A stretch of 37,359 nt of DNA from a virus. Shown here in pieces: positions 1 to 37,359 of the stretch (within the stretch, counting starts at the first letter, position 1; each line of letters starts with the position of its first letter). Location: positions 1 through 37,359 of the IMG/VR virus record IMGVR_UViG_3300025413_000742, one strand, 5' to 3'. The position numbers and the translations under genes were made by a program. The notes under the pieces were generated by a model. The model did no database searches. It saw only the letters and a list, made by a program, of their open reading frames with translations, and was not told where the DNA came from.

Positions 1-208
1 ACGCAATCTTCTTGCCCATATTCCTGGGATAGCTAATCTTGACTTCGTTGTAGCCAGGGCAATCAATATAGCTGAACCACCCGGGATGAAGAAAAACAAC
101 GTTATAACCGTCCAGAAGCGCACACGCCTCAATATTTTTGTACGTAGTGACAACGCCATTTATTTGATCCGGCAAGTTATCTGTTATTATCAGTATTGTC
201 TTTGTCAT
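1..208 (-). CDS. GT4-family glycosyltransferase, N-terminal part (runs off window)
   Basis: This is the first 69 residues of a protein that continues past the left edge. The N-terminus (MTKTILIITDNLP, then QINGVVTTYKN) matches the first strand and glycine loop of GT-B glycosyltransferases of family GT4, such as SqdX- and MgtA-like enzymes, where a 'D.xxPxxNGV' segment opens the acceptor domain. Family members move a sugar from a nucleotide sugar to a lipid or glycan acceptor at the cytoplasmic membrane; the acceptor cannot be told here. The start overlaps the end of the upstream LpxH-like gene by 32 nt, so the two are probably translated together and may modify one envelope lipid or glycan. 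The donor-binding C-terminal domain is outside the window. Confidence 0.7.
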   Translation of the reverse strand, partial: MTKTILIITDNLPDQINGVVTTYKNIEACALLDGYNVVFLHPGWFSYIDCPGYNEVKISYPRNMGKKIA

Positions 209-956
209 TTTCTCGTGTCCATGTAATAATTTCCCATCGACCATCATGATGCTCAACTAGTGCTGTACAACTTTCCACCCAGTCGCCATCATTCATATAA
301 ATGACGCCATCTATCAGTTTAATTTCTGCGTGATGTATGTGTCCGCATATTACACCGTCGAAGCCACGTTTCTTACAATAACGTGCTATGTTGTTTTCAA
401 ATTGAAACATAAAGTCGCTGGCCTTCTTAACTTTATGCTTGAGATATTTACTAAGACTCCAATATCCAAACCCTAACTTGTGGCGTATCCAGTTAAACTT
501 GCTATTCCATTCCAACACTAGATCGTATAATTTGTCGCCTAAGAAAGCTAGCCAAGGAGCCAAACGTGTAATGCCATCAAATAAATCGCCATGAGTTACA
601 AGATAGTGTTTGCCATCTGCGCCTATGTGCTCTGTTTGATTGTGTATTTCAACAAGTCCAAACGAGAATCCATATGGTATCATGGGTCTCAGGAACTCAT
701 CATGATTACCAGCAACATATACAACACGAGTACCACGTTTAGCGTGACCCAACACACGTCGAACAACGTTAGTATGCGCTTGTTTCCATCGCCATTTGTT
801 TTGTTGGATTTTCCACGCATCGATTATGTCTCCTACAAGATATAATGTTTCGCATGTATTGTGTTTGAGAAAGTTATTCAGCTTGGCCGCTTGTGAGTCA
901 CGTGTGCCTAAGTGTACATCGGAAATAAAAATACTGCGATAAGTTTTCAGTGTCAT
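177..956 (-). CDS. LpxH-like calcineurin-type metallophosphoesterase (UDP-2,3-diacylglucosamine hydrolase family)
   Basis: This 259-residue protein has the full metallophosphoesterase metal-site set: DVH (13-15), GDIID (42-46), GNHD (83-86), THGD (121-124) and GHIHH (205-209). The spacing and the WKxxxxKWRW-type stretch at 48-57 resemble the LpxH/YbbF-like group. LpxH cleaves UDP-2,3-diacylglucosamine in lipid A synthesis; related enzymes act on other pyrophosphate-linked lipids, so the substrate is inferred. It is slightly longer than E. coli LpxH (about 240 residues). The ATG sits 4 nt downstream of GATAAATA (961-968), with no Shine-Dalgarno in between, suggesting a leaderless late transcript. 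It overlaps the glycosyltransferase gene downstream, which suggests a job in host envelope remodelling. Confidence 0.8.
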   Translation of the reverse strand: MTLKTYRSIFISDVHLGTRDSQAAKLNNFLKHNTCETLYLVGDIIDAWKIQQNKWRWKQAHTNVVRRVLGHAKRGTRVVYVAGNHDEFLRPMIPYGFSFGLVEIHNQTEHIGADGKHYLVTHGDLFDGITRLAPWLAFLGDKLYDLVLEWNSKFNWIRHKLGFGYWSLSKYLKHKVKKASDFMFQFENNIARYCKKRGFDGVICGHIHHAEIKLIDGVIYMNDGDWVESCTALVEHHDGRWEIITWTRENDKDNTDNNR

Positions 957-960
957 CCAA

Positions 961-968
961 TATTTATC
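961..968 (-). promoter_or_regulatory. T4-type late promoter candidate for the LpxH-like gene
   Basis: GATAAATA differs from the T4 late consensus TATAAATA at one position and lies 4 nt before the ATG at 956. A 5-bp inverted repeat (CAATA/TATTG) overlaps it. A start site 6-7 nt downstream would fall on or beside the ATG. Confidence 0.5.
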
Positions 969-999
969 GCAGTATTGTTGTGCTAATATTACAAGAGTG

Positions 1000-1158
1000 T
1001 TACACCTGTACTACAGTCCACTTGTGTGTGAATGGTTTGCCTTCGGCCTTGTGTTTCAAGATTTTGGCGAATTCCTTCTTGCGAAGTTCAAACTGTTTCT
1101 CGGCATCGTGGTCGACGCAAGCCCTGTACAGTTTAGTTATTAACTTTTTCTGTTTCAT
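1000..1158 (-). CDS. small basic protein of unknown function (52 aa)
   Basis: I do not recognise this small, lysine-rich protein ([18 protein letters not shown]...). It has no membrane segment; the middle ([13 protein letters not shown]) looks helical and charged. The ATG at 1158 is chosen because AAGGAGA lies 7 nt before it; the frame can be opened further to a GTG at 1221, but that would run through the terminator hairpin at 1179-1200. The gene stands alone between that terminator and the LpxH-like gene. A function cannot be assigned. Confidence 0.6.
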
Positions 1159-1178
1159 GGTTGTGTCTCCTTTTAGAT

Positions 1179-1200
1179 AAAAAATGGAACTTGCGTTCCA
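1179..1200 (-). terminator. Rho-independent terminator after the curli-type operon
   Basis: On the minus strand TGGAAC-GCAA-GTTCCA forms a 6-bp stem with a GNRA tetraloop and is followed at once by TTTTTT. It lies about 50 nt after the stop of the large curlin-repeat gene and closes the operon. Confidence 0.75.
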
Positions 1201-1246
1201 CTGTGGATTACGGGTTCCCACGGCACCCTATTTTGTGCCCGTACTT

Positions 1247-1254
1247 TATTTATC
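1247..1254 (-). promoter_or_regulatory. possible late promoter overlapping the stop codon of the large curlin-repeat gene
   Basis: GATAAATA contains the TAA stop (1250-1252) of the preceding gene. RNA started here would meet the terminator at 1179-1200 before reaching the 52-residue gene, so function is doubtful. Confidence 0.3.
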
Positions 1255-3463
1255 TATTTTGTTGAACTGATACACTACATCCGGCGCCATTAGTACAAGT
1301 TTGTTGAACTACAAAAGTCTGTCCTTGAGTTTGAGCCTGTTGTAATAAATTAACTGTGCTTGCTCCGCCTTGGTTGGCCACATTAATTAATGCACCGTTA
1401 TTGTTACCTGCCTGACCAACTGTAATATTGTTGCCCGGTCCTGTTACAGTAACAGCAGATAAGTTTCCGTTGCCATTTTGATTTACTGTTGCGGTATTGT
1501 TGTTGCCGTTAATAGAAGTATAACCTTGATTGTTATTGCCATTTTGTATTGTAGTGGCTGTATTGTAATTGCCAGTTACTCCAAGTATAACGCTGTTCAT
1601 TAAGCCAGTTTGTTGGCTTGTAACATTATTGTTATTACCTGAAACATTTAAGGCTGCAAAGTTGTTATTGCTGACCATTGTAGATTCACTTGGCACACCT
1701 ATACTATTGACAGTAAATCCTTGGTTAGCACTTACTTTGTTGCTCACACCGGATACTGTCATCTCAATATCATTACCTTGGCCTTTTTGTGTGGCCTGTA
1801 TAGTATTGCTAGTGCTACCTATTGTTTGATTAATTGTGATAGCGTTAACTAGTGTACCTCTGTAACGATTAAGATCGGCAGGAGTTAAACTCTGGCCCGG
1901 AGTTATCGTATAATTATCCGTAGTAGTTGTAGTTGTCATAGTGGTGCCATTGGACGTTGTACTAGTTCCATCGCTGTAGTTAGTAGTGGTTACAGGTGTA
2001 GTATTTGTTGTAGTTACAGTTTCAATTATTGTGCCTGTAAAACTATAGTTGTCTGAATTGTTGGTATACTGATTGGTTACACTACTAGTTGTAGTATTAG
2101 AACTAGATGACACACTATCACTAGTGCTGGTGCTAGTTACAGTAGGAGCAGAACTACCTCCACTTGATTGTCCAGATGCTAAAGGTGTTGTAGATCCCGA
2201 AGAAGCAAAAGTGTCAACTTGCGAATTACTAGGATTCAATGTACCAGTCCAAGTATAACCACCGTTACCTGAAAAACCGTAGTTGGTACTGAATAACTGT
2301 CCTGTGTTATTATCGTTACCTACAAAGAAAAACAGCGAGTGACCACTGCTATCTGTACCCATACTTAATATATGTCCTGTGCCAATAGTACCTGCTAGTG
2401 TACCATCACTGTTATAGACGTTGGCTTGATATGGATTAGTAGCGTCACCTGTAGTTGAAAATTGAATATATTGTCCAGGTTGCCAATTCCATTGTCCGCT
2501 AGTCCAAGGTATTCTATAAGCAGTTCCTGGATTAGTACTGTATATCTGGCAAGTATTTGTCTGGGTACAAGAACTAACATTCCATTGACTGTCTGCTACT
2601 TGATACTGACCAAATCTTAAATCTGTAAACACTGGACCACTGCTAGGCGGCGGTGATGGAGGAGGTGCGCCTCCAGTACCTTGTGTTTGCGCTGGAGTTG
2701 CGGCCGCTGTGAATCCTGAACTAGAACTTGGAGTACAAGTAAAAGGATTCGTACCAGCTGAACAAGGGCCAGCATACGCACCAATTTCAATACTAGGATT
2801 AGTACTAGTTTGTGTGCCGTTTAAACTAAAACTAAAATTGTAAGTAATGCCAGATGTGACATTTATACCTTGATAGATACCATCAAATGTTCCAACGGCA
2901 CCATCAATCCAAGTACCTGCCGTACTGGTGTTTACGCCTAAACCGCCTGTGTATGTTCCCATCCATCCTTGCCCTGGAGCATAATACATACCTGCCGCAG
3001 GCGGAGCACCGGCGGCGCTTTGATACCAAATGCCCCAATCTGCTGGTGCTTGTAATCCATACTGTGTATTGGTTGTACCACCGTATTGTAAATTAGGATT
3101 TTGTAATAAGTTTGTTAAACTTGTTCCGGTAGTAATACTAAAATTACCTATGCCCCAGTAACCAGGATCTTGACGAATGGCAACACCAAAGTAATCAACA
3201 CCAGTAGTGGGTGCGGTAAAAGAATAGGAATAGTTTACGTATGTACTAGGAGTTGTATAGTTTACAATGCCAATAGGGTTAGGCGGCAAATTTTGAGCGT
3301 GAGATTTACTAGCAAAAATAAAAGATAAGATAAGGAAAACAATAGGTAAGACTGTAACCATAAGGATACCTTTCCTTAGATTGCTTTGCTGTATTGCTTG
3401 TTTTTCGGCTTCGTGTTTACGCCAAAACTTAATACTTGCAGAAGTAAAATTGTTTCTTATCAT
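1250..3463 (-). CDS. large exported protein with C-terminal curlin-type repeats (amyloid/adhesin candidate)
   Basis: This 737-residue protein has a signal or anchor segment at about 31-56 (hydrophobic run ending SKSHAQ), after an unusually long N-region. Next come a Trp/Tyr/Gly-rich domain (about 57-260), a Pro/Ser linker (about 264-277), a second aromatic domain (about 278-430), a Ser/Thr-rich stalk (about 430-530), and from about 550 to the end repeats of the curlin kind (GNNNxxxxxQxG spacing, such as TIQNGNNNQG). It ends the csgF-csgG-curlin-FecR gene series, so it is probably exported through CsgG as a surface fibre subunit or adhesin. The ATG at 3463 has a weak ribosome site; an in-frame ATG at 3361 has a strong one (AAGGAAAGG) but would drop the positive N-region. 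The signal and repeats are seen; the role is inferred. Confidence 0.7.
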   Translation of the reverse strand: MIRNNFTSASIKFWRKHEAEKQAIQQSNLRKGILMVTVLPIVFLILSFIFASKSHAQNLPPNPIGIVNYTTPSTYVNYSYSFTAPTTGVDYFGVAIRQDPGYWGIGNFSITTGTSLTNLLQNPNLQYGGTTNTQYGLQAPADWGIWYQSAAGAPPAAGMYYAPGQGWMGTYTGGLGVNTSTAGTWIDGAVGTFDGIYQGINVTSGITYNFSFSLNGTQTSTNPSIEIGAYAGPCSAGTNPFTCTPSSSSGFTAAATPAQTQGTGGAPPPSPPPSSGPVFTDLRFGQYQVADSQWNVSSCTQTNTCQIYSTNPGTAYRIPWTSGQWNWQPGQYIQFSTTGDATNPYQANVYNSDGTLAGTIGTGHILSMGTDSSGHSLFFFVGNDNNTGQLFSTNYGFSGNGGYTWTGTLNPSNSQVDTFASSGSTTPLASGQSSGGSSAPTVTSTSTSDSVSSSSNTTTSSVTNQYTNNSDNYSFTGTIIETVTTTNTTPVTTTNYSDGTSTTSNGTTMTTTTTTDNYTITPGQSLTPADLNRYRGTLVNAITINQTIGSTSNTIQATQKGQGNDIEMTVSGVSNKVSANQGFTVNSIGVPSESTMVSNNNFAALNVSGNNNNVTSQQTGLMNSVILGVTGNYNTATTIQNGNNNQGYTSINGNNNTATVNQNGNGNLSAVTVTGPGNNITVGQAGNNNGALINVANQGGASTVNLLQQAQTQGQTFVVQQTCTNGAGCSVSVQQNR

Positions 3464-3464
3464 T

Positions 3465-4610
3465 TTATTTCCAAGTTTGAGTAATTACTATGCTTCCAGT
3501 GCTCTTTCCGCTAGAAGAAAAATTAAATGCATCAGTGATACGATCTTGTGTTACTACAACAACTGCTTGTGTATTCAATGGCAGTACAATATTAGCATAG
3601 TTGTGACCACTACTACTTAGACTTTCGTAACCCCATCCCATTTGTTGTGTTTTGCTGGCATCTTTATACAGCTCGTATACATTTGAATCGCCTGTGGTTT
3701 TATCTTTAACATCTATACCTTCTGTTTTTAGACTATCAGCAGTAATTGATATTATTTTTCCCTGTTCGTCTTGGTTAGGCATCTTACCATTAGGTCCTAC
3801 ATTACCACTATTGATAGCAGTATTTTCAACTAGACTAGGTGTGTTATCACTACTTTTACTATCGTCTTTTTTGGCATCGTCTCGCTTTTTAGCATCACCG
3901 GTTTTTTCAGCGGCTTGTCTTGCGGCCACTTGGATCAACACACCTCCCGATGTACGTAATGGACTTAACATTAAGTTATTGCCAATAGGAGTATTTGTCA
4001 ACTCTACTATGACTGGAGGTAATGGAGCGGCACTTAACGTTTCGACCAGTGTGGCCATGTAGGGCTTGTCCATGTGTACGGTATGTCCGCCAGACTCTAC
4101 ATCAATCTTGCCCGATCCACAAGTAAGTCCTTTTAAATTTACACTGCCTTCTATTTCACAAGTCGGCATAAGGATAACAGCACTCTTACCTGTTTCGTCT
4201 ACACTCATGACAAAATCTGTACCACGAACAGCAATAGCCGCTGTAGGTGTTTTAATGTTTACTGAGTTAGGATTGTTATGTGCTATATTGCCAGATACAT
4301 ATCTAACTGTACCTTCTGCGGCCTTAAGACTTAGCTTGCCACTTTTAGCTTTTGGATCATAGATAAAATCGTCTATTACTAATGCGCTACTGGCTGTAAC
4401 TCGTACAGTAGTATCGTCTTTAAATGTTATTTTTACATCACCGTTCTTAGTTTCTACACGATCATTCATTTCGACCGGGGTGCCTTTGGCAATAGAAATA
4501 GTGTTGCTGCCACGTTTAATGACAGCAACACCTGTTAAGTCAGTCACTGAACCTATGTCTGCACATGCCGCTGTTGCGACTAACAACAATAATAATGCAA
4601 GACGTTTCAC
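3465..4610 (-). CDS. exported FecR-domain protein
   Basis: This 381-residue protein has a signal peptide (hydrophobic 3-16, likely cut after AACA). The FecR fold follows, with the diagnostic TPTAAIAVRGTDF motif at 121-133. A Lys/Asp-rich linker at about 240-255 leads to a C-terminal domain I do not recognise. FecR domains occur in sigma-factor signalling, but also in stand-alone periplasmic or surface proteins beside secreted repeat proteins; with no sigma-factor gene nearby, the second role fits better. The start is GTG at 4610, 7 nt after AAGGAG. It begins 9 nt after the curlin gene stops, and its stop is 1 nt from the next start. The Cys at 16 lacks a good lipobox, so a lipoprotein is unlikely. 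Confidence 0.8.
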   Translation of the reverse strand: MKRLALLLLLVATAACADIGSVTDLTGVAVIKRGSNTISIAKGTPVEMNDRVETKNGDVKITFKDDTTVRVTASSALVIDDFIYDPKAKSGKLSLKAAEGTVRYVSGNIAHNNPNSVNIKTPTAAIAVRGTDFVMSVDETGKSAVILMPTCEIEGSVNLKGLTCGSGKIDVESGGHTVHMDKPYMATLVETLSAAPLPPVIVELTNTPIGNNLMLSPLRTSGGVLIQVAARQAAEKTGDAKKRDDAKKDDSKSSDNTPSLVENTAINSGNVGPNGKMPNQDEQGKIISITADSLKTEGIDVKDKTTGDSNVYELYKDASKTQQMGWGYESLSSSGHNYANIVLPLNTQAVVVVTQDRITDAFNFSSSGKSTGSIVITQTWK

Positions 4611-4619
4611 AACAACTCC

Positions 4620-5387
4620 TTATCGGCGTTGTAGGATGTTAAAGCTCCCACCGTTTGAAACACTGTTAATACTCAACACGTTGTCGACTGACCCGCTTTG
4701 TTGAACATTATAAGTTGTTCCTGTTCCAGTTTGGCTTATAAGCATACTACTTCCACTTGCGCCTGTGCTGGTTTGACTTAGGTTAAATGTATTGTTATCG
4801 CCGCTCACACTAACAACCTGTGAATGACCATTACCAATCATAGCCACGTTAAACGCATTGCCGTTACCAGCTACGCTAACCTGACTAGTTAGATCCGAAC
4901 CTTTGCCACGGAAATACATCGAATTACTGTCACCGCTGAACTGCCAATTGATCTTGGCACGATCACAGCCAGTTGATGTATCTCCACAAACTGCATCCAC
5001 AGTATTACTATTACCAATCTGCTCAATAGTAACGCTAGCACCAACACTACCTGTTGTACCATTAGTTACTTGTAAGGTACTGATAACGTTATTGTCACCC
5101 TGTTGCACGGTTACAATGTTTTGACCAATGCCGCGTAAGTATACAGGATTTAACGCACTTCCTGCTTTGTTACCACTTCCTATCTGTGTCATATTGACGG
5201 TAGGATTGTCACCGCTTTGATCGATGAATACGCTATTGGTTGTTGCTTCCGCCAATGCCGCAGTAGCATTAGGGCTAACTGTGATCATTGTTGGAATTGT
5301 CGGTGTAACTGGGCTTGCTGGATCGGCTGCCATTACACTTGTTACTGACATTAACGAAATTAAACTTGCAATTAATGTTTTTTTCAT
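4620..5387 (-). CDS. curlin-repeat protein (CsgA/CsgB-like amyloid subunit)
   Basis: This 255-residue protein has a classical signal peptide (MKKTLIASLISL..., cut near VMA-ADP at 20-21). The rest carries irregular curlin-type repeats built on (V/I)xQxGxxN: for example IDQSGDN, MTQIGSGN, VQQGDNN, IEQIGNSN, VSGDNN and VQQSGSVDN. In CsgA and CsgB such strand-turn units stack into amyloid. It is longer than E. coli CsgA (about 150 residues) and its repeats are less regular, with one Cys pair near CGDTSTGC; it may be a major subunit or a nucleator. It lies just after csgG in the operon. Its Shine-Dalgarno is 31 nt from the ATG with a hairpin between, described separately. Confidence 0.8.
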   Translation of the reverse strand: MKKTLIASLISLMSVTSVMAADPASPVTPTIPTMITVSPNATAALAEATTNSVFIDQSGDNPTVNMTQIGSGNKAGSALNPVYLRGIGQNIVTVQQGDNNVISTLQVTNGTTGSVGASVTIEQIGNSNTVDAVCGDTSTGCDRAKINWQFSGDSNSMYFRGKGSDLTSQVSVAGNGNAFNVAMIGNGHSQVVSVSGDNNTFNLSQTSTGASGSSMLISQTGTGTTYNVQQSGSVDNVLSINSVSNGGSFNILQRR

Positions 5388-5396
5388 AATTTTAAA

Positions 5397-5424
5397 TAAA
5401 CAAATTTCTTTGTTTAAGCTCCTT
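5397..5424 (-). promoter_or_regulatory. split ribosome-binding site: Shine-Dalgarno and start joined by a hairpin
   Basis: AAGGAG (5419-5424) is 31 nt upstream of the curlin ATG. Between them TAAACAAA-TTTC-TTTGTTTA (5397-5416) is a perfect inverted repeat; on the minus strand its loop is the GNRA tetraloop GAAA. Folding it out leaves about 11 nt between Shine-Dalgarno and ATG. No closer ribosome site exists. Confidence 0.55.
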
Positions 5425-5468
5425 GGGTTGTTCCCATTTTTATTATTGTACCACTTCCTCTGGCAAAA

Positions 5469-5476
5469 TATTTAAG
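5469..5476 (-). promoter_or_regulatory. weak late-promoter-like site upstream of the curlin gene
   Basis: CTTAAATA lies 82 nt before the curlin ATG, directly after a 5-bp inverted repeat (AAGCG/CGCTT). It keeps the TAAATA core but not the first two consensus bases. It could add a curlin transcript inside the csg operon. Confidence 0.3.
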
Positions 5477-5505
5477 CGTATATCTCGCTTATTAATACTC
5501 TGCTG

Positions 5506-6357
5506 TTATTTTTCTAACACTTCAGGTGTTGGTTTTTCAACAGGTGTTGGTTTTACAACACCAGCTTTGAATTTCCATAACCCTTGACGCTCTCCTTTCT
5601 TAACTAATTCTACAATTCCTGATTCGATGGCACTACGTAACGCATAGTTACCAGGTTCATTAAATGTTTGGCTAGAATCAATTTCAAAACTTTGTGTGTA
5701 GTTGTTAAAGAATTTCATACCAGTCATACCATCGCTGGTACTTAACAAATTCTTTTCAACTGTAACTGTTGTTAAAACTTCTCCGGTCTGTACACTTACT
5801 AATCGTAGACTAATAACAACAATGTCTTGCGTGTATTGTGTTTGGGCACCGATACCAAATACTGCAATGCCACTGCCGCCAGTAAGAGTATTACTGTTAT
5901 AGTCAATGATCCCGCCTTCAACGATAACACCAGCCATTGTTAATGGAGGTAACATCTTAGCATTAGCACCTTCGTAGATTTCACGAGTCTGCTTGATCAT
6001 TTGACGCTCTTTCAAAAGGTTATCAAGGCCAACACGTTCAACTACTGTAAACCATTGGCGATTGCCTGCCTCTTGCATAGTTTTAATCAAGTATGCTTCC
6101 GCACCTTGAGTCACCGCAGTGCTAAACAAACTTAATGTTTGGCTAGGCTTGCGCTGTCCTGTTAAATCTTTAAATCCGTAAATTGCAACACTGATTGGAG
6201 GACCGTCTGGTGCTGGCAATGTGTTAATTTCTTTTGTCATTGTCCCAGATACAACTGGTGCATCTTTCATTTCAACCGAGCCCATTGGACGTACTGTACT
6301 ACAACCTGTAATAGCTAATACCGCCAGGGCGATTAAAGATAATTTTAATTTATTCAT
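5506..6357 (-). CDS. csgG: CsgG-like curli secretion lipoprotein (outer-membrane pore)
   Basis: This 283-residue protein (E. coli CsgG has 277) has a lipoprotein signal with lipobox ITGC (Cys19). CsgG signatures follow: INTLPAP (about 44-50), GFKDLTGQRKP (61-71), FSTAVTQGA (78-86), ERVGLDNLLKERQ (107-119), the IVEGGIIDYNSN and GGSGIAVFGIG segments, and RLVSVQTGEVL. CsgG forms a nine-fold lipoprotein pore that exports curlins. The loop that forms the pore constriction in E. coli (YPASNF) is here SQTLSLF, one residue longer, keeping the Phe but not the Tyr and Asn. The ATG follows AAGGAC by 6 nt and starts 9 nt after the csgF stop. Identification is firm; the pore's cargo (the repeat proteins downstream) is inferred from position. 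Confidence 0.93.
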   Translation of the reverse strand: MNKLKLSLIALAVLAITGCSTVRPMGSVEMKDAPVVSGTMTKEINTLPAPDGPPISVAIYGFKDLTGQRKPSQTLSLFSTAVTQGAEAYLIKTMQEAGNRQWFTVVERVGLDNLLKERQMIKQTREIYEGANAKMLPPLTMAGVIVEGGIIDYNSNTLTGGSGIAVFGIGAQTQYTQDIVVISLRLVSVQTGEVLTTVTVEKNLLSTSDGMTGMKFFNNYTQSFEIDSSQTFNEPGNYALRSAIESGIVELVKKGERQGLWKFKAGVVKPTPVEKPTPEVLEK

Positions 6358-6366
6358 TATTCGTCC

Positions 6367-6849
6367 TTAAAATGCAAAACTTGCGATTGGAACTACAACT
6401 GTAGTTTTAGTGCCAGCAGAATCAACTACAGTAAGTGTAACACTACTTGTACCTTTCTGCCATGTAACCGTATTGCCGTCTAAATTAAAATTACCAGTCT
6501 GTGGATTCGAACATCCAGCAATAGCACTACCATCAGCGGCTTTACAATTATTCTGGAATAGGTTATTTGATAGCTGTGTGGCTAATTGTGCATAAACTTG
6601 GCTTTGGAACAAGCTCATGAACTTGGCCATTGGCGTATTTTGACTGGCAGTTAGCGCAGCCTGGTTGGCGGCATCTTTCTGCGCCTGTATAGAATCTTTC
6701 TGCGCTTTTTCCATCTGCTGTAAGGTCAGTACTTGTGTACTCCAACCATTCCCACTGAATGTTGGATCTTTGAACTGTTGTACTAATTCTGCCCTTGCAA
6801 AATTTGCAGTCAGTATGCAAAAAGTACTGACTAAAAGTATTTTTTTCAT
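6367..6849 (-). CDS. csgF: CsgF-like curli assembly factor
   Basis: This 160-residue protein has a signal peptide cut after ARA (20), so the mature protein starts ELVQQFKDPTFSGNG. That matches the mature N-terminus of CsgF (FQFRNPNFGGNP in E. coli), the part known to plug into the CsgG pore. The middle is Gln/Ala-rich and helical (about 44-75), and the C-terminal half is beta-rich (NFNLDGNTVTW...), as in CsgF but about 20 residues longer. CsgF couples secretion to nucleation at the cell surface. It is the first gene of the operon, with AGAGGAG 7 nt before the ATG and a late-promoter-like site inside an inverted repeat upstream. No csgE, csgC or csgD is seen in the window. Confidence 0.88.
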   Translation of the reverse strand: MKKILLVSTFCILTANFARAELVQQFKDPTFSGNGWSTQVLTLQQMEKAQKDSIQAQKDAANQAALTASQNTPMAKFMSLFQSQVYAQLATQLSNNLFQNNCKAADGSAIAGCSNPQTGNFNLDGNTVTWQKGTSSVTLTVVDSAGTKTTVVVPIASFAF

Positions 6850-6864
6850 GAGTTTCGCTCCTCT

Positions 6865-6881
6865 GTAAGTTATTTACTTAC
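6865..6881 (-). promoter_or_regulatory. late-promoter core inside an inverted repeat before csgF
   Basis: GTAAGT-AAATA-ACTTAC is a perfect 6-bp inverted repeat enclosing AGTAAATA (6871-6878). The csgF Shine-Dalgarno follows directly. RNA starting about 6 nt past the core would lose the left arm. Confidence 0.45.
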
Positions 6882-6912
6882 ATTTAGAGACAATTAAAGT
6901 AGTACTTTAATA

Positions 6913-7287
6913 TTAAACTGCTAATATAATATACCAGGTCATAGCAATGTATGACAATTGATGGGCCATTTGATCTAGGCCGAATTGATTCCAATATAGC
7001 GGAGTAGTGTTGTCTTTACTACCATACTTTACCTTAGTGTAGTCTATTAGGTAATGATATACACCTTCTACAGCTACTACTGCCAGTACAGTTAATGGAG
7101 CAATTGGATGTATAAATGAAAACAATAGCAATACCACTAGAGATGCAAGCATATGATCTCTGGTATGCGTCATACCAATAGGATCCAACCACACGCCTTT
7201 TTTAACAGTCTGCATGTAGGTTTGAATTTTAAAATCAGCGTACCAATGTTTGATTTGCAAAAGTACTAGTAAAAGTATGGTTTCCAT
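6913..7287 (-). CDS. DUF3307-like small membrane protein
   Basis: This 124-residue protein has hydrophobic segments at about 2-12, 48-75 and 108-124. It shows the polar pattern of DUF3307 proteins: QIKHWYADFKIQT (11-23), an H.......HMLAS segment in the first half, HYLIDYTK, and a FGLDQMAHQ motif near the end. The recurrent His and Asp residues suggest a metal site within the membrane, but the family has no settled function that I know of. The ATG lies 6 nt after a perfect TATAAATA, with no Shine-Dalgarno, so it is probably a leaderless late gene. It sits just upstream of csgF; whether it takes part in curli export is unknown. Confidence 0.6.
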   Translation of the reverse strand: METILLLVLLQIKHWYADFKIQTYMQTVKKGVWLDPIGMTHTRDHMLASLVVLLLFSFIHPIAPLTVLAVVAVEGVYHYLIDYTKVKYGSKDNTTPLYWNQFGLDQMAHQLSYIAMTWYIILAV

Positions 7288-7289
7288 GT

Positions 7290-7308
7290 ATAGTATTTAT
7301 AATACTAT
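7290..7308 (-). promoter_or_regulatory. perfect T4 late promoter within an inverted repeat
   Basis: TATAAATA at 7294-7301 is the exact T4 late consensus. It lies inside the 7-bp inverted repeat ATAGTAT-TATAA-ATACTAT, and the ATG at 7287 is 6 nt past the core. Confidence 0.75.
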
Positions 7309-7336
7309 CACTTAACAAAAATAGCAAATGAATTGG

Positions 7337-8110
7337 TTATCTACCAATATAGATCTGGGGTTCTGCGTCTTCCCTACGTTGTCGTTCAGTTTTGGGTATT
7401 AAACCAGTGCCGTATTGTGGGTATTTTTGCTGTCTATCATAGGCTACCCAAATAAACAGCCCGCCTAATAGTAGAATTGCGAATAAGATTATTGCTCCAA
7501 CTATTGCATCGTATGTAAGTTGTTTTATTCTAGCTTGACGTCTTTTTTCTTGAACTGCTTCCTGTTGCATTTGCCTTGCAATAAGTATTTTTTGTTCCTT
7601 GCCTAACTGATTCATCATCTCGCTAGTTTCAGTCCATAATGCGCCTAATTCAGGAGGAGCTTGATATATCATCATATCACGCAATTCCATAGTCATTTGC
7701 TCTAATTGCTTTTTCATCAAAACACGTTGTAGCGCACGTTTTCCTAGACTAGCATCACCGTGATAAATTTCAGTGCGGCTCTTACGTTCTTCTTCTTCAA
7801 GAATTGCCACACACTTGTTCATGTTATCAAAAAACTCTCCAAGATAATTTCCAAGATCTGTATAGATACCTGTAGTTTCACCTTGCTTCTTGTTTAATTC
7901 GATTACACGATTTTTTTCCTCTATGTAGGCATTCTTCTGTGCTACAGTAGCAGGCTTGTCTTTGTGATTATTGTGGAATTGATCGTCGAGATCTTTAAGA
8001 ACAGCTTTTACGTCACCCGCGGCACCTTTGATGTCCTTATATAACTGACACCCTTTTTTAACAGCCGCCACGGCTGTATTTGCTAGTGCAAATAAGGTAA
8101 TTGGATCCAC
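7337..8110 (-). CDS. coiled-coil protein with one C-terminal membrane segment
   Basis: I do not recognise this 257-residue protein. Residues 1-20 are mildly hydrophobic (ITLFALANTAVAAVKKG). A long charged helical region (about 25-195, with Lys/Glu/Gln-rich heptad-like stretches such as MKKQLEQMTMELRDMM) leads to one clear membrane helix (about 205-226) and a basic, Arg-rich tail. That shape suits an inner-membrane-anchored or virion-associated protein. The start is GTG at 8110, 7 nt after GGGAG. GGTAAATA (8135-8142) upstream could drive it. It overlaps neither neighbour. Confidence 0.55.
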   Translation of the reverse strand: MDPITLFALANTAVAAVKKGCQLYKDIKGAAGDVKAVLKDLDDQFHNNHKDKPATVAQKNAYIEEKNRVIELNKKQGETTGIYTDLGNYLGEFFDNMNKCVAILEEEERKSRTEIYHGDASLGKRALQRVLMKKQLEQMTMELRDMMIYQAPPELGALWTETSEMMNQLGKEQKILIARQMQQEAVQEKRRQARIKQLTYDAIVGAIILFAILLLGGLFIWVAYDRQQKYPQYGTGLIPKTERQRREDAEPQIYIGR

Positions 8111-8134
8111 GGTTCGCTCCCGGAAATACTTACG

Positions 8135-8142
8135 TATTTACC
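8135..8142 (-). promoter_or_regulatory. late-promoter-like site before the coiled-coil gene
   Basis: GGTAAATA has 6 of 8 matches to TATAAATA and lies 24 nt before the GTG start at 8110, with GGGAG between. The same variant precedes the gene at 34040-34525. Confidence 0.45.
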
Positions 8143-8148
8143 GAGATT

Positions 8149-9363
8149 TTACTCTCCGGAGTAGGCCAATTCGTCGTCGGGTATATCAGTAGTATTTACT
8201 GTGGGATTAGGCGCAGTTTCGTCAGGTGCTACAGGCTGTTGTGCTATAGCTACTGGTTTTACTGGCTTAACTGCTTTAGTTGGAGGAGGAGGTAATTTAC
8301 GCTCCCCGTCATGCGGTAACTCTTTTGTATTGGCTTTTTTAGCTGGTTTCTTTTTGTCTAGCTTTTTAATTGCGCCATCAATTGGATCCCATCTACGTCC
8401 GCCTGTAGGTTGTACTGATATCCTTGCTCCAGGAATACCGGCATTATCTCTATCACCCTTGTAGGAGATATTTAGTACAGGGTCAAATCCACCATCAGGT
8501 GTGATGCCGTTTGGCCAAGTATTGTCTACACCAAAAATTTCAAATGTGTCTTTATCTAAAGATCTAATATGAATATCGCCAGCCATTACTGCATCAACAT
8601 TACTAGGGCCGGGTTCACCGCCAAACTGTTTACCAAACACAATTTGATTTTTTAATGTTGGATCAGCAATTTCACGGCCCATGGACGTTGCTTTAGGGAT
8701 ACCTTCTTTGCCAAATAATAATTGGGCTTGTGCTATAAAATCTTGTATTTCAGGATTCTGGAAAACTGGAGCATGTGTAACTCCTCCCCATCCTGCAATT
8801 GCTCTAGGGCCTGGACCGTCTTTTAGACTAATCCATGCAACTGGGTTACCACTTCCGTCAACAATTTCTGCATCAGCTTTTACACCAGGTGTAGCTTTAT
8901 GTACACCGCCGGCTTGCACAATTCTATTGCCTACTTTTAGATCAATAGTTTTTACACCACGTTTTTGTGTATTATAAATTATGTGCTGATTTATGTTTTC
9001 AATTTGACCCTGTTCGATACGTTCACGAGACGCTGGCTCTTCACCGCCAAAATCTTTGTCTTTGGCTATTTTATTAAGAGAAACATATGGATACTGTTTG
9101 TTCGTTGTTTTAAGTTGTAGATTTGTACGTTCTTGCGCACCTGCGTCAGTTAACCAGTATGCAACTCTGTTTACTTCTTTCGGTGAGTTATCTAGTTTAA
9201 CTGGTATTCTTACAATTTTACCATCTACTTTTTCTTCAATATGTACTGTTGCACCGTCAGTTACTTTTTTTAGCAAGACGGTTCCACGCCATCTGGTGCG
9301 AGGGTCGAGCAGTTGGGCTCTGCTCAAAGTAGCCATTTCATTAATAATATCGATTACACGCAT
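8149..9363 (-). CDS. phage protein with possible PD-(D/E)XK-like core
   Basis: This is a 404-residue protein without signal or membrane segment. The centre (about 136-185: RGVKTIDLKVGNRI, then KADAEIVD and WISLKDG) has the layout of a PD-(D/E)XK nuclease core, with Asp164 after a strand and a SLK (179-181) on the next; that reading is tentative. The C-terminal 90 residues are low-complexity, Pro/Lys-rich and then acidic. The N-terminus MRVIDIINEMATL resembles capsid-targeting leaders of T4-like internal head proteins, which the prohead protease cuts after I-x-E. The ATG is 7 nt past a perfect TATAAATA (9371-9378) and has no Shine-Dalgarno. It may be a head-packaged protein; a nuclease role is unproven. 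Confidence 0.5.
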   Translation of the reverse strand: MRVIDIINEMATLSRAQLLDPRTRWRGTVLLKKVTDGATVHIEEKVDGKIVRIPVKLDNSPKEVNRVAYWLTDAGAQERTNLQLKTTNKQYPYVSLNKIAKDKDFGGEEPASRERIEQGQIENINQHIIYNTQKRGVKTIDLKVGNRIVQAGGVHKATPGVKADAEIVDGSGNPVAWISLKDGPGPRAIAGWGGVTHAPVFQNPEIQDFIAQAQLLFGKEGIPKATSMGREIADPTLKNQIVFGKQFGGEPGPSNVDAVMAGDIHIRSLDKDTFEIFGVDNTWPNGITPDGGFDPVLNISYKGDRDNAGIPGARISVQPTGGRRWDPIDGAIKKLDKKKPAKKANTKELPHDGERKLPPPPTKAVKPVKPVAIAQQPVAPDETAPNPTVNTTDIPDDELAYSGE

Positions 9364-9382
9364 AGTGTAATATTTATACTAT
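9362..9382 (-). promoter_or_regulatory. perfect T4 late promoter overlapping the bilin-reductase stop codon
   Basis: TATAAATA (9371-9378) contains the TAA stop (9374-9376) of the upstream gene. Arms ATAGT/ACTAT (9362-9366, 9378-9382) flank it and would pair over the next start codon in read-through RNA. Confidence 0.7.
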
Positions 9383-10060
9383 TTCAGGGAACAGACAATT
9401 CTGAATGAAAATCTGTACATCTTCTTCACTTAACCCTAAACTGACCATTACACGTGGTGTATGTGGGTTTTGCTTTTGATTTAGGCAGTAGTAATTTTGC
9501 TCTGCTGTAGTATCTTCTACAGTATTATTAGTCTCACCTACTGATTCTAAGTAATGTGCCAGCGTAGTATGTGCCATAGCAGTTATTTGATCTAACTCTG
9601 CTTCATCGCTAACATTACCTGCGGCAACCATGCTAGGGCTGAATATATTAGTAGCCCATTCGGGTAAAGTACGTGGTTTACGCCACTCTAACTTTGCTAC
9701 TTCTCCAGCAAACCATTCCATCATAGGATGATTAGGATCGCCAGCTTTTGAATAATCGTGGAAACAACCAGTCATTTTGTTCTTGCCAGCTACTACATCA
9801 AAGCCGTAAATTGGAGCAGGATTATGTGTATGTGGAAAGATGCAACAATGCATCATCCAGAGTCCTTTAGTATCTCTCGCATCAACCACGTCAACGTGAG
9901 CACGGCGATAACAATCACTAGTCCATACACGATTAATCCAGCCAGGTTGGTTAAAACGATCCATCCCAGGTTCGAAAATTTCAGTCCCAGTCCGGCCAAA
10001 TTCGCTCTCCAATAGATGCTGAATCTCGATTAATGTATCCCATACTTTACTTGATGTCAT
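9374..10060 (-). CDS. pcyX: ferredoxin-dependent bilin reductase, PcyX/PebS-like
   Basis: This 228-residue protein has the family layout: RRAHVDVVDAR (52-62), MMHCCIFPHTHN (69-80), PIYGFDVVAGK (83-93), TGCFHDYSK (97-105) and NIFSP (138-142). His71 and Asp88 align with the catalytic His and Asp of PcyA/PebS enzymes, with the same spacing. The family reduces biliverdin IXa using ferredoxin. PcyX, known from marine viral metagenomes beside a heme oxygenase, makes phycoerythrobilin; that product is inferred here and the exact subfamily should be settled by phylogeny. It overlaps the heme oxygenase gene by 14 nt, so both enzymes are translationally coupled. No phycobiliprotein or lyase gene is seen, so the pigment's use is open. 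Confidence 0.82.
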   Translation of the reverse strand: MTSSKVWDTLIEIQHLLESEFGRTGTEIFEPGMDRFNQPGWINRVWTSDCYRRAHVDVVDARDTKGLWMMHCCIFPHTHNPAPIYGFDVVAGKNKMTGCFHDYSKAGDPNHPMMEWFAGEVAKLEWRKPRTLPEWATNIFSPSMVAAGNVSDEAELDQITAMAHTTLAHYLESVGETNNTVEDTTAEQNYYCLNQKQNPHTPRVMVSLGLSEEDVQIFIQNCLFPEIV

Positions 10061-10598
10061 TTGATATTTCTAGCATTTCTTTAAACAGTTGTGTAGCAAA
10101 CTCAAAACATACAGTTGCTTCATCTGCCATGTCATCACTAATCTTTGCACGAATAGCTGACTTAAGACCGTCTGGATCATTAAATTTATACATTTCACCC
10201 TTGCCTGGGACCTTTTTAGCAATCATTTGTCCGCCAGCAAGATCACCCATATGGCGAACATAGATATGTGCCATAAGACGTTTTGGATCATCTTTAATGC
10301 TCATAATGTAGTCCATATACTTTTGTACAGTTGGACACATAATTGGGGTTTCTTTATTGTCACTGCCCCATAATTCAATAAAATCATTAAGGATAGCAGG
10401 TGCTCGACGAACATCCGGCATATCACTTAACAAGCCGTGCATCATCGCACAAACTTCTAGGATTTCGTAACATGGATGCTGATTTTTTAAAAATGTAGCA
10501 TACAGTTTAGGATTGATATTACCCGAAAATAAAATCTTTACAAACTCTTGTCGTTCAGCATTTTTATGTGCTTCGTGTGTTAAATCTCTTAGGCTCAT
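10047..10598 (-). CDS. ho1: heme oxygenase (HO-1 type)
   Basis: This 183-residue protein has the proximal heme ligand His11 in the LTHEAHKNAE segment (compare EVHTQAE in HO-1). The distal-helix signature GDLAGGQ is at 118-124, after HIYVRHM. Heme oxygenases open heme to biliverdin IXa, CO and Fe2+ using reductant and oxygen. At 183 residues it is shorter than cyanobacterial HO1 (about 240), lacking the C-terminal extension, a size usual in viral copies. Its ATG overlaps the clpS stop (ATGA) and it overlaps the bilin-reductase gene by 14 nt, giving a coupled clpS-ho-pcyX series. Biliverdin should pass directly to the reductase; freed iron is another possible benefit. Confidence 0.92.
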   Translation of the reverse strand: MSLRDLTHEAHKNAERQEFVKILFSGNINPKLYATFLKNQHPCYEILEVCAMMHGLLSDMPDVRRAPAILNDFIELWGSDNKETPIMCPTVQKYMDYIMSIKDDPKRLMAHIYVRHMGDLAGGQMIAKKVPGKGEMYKFNDPDGLKSAIRAKISDDMADEATVCFEFATQLFKEMLEISNDIK

Positions 10599-10894
10599 TC
10601 TTCTTCCAATTTAATTTGTAATGGATGTCCTGCGGTTCTAGCTTGTTGTGTAGATTCAACAGCTTTAGCCTCAGCAATTTCAAAACTATATACACCCGCA
10701 ATGCCGCTACCAGTTTCATGCACTGTAAGCATAATTTCCTGAGCTGTTTCTTGAGTATGTTTAAAGATACTAACTAATATAGATATAACAAATTCCATTG
10801 GAGTAGAATCGTCATTCAACAGGATTACTTTCCAACGCTTTGGCTCTGTGGCCTTAATCTTGATCTTTTCTTCGATCTGAATATCAGTAGACAT
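10595..10894 (-). CDS. clpS: ClpS-like adaptor for ClpAP (N-degron recognition)
   Basis: This 99-residue protein is close in length to E. coli ClpS (106). It has the core WKVILLNDD (21-29) and TPMEFV (31-36), TVHETGSGIAGVYSFEIAE (about 57-75) and a C-terminal HPLQ segment. The N-degron pocket residues are present: Asn27-Asp28, the gatekeeper-type Met33 and His59. ClpS delivers proteins with bulky N-terminal residues to ClpAP. No clpA or clpP gene is seen, so it would act with host ClpAP and could redirect that protease. It overlaps the heme oxygenase start by 4 nt, and lies 42 nt after hsp20, separated by a strong hairpin. Confidence 0.92.
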   Translation of the reverse strand: MSTDIQIEEKIKIKATEPKRWKVILLNDDSTPMEFVISILVSIFKHTQETAQEIMLTVHETGSGIAGVYSFEIAEAKAVESTQQARTAGHPLQIKLEEE

Positions 10895-10912
10895 TATGTT
10901 CTCTTTCTAAGA

Positions 10913-10930
10913 GGGGGAGTTTCCTCCCCC
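10913..10930 (-). other. strong hairpin between hsp20 and clpS
   Basis: GGGGGAG-TTTC-CTCCCCC is a perfect 7-bp stem whose minus-strand loop is GAAA. No U-run follows it in the minus direction, so a processing or 3'-stabilising hairpin is more likely than a terminator. Confidence 0.6.
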
Positions 10931-10936
10931 GGTTGA

Positions 10937-11362
10937 TTATTTAACTTCGATTTGACGAGGCTTCAATGCTTCTGGCATAATACGTTCAATTCGAACGACT
11001 AACATTCCGTCAACCACTTCAGCTTCTTTTACTTCCATGTACTCAGCAAGAGTCCAATTTTGTTCAAAGTTACGTGCGGCTAAACCACGATGCAAATACT
11101 CTTTGTTGTCAGTATCTGATTCTGCTTTTACACCACGCACTACCAATTGATCTTGGTCCACTTCTACTGTAATTTCTTCTTTACTGAATCCTGCTACTGC
11201 TACTTCAATAGCATAATCACTATCACTATACTTCACAATGTTATGTGGAGGATAGTTTGAGTGTGCTCTAGTATTGTTAAAATACTGATCAAACCCTACA
11301 AGGGCTCTGCTGATCTGTGCTAGATCAGCTGGGTTAATAGTTCTAAGTTGCATTTGTGACAT
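10937..11362 (-). CDS. hsp20: Hsp20/alpha-crystallin small heat-shock protein
   Basis: This 141-residue protein is IbpA-like: a short N-terminal arm (IxxALVGFDQYFN), YPPHNIVKYSDSDYAIEVAVAGFSK-type alpha-crystallin strands from about 38, LVVRG, a LAARNFEQNWTLAEYMEVKEAEV segment, and a C-terminal tail. Small heat-shock proteins hold unfolding proteins for refolding by DnaK/ClpB, and Hsp20 genes are common in marine T4-like phages. The start at 11362 follows AAGGAGAT by 5 nt; a longer frame to 11386 is rejected. It has its own consensus sigma70 promoter within the dnaK 3' end and a 5'-terminal hairpin, so it can be expressed apart from dnaK. Confidence 0.93.
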   Translation of the reverse strand: MSQMQLRTINPADLAQISRALVGFDQYFNNTRAHSNYPPHNIVKYSDSDYAIEVAVAGFSKEEITVEVDQDQLVVRGVKAESDTDNKEYLHRGLAARNFEQNWTLAEYMEVKEAEVVDGMLVVRIERIMPEALKPRQIEVK

Positions 11363-11377
11363 TTTATATCTCCTTAT

Positions 11378-11389
11378 ATTAAGCAAGAA
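11378..11389 (-). repeat. leader motif shared by hsp20 and dnaK (copy 1)
   Basis: TTCTTGCTTAAT (minus strand) lies between the 5' hairpin and the Shine-Dalgarno of hsp20 and is identical to 13355-13366 before dnaK. The flanking order hairpin, motif, AAGGAGAT is also shared. Confidence 0.7.
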
Positions 11390-11393
11390 CTTT

Positions 11394-11419
11394 ACAGGGC
11401 CCTATGATAGGCGCCCTGT
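11394..11419 (-). other. 5'-terminal hairpin of the hsp20 transcript
   Basis: ACAGGGC-CCTA-TGA-TAGG-C-GCCCTGT folds into 11 bp with one bulged base. The predicted start of RNA from the promoter at 11426-11454 falls at its first base, giving a 5'-terminal stem that could protect the mRNA. Confidence 0.65.
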
Positions 11420-11425
11420 GTGTTT

Positions 11426-11454
11426 ATTATATTACTTGTTTCCTTCTTTGTCAA
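11426..11454 (-). promoter_or_regulatory. consensus sigma70 promoter for hsp20
   Basis: TTGACA (11449-11454), a 17-bp spacer and TATAAT (11426-11431) match the full consensus. The -35 and spacer lie in the last codons of dnaK and the -10 starts just past its stop. Confidence 0.85.
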
Positions 11455-13339
11455 CTTCTGTGAAACTAGCATCTACTGTTTCACCTTCTGCTGACTGTTC
11501 AGGTGCGGCTGCCTTAGCGGCTTCTGCGGCCTGCTTCTTAGTCATCAATGGACCTGCGCTTTCAAAAAGTTTAGTTACTGCATCAGTAATCTTTTCTTTG
11601 TCTTCGCCAGCCATTGCTTCATCTAATGCAGTTCTAGCAGTTTCAAACTCTGTCTTTTCTTCTTCAGTGATTTGATCTTTAAATTCATCATAATCCTTGT
11701 TCAAAGAATGACGAGTTGATTCTGCTTGATTACGTGCATTGATTAGCTCTGCTGCCTTCTTATCTGACTCTGCATTTTCTTCAGCTTCTTGAACCATGCG
11801 TTGGATCTCAGCTTCTGTCAATCCTGAATCAGACTTGATAGTAATCTTGTTTTCTTTGCCAGTGTTTTTATCTTTGGCACTTACATTAAGAATACCGTTG
11901 GCATCAATATCAAGTGTCACTTCAATTTGTGGCATGCCACGTAGTGCTGGTGCAATACCTTCTAAATTAAATTCACCTAATAGTTTGTTGTACTTAAACA
12001 ACTCACGTTCACCTTGTGCAACCTTAATAGTTACAGCTGGTTGATTGTCTTCTGCTGTTGAGAATGTTTGCGAGTGTTTAGTTGGAATTGTTGTATTCTT
12101 AGCAATCAACTTGGTAAACACACCGCCCATTGTTTCAATACCCAATGTTAATGGTGTAACGTCTAACAATAGAACATCAGTCTTGTCACCTGCTAGAACA
12201 GCACCTTGTACTGCGGCACCTGCGGCCACTGCTTCGTCTGGGTTAACGTCTTTACGTGGTGCCTTGCCGAATAGTTTCTCAACTGCTTCTTGTACTTTAG
12301 GCATACGTGTTTGTCCACCAACTAGGATAACTTCGTCAATGTCTGCGGCTGTTACTTTAGCATCTGCCATAGCAACTTTACATGGATCAATCGAGCGTTG
12401 GATTAACTTCTCAACCATTGATTCAAATTTGCTACGTGAAATTGTAACGTTCATGTGTTTAGGACCATTTGCATCAGCTGTGATGTATGGCAAGTTAACA
12501 CTTGTGCTTGCGGCAGTAGACAACTCAATCTTAGCCTTTTCAGCGGCTTCTTTCAAACGTTGTAGTGCAAGTACGTCTTGCTTCAAATCAACGCCGTTGT
12601 CTTTCTTGAACTCGTCTACCAAGTAATCCATAATAACTTGGTCAAAGTCTTCACCGCCTAGGAATGTGTCGCCGTTAGTTGACAGTACTTCAATTTGCTT
12701 GTCGCCATCAATGTTGGCAATTTCGATAATTGAAATATCAAATGTACCACCACCTAAGTCGTATACAGCAATCTTACGATCACGCTTGTCTGCTTTGTCA
12801 ACACCATATGCCAGTGCAGCCGCTGTTGGCTCGTTAATGATACGTAGAACTTCTAAACCAGCAATACGTCCTGCATCTTTAGTAGCTTGACGTTGTGAAT
12901 CATTGAAGTAAGCTGGAACTGTAATAACTGCTTGAGTAACTGTTGTACCCAAATAGTCTTCAGCCGTCTTTTTCATCTTGCGTAGAACTTCTGCTGACAC
13001 TTGTTGTGGAGCAAGTTTTTCACCATTAGCTTCGATCCAAGCATCACCGTTGTCTGCCTTAACAATAGCGTAAGGCATTAGATCGATGTCCTTCTGGACT
13101 TCTTTCTCGTCAAACTTACGTCCGATTAGACGCTTGCTTGCGTAGATAGTATTCTTTGGATTTGTGACTGCTTGTCGTTTTGCTGTTGCACCTACTAAGA
13201 TTTCGTCTTTTGTATATGCAATGATTGATGGTGTTGTTCTAGCACCTTCGCTGTTTTCGATTACTTTTGCAATTCCGTTTTCTAGAATTGCCACACAGCT
13301 ATTTGTTGTACCTAAATCGATACCGATGATTTTGCTCAT
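11432..13339 (-). CDS. dnaK: DnaK (Hsp70) molecular chaperone, full length
   Basis: This 635-residue protein (E. coli DnaK has 638) is complete. The ATPase domain starts [17 protein letters not shown] with the phosphate-1 loop, followed by [39 protein letters not shown] and the [13 protein letters not shown] adenosine motif. The linker [10 protein letters not shown], a substrate-binding domain (GGVFTKLI...[13 protein letters not shown]), helical lid and an acidic tail ending [14 protein letters not shown] follow. Nothing suggests decay. No dnaJ or grpE gene is seen, so it must use host co-chaperones. The start at 13339 follows AAGGAGAT by 6 nt. A full DnaK is rare in phages. Promoter and leader resemble phage late genes, which supports phage control rather than assembly error. 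Confidence 0.96.
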
Positions 13340-13354
13340 AATAATCTCCTTTAA

Positions 13355-13366
13355 ATTAAGCAAGAA
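13355..13366 (-). repeat. leader motif shared by dnaK and hsp20 (copy 2)
   Basis: The same 12 bases as 11378-11389, in the same place between a 5' hairpin and AAGGAGAT, 16 nt before the dnaK ATG. Confidence 0.7.
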
Positions 13367-13370
13367 ATTC

Positions 13371-13392
13371 GTAGGCCCTTACGGCGCTCTAC
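13371..13392 (-). other. 5' hairpin of the dnaK leader
   Basis: On the minus strand GTAGAGCGCC-GTAA-GGGCCTAC pairs in 8 bp with two single-base bulges and a GNRA loop. It begins about where RNA from the late promoter at 13398-13405 should start. Confidence 0.55.
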
Positions 13393-13397
13393 AAATT

Positions 13398-13405
13398 TAT
13401 TTATC
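13398..13405 (-). promoter_or_regulatory. late promoter candidate for dnaK
   Basis: GATAAATA, one mismatch to the T4 late consensus, lies 58 nt before the dnaK ATG and just upstream of the leader hairpin. No good sigma70 -35 is present. Confidence 0.55.
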
Positions 13406-13407
13406 TC

Positions 13408-13692
13408 TCAAGAAATATTTTCGTTAAAAATATTTGACCATTTCTTAAGTTTTTCAATTTTAGCAATTTTAGCGATTTCTAGTGACTTAGTACTAATAAC
13501 CTGCATGTCTACTAAGATGTCAATCATAGCTAACATATCGCCTAATTCTTCTTCTAAGTGTTCGCAGTTAGTTTTAGGTTTACCGGGTTTGTAATTATCT
13601 AATCCAAAACGGTGACACTTGCTTACTGCGACTACTACTTCTGCACATTCTTCGCTAAGAATGTTCATTACTTCGCGTTCTCTTTCATTCAT
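13408..13692 (-). CDS. MazG-like nucleotide pyrophosphohydrolase
   Basis: This 94-residue protein has the all-alpha NTP-pyrophosphatase metal motifs: EECAE (14-18, ExxE) and EELGD (48-52, ExxD). It is a single-domain MazG-like enzyme. Such proteins hydrolyse (d)NTPs or related nucleotides to monophosphates and are frequent in phages, where they may trim the nucleotide pool; the substrate here is unknown. The start at 13692 follows AAGGAAG by 6 nt and overlaps the stop of the zinc-binding gene by 8 nt; an in-frame ATG at 13719 would place that Shine-Dalgarno inside the gene and is rejected. Confidence 0.75.
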   Translation of the reverse strand: MNEREREVMNILSEECAEVVVAVSKCHRFGLDNYKPGKPKTNCEHLEEELGDMLAMIDILVDMQVISTKSLEIAKIAKIEKLKKWSNIFNENIS

Positions 13693-13903
13693 ATCTACTT
13701 CCTTTTTGTCCAGGGTCATTGCTATTGGTACACTCTAAATTATGATCTGTTGATTTTGGGCAACGTTTATTTCCGCAGTCAGGGCATACTATAAATGTAT
13801 ACATTGTTACAGGAATGCCGTGCTCGTCTTTAATTTTATTCATACAATTATAGCATCCGCAAGGCGGAAAGTCTATAGGATTATTTGTATTTGTAAAATG
13901 CAT
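13685..13903 (-). CDS. small cysteine-rich (zinc-ribbon-like) protein
   Basis: This 72-residue protein has clustered cysteines: PCGCYNC near residue 15, and CPDCGNKRCP around 40, then a further His/Cys pair and a GQKGS tail. The pattern suggests one treble-clef or zinc-ribbon fold. Such small proteins are common in tailed phages and are usually unassigned. The ATG at 13903 is chosen because it follows the upstream stop by 1 nt (TAA-T-ATG). The frame extends to 13978, but that would overlap the exonuclease gene by 74 nt. Function is unknown; binding nucleic acid or a host protein is a guess. Confidence 0.55.
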   Translation of the reverse strand: MHFTNTNNPIDFPPCGCYNCMNKIKDEHGIPVTMYTFIVCPDCGNKRCPKSTDHNLECTNSNDPGQKGSRYE

Positions 13904-13904
13904 A

Positions 13905-14486
13905 TTATCGTTGGTTGGCAAAGGGAGCGATGTAAGTGCCACCGCTAGTTGTGCTAGTTCGGAGAGTATTGTAGACATTTTGTATTCCTACTGCTTGATT
14001 CCACGCATCTTCTAACGCATGGTGGGCTGTTACCGGCGGACGCTGTGGGTTAATGCCTAAATCAAATGCTGTACGCACATCACGCACTTCCCAGAATTTC
14101 CAAGGAATAGCACGATTGATTTTACGGAACACATGCTCGCAAATAATAATATCGAAGCATGATCCATTGGACCACACACGTTTAGCACCCCAACAGAATT
14201 TGTACAATTGAGCAAAGGCATCAACAATATCAATTCTTCCTTCGGGATCAAAAGCGGCTTCTTGCGCTTCTTTACTTTGTTGGCTCCACCACGCGATTGT
14301 GTCATCGCTAGTAGTAAGTCCAATTCGATCGCAACTGTCAATATCTACTTTTACGTAGAAACTTTCCATGTTAGGTTCTTTGAGTTCAGATCCAAACGGA
14401 TCAAATTTTACAGCACCTATTGTAAGAATAGTTGCGTCGGGAGTTGTGTTTAGAGTCTCCAAATCTATCATAATGTCTGTAAGCAT
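13905..14486 (-). CDS. dexA: DEDDh 3'-5' exonuclease, DexA-like
   Basis: This 193-residue protein has DEDDh exonuclease residues: D8 and E10 (MIDLETL), D112 (FDIIICEH) and H155 with D160 (HHALED). This layout matches T4 DexA and related phage exonucleases (about 220 residues) more than polymerase proofreading domains, since no polymerase is attached. It would degrade DNA or RNA ends, perhaps host nucleic acid. A strong sigma70 promoter ends 6 nt before the ATG with no Shine-Dalgarno, so its mRNA should be leaderless or nearly so. An alternative start is Met6. Confidence 0.82.
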   Translation of the reverse strand: MLTDIMIDLETLNTTPDATILTIGAVKFDPFGSELKEPNMESFYVKVDIDSCDRIGLTTSDDTIAWWSQQSKEAQEAAFDPEGRIDIVDAFAQLYKFCWGAKRVWSNGSCFDIIICEHVFRKINRAIPWKFWEVRDVRTAFDLGINPQRPPVTAHHALEDAWNQAVGIQNVYNTLRTSTTSGGTYIAPFANQR

Positions 14487-14492
14487 ACAAAC

Positions 14493-14521
14493 ATTGTAAC
14501 AGATCTAGATGCGTTTGTCAA
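14493..14521 (-). promoter_or_regulatory. sigma70 promoter for the DexA-like gene
   Basis: TTGACA (14516-14521), a 17-bp spacer and TACAAT (14493-14498). RNA starting 6-8 nt past the -10 would begin at or next to the ATG at 14486, giving a leaderless message. Confidence 0.75.
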
Positions 14522-14754
14522 TAGAGTTTTGGTGGAAGTTGTTGATCTCGAAGCTGTTTGCGCCAACGACTTTTGGCAGCTCCTTTCTTTCTTTTTCGTT
14601 CAGTCGTTGGTTTTTCGTAAAATTCCTTAGCCCGTAAAGTTTCTAGGGTTCCAGCTTCTTCAATTTTTCTTTTGAAACGGCGTAGGCTTACATTAATGTT
14701 TTCGCCATCGCGTACTGTAACGCCAGTTCCTTTACTCTTCTGATGCATCTTCAT
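14518..14754 (-). CDS. rpsU: ribosomal protein bS21
   Basis: This protein of up to 78 residues has the bS21 core: [19 protein letters not shown]-type N-terminus ([14 protein letters not shown]), then [18 protein letters not shown] and a basic tail. bS21 binds the 30S platform near the anti-Shine-Dalgarno and helps initiation. bS21 genes are known in several phages, where they may swap into host ribosomes and favour phage messages. That is relevant here because many genes lack a normal ribosome site. Two starts are possible, 14754 and 14748; GAGG lies 9 nt before the second, which is the better fit. It overlaps the preceding gene. Confidence 0.87.
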
Positions 14755-15157
14755 CGTCCTCGCTGTCGCCAGCTTCGTGACTGGCTATTTGTTCAACAAT
14801 CCAATTTAAATCATAAATTCGATTTTTACTTATTAATTGGAAAGGTGTAACATCGTCACTTGTGATATAATGACTATTTGGATGAGCTAGTAGGTATGTA
14901 ACGAATTGGCTTGTTATTCCATCGCAGTTGTCCACATCGATGATAATTACTTCAACTTGTTGTGATACGCTTAGTAGCCAATCGATGTCAAGATCATCTT
15001 CATCAAAAATGAAAACGTTTATATCATCAATACTATGACTCAAGATAGTTTGAAACTGTTCTTTAACCATAGTAGATGGTTTTACCAACAGATAACTTAA
15101 ACTCATATTAAAGAGTTTATCTGGTGGTGTTATTAGAGTTATTTTTCCTAAGTTCAT
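14732..15157 (-). CDS. phage protein of unknown function (141 aa), acidic tail
   Basis: I do not recognise a named family. The protein looks like an alpha/beta fold: strands such as [17 protein letters not shown] and [13 protein letters not shown] alternate with helices. It ends in a strongly acidic tail ([10 protein letters not shown]). The Asp-rich strand ends could bind a metal, but the order is not diagnostic. The ATG at 15157 is preferred over an upstream TTG at 15172 because AAGAG lies 7 nt before it. It overlaps both neighbours, and lies directly before bS21, so the two are co-translated. Confidence 0.6.
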
Positions 15158-15332
15158 GTATACGCTCTTCAAAGTATGCTATTTTGTCCGGTGGATAACT
15201 ATAAAATCTAGGACCATTTGACTTTATATCTTCTACAAACTCGTATAATTCGAGTTCTGTGTTTGCGTCAACTGTAAAGTCTGTAAATTGATGATCACTG
15301 TATTCTTTATATAACTGATCAATAGGATTCAA
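15117..15332 (-). CDS. small protein of unknown function (71 aa)
   Basis: No family is recognised. It is acidic and soluble, with a predicted helix near the N-terminus (PIDQLYKEYSDHQ) and another near the C-terminus ([15 protein letters not shown]). No ATG is available in the frame; the TTG at 15332 has AAGG 8 nt before it. The frame stays open upstream to the end of the neighbouring membrane-protein gene without a better start. It overlaps the next gene by 41 nt. Confidence 0.5.
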   Translation of the reverse strand: MNPIDQLYKEYSDHQFTDFTVDANTELELYEFVEDIKSNGPRFYSYPPDKIAYFEERIHELRKNNSNNTTR

Positions 15333-15388
15333 TCCAGCTACCTTACCCCAAATACTATTAGTTCCTTGTTCTTGATTTTGTATGTAAC

Positions 15389-16546
15389 CTACACTCTGTT
15401 CTTCACTTGTATCTGACCCGTCTCGTCCTTGGTCATGTATGTCTTTTTTTTTGATTCTTCTTCGGCACCCAATATATCAGAAAACAAAGTTGTCTTGGCT
15501 GGTGCTTCTTCAACCGCAGGTACTTCTGCACCTTCGTTGTTAATATAAGTTTCACCTTTAGCTACACGTTCTTCAACAGTTGATTCTACTGCAATATGTT
15601 TTTCAGCTTCTTCAACCATTTTATTCCATTTTTCCAATTCTGAATCTTCAGTCATTGGAACATGTTGTTCTGTATTGTCTTCTACAATAGTAGCAGGCTC
15701 TAAATCTGTGTCTTCTTCAATTTGGATTTCTTCTGGCGTAGGTTTTTCTCCGACAAATGTATCCAATTCGGCAATATTAAGTTCTTTTTGTTCTCTAGTC
15801 CAAGCAAATGTCATCTGTGAGGCTAACAACATGATAACTGCTAGCGGGTCAAATACAATAACAATTAAGATAATGATCCAGGTAACTGCTCGTTCGAGCA
15901 TTGACTCGTCTGGAGAGGAACCGTATATAAAGGCGGCAATATATTTGATAGGCCCGACTTCAGCTTCGACCTTTCGTACCTCAGCCGCGATAGGAGCTCT
16001 TTCTTCGTTAAGAGCGGAAATTCGTTTTTGGGATTCCGTAATTTCTTGGCCCAATCGACTGCGATCCTTTTGTTGGGCTTTACGTATTGCGACTGCTTTG
16101 TCTGCACCTTTTTCATCTTGTGAGCGTGCCATAACTTGGTCCACTGCTTCATCAAGTTGTTTGAGAGCTTTGCGGTTAGCATCTATATTTTCCTTCTCTA
16201 TCTTAATTTTTTCATCGTATATGGCAATTTTACTGGTAACATCTCCGCTTACTAAACTTTGATCATTGTGTGCTTTGGAAAGGAATCCAAAAATACCCAT
16301 TGAGGTAATAAGCATTAGTACTACAACCGCAATGGTCATATAGTACTTCATGAAACGTGGAGCCTTTTCCCAATTGGCTTTTAGCCAAGAGGCGCAGACA
16401 AGTTTGCCAATCTCCAAAGCCGATCCCATAATGATAATTGGGATTGCCGCCGCAGAGAAAATTGCGGTCAAACCTACTACTGAGTAATAGATTGCGACCG
16501 CAGAAATTGTTAAACCAGTTAGGAGTAAAAGCCAAGCAAGAATCAT
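15389..16546 (-). CDS. multi-pass membrane protein with central coiled coil
   Basis: This 385-residue protein has hydrophobic segments at about 2-20, 24-50, 70-90 and 220-245. Between the third and fourth is a long coiled coil (about 100-200, Lys/Glu/Ala-rich with heptads such as IDANRKALKQLDEAVDQV). The C-terminal 140 residues are acidic and low-complexity. The layout suits a membrane-spanning scaffold or sensor; T4-like phages often carry such genes without assigned function. The ATG has no Shine-Dalgarno and lies 9 nt after the preceding stop, so translation may depend on read-through. I cannot name its role. Confidence 0.6.
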   Translation of the reverse strand: MILAWLLLLTGLTISAVAIYYSVVGLTAIFSAAAIPIIIMGSALEIGKLVCASWLKANWEKAPRFMKYYMTIAVVVLMLITSMGIFGFLSKAHNDQSLVSGDVTSKIAIYDEKIKIEKENIDANRKALKQLDEAVDQVMARSQDEKGADKAVAIRKAQQKDRSRLGQEITESQKRISALNEERAPIAAEVRKVEAEVGPIKYIAAFIYGSSPDESMLERAVTWIIILIVIVFDPLAVIMLLASQMTFAWTREQKELNIAELDTFVGEKPTPEEIQIEEDTDLEPATIVEDNTEQHVPMTEDSELEKWNKMVEEAEKHIAVESTVEERVAKGETYINNEGAEVPAVEEAPAKTTLFSDILGAEEESKKKTYMTKDETGQIQVKNRV

Positions 16547-16555
16547 TAAGTTATA

Positions 16556-17137
16556 TTAACCAGCTAGAGTTGATTCGACAATACGTGTTACTGCCACTGT
16601 ACCAAATGTTTGAGTAGCTGTCATTCCAGTTGTAGTAACTGTAATAGCAAACTGTGTATCACCAACTGTTGGATTATATACACGTTGAGTTTCAGTAGTT
16701 ACATCACGAATGCCTTGAGCAATTGCATTTTGAATAGCAATAGCAGTTGTGCTAATCGGTGTTGAACCGTCAATGGCGTTTGCGCCAGTTACTGGAACGA
16801 ATGCAGGACGCTCGTAGTTTACTGTAAATTGTAAACTAGTTGCTTGTGCATCAGCGTTAGCTTCTGTAATAGTAATATCGCGAATTTGGCAATCTGCTAA
16901 ACCAGTTAAGCGGTTAATGATATTGCGGAAACGCATGTTACCTCTAGCACGAGCTTTACCAGTTACGTAGGTTGTTGGCAAGTTTGCTGTTGTAAAACTA
17001 TCTGATGAGTTAGGTGTTACACCGCCGTTGTCGTTGCCATCAGCTGTTGGGTAATAAGTGCTATTACTCATAGTGATGATAACTTTGTACATTTCAGCTT
17101 GTAGCTGATCTAAATCGTTTTGAAATCCTGATGGCAT
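16556..17137 (-). CDS. probable virion structural protein (193 aa)
   Basis: No named family is recognised. It is soluble, beta-rich and Thr/Ala-rich, with few charged residues, as expected for an ordered structural subunit. It opens with a short amphipathic helix (FQNDLDQLQAEMYKV). It has a late promoter (GATAAATA at 17160-17167) 22 nt before the ATG, and AGGAG 6 nt before the ATG. A strong hairpin just upstream separates it from the lysis genes. These expression signals and the composition suggest an abundant late protein; tail or head cannot be told apart. Confidence 0.5.
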   Translation of the reverse strand: MPSGFQNDLDQLQAEMYKVIITMSNSTYYPTADGNDNGGVTPNSSDSFTTANLPTTYVTGKARARGNMRFRNIINRLTGLADCQIRDITITEANADAQATSLQFTVNYERPAFVPVTGANAIDGSTPISTTAIAIQNAIAQGIRDVTTETQRVYNPTVGDTQFAITVTTTGMTATQTFGTVAVTRIVESTLAG

Positions 17138-17159
17138 TATCTGCTCCTTGTTTATAAGA

Positions 17160-17167
17160 TATTTATC
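17160..17167 (-). promoter_or_regulatory. late promoter candidate for the 193-residue virion protein
   Basis: GATAAATA, one mismatch to the T4 late consensus, 22 nt before the ATG with a proper Shine-Dalgarno between. Confidence 0.6.
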
Positions 17168-17172
17168 AGCAA

Positions 17173-17207
17173 AACACCTCTAATAGCAATTATATACTAG
17201 AGGTGTT
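17173..17207 (-). terminator. probable terminator after the holin-like gene
   Basis: A perfect 10-bp inverted repeat (AACACCTCTA/TAGAGGTGTT) with a 15-nt loop lies 12 nt past the holin-like stop. On the minus strand it ends in TTTT, a short U-run. Confidence 0.55.
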
Positions 17208-17218
17208 AGCAGAGCAAA

Positions 17219-17566
17219 TTATTTGAAGATAATCATAGCCATTAGGGCGGCTTGCACGAAGAACCCAAAACCAATGGTTACAATGTTCAAAAAGTCCTTT
17301 TGAATTGCGGCTTTAATAAAAAAGCAGAATAATCCAGCCCATGCAAATAGCACTAGGTCTACAGGAGGCATTTTTTCAGTTAGCCCTGTTAGAACTGCTA
17401 ATAGGGTTGGAATAGTGGCCAGATGCATAAGGATTACAGCAACCCAACCCATTGTTTCTGCGCTTACATGAGGCGCATGCTCTTTGATGTTTTTAACCAG
17501 CAGATCTAAATCAAAGAAATCATGGACTTTTGATTTAACTGTGCTAATAATCGCTTGTGTGTTCAT
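17219..17566 (-). CDS. holin-like three-helix membrane protein
   Basis: This 115-residue protein has three hydrophobic segments, about 38-60, 68-86 and 93-114, with a soluble N-terminal stretch (about 1-35) and a very short C-terminus. Size and topology fit a class I holin, which opens the inner membrane so endolysin can reach the wall. It begins 8 nt after the SleB-type endolysin gene, with AAGGAA 5 nt before the ATG, and a terminator follows it. Holins share little sequence, so the call rests on position and topology; another small membrane protein is possible. Confidence 0.5.
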   Translation of the reverse strand: MNTQAIISTVKSKVHDFFDLDLLVKNIKEHAPHVSAETMGWVAVILMHLATIPTLLAVLTGLTEKMPPVDLVLFAWAGLFCFFIKAAIQKDFLNIVTIGFGFFVQAALMAMIIFK

Positions 17567-17574
17567 ATTATTCC

Positions 17575-18105
17575 TTAATTATAAAATATGTGGTGCCCAA
17601 TTTTGGCTATAGGTTTTTTGTTCCAGCCTGGCTGTACATAATCACCATGAAAGTATAGGGCATTCTTTAAGTCTGGTAGGCGAAATCCTTCTAATAAGAC
17701 TTTCTTTGCCACTTCCATACTTTCTGTGTACATTGGACCATTCATTGGTTTCATTGCACTTGGGCCTTCACAGTACCAGCTGAACTGACACATGACCTTT
17801 TCGTAGACTACATTCTTTTGGTAGACTACTTTACAGATGTCAGATGGAAAACTTCCACTTTCTGTTCTGTTGATTGTTACCTGCGCAACTGCTACTTTAC
17901 CTTCAAAAGGTTCAGAGCCTGCTTCATGGTAGATATTACGAGCTAGACAATCTAATTGTGTTTGTCTCATTTGTGCTGTAACGGGACTCGCTTGTTCACG
18001 AGCTTGTTTAAGATTATTAAACTTTTGACTTACTGCTGTTTGTGCTATACCAATTACGGCTAGCAGTACTAGACAGTTTAAAACTATTTTGATAATGCGT
18101 ATCAT
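17575..18105 (-). CDS. SleB-type cell wall hydrolase (endolysin)
   Basis: This 176-residue protein has an N-terminal signal-anchor-like segment (about 3-24), then a SleB/Hydrolase_2 domain: CLARNIYHEAGSEP (53-66, likely catalytic Glu61), EGKVAVAQVTINR (68-80), a CQFSWYC segment, ALYFH and a final GHHIFY. The family acts on peptidoglycan and often serves as phage endolysin. The uncleaved-anchor look suggests a SAR-type or membrane-tethered enzyme. The start at 18105 follows AAGGAG by 7 nt; an upstream in-frame ATG at 18153 would overlap the small gene before it and is rejected. It is paired with the holin-like gene. Confidence 0.85.
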   Translation of the reverse strand: MIRIIKIVLNCLVLLAVIGIAQTAVSQKFNNLKQAREQASPVTAQMRQTQLDCLARNIYHEAGSEPFEGKVAVAQVTINRTESGSFPSDICKVVYQKNVVYEKVMCQFSWYCEGPSAMKPMNGPMYTESMEVAKKVLLEGFRLPDLKNALYFHGDYVQPGWNKKPIAKIGHHIFYN

Positions 18106-18118
18106 TTGTTTTCTCCTT

Positions 18119-18274
18119 TTACGCGGTGGATGAGGTATCGCTACTACCGTCATGGTTGATTTGGCTGTCGTTATTTCTCCTGTAAAATTTAGCCTTGACC
18201 AACGAACCTTTCGTGGACAATATATAGTTATCCTCTGCTGTCAGGGGTAATATACTATTATTATGAGTAACCAT
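18119..18274 (-). CDS. small protein of unknown function (51 aa)
   Basis: This frame fits exactly between the 131-residue gene (stop 3 nt before its ATG) and the endolysin gene (it ends just before that gene's AAGGAG). GAGG lies 9 nt before the ATG. The product is polar, starts MVTHNNSILPLTAEDNYIL and ends in a Ser/Thr/Asp-rich stretch, with no membrane segment. I recognise no family. Tight packing supports it; coding evidence is otherwise thin. Confidence 0.45.
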   Translation of the reverse strand: MVTHNNSILPLTAEDNYILSTKGSLVKAKFYRRNNDSQINHDGSSDTSSTA

Positions 18275-18277
18275 TGT

Positions 18278-18673
18278 TTAACGCCTCATACGAGCGATAT
18301 CAACTGCTTCCTCATTGCTAAAAATTGGTACTGCGTTGCTTTTATGCATGGTTGCAATACCTTTTACCATAGTACCTGTATAAACTTTGGCTGGAGCCAA
18401 AGTAGCATTTCCACCAGTACTAACACTCTTAAGATGAGCAGTAGTATTACGACCTTCTGGGATTTTTAAACTGTATGAGCTAGCCAGGCTTTCAGCTGAC
18501 ATAGCACGTTTACGTTTCTTTTCTTCTAGCTCAATGCCTTGACGTTTGAGCAGTTCTTTCCAACTAGCATCTAGTTGTTCGGATTGCCGTTTAGCTTCGG
18601 CAGAAGCGAATTTCTTTTTGCCCTTCTTTTTGCCACTAGTACTTAACCATGGGCCTTCTAAATGCATACTCAA
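18278..18673 (-). CDS. basic phage protein of unknown function (131 aa)
   Basis: No function is assigned. It opens MHLEGPWLSTSGKKKGKKKF, followed by a charged helical stretch (about 25-60, Lys/Arg/Glu-rich). It ends in a conserved-looking tail (KGIATMHKSN...VPIFSNEEAVDIARMRR). I recall this arrangement in other tailed-phage proteins but cannot name a domain. The high basicity suggests nucleic acid or membrane contact. The start is uncertain: TTG at 18673 lies 7 nt after GGAG, while ATG at 18667 is 13 nt after. A consensus-like sigma70 promoter lies upstream, inside an inverted repeat that includes the Shine-Dalgarno. Confidence 0.6.
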   Translation of the reverse strand: MSMHLEGPWLSTSGKKKGKKKFASAEAKRQSEQLDASWKELLKRQGIELEEKKRKRAMSAESLASSYSLKIPEGRNTTAHLKSVSTGGNATLAPAKVYTGTMVKGIATMHKSNAVPIFSNEEAVDIARMRR

Positions 18674-18679
18674 AATAAA

Positions 18680-18727
18680 TCTCCAAAAGTTATAACAATG
18701 CTAATAGTATAGCATCACTTTTGGAGA
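18680..18727 (-). repeat. 11-bp inverted repeat enclosing promoter and ribosome-binding site
   Basis: TCTCCAAAAGT (18680-18690) and ACTTTTGGAGA (18717-18727) are perfect inverted arms; an inner ATGCTA/TAGCAT stem lies between them. One arm contains the GGAG of the 131-residue gene; the other lies in the promoter spacer, upstream of the predicted RNA start. Confidence 0.8.
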
Positions 18728-18734
18728 CTGTCAA
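18706..18734 (-). promoter_or_regulatory. sigma70 promoter for the 131-residue gene
   Basis: TTGACA (18729-18734), a 17-bp spacer and TATACT (18706-18711). The predicted RNA start, near 18699, is past the left arm of the inverted repeat, so its RNA has an open Shine-Dalgarno. Confidence 0.8.
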
Positions 18735-18735
18735 C

Positions 18736-19056
18736 TCAGTTTGGAACTAAAACTATTTTAGTCTGATTAGTCTGCGGATCAATCATTTGTTGCCAATGAT
18801 ACCCAACTGGAGGGGCTTGAACTGTCGGTTGAGTATATACCACGCTAGGTTGTACATACACAGGTTGTTGTTCAACAATTACTGTATTAGGACGACTTAA
18901 CTCGTATCCAATTACTCCACCAATTAATGCTGGAGCAACCCAACTTCCACCGCATCCATAACAACCACCACGATAATATCCACCATGATGATGCCATTGT
19001 GCGCTAGCCGAACCTGCAATTGCCAACAATGACAAAGCTAAAAATAACTTTTTCAT
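18736..19056 (-). CDS. small exported Gly/Tyr/Pro-rich protein
   Basis: This 106-residue protein has a clear signal peptide (MKKLFLALSLLAIAGSASA, cut before QWHHH). The mature part starts His/Gly/Tyr-rich with two Cys (RGGCYGCGGS). A glycine-zipper-like stretch follows (APALIGGVIGYEL), then a Pro/Val/Gln-rich linker and a C-terminal YHWQQMIDPQTNQTKIVLVPN-like end. It should act in the periplasm or outer membrane. AAAGGAG lies 6 nt before the ATG and ACTAAATA upstream may be a late promoter. No function is known; an envelope or superinfection role is possible. Confidence 0.6.
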   Translation of the reverse strand: MKKLFLALSLLAIAGSASAQWHHHGGYYRGGCYGCGGSWVAPALIGGVIGYELSRPNTVIVEQQPVYVQPSVVYTQPTVQAPPVGYHWQQMIDPQTNQTKIVLVPN

Positions 19057-19100
19057 ATTATACTCCTTTAAGCGTATACTAATATAACGCCTTAGACTAA

Positions 19101-19108
19101 TATTTAGT
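19101..19108 (-). promoter_or_regulatory. late-promoter-like site for the small exported protein
   Basis: ACTAAATA lies 44 nt before the ATG and is part of a 5-bp inverted repeat (ACTAA/TTAGT). A short GCGT/ACGC hairpin follows in the leader. Confidence 0.4.
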
Positions 19109-19112
19109 TGAC

Positions 19113-19307
19113 TTATTTTACTTCTTTACGAGCGTTCTTAACGGCTGTTACATCGTTACGAGTTTCTTTGCACAACTTAGCCAAATCTTGACAATGCTTA
19201 CGAACGCGAGTACCTGCGGCACCTACTTCTTTATCGTAAAACTTTTCAAAGTCTGCTTCCATTGCTTCGATGATTGCAGTGAATTCTGCGAATTTATTTG
19301 TAGCCAT
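19113..19307 (-). CDS. histone H1-like (Hc1-type) DNA-associated protein
   Basis: This 64-residue protein has a FEKFYDKEVGAAGTRVRK segment followed by HCQDLAKLCKETRNDV and a Lys/Arg-rich end. It matches the small bacterial histone H1-like family (Chlamydia Hc1 N-terminal region and Bacteroidetes homologues: AAGTRxRKxxQELKxLxxExR). The family binds DNA and compacts nucleoids, though the small forms are little studied. The ORF has a near-consensus sigma70 promoter, so it may be made early and act on host or phage DNA. The AAAGGAA ribosome site is normal. A plain helical protein with chance similarity is the alternative. Confidence 0.6.
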   Translation of the reverse strand: MATNKFAEFTAIIEAMEADFEKFYDKEVGAAGTRVRKHCQDLAKLCKETRNDVTAVKNARKEVK

Positions 19308-19345
19308 TTTTATTCCTTTAATGTGAGTACAGAGTACTTATAACT

Positions 19346-19374
19346 AGTGTAGCACTGCTAAAAATAAAAGTCAA
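19346..19374 (-). promoter_or_regulatory. sigma70 promoter for the histone H1-like gene
   Basis: TTGACT (19369-19374), a 17-bp spacer and TACACT (19346-19351), overlapping the end of the PAAR gene. Confidence 0.65.
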
Positions 19375-19679
19375 CCGCAATTGGCATTACCGGATCCAGG
19401 CCCAGCAGTTGACCCATCAATTCTAGCATCACCAACACGATGCACAGCTAGACCATTTATAAACACAGTGCTACTTCCGGCAGCCGCAGTTTGATTTGCG
19501 GCAATGCCCTGCGGGTGGCCTCGACGATTTTGATTATATAAATCATCATTTTCATTACTGCCTGTTTGGCCTACTAGTGCAACACCTTTGCCGTTGACTA
19601 ATACGTTGGTAGACAACCCTTTATCAAAAGGGGCGCCTCCGTGTACATTTGTGTCGCCGGCTAAAGAGATTGCGGCCAT
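19371..19679 (-). CDS. PAAR-domain baseplate spike tip protein
   Basis: This 102-residue protein has the PAAR look: short Gly/Pro/Asn-rich strands with a repeated 'VFINGLAVHRVGDARIDG' type unit, an N-terminal GDTNVHGGAPF segment, and spaced His and Cys residues able to bind one metal. PAAR proteins form the sharp tip on the gp5/VgrG needle of contractile tails (T4 gp5.4), so this is direct evidence for a myovirus-type tail. It is at the end of the nrd operon, overlapping the Sm-like gene by 1 nt (TAATG). No effector domain is fused to it. Confidence 0.85.
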   Translation of the reverse strand: MAAISLAGDTNVHGGAPFDKGLSTNVLVNGKGVALVGQTGSNENDDLYNQNRRGHPQGIAANQTAAAGSSTVFINGLAVHRVGDARIDGSTAGPGSGNANCG

Positions 19680-19969
19680 TATACTAGCTTAATACCAGTT
19701 GTTTGCTGGATATAAGTGTCTCTAGCTTCTTTTACTGTAGGTGCTAGTACCATAATTGAATTACGATTGATAGCTACATCAGCTTCTGGATCAGTAGTAA
19801 ACAAGAATGGAACTAGCCCAATTCCTTTTTCAGTTGCTGTTAAACATAATGGCTTGCTAACTTTAATGTTCATCGGGCCTTCTTCAACTAACTTAGCAAC
19901 GATTTCTTCACCTGCTGTAGTTTTGATTGTAACTACTTCGCCTTCGGCGATACCTTTATTGATTAACAT
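19679..19969 (-). CDS. Sm-like (Hfq-fold) phage protein candidate
   Basis: This 96-residue protein is beta-rich and suggests an Sm-like barrel: EGEVVTIKTTAGEEIVAKLVEE resembles an Sm1 segment (turn at TAGEE), and the SIMVLAP strand near residue 72 resembles Sm2. Related small proteins are common in T4-like marine phages. If correct, it may bind RNA, but the resemblance is weak and no RNA-binding residue can be named. The start at 19969 lies 1 nt after the glutaredoxin stop and 6 nt after AAGG; an upstream ATG at 20026 is rejected. Confidence 0.4.
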   Translation of the reverse strand: MLINKGIAEGEVVTIKTTAGEEIVAKLVEEGPMNIKVSKPLCLTATEKGIGLVPFLFTTDPEADVAINRNSIMVLAPTVKEARDTYIQQTTGIKLV

Positions 19970-19970
19970 A

Positions 19971-20291
19971 TTATACCTTTTCGAAATGTTTCTTGAGTTC
20001 TGTAAACCCACCAATGTAATTATCATCTAAGAAAATTTGTGGTAAAGTTCTGGCTGTAGGTACAGCTTCTAATAGTTGTTCTTTAGTCCAATCTTCTTGA
20101 ACATTTCTTTCTTCATATTCAATGCCTTTCATTTCGAGTAGGGCTTTAGCCTGTACGCAAAATGGGCAAGAGTTCTTACTCCACACGACTGCTTTCATTC
20201 TGTCCTTTTTCTTAAAAATTAAATCCCAATTGCTTTCAAACGTTTTATGATCAACACTGAAAGGTCTGGGGGCACTTCCTTTTCCCGACAT
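19971..20291 (-). CDS. glutaredoxin with phage-type N-terminal extension
   Basis: This 106-residue protein has a glutaredoxin fold at about 32-106. The active site SCPFC has Cys42 and Cys45, with the TLPQIF cis-proline segment and the GGFTEL glutathione/helix motif near the end. Residues 1-31 (MSGKGSAPRPFSVDHKTF...) are an extension I recall on other phage proteins. Glutaredoxin reduces the C-terminal Cys pair of NrdA, so its place in the nrd operon fits its role as electron donor. The start at 20291 follows AGGAG closely and lies 1 nt after the methyltransferase stop. Confidence 0.85.
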   Translation of the reverse strand: MSGKGSAPRPFSVDHKTFESNWDLIFKKKDRMKAVVWSKNSCPFCVQAKALLEMKGIEYEERNVQEDWTKEQLLEAVPTARTLPQIFLDDNYIGGFTELKKHFEKV

Positions 20292-20292
20292 G

Positions 20293-20955
20293 TCATCTCC
20301 TAGGTTTAAAATGAAACACACCACCATTGGGTGCGTTCTTAGTATTATATATACTTATTAAGTTAAGTCCATGCATTCCGGCTAACATGATTAGTTTAGG
20401 ATCTTTGTTAACTTCAATAATATAAAGATCAGCATCATCTGTTAGATGCGCATTTATATTTTTATAAAATTCTCTATGAATGGCAAAATCTTGATCTACC
20501 AATATACGTAGCATATTTGGATCTGGATAATCCTTACTTGTTGCAACTTCATCAAATGTCCAGGGAGGGTTTGCAACAACTAAGTCCCAAATTTCTTCTT
20601 CAGGTAAGTTCTCAATTGCAGGACTTACATAACCTGTGATCTTGTCAGTTAAATTATTATTAGATGCAGTATTATAGCAATCTTGTATAGCTACATCATA
20701 GTAATCAGAAAACACCATATGATCGCATAATCCCAATCCTAATACTTCGAATCCAATAACTCCGAAACCAGCACACCATTCAAATCCGCGATCGTACTTT
20801 TCCTTGCCAGAATTTCTAATAGCTTTTATAATATTGGTTTTATAGTTTAAGCCGCCGCCGTCGAGATGTGCGGGAGAGTTAATCTTTATACCACAGTCTA
20901 AAGTAATGTCAAGAGGAGTCCAGTCTTTCTCATAATCCAATGACATTAATTTCAT
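20293..20955 (-). CDS. class I SAM-dependent methyltransferase with NPPW motif
   Basis: This 220-residue protein has motif I as EWCAGFGVIGFEVLG (59-73, a variant glycine loop), an acidic residue after strand 2 (SDYYD, 83-87), and motif IV NPPW (129-132) after DLVV. NPP(Y/W) occurs in enzymes that methylate amino groups of adenine, guanine or glutamine (RsmC-, PrmC-, and N6-adenine types), so the target is nucleic acid or protein. No target-recognition domain is seen, which argues against a restriction-modification enzyme. It overlaps the nrdB stop (ATGA). It may protect phage DNA or modify a host factor; I cannot say which. Confidence 0.7.
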   Translation of the reverse strand: MKLMSLDYEKDWTPLDITLDCGIKINSPAHLDGGGLNYKTNIIKAIRNSGKEKYDRGFEWCAGFGVIGFEVLGLGLCDHMVFSDYYDVAIQDCYNTASNNNLTDKITGYVSPAIENLPEEEIWDLVVANPPWTFDEVATSKDYPDPNMLRILVDQDFAIHREFYKNINAHLTDDADLYIIEVNKDPKLIMLAGMHGLNLISIYNTKNAPNGGVFHFKPRR

Positions 20956-22052
20956 AGTGATGGTAATGCTTCGTAATCTATGCCCTCTCCCATAACACCA
21001 ATAACATAGTTTGTTGACTCATTTTCTTGTAGAGCTGTTTGTTTTTTGCTTGTGTCGCTATGTTTATTAAACCACGGAATTGGCGTACTGCGTGGAGCGG
21101 CCTGTTGATACTTGATGCCGATATCTTTCAATGCGGCTACTGCTGTATAGTCAACAAAGTCTTTTAGAATATTAGCATTAAGACCGATCACTGGTCCCTT
21201 CTTAAACAAGTAGTCTGCCCATTCTTTTTCTTCACGAATAACATCTGTGTACATGGTGTAGACTTCTGCTTCACATTCAATTTTAGCATTGGCAAATCTT
21301 TCATCTTCTTTGACCACTTGATTAATCAAGTAAGCAGTCCAACCTTTGTGTAACAGTTCATCTTGTAGAATTAAACTAATAATGTTTCCATTGCCGATAA
21401 AGATCTTGTTTTCTACCATAGCAAGAGAAGTTGCAAATGACACCATGAAGCGGAAGGCTTCGAGGGCATAGCTTGCATTAAGAGCCAACCAAATAGCTTT
21501 GATATGTGTCTGTTCATTGATCTTCTCTCCAGATTCTTTTCGACAATTAATAAGATGTAATGCATCATAGTAGTTGCCTACACTTGACGCCATGCTAACA
21601 ATCTCTTCTGTATCATGGATAGTGTTGAACACATCCTTAGGCACATTGTAGATGTTACGGATTATGTGACTGTAGCTCTTGCTGTGGATGTTGGTTTCAA
21701 AGAAGCCCCAGTTATACATAAGGGCTTCAACTTCTGGTAGTGAGCATACAGGAGTAAACACTTGCGTTGGGCCGCGTCCTTGTAAACTATCTAAAGCCGT
21801 TTGACGTAGCAAGTTGCTGGTAAAGATATGTTTAATAGCTTCACTTGCATCTTTAAAATCGTTAGCATCTTTGCTAAGACTAATTTCTTCTGGTTGCCAA
21901 AAGAAGCCACGTGCAGTAGCTTCAAAGTCTGCAATCTTTTTGTATTTTACTTCTTCAAAACGTTGGATAGTAACTGGTCCTGCTGGATCCAGAAACATCT
22001 TACGATTCAAATAGTCTGTTTTAGTTTTTAAGTTGTATTGTGCTTGACTCAT
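20952..22052 (-). CDS. nrdB: ribonucleotide reductase class Ia small subunit NrdB
   Basis: This 366-residue protein has the R2 fold with FFWQPEEISLSKD near 50, ETNIHSKSYSHIIRN (first helix with a metal ligand Glu, His and the radical Tyr), ALEAFRFMVSFATSL, and LQDELLHKGW (second Glu-His pair). The diiron-tyrosyl radical drives ribonucleotide reduction in NrdA. Oddly, Glu and His of the first pair are separated by three residues, not two, because of an extra Asn compared with E. coli (ETIHSRSY). The C-terminal tail is present. The ATG at 22052 is 1 nt after the aldolase stop. Confidence 0.93.
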   Translation of the reverse strand: MSQAQYNLKTKTDYLNRKMFLDPAGPVTIQRFEEVKYKKIADFEATARGFFWQPEEISLSKDANDFKDASEAIKHIFTSNLLRQTALDSLQGRGPTQVFTPVCSLPEVEALMYNWGFFETNIHSKSYSHIIRNIYNVPKDVFNTIHDTEEIVSMASSVGNYYDALHLINCRKESGEKINEQTHIKAIWLALNASYALEAFRFMVSFATSLAMVENKIFIGNGNIISLILQDELLHKGWTAYLINQVVKEDERFANAKIECEAEVYTMYTDVIREEKEWADYLFKKGPVIGLNANILKDFVDYTAVAALKDIGIKYQQAAPRSTPIPWFNKHSDTSKKQTALQENESTNYVIGVMGEGIDYEALPSL

Positions 22053-22053
22053 T

Positions 22054-22710
22054 TTAATATTTTCCTGATGCAAGTACTATCTTGCAAATGTGTTCTAATC
22101 TTTCTATGTGTTCGTAGGCACGCCATGGGCTTGTATCGATAGCTACTACTCCGTGACCTTTGATACCTACAATATCGTATGCAATATTGCCATCTCTATC
22201 TAATTTCAAATTCTTGTGACACTCATCGGCTAGCTCTTGACTGATTGGCGGAACATCGGGCACGTTAGGTGCTACCTTTGTATAGCGATTAAGTTCTGGA
22301 AAGGCATCACTGATCGTACTAAGGTCAATACCGGCATGCATGGCGGCTATGCAATAAGTAGGATGTACATGTACAACTACACGCACTTCATCTTTATGCT
22401 GGCCCATTTCGCGTTGTAGACCAAAGTGCAATGGGATCTCGCCACTAGGTACTAGATTCTTACTGATATCAGTATAAGGCAAGTCTCTCCAGTTATAGTT
22501 AAAACTAGCACTACCATAACCGCTTTGAATACTCTTATCAATACTAATCTTCTTGAACTGATCAGGTTGCATGGTCTGTTTGCGCACACCACTAGGGGTG
22601 ATATAAAAGTGATCACGGTCGTGGTGACGAATACTTACATTGCCGTCACGACTAGTAATCCAATTGCGCTTGTATGCGTCAACTAGTATATCACAAATAG
22701 TTTCTAACAT
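22054..22710 (-). CDS. class II aldolase/adducin-family enzyme
   Basis: This 218-residue protein has the zinc site of class II aldolases: Glu91 (PSGEIPLH), His114 and His116 (HVHPTY), and His186 (GIKGHG). An N-terminal TSRDGNVSIR (19-28) phosphate-binding segment and TPSGV (38-42) match fuculose-phosphate aldolase, ribulose-phosphate epimerase and methylthioribulose-phosphate dehydratase. The exact substrate cannot be read off. An insertion at about 66-88 (FNYNWRDLPYTD) is not in typical FucA. It lies within the nrd operon between a small protein and nrdB, overlapping the former by 7 nt, so it is co-expressed with nucleotide synthesis. It could feed or recycle sugar phosphates for phage use. 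Confidence 0.82.
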   Translation of the reverse strand: MLETICDILVDAYKRNWITSRDGNVSIRHHDRDHFYITPSGVRKQTMQPDQFKKISIDKSIQSGYGSASFNYNWRDLPYTDISKNLVPSGEIPLHFGLQREMGQHKDEVRVVVHVHPTYCIAAMHAGIDLSTISDAFPELNRYTKVAPNVPDVPPISQELADECHKNLKLDRDGNIAYDIVGIKGHGVVAIDTSPWRAYEHIERLEHICKIVLASGKY

Positions 22711-22889
22711 TCTTCTGGATCCTCAAATTCAATTACTAGTGCGTTGTCTTGATCTATCCATACTCGAAGCACATCATCTGCTGATAGCGCCTGAAGCACA
22801 GATTCCTTTGCTTCTTCTTCTATCTCATAATCTTCTGGTATTCCGTAGTATGTACGCCAGCATCGAAGTTCTTCATCTATAGTACTCAT
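22704..22889 (-). CDS. small acidic protein of unknown function (61 aa)
   Basis: I recognise no family. It is acidic with helical content (CWRTYYGIPEDYEIEEEAKESVLQAL) and an ending strand (NALVIEFEDPEEC). It overlaps the SGNH-hydrolase stop by 4 nt (ATGA) and the aldolase start by 7 nt, so it is part of the coupled nrd series. The overlaps at both ends support it as a real gene. Confidence 0.6.
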   Translation of the reverse strand: MSTIDEELRCWRTYYGIPEDYEIEEEAKESVLQALSADDVLRVWIDQDNALVIEFEDPEEC

Positions 22890-23590
22890 AGTTCATTAGT
22901 TATTAGTTTACCTGTACTGTAGTTATCTATTGCATTTTGAATCCAATTGAAAACAATTTCATTCTTTTTTTCGCCACCTAAATGATTCCAATCTGGATCA
23001 TTCAACACCGACCCGCCATTGATATTTCCGTCTAAACTAGAAACTAAACTCAGTGCTGGCCTAATTTCTAAACCATTTTTCCATCGATAATGATATTCGG
23101 CAGTGTATCTCCACATGTGGTGGAAACTCCATAGATGAATAATTTTTGTTTCTTTTGGAAATAATGGTAAAATAGTGTTATCAAAATATGACAGCACTCC
23201 TTTAGTCTGAAGTTCTACCAACTCATCAGAATACAAATATCTAAAATACTGTCTAGCCGCATCCCATTCTGGACCAGTATTAGATTCAGACATAACTTGT
23301 GAAAAACACATATGTCGAATATCTGGATGAAACAATCGATCTTTTGAAGTCCATACAAACACACAAACATCTGGGATTCGTTTCTCCTGTATAAACGGAG
23401 TAAGTTGAATTAAAATTGAATCATATATAGAACTTCCACCTTGCCCTATATTGACTATCTCTGCTTGATAATGCTTTTGTATTTTTTTAATATAAGTTTC
23501 ATAGGTTGGCCATATATCGTTGGTAGGCCAACCACCCCAGTCTTTATCTAACGTGGCGCAAAAGCTATCTCCAAAAAAACCTATCTTCAT
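22886..23590 (-). CDS. SGNH/GDSL-family hydrolase-like protein
   Basis: This 234-residue protein has block I GDSF (7-10, nucleophile Ser9), a NIGQGGSS segment (47-54, block II Gly) and block V as DPDWNHLGG (198-206: Asp200, His203, spacing DxxH). Block III is VWTSKDRL (79-86) in place of GxND, so the oxyanion Asn is changed. The family hydrolyses esters (lipids, acetylated sugars, peptidoglycan). Within an nrd operon its job is unclear; it may remove acetyl groups from host glycans or act on another substrate. The start at 23590 overlaps the nrdA stop (ATGA); an upstream in-frame ATG at 23599 is less likely. Confidence 0.6.
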   Translation of the reverse strand: MKIGFFGDSFCATLDKDWGGWPTNDIWPTYETYIKKIQKHYQAEIVNIGQGGSSIYDSILIQLTPFIQEKRIPDVCVFVWTSKDRLFHPDIRHMCFSQVMSESNTGPEWDAARQYFRYLYSDELVELQTKGVLSYFDNTILPLFPKETKIIHLWSFHHMWRYTAEYHYRWKNGLEIRPALSLVSSLDGNINGGSVLNDPDWNHLGGEKKNEIVFNWIQNAIDNYSTGKLITNEL

Positions 23591-25908
23591 AGTTTGCATG
23601 ATTCACAATCATCTTCATTATCAAAGTCAATTGGCTCTAACATTGTAGGTGCATCTTCAGCAACGGCTTTACTACCAGCTTTGTTAATCAAACTATAGTA
23701 GAACGTCTTCAATCCCCATGCGTGTGCTTGCATTAGATTCTTAATAATTAACGTAGTTGGCACTTTACGATCTGCCCAGTGTGCTGGATTATAGAAAGTG
23801 TTTGTACTGATACTTTGGTCGACATAGGCTGCTAGAACTGAGGCTGTTTTTAAATAGCCATCACAGTCTTTCTGTTCCCACATGAGTTGATACTTGTTTT
23901 TAAGTTTATGATATTCAGGAACCACCTGTATAAATGATCCTGCTTTACTTTCCTTAACACTAATCAAGCTCATGGGCAACTCAATTCCATTAGTGCTGTT
24001 TATAACAACACTACTGCTTTCAACTGGTGCAATAGCCATTAAGGTAGCATTGCGGACTCCGTACTGTTTCATATTAGTGCGTAATGTTTCCCAGTCAAGT
24101 TCTGGTGCAAAGTTTGCTAGTTCATTAACACCCTCTGCTCGTAATTCCCAGGGGAAGATCCCCTGTCCATATCGTGTCTTATCACTATGTGTACACGATC
24201 CGCGTTCTTTCGCCAATTCTACTGTTGCTTCTGTCAAGTAGAAGGCTTGATGTTCCATCCAGGATTTAACATCTTGTAAGGCATCTTTCTCGCCATACTT
24301 AAGACCACGCTTTGCATGCCAGTAGGCTAGGTTAGTAACACCAATACCTAGTGGCTGTATTTCATCATTGCTTAGTTTGCTTTGTATACTTAAGAAGTCT
24401 TGATAATCTAGAATGTTGCATAGGCTACGTTGTAAAATACGACAAGCCCGACGCATGTCTTCTGGATTTCTAAAAGCACCCCAGTTGATTGATCCTAGTG
24501 TACATAACGCTATGCGACCTTCGATGTCATCCAGACGTTTGAAAGATTTTGTAGGCAACAAGATTTCACAACATAGATTGCTTTGATAGATAGTATGGCA
24601 CTCGGGATCAAATGGTCCTTGATTTTGCACGTTGTCAATAAACACAAGATAGATACGTCCTGTGTCTGTACGTTCTTTAAGGATACCACTTTTGAATACT
24701 TCCTCAGCACTCATAGTCTTAGTACGTAAGTCTTTACGTTGTTCGTACTTTACATAGAGTTCTTCAAATTCTGCTGTGTTACGATAAAAGGCTTCATATA
24801 AGTCGGGTACCTCATTCGGATCAAAGAAGGTAATATTTTCTTTGTTCTTGAAGCGGCGCCAAAAGAACTTGCTAAGGACAACTCCGTAGTCCATGTGTCG
24901 AACTCTTGTTTCCTCTGTGCCTTGGTTGTTCTTAAGAACAATAAGGTCATCAAACTGATGATGCCAAATGGGATAAAATACTGTAGCACTTGCATTACGA
25001 ATACCTCCTTGACTGCATGAGCGTAAATCTCCGAACCATTTCTTTAAGAAAGGTATCATACCAGTGTGCATGATCTCACCGCCACGAATAGGTGAACCTA
25101 GTGGACGTAAGCGACCGATTTCCAATCCGATCCCCGCACGTTTACTGGCATACTTGGCCATCATCTCGCCCGAAGCAAAGATACTATCGAGATCATCATC
25201 ACTGCGAATGAGAACGCAGGATGAAAATTGCTTTGTAGGAGTACCCAGCCCTGCAAGCACAGGAGTAGCGAGAGTAAACAGTCCATCACTGGCGGCGTTA
25301 TAATATTCTTTAATATAACGCATCCTAGCTGTGTTAGGTTCTTCTTTATGGAACACAGTAGCCGCGGCAATGATATATCTAATTTGCGGAGTTTCATATG
25401 TTTCCTTTGTTGCTCTATTTTTAACAAGGTACTTCTCAATTAATTGTTCAATTGCCGCATAAGAATATGTTTCATCTTTTTCATGATCCAACATTTCATT
25501 CATGCGGTTCCAGTCTTCTTCGGTATACCATTCAAGTAGTTCTGGAGTATATAATCCTACTTCAATATTTTTCTTGACTATAGAATATAAATGAGGAACT
25601 TCATATCCACCGTATACATCTTTACGTAAGATGCTAAGACGTTGTTTGCCTGCTACATATTGGTAGTTTGTATGTCCTACATCTGGATTTGATTCTACAT
25701 CGATCAAGTCTACTATAGCACGTAGAGTAATGTTGTCGATTTCATTTGTAGTAATGCCGTCATAGAAGTGCGGCTGGCTTTTAATCTCAATCATTGATTG
25801 ACTAACGTCTGCTATACCTTTACAGACTTTAGTTATTTGAGCTTGCCATTTTTCTACTGCTAACGGTTCTCTGCTGCCGTTTCTTTTAATTACTGTTATC
25901 TTGCTCAT
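23587..25908 (-). CDS. nrdA: ribonucleotide reductase class Ia large subunit NrdA
   Basis: This 773-residue protein starts with an ATP-cone (about 1-90, ITVIKRNGSREPL...), the allosteric on/off site. The catalytic barrel follows with SSCVLI (first redox Cys), GIGLEIGRLRPLGSPIRGG, SNLCCEILLPT (thiyl-radical Cys, then Glu two residues on), CTLGSINW (second redox Cys), LKTFYYSL (radical-transfer Tyr pair) and the C-terminal CESCKL shuttle pair. All active-site residues are present. It makes dNDPs for phage replication with NrdB, reduced by the glutaredoxin in the same operon. RNA probably starts near 26060 from a sigma70 promoter, leaving a leader of about 150 nt. AGGT lies 4 nt before the ATG. 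Confidence 0.95.
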   Translation of the reverse strand: MSKITVIKRNGSREPLAVEKWQAQITKVCKGIADVSQSMIEIKSQPHFYDGITTNEIDNITLRAIVDLIDVESNPDVGHTNYQYVAGKQRLSILRKDVYGGYEVPHLYSIVKKNIEVGLYTPELLEWYTEEDWNRMNEMLDHEKDETYSYAAIEQLIEKYLVKNRATKETYETPQIRYIIAAATVFHKEEPNTARMRYIKEYYNAASDGLFTLATPVLAGLGTPTKQFSSCVLIRSDDDLDSIFASGEMMAKYASKRAGIGLEIGRLRPLGSPIRGGEIMHTGMIPFLKKWFGDLRSCSQGGIRNASATVFYPIWHHQFDDLIVLKNNQGTEETRVRHMDYGVVLSKFFWRRFKNKENITFFDPNEVPDLYEAFYRNTAEFEELYVKYEQRKDLRTKTMSAEEVFKSGILKERTDTGRIYLVFIDNVQNQGPFDPECHTIYQSNLCCEILLPTKSFKRLDDIEGRIALCTLGSINWGAFRNPEDMRRACRILQRSLCNILDYQDFLSIQSKLSNDEIQPLGIGVTNLAYWHAKRGLKYGEKDALQDVKSWMEHQAFYLTEATVELAKERGSCTHSDKTRYGQGIFPWELRAEGVNELANFAPELDWETLRTNMKQYGVRNATLMAIAPVESSSVVINSTNGIELPMSLISVKESKAGSFIQVVPEYHKLKNKYQLMWEQKDCDGYLKTASVLAAYVDQSISTNTFYNPAHWADRKVPTTLIIKNLMQAHAWGLKTFYYSLINKAGSKAVAEDAPTMLEPIDFDNEDDCESCKL

Positions 25909-26037
25909 TGTTACCTATTCTAAATTGTTTATACTTTACTTACTCTGTTCAGGAAAAGTATTTAGTGATGGTAAGCGGTTACTTAAATCTTATTCATAGT
26001 CAACAATTTAAGTCGGTTTTAAAGGGATTTAATCGTC

Positions 26038-26090
26038 AAAAAAATCTTATCATCTCGCTAATACGAATTATATACGCATTTATAGATGAT
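26038..26090 (-). terminator. possible terminator after the tailspike gene
   Basis: A 7-bp inverted repeat (ATCATCT/AGATGAT at 26049-26055 and 26084-26090) with a 28-nt loop is followed on the minus strand by AAGA and seven Ts. The large loop makes it weak. Confidence 0.35.
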
Positions 26091-26095
26091 GTCTA
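26067..26095 (-). promoter_or_regulatory. sigma70 promoter for the nrd operon
   Basis: TAGACA (26090-26095), a 17-bp spacer and a perfect TATAAT (26067-26072), just after the tailspike stop. It explains separate expression of nrdA and its downstream genes. Confidence 0.65.
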
Positions 26096-26104
26096 CTAGT
26101 TTGA

Positions 26105-28033
26105 TTACAAGCCAGTAGTGTAACTATAATTGAAGTAACCAGCATCACTGGCTAATAAATTTTGATAATTGACTACGATTGAATAAGGTACTTGTCCACC
26201 GCCACCGACATAGTTTCCGCCAGTTTGATCTAAGAAGCCAACTGAGAATGATAGTTGAATAGCATTTTGATTGTACGGATCAGTTCCGGCAAAATCATAT
26301 TCATCACTTAATTGAACAACTTTGTTATCGATATTTGCAGAAATTGTGATTATACCACGTCGAGTAAAATTGTTAGCAATACTCTGATAGTAATATTCGA
26401 TTTCATAAGTTATACTTCCAGCTGGTGTTCCGTTTTGATCAGTTGATACTGGCAATCTAAATGCCAGCACTGGATTAATAACTTGTCCTAGTAAAATTTG
26501 CTGTTGCCCAAATGATTTATAATAAGCATGCCCAGCAACTTCTGGAACGTACGGATGAGTTAAATTACTTGTAGACATATCGACAGCACGATCTGATTGG
26601 TCGTTTTGAACCGAGTTACCAAATGTGTTAAACCATACTTGTGGGTATTGTGAACTTGTAGGGTTAGTACCGCCGTTATTACCTACATTAATATACTTAC
26701 AATTAATTGTTGTATTGCCAGAGCCAAGATTTACAAACACTGCTTGGCGTTTAATATTGTTAAACTTGCTATTTGAAATAGTGTTTTGTCTTGGACCATA
26801 TTGCTGTCCAACTGTACTGCCATTGGCATTAATGCCAAATGCTACACCGATGTAGCAATCATAGATATATGAGTTTTCAAATGCGTTATTTAGAATATCG
26901 CCTTTGGCAAACACAGCATAGCTGAATCCACTCATTCTAAAATTTCTAAAAATGTTATGTTCTGATGTAACAATATTACTAACTGCATTTAAAGTGATGC
27001 CGCAACTTTGTGCATTGAATGAACTAAAAGTTGTTGCGCCTTTTAAATTTATATTTTCAAATATACAGTCTTTAGCGGCATCTACTTGAATACAAGTGTT
27101 CAGTCCGGTAGTGCAATTGATAGAAAGATTACTAATTTGAATACCACGTGGTTGAGTAGTACCTAAGGTATTGCTGATACTACTAGGAGCACCTGCTGAA
27201 CTAGAATCATTAACTAGTTGAATTGCTGGTTGTGCCGGAGTAATTGTATAGGTAGCTAGTGTAGATCCTGATGACACAGTAGCAGTATGGCTAAGTGTTA
27301 CGCTTGCACCAGCAACTACTGAAACAACTGTTGTGTTTGCTGGAATACCTGTACCAACAACTGTTGCACCAATTAAATAAGTTGACGATGATGTAGTGGT
27401 TAGTACCGCACTATTGTTAACAGTACTACCTTGTATTGTAATTACTGGATTATAATATATAAATGTTTTATCAGGACCTGCTCCTACTAGACTAGCATAG
27501 CTTGGCACGTACAATGGACTAGATGTTAAATAAATTCCAGGAGGAATAGTTAACGTTACTCTAGTTTTTGCTGCCGAAGTTGTTGGAGTGCCATCTAGAT
27601 TAGTTGCACTTGATTTAGTTGTTGCATTTAAAAATAATTGATTGATTGCACGTTGTAAGGCTACTGTATCATCAACAACTCCATTGCCCAAGGCTCCGAA
27701 GTCTGCCGTAGTAACTTGATCATCAAATCTTGCTTGTATAGGACGAGTTATTTGAGAATTAACATTAGGACCTGTGACAATAGTGCTGTCAGTTGCTTTG
27801 TAAGCATATTGCACTAATCCAAGTAAATTACCTTGTGCAGTTAAATCATTCTGCGTGATAATTTTAGTATTGCCTACGGCAGGAGAACCCTCTGCTACAG
27901 ATCCATTACCAATGTATAATTCTTGGGTATCAACAGCCCATGCCATTTCGCCGCTAGCTAGTTGTGGCAACCCTGTGCCGTCTTTGGCTTTGCCACGGCG
28001 AATTTGTATGCGACTTATTTGAACGACAGCCAT
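26105..28033 (-). CDS. tailspike/tail fibre with pectate-lyase-like beta-helix
   Basis: This 642-residue protein opens with a segment found at the N-terminus of many phage tail proteins (QIRRGKAKDGTGLPQLASGE, then ELYIGNG), which joins baseplate or fibre. The beta-helix starts at about 108 with ADFGALGNGVVDDTVALQRAI, the Pectate_lyase_3 opening. Within it at about 200-268 is a small Thr/Val-rich inserted domain (GATVVGTGIPANTTVVSV). The C-terminal 140 residues (from about 500) are a separate beta domain. Such spikes bind and may cut host surface glycans. It has a late promoter overlapping the exonuclease stop, and a hairpin holding its Shine-Dalgarno. Confidence 0.85.
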   Translation of the reverse strand: MAVVQISRIQIRRGKAKDGTGLPQLASGEMAWAVDTQELYIGNGSVAEGSPAVGNTKIITQNDLTAQGNLLGLVQYAYKATDSTIVTGPNVNSQITRPIQARFDDQVTTADFGALGNGVVDDTVALQRAINQLFLNATTKSSATNLDGTPTTSAAKTRVTLTIPPGIYLTSSPLYVPSYASLVGAGPDKTFIYYNPVITIQGSTVNNSAVLTTTSSSTYLIGATVVGTGIPANTTVVSVVAGASVTLSHTATVSSGSTLATYTITPAQPAIQLVNDSSSAGAPSSISNTLGTTQPRGIQISNLSINCTTGLNTCIQVDAAKDCIFENINLKGATTFSSFNAQSCGITLNAVSNIVTSEHNIFRNFRMSGFSYAVFAKGDILNNAFENSYIYDCYIGVAFGINANGSTVGQQYGPRQNTISNSKFNNIKRQAVFVNLGSGNTTINCKYINVGNNGGTNPTSSQYPQVWFNTFGNSVQNDQSDRAVDMSTSNLTHPYVPEVAGHAYYKSFGQQQILLGQVINPVLAFRLPVSTDQNGTPAGSITYEIEYYYQSIANNFTRRGIITISANIDNKVVQLSDEYDFAGTDPYNQNAIQLSFSVGFLDQTGGNYVGGGGQVPYSIVVNYQNLLASDAGYFNYSYTTGL

Positions 28034-28037
28034 TGAA

Positions 28038-28062
28038 ATATCCTCTATATAGGATATTTATC
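28038..28062 (-). promoter_or_regulatory. tailspike late promoter with hairpin over the ribosome-binding site
   Basis: GATAAATA (28055-28062) contains the TGA stop of the exonuclease gene. The perfect inverted repeat ATATCCT/AGGATAT (28038-28044 and 28051-28057) includes the Shine-Dalgarno AGGAT. RNA from this promoter would lack the left arm and be open; read-through RNA would be masked. Confidence 0.65.
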
Positions 28063-28777
28063 AGTTCTTACTGTAGTATTCTTCCACCTTATCCCACCAC
28101 TTACGTTCCCAATAGCTGAAATCTTCAGGTTTTAGGATAAACTCCTGATAAACTGGAATACCCCAAACCATAGGCGTAATTTCAGGAGGTTTAATACACA
28201 TTAGCACAACACCTTTGCGTATATTGCTACCATGGACTTTGTTATGCGCTAGCGCATAGGCTGTTAGCTGTAGATAGTAGTCTTCAATCCATTCTTCTTT
28301 TTTAGCTTTGTTAGTTTGCTTGTAGTCAAGAATAGCTTCTTCATTTAGATGCAATCCGCATCCATCAGTAGTTCCCGCATATATTCCGGGATAGTACAAC
28401 GGAACTTCTACACCCCATACTTCGTTTACATTGCACAATCCTTGCTGAATTACACACTCAGCCATCTTGTGGCTTTGTACAGAGTAAGGATTAGTCCCTG
28501 GGGGATTGATTGTACCTTGTTTAACGTAGTCCTCTAAGAACTTGTGCATCCTAGTCCCACGACCAGCTGCCTCGGTGACAATCTCTTGTGCTTTGACTTC
28601 ACCAACACGCTTTTTCCAATTAGCAAGTGCTTGCTTCTTTTCTTCGCTTTTAGTTTTGTCTAAGATTGTAGTTACACTAGGAACTTTACTACCATCTGGT
28701 AGCGCATACAATCGCTTGCCTTCTACGCTTTCCCTATTGATAGGTTCGTAGTTATATCGTTCTTTTAATAAAGTCAT
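28061..28777 (-). CDS. RecB/Cas4-like PD-(D/E)XK exonuclease
   Basis: This 238-residue protein has an early helical part with GRGTRMHKFLED (the conserved His of the family), then the catalytic core with YAGTTDGCGLHLNEEAILDYKQTNK: Asp in TTDG, and Asp-x-Lys in LDYKQ. A QLTAYA motif follows, typical of RecB-like nucleases. Phages use such enzymes for recombination or degrading host DNA. The ATG at 28777 is 5 nt past the -10 of a sigma70 promoter and has no Shine-Dalgarno, so it is likely leaderless; a TTG at 28783 lies on the -10 itself and is rejected. It shares an end with the tailspike promoter. Confidence 0.82.
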   Translation of the reverse strand: MTLLKERYNYEPINRESVEGKRLYALPDGSKVPSVTTILDKTKSEEKKQALANWKKRVGEVKAQEIVTEAAGRGTRMHKFLEDYVKQGTINPPGTNPYSVQSHKMAECVIQQGLCNVNEVWGVEVPLYYPGIYAGTTDGCGLHLNEEAILDYKQTNKAKKEEWIEDYYLQLTAYALAHNKVHGSNIRKGVVLMCIKPPEITPMVWGIPVYQEFILKPEDFSYWERKWWDKVEEYYSKN

Positions 28778-28782
28778 CAGCA

Positions 28783-28811
28783 AGTATATAACACTTTATA
28801 ACAAAAATCAA
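28783..28811 (-). promoter_or_regulatory. sigma70 promoter for the exonuclease
   Basis: TTGATT (28806-28811), a 17-bp spacer and TATACT (28783-28788). The same -35 and -10 hexamers with the same spacing occur at 35776-35804. The ATG lies 5 nt past the -10. Confidence 0.75.
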
Positions 28812-28826
28812 TCTATATTGGCAATA

Positions 28827-29495
28827 TTACTGTGCGTACCATACTGGCAATTGATTGTGTTTTTTCCAAAAAGTTTTCATATACGTTTCAAATTCATCAA
28901 AATATTCTTCTGGAATTAAATCGATTACTATATGAGTTCTTGGGCTAGTCCCGTTATTAGATCCAGAGTGGACTACCATATTGTTAAATTCATATACTGA
29001 CCCAACTTCCATACACATAGACATATCTCCACATTGCATCACAGTTTCAGCATTAGTGTTAATTGGCACATGGACTCGTCGAGTCATAGACAACCACCAG
29101 CTGTGTCCTTGAGAATTATCTACATGAGGTTTTATACTAGTACCCGGGGACATGTAATTTACTTCTGCAATGTATATTTTAAATCCAGGATTTAACTCTT
29201 CAACCCTAGAAAATATGTCTAGACACAGGGGAAAAAAATCTAAAATTTGATTATACTGTTCTGCAAGATGTGGTTGAGTTAATAGATCTAGTCTGTCTTG
29301 ATATTTACGAAAGAAGAATGGAAATTGATACCAGTGTATGCCATCCCACCAATCTGGAAAACGTCTTACTCTTTCCTCTTTTACATTGCCTAGTATATAA
29401 GTTGCAATGGGTTCAAGTATAGCTGGATCAATACTTCCTAATCGTATAATTGGTGTATCAGGTTTTGTGTACCAGTGCGTCGACGGAATTGGCAT
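28827..29495 (-). CDS. aspartyl/asparaginyl beta-hydroxylase-like Fe(II)/2-oxoglutarate dioxygenase
   Basis: This 222-residue protein has a double-stranded beta-helix with the iron site HVD (124-126) and a later His (VVHSG, His176), and a probable 2-oxoglutarate-binding Arg (SPRTHIV, Arg186). The TRRVHVPINTN and YEFNNMVVHSG segments match the Asp/Asn/Arg hydroxylase family. These enzymes hydroxylate side chains of proteins or small molecules; the target here is unknown. It starts 3 nt after the preceding stop and has no clear Shine-Dalgarno, so it probably depends on translation of the gene before it. The gene lies among late-type genes, so modification of a virion protein is a possibility. 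Confidence 0.78.
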   Translation of the reverse strand: MPIPSTHWYTKPDTPIIRLGSIDPAILEPIATYILGNVKEERVRRFPDWWDGIHWYQFPFFFRKYQDRLDLLTQPHLAEQYNQILDFFPLCLDIFSRVEELNPGFKIYIAEVNYMSPGTSIKPHVDNSQGHSWWLSMTRRVHVPINTNAETVMQCGDMSMCMEVGSVYEFNNMVVHSGSNNGTSPRTHIVIDLIPEEYFDEFETYMKTFWKKHNQLPVWYAQ

Positions 29496-29498
29496 AAC

Positions 29499-29807
29499 TT
29501 ATTTTAATGCTTTACTTGTAGCTCGCTTGGCCATTTGGCTAATTTTACTTTTCTTGTTACCGCCATGCTTTTCAGGTTCGGCAGCATTGGTTTTAATTAC
29601 AACACCATGCCCATCAAACCGATCAACTATTTGTTTTAGCATAGGATCGTTTTCCCAACGTGCGGCAAATTGGTCATAACGAATCATAGGAGATCCTTGA
29701 CTTTTACCAATGGAGTTAATTGCATCCCAGGTGTAAGAACCTTGGGCATTTTTGTTGTTAGCGTCAGCTTGGAGTGCCATTAGTGTTGCCACTAATGGAT
29801 CACCCAT
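29499..29807 (-). CDS. small phage protein of unknown function (102 aa)
   Basis: No family is recognised. It has an alanine/asparagine-rich start (DPLVATLMALQADANN), a central helical part (IRYDQFAARWENDPMLKQIVDRF) and a basic Lys-rich tail (KSKISQMAKRATSKALK). It is soluble. It starts 8 nt after the preceding stop without a clear Shine-Dalgarno, suggesting coupling to the scaffold-like gene upstream. It may be a virion or scaffold-interacting protein, based only on position. Confidence 0.5.
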   Translation of the reverse strand: MGDPLVATLMALQADANNKNAQGSYTWDAINSIGKSQGSPMIRYDQFAARWENDPMLKQIVDRFDGHGVVIKTNAAEPEKHGGNKKSKISQMAKRATSKALK

Positions 29808-29815
29808 ACTTTCAA

Positions 29816-30796
29816 TTACTTTTTTTTTGAGTTTAAAAGAATGCCTAACTTACGACTATAGTCTACTGACTCACGTTTTTCACGACTTGTGTCTGGAGCT
29901 GGTAATGCACCTGCTTCTTCTGGTGCACCGCCCATTTCACCGCCTTCTTCTGCGCCTGGACCGCCTGCTGGAGGAGTCATACCGCCTGCTGGAGCTCCGC
30001 CCATTGTTGGAGCTTCACCGCCTGATACTAATGCCAATGCGCCTGACAAGCCTTGACGACTTGTTTCTAATGCTGTATAAATTGCTTCAAGAGCTGGTTT
30101 TACTTGATCTGTATATTGTTGCGCAACATCGCTGCCTAGTGTTTCTCTTATAGAGTCTGTTAATTCTAGTAGCTGTTCTGCTTTCATGGCAGCAACATCT
30201 TCTAGCCAGCCTGTGATACGGTCAACCATGTCTTTAGTTGCCATAATAACTTCAGCTTTGTCTTCTTCACCTTCTGCTAGGTGTACAATATGATTAGCAA
30301 CTGCTTCGCTTAGATCGTAGCGTGTTGTTAATTCTGCTGATAATTCTTCTTCGTCGGATTCGCCTAGTTCAATACGCTCAATTGCTGAATCAATCCATGA
30401 CTCAGGAACTGAATGTTCCATTGCTTTTTGTTTTAGTTTATCTGCGTGTACTTTTTTACGTAGTTCTGATTTCTTTTCAGCTTTGTGTTCGTGCTCTTCA
30501 TCTTCGCAAACACACGGATTTTTATGACATGCATCGCATGCTTCTTCGCGCTCTAAAATTGCTTGATTAACACAGTCTAACATTAAACGTGTTTTTTGAT
30601 ATTCAGGACTTTCTAGCATCCCGTTATAGCTTTCGTTCACTTCAAGCTGACTAATTTTAGTGCGTAGCTTGTTACGAGCGTCCTCTAGTTGGACATCGCT
30701 AAATTGTTCAAAGTTGATTGTATAGCCAAATTTCTTTGCCATACTTTCGTTTAAACGCTTGCTAGTAACAGGTTTTGATAGTTCTCTAATTTGCAT
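29816..30796 (-). CDS. acidic phage protein, scaffold-like candidate
   Basis: This 326-residue protein starts MQIRELSKPVTSKRLNESM, followed by a helical domain (about 15-90) with AKKFGYTINFEQFSDVQLEDARNKL, which I recall in other T4-like phage proteins. A CDACHKNPCVC cluster (near 94-104) could bind one metal. A long charged helical region follows (about 105-245), and the C-terminal 60 residues are Gly/Pro/Glu-rich and disordered. Such a helical, acidic, partly disordered protein under a perfect late promoter fits a head scaffold or internal protein; the function is inferred. The N-terminal I-R-E could be a prohead-protease site. Confidence 0.5.
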   Translation of the reverse strand: MQIRELSKPVTSKRLNESMAKKFGYTINFEQFSDVQLEDARNKLRTKISQLEVNESYNGMLESPEYQKTRLMLDCVNQAILEREEACDACHKNPCVCEDEEHEHKAEKKSELRKKVHADKLKQKAMEHSVPESWIDSAIERIELGESDEEELSAELTTRYDLSEAVANHIVHLAEGEEDKAEVIMATKDMVDRITGWLEDVAAMKAEQLLELTDSIRETLGSDVAQQYTDQVKPALEAIYTALETSRQGLSGALALVSGGEAPTMGGAPAGGMTPPAGGPGAEEGGEMGGAPEEAGALPAPDTSREKRESVDYSRKLGILLNSKKK

Positions 30797-30821
30797 GGTT
30801 GTATCCTAAGATCTTATTTTA

Positions 30822-30829
30822 TATTTATA
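30822..30829 (-). promoter_or_regulatory. perfect T4 late promoter overlapping a stop codon
   Basis: TATAAATA contains the TAA (30825-30827) of the preceding gene and lies 25 nt before the ATG at 30796, with AGGA between. Confidence 0.75.
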
Positions 30830-31307
30830 CAAATGATGTCTTAAACATTCTTGAAATTGTATCTTTAAATTGTTCTGTGAGCAATTTACTGTGCTCTAAT
30901 CTAGTTAAAAGTATTTGAAATCTTTCAAAATCTTTAGCTTTTCTTATATTTTGTGTATAGATCACAGTGTCTGAATAGTTTGCCCAATACTGTGTATCGA
31001 GTTGTTTAATTTCAAAGAACTTTTCTATATTTGTTCTGCTGTAGGCACGAGCCGCTAGCAATGCACTAGTTTTTAAAAAGAACTGAGCTACTAGGTCTTT
31101 AGAATGTATGTTATACATACCCCAGTTGCCGTTAGCATGTTCTCTAATAACTAGCGATTTATAAACAATACTACCGTCAGGTTGGATTGCTATAGGCATA
31201 GTATTGTTCAGCGTTTCTTCAAAATGCTGAGCTAGCTCTTTAACCATTTTAGATTTTGGCTTAGAGCTAGTTGTTTTAGACTTTGTATTTTTAGATTGTT
31301 TTTTCAT
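30825..31307 (-). CDS. phage protein of unknown function (160 aa)
   Basis: No named family. It has a very basic N-terminus (KKQSKNTKSKTTSSKPKSK), then an alpha/beta part: GSIVYKSLVIREHANGNWGMYN, followed by helices (TSALLAARAYSRTNIEKFFEIK and KDFERFQILLTRLEHSKLL). It ends in an Arg/Phe-rich tail. The first 25 residues may be disordered. The ATG at 31307 is 2 codons inside a TTG-opened frame, overlaps the end of the 68-residue gene by 17 nt and has no clear Shine-Dalgarno. Confidence 0.55.
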   Translation of the reverse strand: MKKQSKNTKSKTTSSKPKSKMVKELAQHFEETLNNTMPIAIQPDGSIVYKSLVIREHANGNWGMYNIHSKDLVAQFFLKTSALLAARAYSRTNIEKFFEIKQLDTQYWANYSDTVIYTQNIRKAKDFERFQILLTRLEHSKLLTEQFKDTISRMFKTSFV

Positions 31308-31497
31308 TTGCAACTACAGTTGGATCTTTCATCCCACTCTTAGTTACCAAACTTTTGCGAATCAGGGTCTGAATCCTGAACTGATCATGCTCGCTTAAAT
31401 TACTTAACTTAACAGGACGTTGTAATCTGGACAACAACTCTGCTTCTTCATTAGTTGTCCAGATCCCAAACTCACCTACTAATTCATTTATTTTCAT
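31291..31497 (-). CDS. small phage protein of unknown function (68 aa)
   Basis: No family is recognised. It is helical, with WTTNEEAELLSRLQRPVKLSNLSEHDQFRIQTLIRKSLV, resembling a small winged-helix or helix-turn-helix core (helix, turn, helix, then LVTKSG), though this is tentative. It starts MKINELVGEFG, like the starts of two other genes in this window. It overlaps the preceding gene's stop by 4 nt (ATGA), and the next gene by 17 nt. Confidence 0.5.
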   Translation of the reverse strand: MKINELVGEFGIWTTNEEAELLSRLQRPVKLSNLSEHDQFRIQTLIRKSLVTKSGMKDPTVVANEKTI

Positions 31498-32306
31498 CTT
31501 AAACCTGCAATACGCAACATGTGCTCTAATTCAGATTTAGCACCAAAAGTGTTGGCTCGTTCATGTATAGGACTCATCGTACCTGTATTGCCTTGACCGT
31601 GACCTAATTCATCATCTGGCTGTGCTAGGATTTCATCCTTCCACATGTCAGTAGGATCGCCTCCGATAGGACCGTGACTATCTTGGTTTTCTTTTGTAGG
31701 CTCATTGCGACTTGGCATTACACTTTGATGTCCAGGTTGTGTAGCGGCAGCTTGTGCGGCTAACGCTGGATCATTACGGCTTGGATATACACTTTGCACT
31801 TCGTCAATATCACCGCCATGAAACTTTTGTGTTAAATGGTGTGCATAGTTTTCAATATCGCCTGGATGTACTTTATCAGATAAGAAATGCAGAGCTTTGT
31901 TGAATACTGTATCATGGTCTCCGGAGTCATCGTCATGCGGGGCATGTTCACTATTCATCCAATCATGAAAATGTGCGTGACTTGGATGCTCATCTTCTTC
32001 ATAATCTTCTGATGTTTGTACTACTTTGTCTCCAACAAGATCAGATCCTGGAGTAGCGGCAACTTGCTGAGTAGTATCATCTTTAGCAACCATATCCTTT
32101 GCAGGCATCGTTGTTGTTTTGCCATCGGGTGTTTTCATCTGAACAGTACCATCAGGTCCAGGTGGAGCTGTAATAGTGCCTAATTCTTTTTCTTCCTCAT
32201 TCATTGTGCCTTCAGGTTTCTTAGGCTCAATTGTGTTAATAGGTTTCTTAGTATAGATTTTAGCCCTACGACCTTTAGCATGTTCTACGATATCACTGAT
32301 CTTCAT
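31494..32306 (-). CDS. acidic, His-rich phage protein of unknown function (270 aa)
   Basis: No domain is recognised. The start MKISDIVEHAKGRRAK resembles a capsid-targeting leader. Residues 20-95 are low-complexity and Pro/Thr/Lys-rich, then comes a segment very rich in His and Asp (about 98-165, such as HPSHAHFHDW), which could bind metals. Two near-repeats (YPSRNDPA and MPSRNEPT) follow, and the end is SELEHMLRIAGLR. Low order throughout suggests a scaffold or internal head protein. It overlaps the nucleotidyltransferase gene by 14 nt. Confidence 0.5.
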   Translation of the reverse strand: MKISDIVEHAKGRRAKIYTKKPINTIEPKKPEGTMNEEEKELGTITAPPGPDGTVQMKTPDGKTTTMPAKDMVAKDDTTQQVAATPGSDLVGDKVVQTSEDYEEDEHPSHAHFHDWMNSEHAPHDDDSGDHDTVFNKALHFLSDKVHPGDIENYAHHLTQKFHGGDIDEVQSVYPSRNDPALAAQAAATQPGHQSVMPSRNEPTKENQDSHGPIGGDPTDMWKDEILAQPDDELGHGQGNTGTMSPIHERANTFGAKSELEHMLRIAGLR

Positions 32307-33003
32307 TGTGTTCTCCGAGGCTTAATTTAGCACTTGTTAATTTGTCAATATGTTTGCGAAACTTGTCGATCTTTCCACGAGCACGTAGTAGTTTAAAAGC
32401 TAAGTTCTCTACTGAATACTCTCCACCGGCTTGCAACCCAGTTTGGCGTAGTCTGCGAATGTCTGACATTGTCTCTTCAGCTGTATTTAAGTCATTTGAT
32501 CTGATTGCTTGATTGATCTTAGCGGCGTAGTTACGAGCTTTACTCTTAACTTCTGCATCTCTAATATGTGGGATTTTGTGTGTTGGTTTAACTAACCAGT
32601 GATCATTAAGTACAGAATAAATGCCAGCTGAGTGATGCTGTTGTTGTACATCTTGTACATACAGTTCTACATCAATACCTTTAATTGTAATGTTATAGGT
32701 AAAGTTATATTGATTTTTTTTAGCAGTATACAGCTCTGCTAGTTCTGGGCGATCCTTAGGCATGTCTACTACTAGATGCAGGTCTAGATCGCTATGTGGA
32801 CCGTACCCATATGCGGCATTGGATCCGCTAATTGTAATATCTCTTAGGTTTAATTTTGGTACATTTAAAAACTTAGCAAAATGCAAAGCTATAGACATTA
32901 GTTTATAACGAACTGATGTTTCTAAATGGTTATTATCCCACAGTAGGGGATTAAGTTTGCTGTTATAAGTAACAGGGGATATTGAGATCTCTTGAAAGTT
33001 CAT
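32293..33003 (-). CDS. nucleotidyltransferase-fold protein
   Basis: This 236-residue protein has the minimal nucleotidyltransferase core: TISGSNAAYGYGPHSDLDLHLVV, with GS at 60-61, Asp72 and Asp74, and the third acidic residue in GIDVELYV (Asp111 or Glu113). This is the fold of poly(A) polymerases, kanamycin and toxin-type transferases. The C-terminal half (about 140-225) is helical and resembles no domain I know. It may add a nucleotide to a tRNA, protein or small molecule. The start codon lies in the right arm of a hairpin around a late-promoter core. Confidence 0.72.
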   Translation of the reverse strand: MNFQEISISPVTYNSKLNPLLWDNNHLETSVRYKLMSIALHFAKFLNVPKLNLRDITISGSNAAYGYGPHSDLDLHLVVDMPKDRPELAELYTAKKNQYNFTYNITIKGIDVELYVQDVQQQHHSAGIYSVLNDHWLVKPTHKIPHIRDAEVKSKARNYAAKINQAIRSNDLNTAEETMSDIRRLRQTGLQAGGEYSVENLAFKLLRARGKIDKFRKHIDKLTSAKLSLGEHNEDQ

Positions 33004-33020
33004 TCTGTATTTAACAGAAT
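33002..33020 (-). promoter_or_regulatory. late-promoter core in an inverted repeat that includes the start codon
   Basis: ATTCTGT-ATTTA-ACAGAAT is a perfect 7-bp inverted repeat enclosing GTTAAATA (33008-33015). The first two bases of the ATG (33001-33003) are in one arm; the core ends 4 nt before the ATG. Confidence 0.6.
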
Positions 33021-33421
33021 TATAGTCCTAGGAACTTTAAAATACTTGGGAAGTTAACAGCGTTGATCCAACCAGTACCTGCGGCAAATGCTAGACCTAC
33101 CATAGCATACATTGTATACTTGTTTTTGACTTTTTCTAATTCGCCAATTTTTCCAGCTAGTTCATTATGTTGTGTTGTTTGTTGTTCATTTAAGTGATTG
33201 GCATGTTCGTAGTATTTTTCAGCATTGGTGCGATATTCGTTAGTCATTTTATCTAACTGAGCTAATACTGTATCACGAGTGTTGTCAAGACAATCGTGCA
33301 TTTCTTTCACGTCGCCCTTAAGGTCAACGATCTGTTCTTTGATAGATTCAACTTTAGTTTCTACAATACCTACACGCTCAGGTAACATAGCTAATTGTGC
33401 TACAGCTTCTTTCGTGGCCAT
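33020..33421 (-). CDS. coiled-coil protein with C-terminal membrane helix
   Basis: This 133-residue protein is mostly a long coiled coil (about 8-95: RVGIVETKVESIKEQIVDLKG and on), then one membrane helix (about 104-125, MYAMVGLAFAAGTGWINAV). The layout resembles tail-anchored phage proteins such as holin-associated or spanin-like factors, but lacks a lipobox or signal peptide. The start at 33421 follows GGAG by 8 nt; a longer frame reaches 33466. A late-type promoter (33519-33526) lies upstream. Function is unassigned. Confidence 0.6.
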   Translation of the reverse strand: MATKEAVAQLAMLPERVGIVETKVESIKEQIVDLKGDVKEMHDCLDNTRDTVLAQLDKMTNEYRTNAEKYYEHANHLNEQQTTQHNELAGKIGELEKVKNKYTMYAMVGLAFAAGTGWINAVNFPSILKFLGL

Positions 33422-33518
33422 CTTGGGCTCTCCAATGTTATAAGTCAAGTGCTCGCTCCGAGCCATGTGCCTAGTTTATGATTGAATGCCTAAAATTTAA
33501 CGGGTGCCTTTGTAGTAG

Positions 33519-33526
33519 TATTTAAT
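33519..33526 (-). promoter_or_regulatory. late-promoter-like site before the coiled-coil membrane gene
   Basis: ATTAAATA matches the TAAATA core and lies 97 nt before the ATG at 33421, giving a longer leader than the other candidates in the window. Confidence 0.35.
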
Positions 33527-33555
33527 AGTTAGCTATAATATATTATATACTTGCT

Positions 33556-33957
33556 TTATTTTTTAAAGAAACTGATGTTTTTACCAGGATTATACGTATT
33601 AAAAACTGCATACTGCTGTTCCATAACTTCATCTAAATTATTTATATAAGGTACTAGATGAAAATCCTGCACTAGCATACCAACTGGGTCGCCGTCTAGC
33701 TCATAGTTAAAATCAAGATCTGTAGACCAATCAAATCTCCAAACACGTATGATATCATCAGTGTCAAACCCAACAAGTCTACCACACACCTCTGTTACGC
33801 TAGGCTTATAAGTCCATACAATGTTAGATCGGATACCTAGTGTTTGTATAACTGTGTTAAAGTTTTGTTCTTTTTTGTGAGCAAGCTCTGCACCTGGAAA
33901 GGGTCTGTGCTGTCCAGTGTGTGTGATATCAACAAGTGTATAGAGTTTGTATTCCAT
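33556..33957 (-). CDS. phage protein of unknown function (133 aa)
   Basis: No named family; I recall similar proteins in other T4-like marine phages. It is an alpha/beta protein with MEYKLYTLVDITHTGQHRPF at the start, GRLVGFDTDDIIRVWRFDWS in the middle and a Phe-rich end (GKNISFFKK). There is no membrane segment. GTGATG at the start gives two options; ATG at 33957 is used. GTTAAATA ends 4 nt before this ATG with no Shine-Dalgarno, so it may be leaderless. A strong terminator from the upstream gene lies just before that. Confidence 0.55.
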   Translation of the reverse strand: MEYKLYTLVDITHTGQHRPFPGAELAHKKEQNFNTVIQTLGIRSNIVWTYKPSVTEVCGRLVGFDTDDIIRVWRFDWSTDLDFNYELDGDPVGMLVQDFHLVPYINNLDEVMEQQYAVFNTYNPGKNISFFKK

Positions 33958-33961
33958 CACG

Positions 33962-33969
33962 TATTTAAC
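33962..33969 (-). promoter_or_regulatory. late-promoter-like site for the 133-residue gene
   Basis: GTTAAATA ends 4 nt before the ATG at 33957, the same spacing as at 961-968 and 33008-33015, and starts 6 nt after the terminator U-run. Confidence 0.5.
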
Positions 33970-33975
33970 AGTCGT

Positions 33976-34002
33976 AAAAAAGCCCCACTATAAAAGTGAG
34001 GC
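33976..34002 (-). terminator. strong Rho-independent terminator
   Basis: On the minus strand GCCTCACT/AGTGGGGC is an 8-bp stem (one G-T pair) with a TTTAT loop, followed at once by six Ts. It ends the transcript of the gene at 34040-34525. Confidence 0.85.
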
Positions 34003-34039
34003 TTAGTCTTCCCATCCCTGAGAATAAACTTAAAACTAA

Positions 34040-34525
34040 TTAAGCTAAAGCAATACCTGTTGAACCAGCGGCTACTGCTGTGATAGTGCATGAAGATGAA
34101 CTACCAAAGCCTAGAGCGGCTACAATTGCGGCTGTCATATCACCATATGAACCACCAGCAACGTTGCTGTTAGCATCGCTGTCATTAACTGTATCTTCTG
34201 CGATAACAATTAAGAAACCAGCTGTACCAGGTGTAAACACCTGATAAATTTCCATACCAGTTTGTAAAGCACGAACTGCTACAGAAAACTTGCTGTTTGA
34301 AGACTGGTAACCTGTACCAACTGTTGAATAAGCTGTACCGCCTGATGTACCGTTGTCTTTAGAAAAGTCAACTGCTGTTGAACCGTCAGCTTGTGTTGCT
34401 ACAACTTTCAAGAAACGTAGTTGACGTGTTCCGAAGTTACTGAATAACGCACCTACGCCGTAGGTTTGTTGTGGGACCATACGTCCATAATTTGTTGCGA
34501 CTGATGTACCTAATAGTGATGGCAT
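34040..34525 (-). CDS. probable abundant virion protein (161 aa)
   Basis: The product is Ala/Gly/Thr/Ser-rich, beta-predicted and lacks Cys, typical of an ordered capsid or tail decoration subunit. It starts PSLLGTSVATNYGR and contains FGTRQLRFLKVVATQADG and a Gly/Ser-rich loop (GSSSSCTITAVAAGSTG at the end). Expression signals are strong: late-promoter core GGTAAATA, a 6-bp leader hairpin, AGGAG 7 nt before the ATG, and the best terminator in the window. I recognise no named family; the structural role is inferred. Confidence 0.55.
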   Translation of the reverse strand: MPSLLGTSVATNYGRMVPQQTYGVGALFSNFGTRQLRFLKVVATQADGSTAVDFSKDNGTSGGTAYSTVGTGYQSSNSKFSVAVRALQTGMEIYQVFTPGTAGFLIVIAEDTVNDSDANSNVAGGSYGDMTAAIVAALGFGSSSSCTITAVAAGSTGIALA

Positions 34526-34551
34526 AATTTTTCTCCTAAATGTCCATAACT

Positions 34552-34568
34552 GCTTACACTCTGTAAGC
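34552..34568 (-). other. leader hairpin before the 161-residue virion protein
   Basis: GCTTAC-ACTCT-GTAAGC is a perfect 6-bp stem within the leader, about 20 nt after the predicted RNA start and well before the Shine-Dalgarno. It may stabilise the message. Confidence 0.5.
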
Positions 34569-34594
34569 GACTTATTAAAAAGCCTTTGTAATAT

Positions 34595-34613
34595 TATTTA
34601 CCACTTTGGTAAA
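34595..34613 (-). promoter_or_regulatory. late-promoter-like site with adjacent inverted repeat
   Basis: GGTAAATA (34595-34602) shares its first six bases with one arm of the 7-bp repeat TTTACCA/TGGTAAA (34597-34603 and 34607-34613). It lies 70 nt before the ATG at 34525. Confidence 0.5.
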
Positions 34614-34622
34614 AAAACGGGT

Positions 34623-35465
34623 TCAAAGCACCATTTTTTGGCGTATAGATTTGAACCAATCGATAGTGCCTTCTTGCAAGTGCGGATACTTTTTAGCCAT
34701 GTCTGCACGGAATTGTTCTAGACGTGGGCTGTTAATACCGCCAACTGCGGCTATGATACTTTCTACATTGCCTAGATCTTCAGCAGTTGCTCCTGCTCCT
34801 AGTGCAATTTCAGCTACTTTGTTGATATCACGTGTAATAACTTCACCAGTAGCACGGTTTTGTAATGCTCCGCCAAATCCGTTATATTGGAATGTTTTAG
34901 GAGGATGACCGGGGATAGTATTAATGACACTGGCCATTGCAAACTGCTGATCTTGCCCGCCATAGGGACTGTCTTTAACACTATAGTCATGCTCGTGGTG
35001 TTGTCCTATCTCATGAGCATGTTCCATGATCATTAGGTCTATTTGAAAATATGTAGGTAGTCCTTCTATTTCATGACCTGTTGGATAACCTATGTGTACA
35101 TTCTTACCAATTTGCAGTGTAGGATAGTGTTGGCTCATATGCTGTGCTACTGCTTTACGAACGCCAGCATCGTCAGTTTTAGGATCTAGTTGCAATTTGT
35201 GTTTAATTTGCACAGCATCCATGAAGACATCCACATCGCCACTATCAATCTTAGTAGTACCCTTGTGGGCATATTTGTGTTCTGGGTCAAAGCTACCTGC
35301 TCCGCCACTGCGCCAAAAACCAGCATCGCCGATTGATTCTAATACAGGTAGTAGTCCATTTTTTATTTCTAAATATTGGGCAGGAGTTAGGCGCACTAGT
35401 ACACCCTTAGTTGGGTTGTTTGCTAGTATATCTATACCTAGTTTTTTAAGTGCATTACCGCTCAT
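34623..35465 (-). CDS. second nucleotidyltransferase-like protein
   Basis: This 280-residue protein has SGDVDVFMD with Asp77 and Asp79, and YFQIDLMIM with Asp143, which is the three-acid layout of the nucleotidyltransferase fold. The GS motif is less clear than in the gene at 32293-33003 (GGAGSFD at 54-60 may replace it). The C-terminal part holds a region after GQDQQFAMASVINTIPGHPP and a Gly-rich stretch. The N-terminus (ALKKLGIDILANNPTKG) lacks a capsid-type leader. It overlaps the 83-residue gene's stop by 4 nt. The target is unknown. Confidence 0.55.
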   Translation of the reverse strand: MSGNALKKLGIDILANNPTKGVLVRLTPAQYLEIKNGLLPVLESIGDAGFWRSGGAGSFDPEHKYAHKGTTKIDSGDVDVFMDAVQIKHKLQLDPKTDDAGVRKAVAQHMSQHYPTLQIGKNVHIGYPTGHEIEGLPTYFQIDLMIMEHAHEIGQHHEHDYSVKDSPYGGQDQQFAMASVINTIPGHPPKTFQYNGFGGALQNRATGEVITRDINKVAEIALGAGATAEDLGNVESIIAAVGGINSPRLEQFRADMAKKYPHLQEGTIDWFKSIRQKMVL

Positions 35466-35713
35466 TCTTTGGACTCTTGGACACGTTTGATGCCACGTTT
35501 AAATTTAGTAGGGTCATTAGCTCGAATACTGTTAATAAATCTACGCTCCAATTCTGCGGCTGTTTCCACGTCATAGTTTTCTTTGATCATGACTAACAAG
35601 TTAATAGCACTTTCAATGATATTACTACCGCGGCTTTCAATGACCAAATCCGGATTACGGCTTAGACTAATATCGCTAATTTCTTGTAGAATACTACGGG
35701 TGCTTTTACGCAT
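35462..35713 (-). CDS. small phage protein of unknown function (83 aa)
   Basis: No family is recognised. It is helical and charged: RSILQEISDISLSRNPDL, then IESAINLLVMIKENYDVETAAELERRFINSIRANDPTKFKRG. It is co-translated with the nucleotidyltransferase-like gene (ATGA overlap). AATAAATA and AAAGAG precede the ATG. It is the first minus-strand gene next to the divergent promoter region. Confidence 0.5.
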   Translation of the reverse strand: MRKSTRSILQEISDISLSRNPDLVIESRGSNIIESAINLLVMIKENYDVETAAELERRFINSIRANDPTKFKRGIKRVQESKE

Positions 35714-35732
35714 TATTGTTCTCTTTGTACGT

Positions 35733-35740
35733 TATTTATT
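35733..35740 (-). promoter_or_regulatory. late-promoter-like site for the rightmost minus-strand genes
   Basis: AATAAATA lies 19 nt before the ATG at 35713 and faces away from the plus-strand promoters at 35776-35813. Confidence 0.45.
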
Positions 35741-35775
35741 GATTATACAGTCTAGTTATCATTAGATCAATCTAG

Positions 35776-35804
35776 TTGATTATTTGTGTAATGCCGCGTA
35801 TACT
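35776..35804 (+). promoter_or_regulatory. sigma70 promoter for the plus-strand micro-genes
   Basis: TTGATT (35776-35781), a 17-bp spacer and TATACT (35799-35804), identical hexamers to the exonuclease promoter. It starts the only plus-strand group in the window. Confidence 0.75.
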
Positions 35805-35805
35805 T

Positions 35806-35813
35806 GATAAATA
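35806..35813 (+). promoter_or_regulatory. late promoter directly after the sigma70 promoter
   Basis: GATAAATA begins 1 nt after the sigma70 -10, so the two promoter types would start RNA within about 10 nt of each other. The palindrome TGAGTAG/CTACTCA (35828-35841) follows in the leader. Confidence 0.5.
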
Positions 35814-35827
35814 CTCAGTAGAAACCA

Positions 35828-35841
35828 TGAGTAGCTACTCA
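35828..35841. repeat. 14-bp perfect palindrome in the plus-strand leader
   Basis: TGAGTAG/CTACTCA. It can form a short hairpin (5 bp, AGCT loop) in RNA or serve as an operator in DNA; nothing further can be said. Confidence 0.6.
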
Positions 35842-35867
35842 ACACACACTTAACAAGGAGTCACACA

Positions 35868-36026
35868 ATGACAAAATTATTAGAAAAACTCAAAAAGTTT
35901 TTCAATCAAAGCCAAATGAGCGGCTTAGAAGCTTATATCGTCAGTCACAATCCAACTAATGCCGCAGATGTAGATCGTCTGTCACGCGAATATTCACAAC
36001 AATTTGTATGGGGCCGTGGGCTATGA
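35868..36026 (+). CDS. micro-protein, possibly DUF3563-like (52 aa)
   Basis: This 52-residue protein has a basic helical start (TKLLEKLKKFFNQ) followed by LEAYIVSHNPTNAADVDRLSREYSQQ. The 'xEAYLxxxxDLADLExRxRE' shape resembles the small DUF3563 family, of unknown function, but this is a weak match. GGAG lies 7 nt before the ATG. Its TGA overlaps the next ATG (ATGA). It is transcribed from the sigma70/late promoter pair upstream. Confidence 0.55.
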   Translation: MTKLLEKLKKFFNQSQMSGLEAYIVSHNPTNAADVDRLSREYSQQFVWGRGL

Positions 36027-36124
36027 AAACTATCCAACAATTTTTCGTTGATTTTTACGAAATCATCAAAGCAGTTCAGTCTGCTCGTGCTGAAGCTGTT
36101 CTTAAAGGACAACATTGGCTATGA
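36023..36124 (+). CDS. micro-protein of unknown function (33 aa)
   Basis: A 33-residue frame starting MKTIQQFFVDFYEIIKAV, helical and amphipathic, ending KGQHWL. It overlaps the gene before it and the one after it by 4 nt (ATGA both times). Two exact ATGA overlaps in a row make it likely to be translated, though it is short. Confidence 0.5.
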   Translation: MKTIQQFFVDFYEIIKAVQSARAEAVLKGQHWL

Positions 36125-36219
36125 CTAGAACACTTGAACAATTTGAACGCAAATACGGACAGCAAATTGCCGCAGTGGCTGTTTTAGTTATCATAGCTTA
36201 TTTGTTGATTAAACAATAA
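36121..36219 (+). CDS. single-pass membrane micro-protein (32 aa)
   Basis: A 32-residue frame with a charged start (MTRTLEQFERKYGQQ) and one hydrophobic helix (about 16-30, IAAVAVLVIIAYLLI) ending KQ. It would insert in the host inner membrane. The ATGA overlap with the previous gene suggests co-translation, perhaps as a complex of the three. Function is unknown; small membrane proteins of phages often block lysis or superinfection. Confidence 0.5.
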   Translation: MTRTLEQFERKYGQQIAAVAVLVIIAYLLIKQ

Positions 36220-36237
36220 TTGTGCGCCGCAAGGCAC

Positions 36238-36245
36238 ACTAAATA
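36238..36245 (+). promoter_or_regulatory. late-promoter-like site for the cupin gene
   Basis: ACTAAATA lies 21 nt before the cupin ATG at 36267, with GAGGAGG between. The same variant precedes the exported protein gene at 18736-19056. Confidence 0.45.
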
Positions 36246-36266
36246 CACACAGATAGAGGAGGTTGT

Positions 36267-36695
36267 ATGTCAACAAAGTTTTCACACGTTAAAGGTTCTG
36301 AAGCTGAATTCAAAGGAGGCGGCTTGAGAGATTTTTTTGTGTACAAAGATCTAGGAGTAGCGGCAGCTACCAACGGGCGTGTTCTAGCACACATTACCAA
36401 GGCCAACTTACCCCCAGAAGGTTCGGGCGGTACAGGCTGGCACATTCACGTGGCTGAGTTCCAAATCGTTTATATGTTAAAAGGTTGGGCCAAGTTCATG
36501 TATGAAGACAAGATCCACTTAGTTGAAGCAGGCGATTGCGTACAGCAACGTCCAGGTATTGTACACTATTTGTACGACTATAGCCCAGACATGGAATATT
36601 TAGAAATCATTACGCCGGCTGACTACGGTACGGAACCTGCTGAAGGTCCATGTGATATTCCAGATCCTCAACCTTGGCATCAGATAGAAGATTAA
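36267..36695 (+). CDS. cupin-domain protein
   Basis: This 142-residue single-cupin protein has motif 1 GWHIHVAEFQIVYMLKG (57-73) with metal ligands His59 and His61 and a nearby Glu64, and motif 2 GDCVQQRPGIVHYL with His100. Cupins bind a metal and may be isomerases, dioxygenases or sugar-binding regulators; this one cannot be narrowed. GAGGAGG lies 5 nt before the ATG. It is followed by the alpha/beta hydrolase 1 nt on, so the two likely share a pathway. Confidence 0.8.
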   Translation: MSTKFSHVKGSEAEFKGGGLRDFFVYKDLGVAAATNGRVLAHITKANLPPEGSGGTGWHIHVAEFQIVYMLKGWAKFMYEDKIHLVEAGDCVQQRPGIVHYLYDYSPDMEYLEIITPADYGTEPAEGPCDIPDPQPWHQIED

Positions 36696-36696
36696 T

Positions 36697-37272
36697 ATGA
36701 TACTAGTTTATATTCACGGTGCCAGTGCCACAAGTGAAAGTTTTAACTTTCTTAGAAGTAAACTGGGAAAGGGCATAGACATCAACTATGACAGCCGTAA
36801 TGGGTTTGAAAACAATCTAGCAGATATCATAGACCAATTGAAAGATGTCAAAGACATAGCATTTATAGCACACAGCTTGGGAGGTATTTACGCATTACAT
36901 GTGGCCAATGCTATACCTGAACAAGTAGTAGGTGCTGTTACGCTGAGCACACCCTATGGCGGTGCTGAAGTAGCAGACTATGCCAAATACTTCTTGCCTT
37001 TCAGCAGACTTATGAGAGATATTGGTCCTAACTCGTGGGCTTTTGAGCAAGCAGATAAGATTAAGATCCAGCATCCTTGGACCAATATAGTCACAGTCAA
37101 GGGGCAAAGTCCGTTTATGCTGGCACACAATGATGGGGTAGTAACAGTAGCTAGTCAAAAACATCATATAGATATGGAACTAGTAGAAGTAGACTATAAT
37201 CACTATGAAGTTGTGCTAGCAGAACCTGTAGTTAAGATCATCAAAGAAAGAGTAAAGAAGTTTAAAAAATAG
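36697..37272 (+). CDS. alpha/beta hydrolase (lipase/esterase-like)
   Basis: This 191-residue protein has a complete catalytic set: oxyanion HG (IHGAS, 6-10), nucleophile Ser60 in AHSLGG, Asp146 (HNDGVV) and His169 (YNHYEV). The layout matches small PGAP1/lipase-like hydrolases that cleave lipid or peptide esters. It starts 1 nt after the cupin stop with little Shine-Dalgarno, so it is probably coupled to it. Possible roles are host membrane lipid turnover or detoxification; no substrate can be named. Confidence 0.8.
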   Translation: MILVYIHGASATSESFNFLRSKLGKGIDINYDSRNGFENNLADIIDQLKDVKDIAFIAHSLGGIYALHVANAIPEQVVGAVTLSTPYGGAEVADYAKYFLPFSRLMRDIGPNSWAFEQADKIKIQHPWTNIVTVKGQSPFMLAHNDGVVTVASQKHHIDMELVEVDYNHYEVVLAEPVVKIIKERVKKFKK

Positions 37273-37308
37273 TTCATTCAGCTTTACTAACAGTTTTGTA
37301 TACTGTAT

Positions 37309-37336
37309 AATAAATACTAGACAGCAATAGTGCTGT
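37309..37336 (+). promoter_or_regulatory. late promoter and leader hairpin of a gene beyond the window
   Basis: AATAAATA (37309-37316) is followed by ACAGCA-ATAG-TGCTGT (37321-37336), a perfect 6-bp stem near the predicted RNA start, as in the dnaK and hsp20 leaders. The gene it serves is outside. Confidence 0.45.
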
Positions 37337-37359
37337 TACACACAAACATAAACACACAG

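Follow-up and report, generated by a model that had tools for sequence, protein, structure and literature searches.

An overlapping heme oxygenase-PcyX gene pair in an early-branching PcyX lineage of phages and its predicted route from heme to phycoerythrobilin

The window analysed here spans 37,359 bases and corresponds to a single virus record in IMG/VR. Its minus strand encodes a heme oxygenase (HemO or HO; 183 aa, positions 10047-10598), followed in the direction of transcription by a PcyX-type ferredoxin-dependent bilin reductase (FDBR; 228 aa, 9374-10060). Both ORFs are intact. Positions 10047-10060 are common to both, forming a coding overlap of 14 nt (bases read atgacatcaagtaa), as an earlier note on this DNA had reported with the same coordinates. 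The two genes are under purifying selection, with dN/dS values well below 0.2 (about 0.07-0.14 for the FDBR in three pairs, and 0.08-0.13 for HO in two usable pairs). Given these low ratios, the 354 relatives of the FDBR recognised in IMG/VR and the mean pLDDT of 92 obtained for the AlphaFold models of both proteins, the ORFs are not chance occurrences. The coding sequences of HO and FDBR overlap in 182 of the 223 relatives that hold both genes. In the 79 loci nearest to the window, which we call group A or clade A, HO lies beside the FDBR without exception. A further 80 loci, those nearest to locus L094, make up group C, and group B comprises the Mosig-type loci.

HO was matched by the Pfam profile Heme_oxygenase (PF01126) at 77.6 bits, against a cut-off of 23, and by solved heme oxygenases in a phmmer search (E 2.8e-15). 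When its AlphaFold model was submitted to Foldseek, solved heme oxygenases were again matched, the best being Synechocystis HO-1 (1WE1, TM 0.85 of the query). The proximal His11, encoded at 10566-10568 (minus strand), lies in a column occupied by His in all 217 viral HOs covering the position. The distal-helix motif GDLAGGQ (residues 118-124; 10227-10247, minus strand) falls on the G-D-L-x-G-G-Q columns, which are invariant in HO in alignment A4. The protein is short at 183 aa. Profile match, predicted fold, proximal His and GDxxGG motif together support its assignment to the HO-1 superfamily.

The reductase was matched by the Pfam profile Fe_bilin_red (PF05996) at 51.7 bits (cut-off 31). Its top phmmer match among solved structures was PcyX_EBK42635 (PDB 5OWG, E 6.6e-66), with PcyA next (E 2.3e-11), and 5OWG was also the best Foldseek match of its AlphaFold model (E 1.1e-15, TM 0.93 of the target, rmsd 1.4). 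PebA, HY2-type and PebS enzymes were reached weakly by a profile search, PebS 2VCK at E 4.7e-4. In two trees, the window FDBR, that of Pelagibacter phage Mosig, 5OWG and the viral groups A, B and C formed a single clade, supported by 100/99 and 100/100. Alphaproteobacterial PcyA was the nearest cellular group outside this clade, and cyanobacterial PcyA, PebA, PebB and PebS were farther away. The phylogeny that the earlier note had set as a check thus places the enzyme within the bilin reductases, in a clade with PcyX (100/100), and leaves that proposal standing. The closest cellular sequences in the tree, from Falsiroseomonas and Roseomonas, are 31-34% identical to the window FDBR; they differ in carrying Glu at the site of Asp57 and in lying outside the phage PcyX clade, a placement that agrees with the AX clade of alphaproteobacterial PcyA described in PMC10151467.

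The residues singled out beforehand, His11 and GDLAGGQ in HO and His71 and Asp88 in the reductase, are all present, and the last two (codons at 9848-9850 and 9797-9799, minus strand) align with His88 and Asp105 of PcyA. A further active-site residue had been missed: Asp57 (9890-9892, minus strand), which aligns with PcyA Glu76 and corresponds to Asp55 of PcyX, where PcyX carries Asp. Asp57, His71 and Asp88 are invariant in 239 out of 239 relatives, this number being the yield of the first three viral searches. In work ascribed to Ledermann in 2018, exchanging the Asp of PcyX for Glu reportedly failed to convert the enzyme, and Asp57 is for this reason taken as a marker and not as proof of the product. 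A PcyA identity was rejected because Asp occupies the Glu position of the Glu76-His88-Asp105 triad and because the sequence falls outside the cyanobacterial and alphaproteobacterial PcyA clusters. An identity as PebS was rejected as well, cyanophage PebS being a distant outgroup in the tree. From its sequence, we identify the window reductase as PcyX: it clusters with the assayed enzyme, has Asp in place of Glu76, retains the His-Asp pair and belongs to a two-gene HO cassette of a phage. Of the label "PcyX/PebS-like" initially given to it, the first half is sustained by the trees, Asp57 and the 5OWG match, while the second half falls with the outgroup position of PebS.

PcyX_EBK42635 shares with the window FDBR its clade (100/99), the Asp-His-Asp site and the fold (rmsd 1.4), and it belongs to a type for which pairing with HO is known. 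It is, however, only about 50% identical and sits in the marine Mosig-type branch, whereas the window sits in a separate, early branch. The Pelagibacter phage Mosig EXVC030M, a myophage of a non-photosynthetic host, has a hemO-pcyX pair (Mosig_00053/00054) that also overlaps by 14 nt, its FDBR and HO being 49.6% and 47% identical to those of the window. Mosig lacks the Hsp20-ClpS block found upstream of the pair in the window, having 2OG-Fe(II) oxygenase genes upstream and neck genes downstream. We found no assayed member of clade A in the literature, and the clade is about 50% identical to assayed PcyX. As far as could be checked, clade A appears to be an early-branching and abundant PcyX lineage that has not been described, which extends PcyX beyond marine pelagiphages to a branch that diverged early and is very common among large phages. 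The pairing of PcyX with a heme oxygenase, mentioned in the earlier note from viral metagenomes, is on record from marine metagenomes, from the isolated Pelagibacter phage Mosig and from freshwater phages (PMC11480375). The same study reports that marine hemO-pcyX pairs make phycoerythrobilin (PEB), describes the cassette in pelagiphages and freshwater phages, and already poses its purpose as a puzzle. Since both the cassette and the puzzle have been published, the finding is less novel than had been implied.

Three genes precede the pair on the same strand. The one encoding the protease adaptor ClpS (10595-10894; Pfam PF02617, 103.5 bits) overlaps HO by 4 nt and is its conserved upstream neighbour. 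It is preceded by genes for a small heat-shock protein, Hsp20 (10937-11368; PF00011, 58.9 bits), also a conserved neighbour, and for the chaperone DnaK (11432-13342; identified by synteny and by tblastn identities of 69-72% to proteobacterial DnaK). Along transcription, the order is DnaK, Hsp20, ClpS, HO, PcyX, two genes without a Pfam match, a DUF3307 gene, CsgF and CsgG. The order Hsp20, ClpS, HO, FDBR on one strand was found in every locus holding all four genes (74 out of 74 in group A and 70 out of 70 in group C, that is, 144 out of 144). DnaK is present in 74 of the 79 group-A loci versus six of group C. In group B, HO and PcyX are present, and ClpS and Hsp20 were undetected on contigs many of which are short. 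A search of open-licence texts found no mention of ClpS linked with a phage heme oxygenase; as far as could be checked in that literature, the constant Hsp20-ClpS neighbourhood of HO-PcyX has not been described. The 404-aa protein encoded directly downstream of PcyX (8149-9363, minus strand) matches phrog_13937 alone, a family of unknown function, and its position is kept in a few relatives.

While group-A reductases are 79-100% identical to the window FDBR, the HOs of the same loci fall into two types, with 58 loci showing at least 55% identity to the window HO versus 21 loci at 38-49% (the cut was placed at 50%). In the HO tree, the second type forms its own clade, supported by 99/89. On the group-A reductase tree, HO type switches seven times (6-8 in bootstraps, 15.7 with shuffled labels), a rough figure given that some branches inside the group are weakly supported; well-supported branches force at least four of the switches. 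All 79 loci keep an HO, and the exchange is therefore a replacement in a fixed slot, not a loss. In clade A, the HO slot is filled by either of two divergent HO types, with about seven switches, an exchange that we did not find described as far as could be checked. Repeated exchange of HO with the reductase held fixed argues that both steps are selected together, and such joint selection bears on the question of what bilins are made for by phages whose hosts are not photosynthetic.

The host is likely proteobacterial and non-cyanobacterial. The closest isolate, Mosig, infects Candidatus Pelagibacter ubique, and the window DnaK is nearest to beta- (71-72%) and gammaproteobacterial (69%) DnaK, a weak clue because the collections used were not built for this purpose. 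Both observations fit the non-cyanobacterial host suggested initially. We searched related records, many of them fragments and several of 128-280 kb, for partners of the pathway. In 25 related records, neither PHY nor GAF domains nor a phycobilisome protein were detected above cut-off, and no globin domain was found in the 17 records searched for it; a lone phycobilisome match (16.9 bits against a cut-off of 22.2, inside a 2305-aa ORF) was rejected as chance. The absence of a phycobiliprotein gene, noticed at first in the window, thus holds at this cut-off across whole records of its relatives. A plant-type (Fer2) ferredoxin was found in none of the 25 records, which suggests, together with the missing bilin-binding proteins, that the electron donor and any bilin partner are probably the host's. 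Ferrochelatase was detected in none of 32 records. Mosig_00059 (16354-17124 in locus L002) is annotated as a putative ferrochelatase, and Pfam PF00762 matches nothing in the whole Mosig record. Of 25 related records, seven contain the gene for 5-aminolevulinate synthase (AlaS) at a distance from the HO-PcyX pair, an arrangement also seen in the "broken cassettes" described in PMC11480375. One AlaS match, in locus L088 (G025:33178-34365), contains an in-frame TAA.

We propose that HO and PcyX would constitute a translationally coupled heme-to-bilin pathway, an auxiliary metabolic module of a large T4-related phage. During infection, HemO would open host heme to yield biliverdin IXalpha, iron and CO. 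By analogy with assayed PcyX, the reductase would then carry out a four-electron reduction of biliverdin via 15,16-dihydrobiliverdin to PEB, a pink bilin pigment and the expected end product. Host ferredoxin is proposed as the electron donor since none of the plant type was found in the relatives searched. The identity, intactness, purifying selection, family membership and coupling of the genes, as well as the conservation of the pair, are directly supported, and from these we infer both reactions and the PEB product. We assign a probability of about 0.82 to this chemistry, from heme through biliverdin IXalpha to PEB by a coupled HO-PcyX pair in a phage whose host is not a cyanobacterium and is probably a proteobacterium.

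The product is where other enzymes of the family have to be weighed. A fourth viral search retrieved phage reductases in which Gln or Glu replaces the Asp of PcyX (L315-L319, L348 and L354), the Gln of L315-L318 being the residue of neither PcyA nor PcyX. Four representatives (L315, L316, L319 and L348) formed a sister clade of PcyX in the tree. In L348 and L315, an HO-like gene precedes the FDBR and overlaps it. This group would presumably also include the FDBR of the pmoC-phage CB_2. CB_2 is a large phage of a non-cyanobacterial host and combines HO, FDBR and AlaS, the last of which also occurs in relatives of the window; its FDBR, called PcyA/X, turned out to make phycocyanobilin (PCB; PMC11480375). 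The window enzyme could likewise be a PcyA-type reductase making PCB, given that CB_2 supplies the sole assayed freshwater phage FDBR known to us and that the clade of the window diverges early in PcyX, at about 50% identity to the assayed enzyme. We consider this unlikely, however, because PMC11480375 ascribes the PCB activity to the missing PcyX Asp55, a residue that the window FDBR has, and because the phage sequences without it form their separate clade while the window lies in the Asp clade (100/100). With Asp57 present, the window inside that clade and the PCB-making enzyme of CB_2 devoid of the residue, PEB is the predicted product. More generally, sequence divides the phage bilin reductases into those with Asp (PcyX) and those with Glu or Gln, and this division would predict the product. 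Cyanophages carry PebS and PcyA, and one rival, prompted by the PebS half of the label in the earlier note, is a PebS-type pigment gene serving the phycobilisomes of a cyanobacterial host. PebS of cyanophage P-SSM2 has the same expected end product and fold family, but it is not adjacent to its heme oxygenase and, as noted, branches far outside; no cyanophage FDBR exceeds 29.8% identity to the window FDBR, and the phycobiliprotein searches and the Pelagibacter host of the closest isolate point away from phycobilisomes, making such a role very improbable.

As to why the phage would make a bilin, we favour the view that the removal of biliverdin would pull heme turnover forward, setting iron free and yielding a reduced bilin as well, over a role in light harvesting. 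Two alternative purposes are compatible with the PEB chemistry. Iron might be the whole purpose, with heme broken down to supply Fe2+ to phage iron enzymes and the reductase merely clearing biliverdin. Such a role is discussed in PMC11480375, the window encodes ribonucleotide reductase subunits (20952-25908) and an Asp/Arg beta-hydroxylase-like protein (28827-29495), and the pair is kept although HO type is freely exchanged; the failure to find a bilin-binding protein in the related records searched also fits. Nevertheless, a four-electron reductase whose active site is invariant and which strong purifying selection maintains exceeds the needs of product removal, and heme synthesis through phage AlaS, possible in some relatives, would consume iron and not gain it, so that we hold this purpose to be possible, at less than even odds. 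The bilin could otherwise act as chromophore or ligand for a host phytochrome, bilin-binding globin or other receptor, altering host signalling during infection. The CB_2 product assembles with phytochrome, and in Bradyrhizobium hemO, pcyA and alaS adjoin a phytochrome gene (PMC11480375). The absence above cut-off of PHY, GAF, phycobilisome and globin domains in the related records cuts both ways, offering no phage target for the bilin and thereby requiring one in the host; we regard this role as possible too, at slightly lower odds than the iron purpose.

Returning to the preferred pathway and its neighbours, Hsp20, ClpS, HemO and PcyX might form one functional module in which phage ClpS redirects host ClpAP to break down host proteins, hemoproteins among them. 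The heme set free in this way would be both cleared and put to use by HemO-PcyX, and its HO part would be exchangeable between divergent types. This idea draws on genomic evidence, namely the order kept in 144 out of 144 loci, the ClpS-HO overlap and the approximately seven changes of HO type, and we offer it as a long shot. The link of ClpS with HO-PcyX is suggestive, and a conserved T4-like gene order would be a sufficient alternative without any functional connection.

The block also occurs in other settings. In L094, L095 and L096, Hsp20-ClpS-HO-PcyX lies on contigs filed as Halobacteroidaceae, Neomarinimicrobiota (335 kb) and Rickettsiales MAGs, which are apparently of phage origin and were sorted into bacterial bins. 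Some group-C phages (L269-L271; for example, L269 8491-9995) have a putative flavin-dependent tryptophan-halogenase-like gene, recognised by eye, between HO and PcyX, and a putative nitrilase-like gene occupies this place in L310 (2494-4752), L314 and L095. Farther downstream in the window, a curli-like cluster (1250-3463, 3465-4610 and 5506-6849, minus strand) comprises CsgG, CsgF, a FecR-domain protein and a 737-aa curlin-repeat protein. Curli genes are known in pelagimyophages, where CsgA and CsgB are missing (PMC7029224), whereas a curlin-repeat protein is present in the window.
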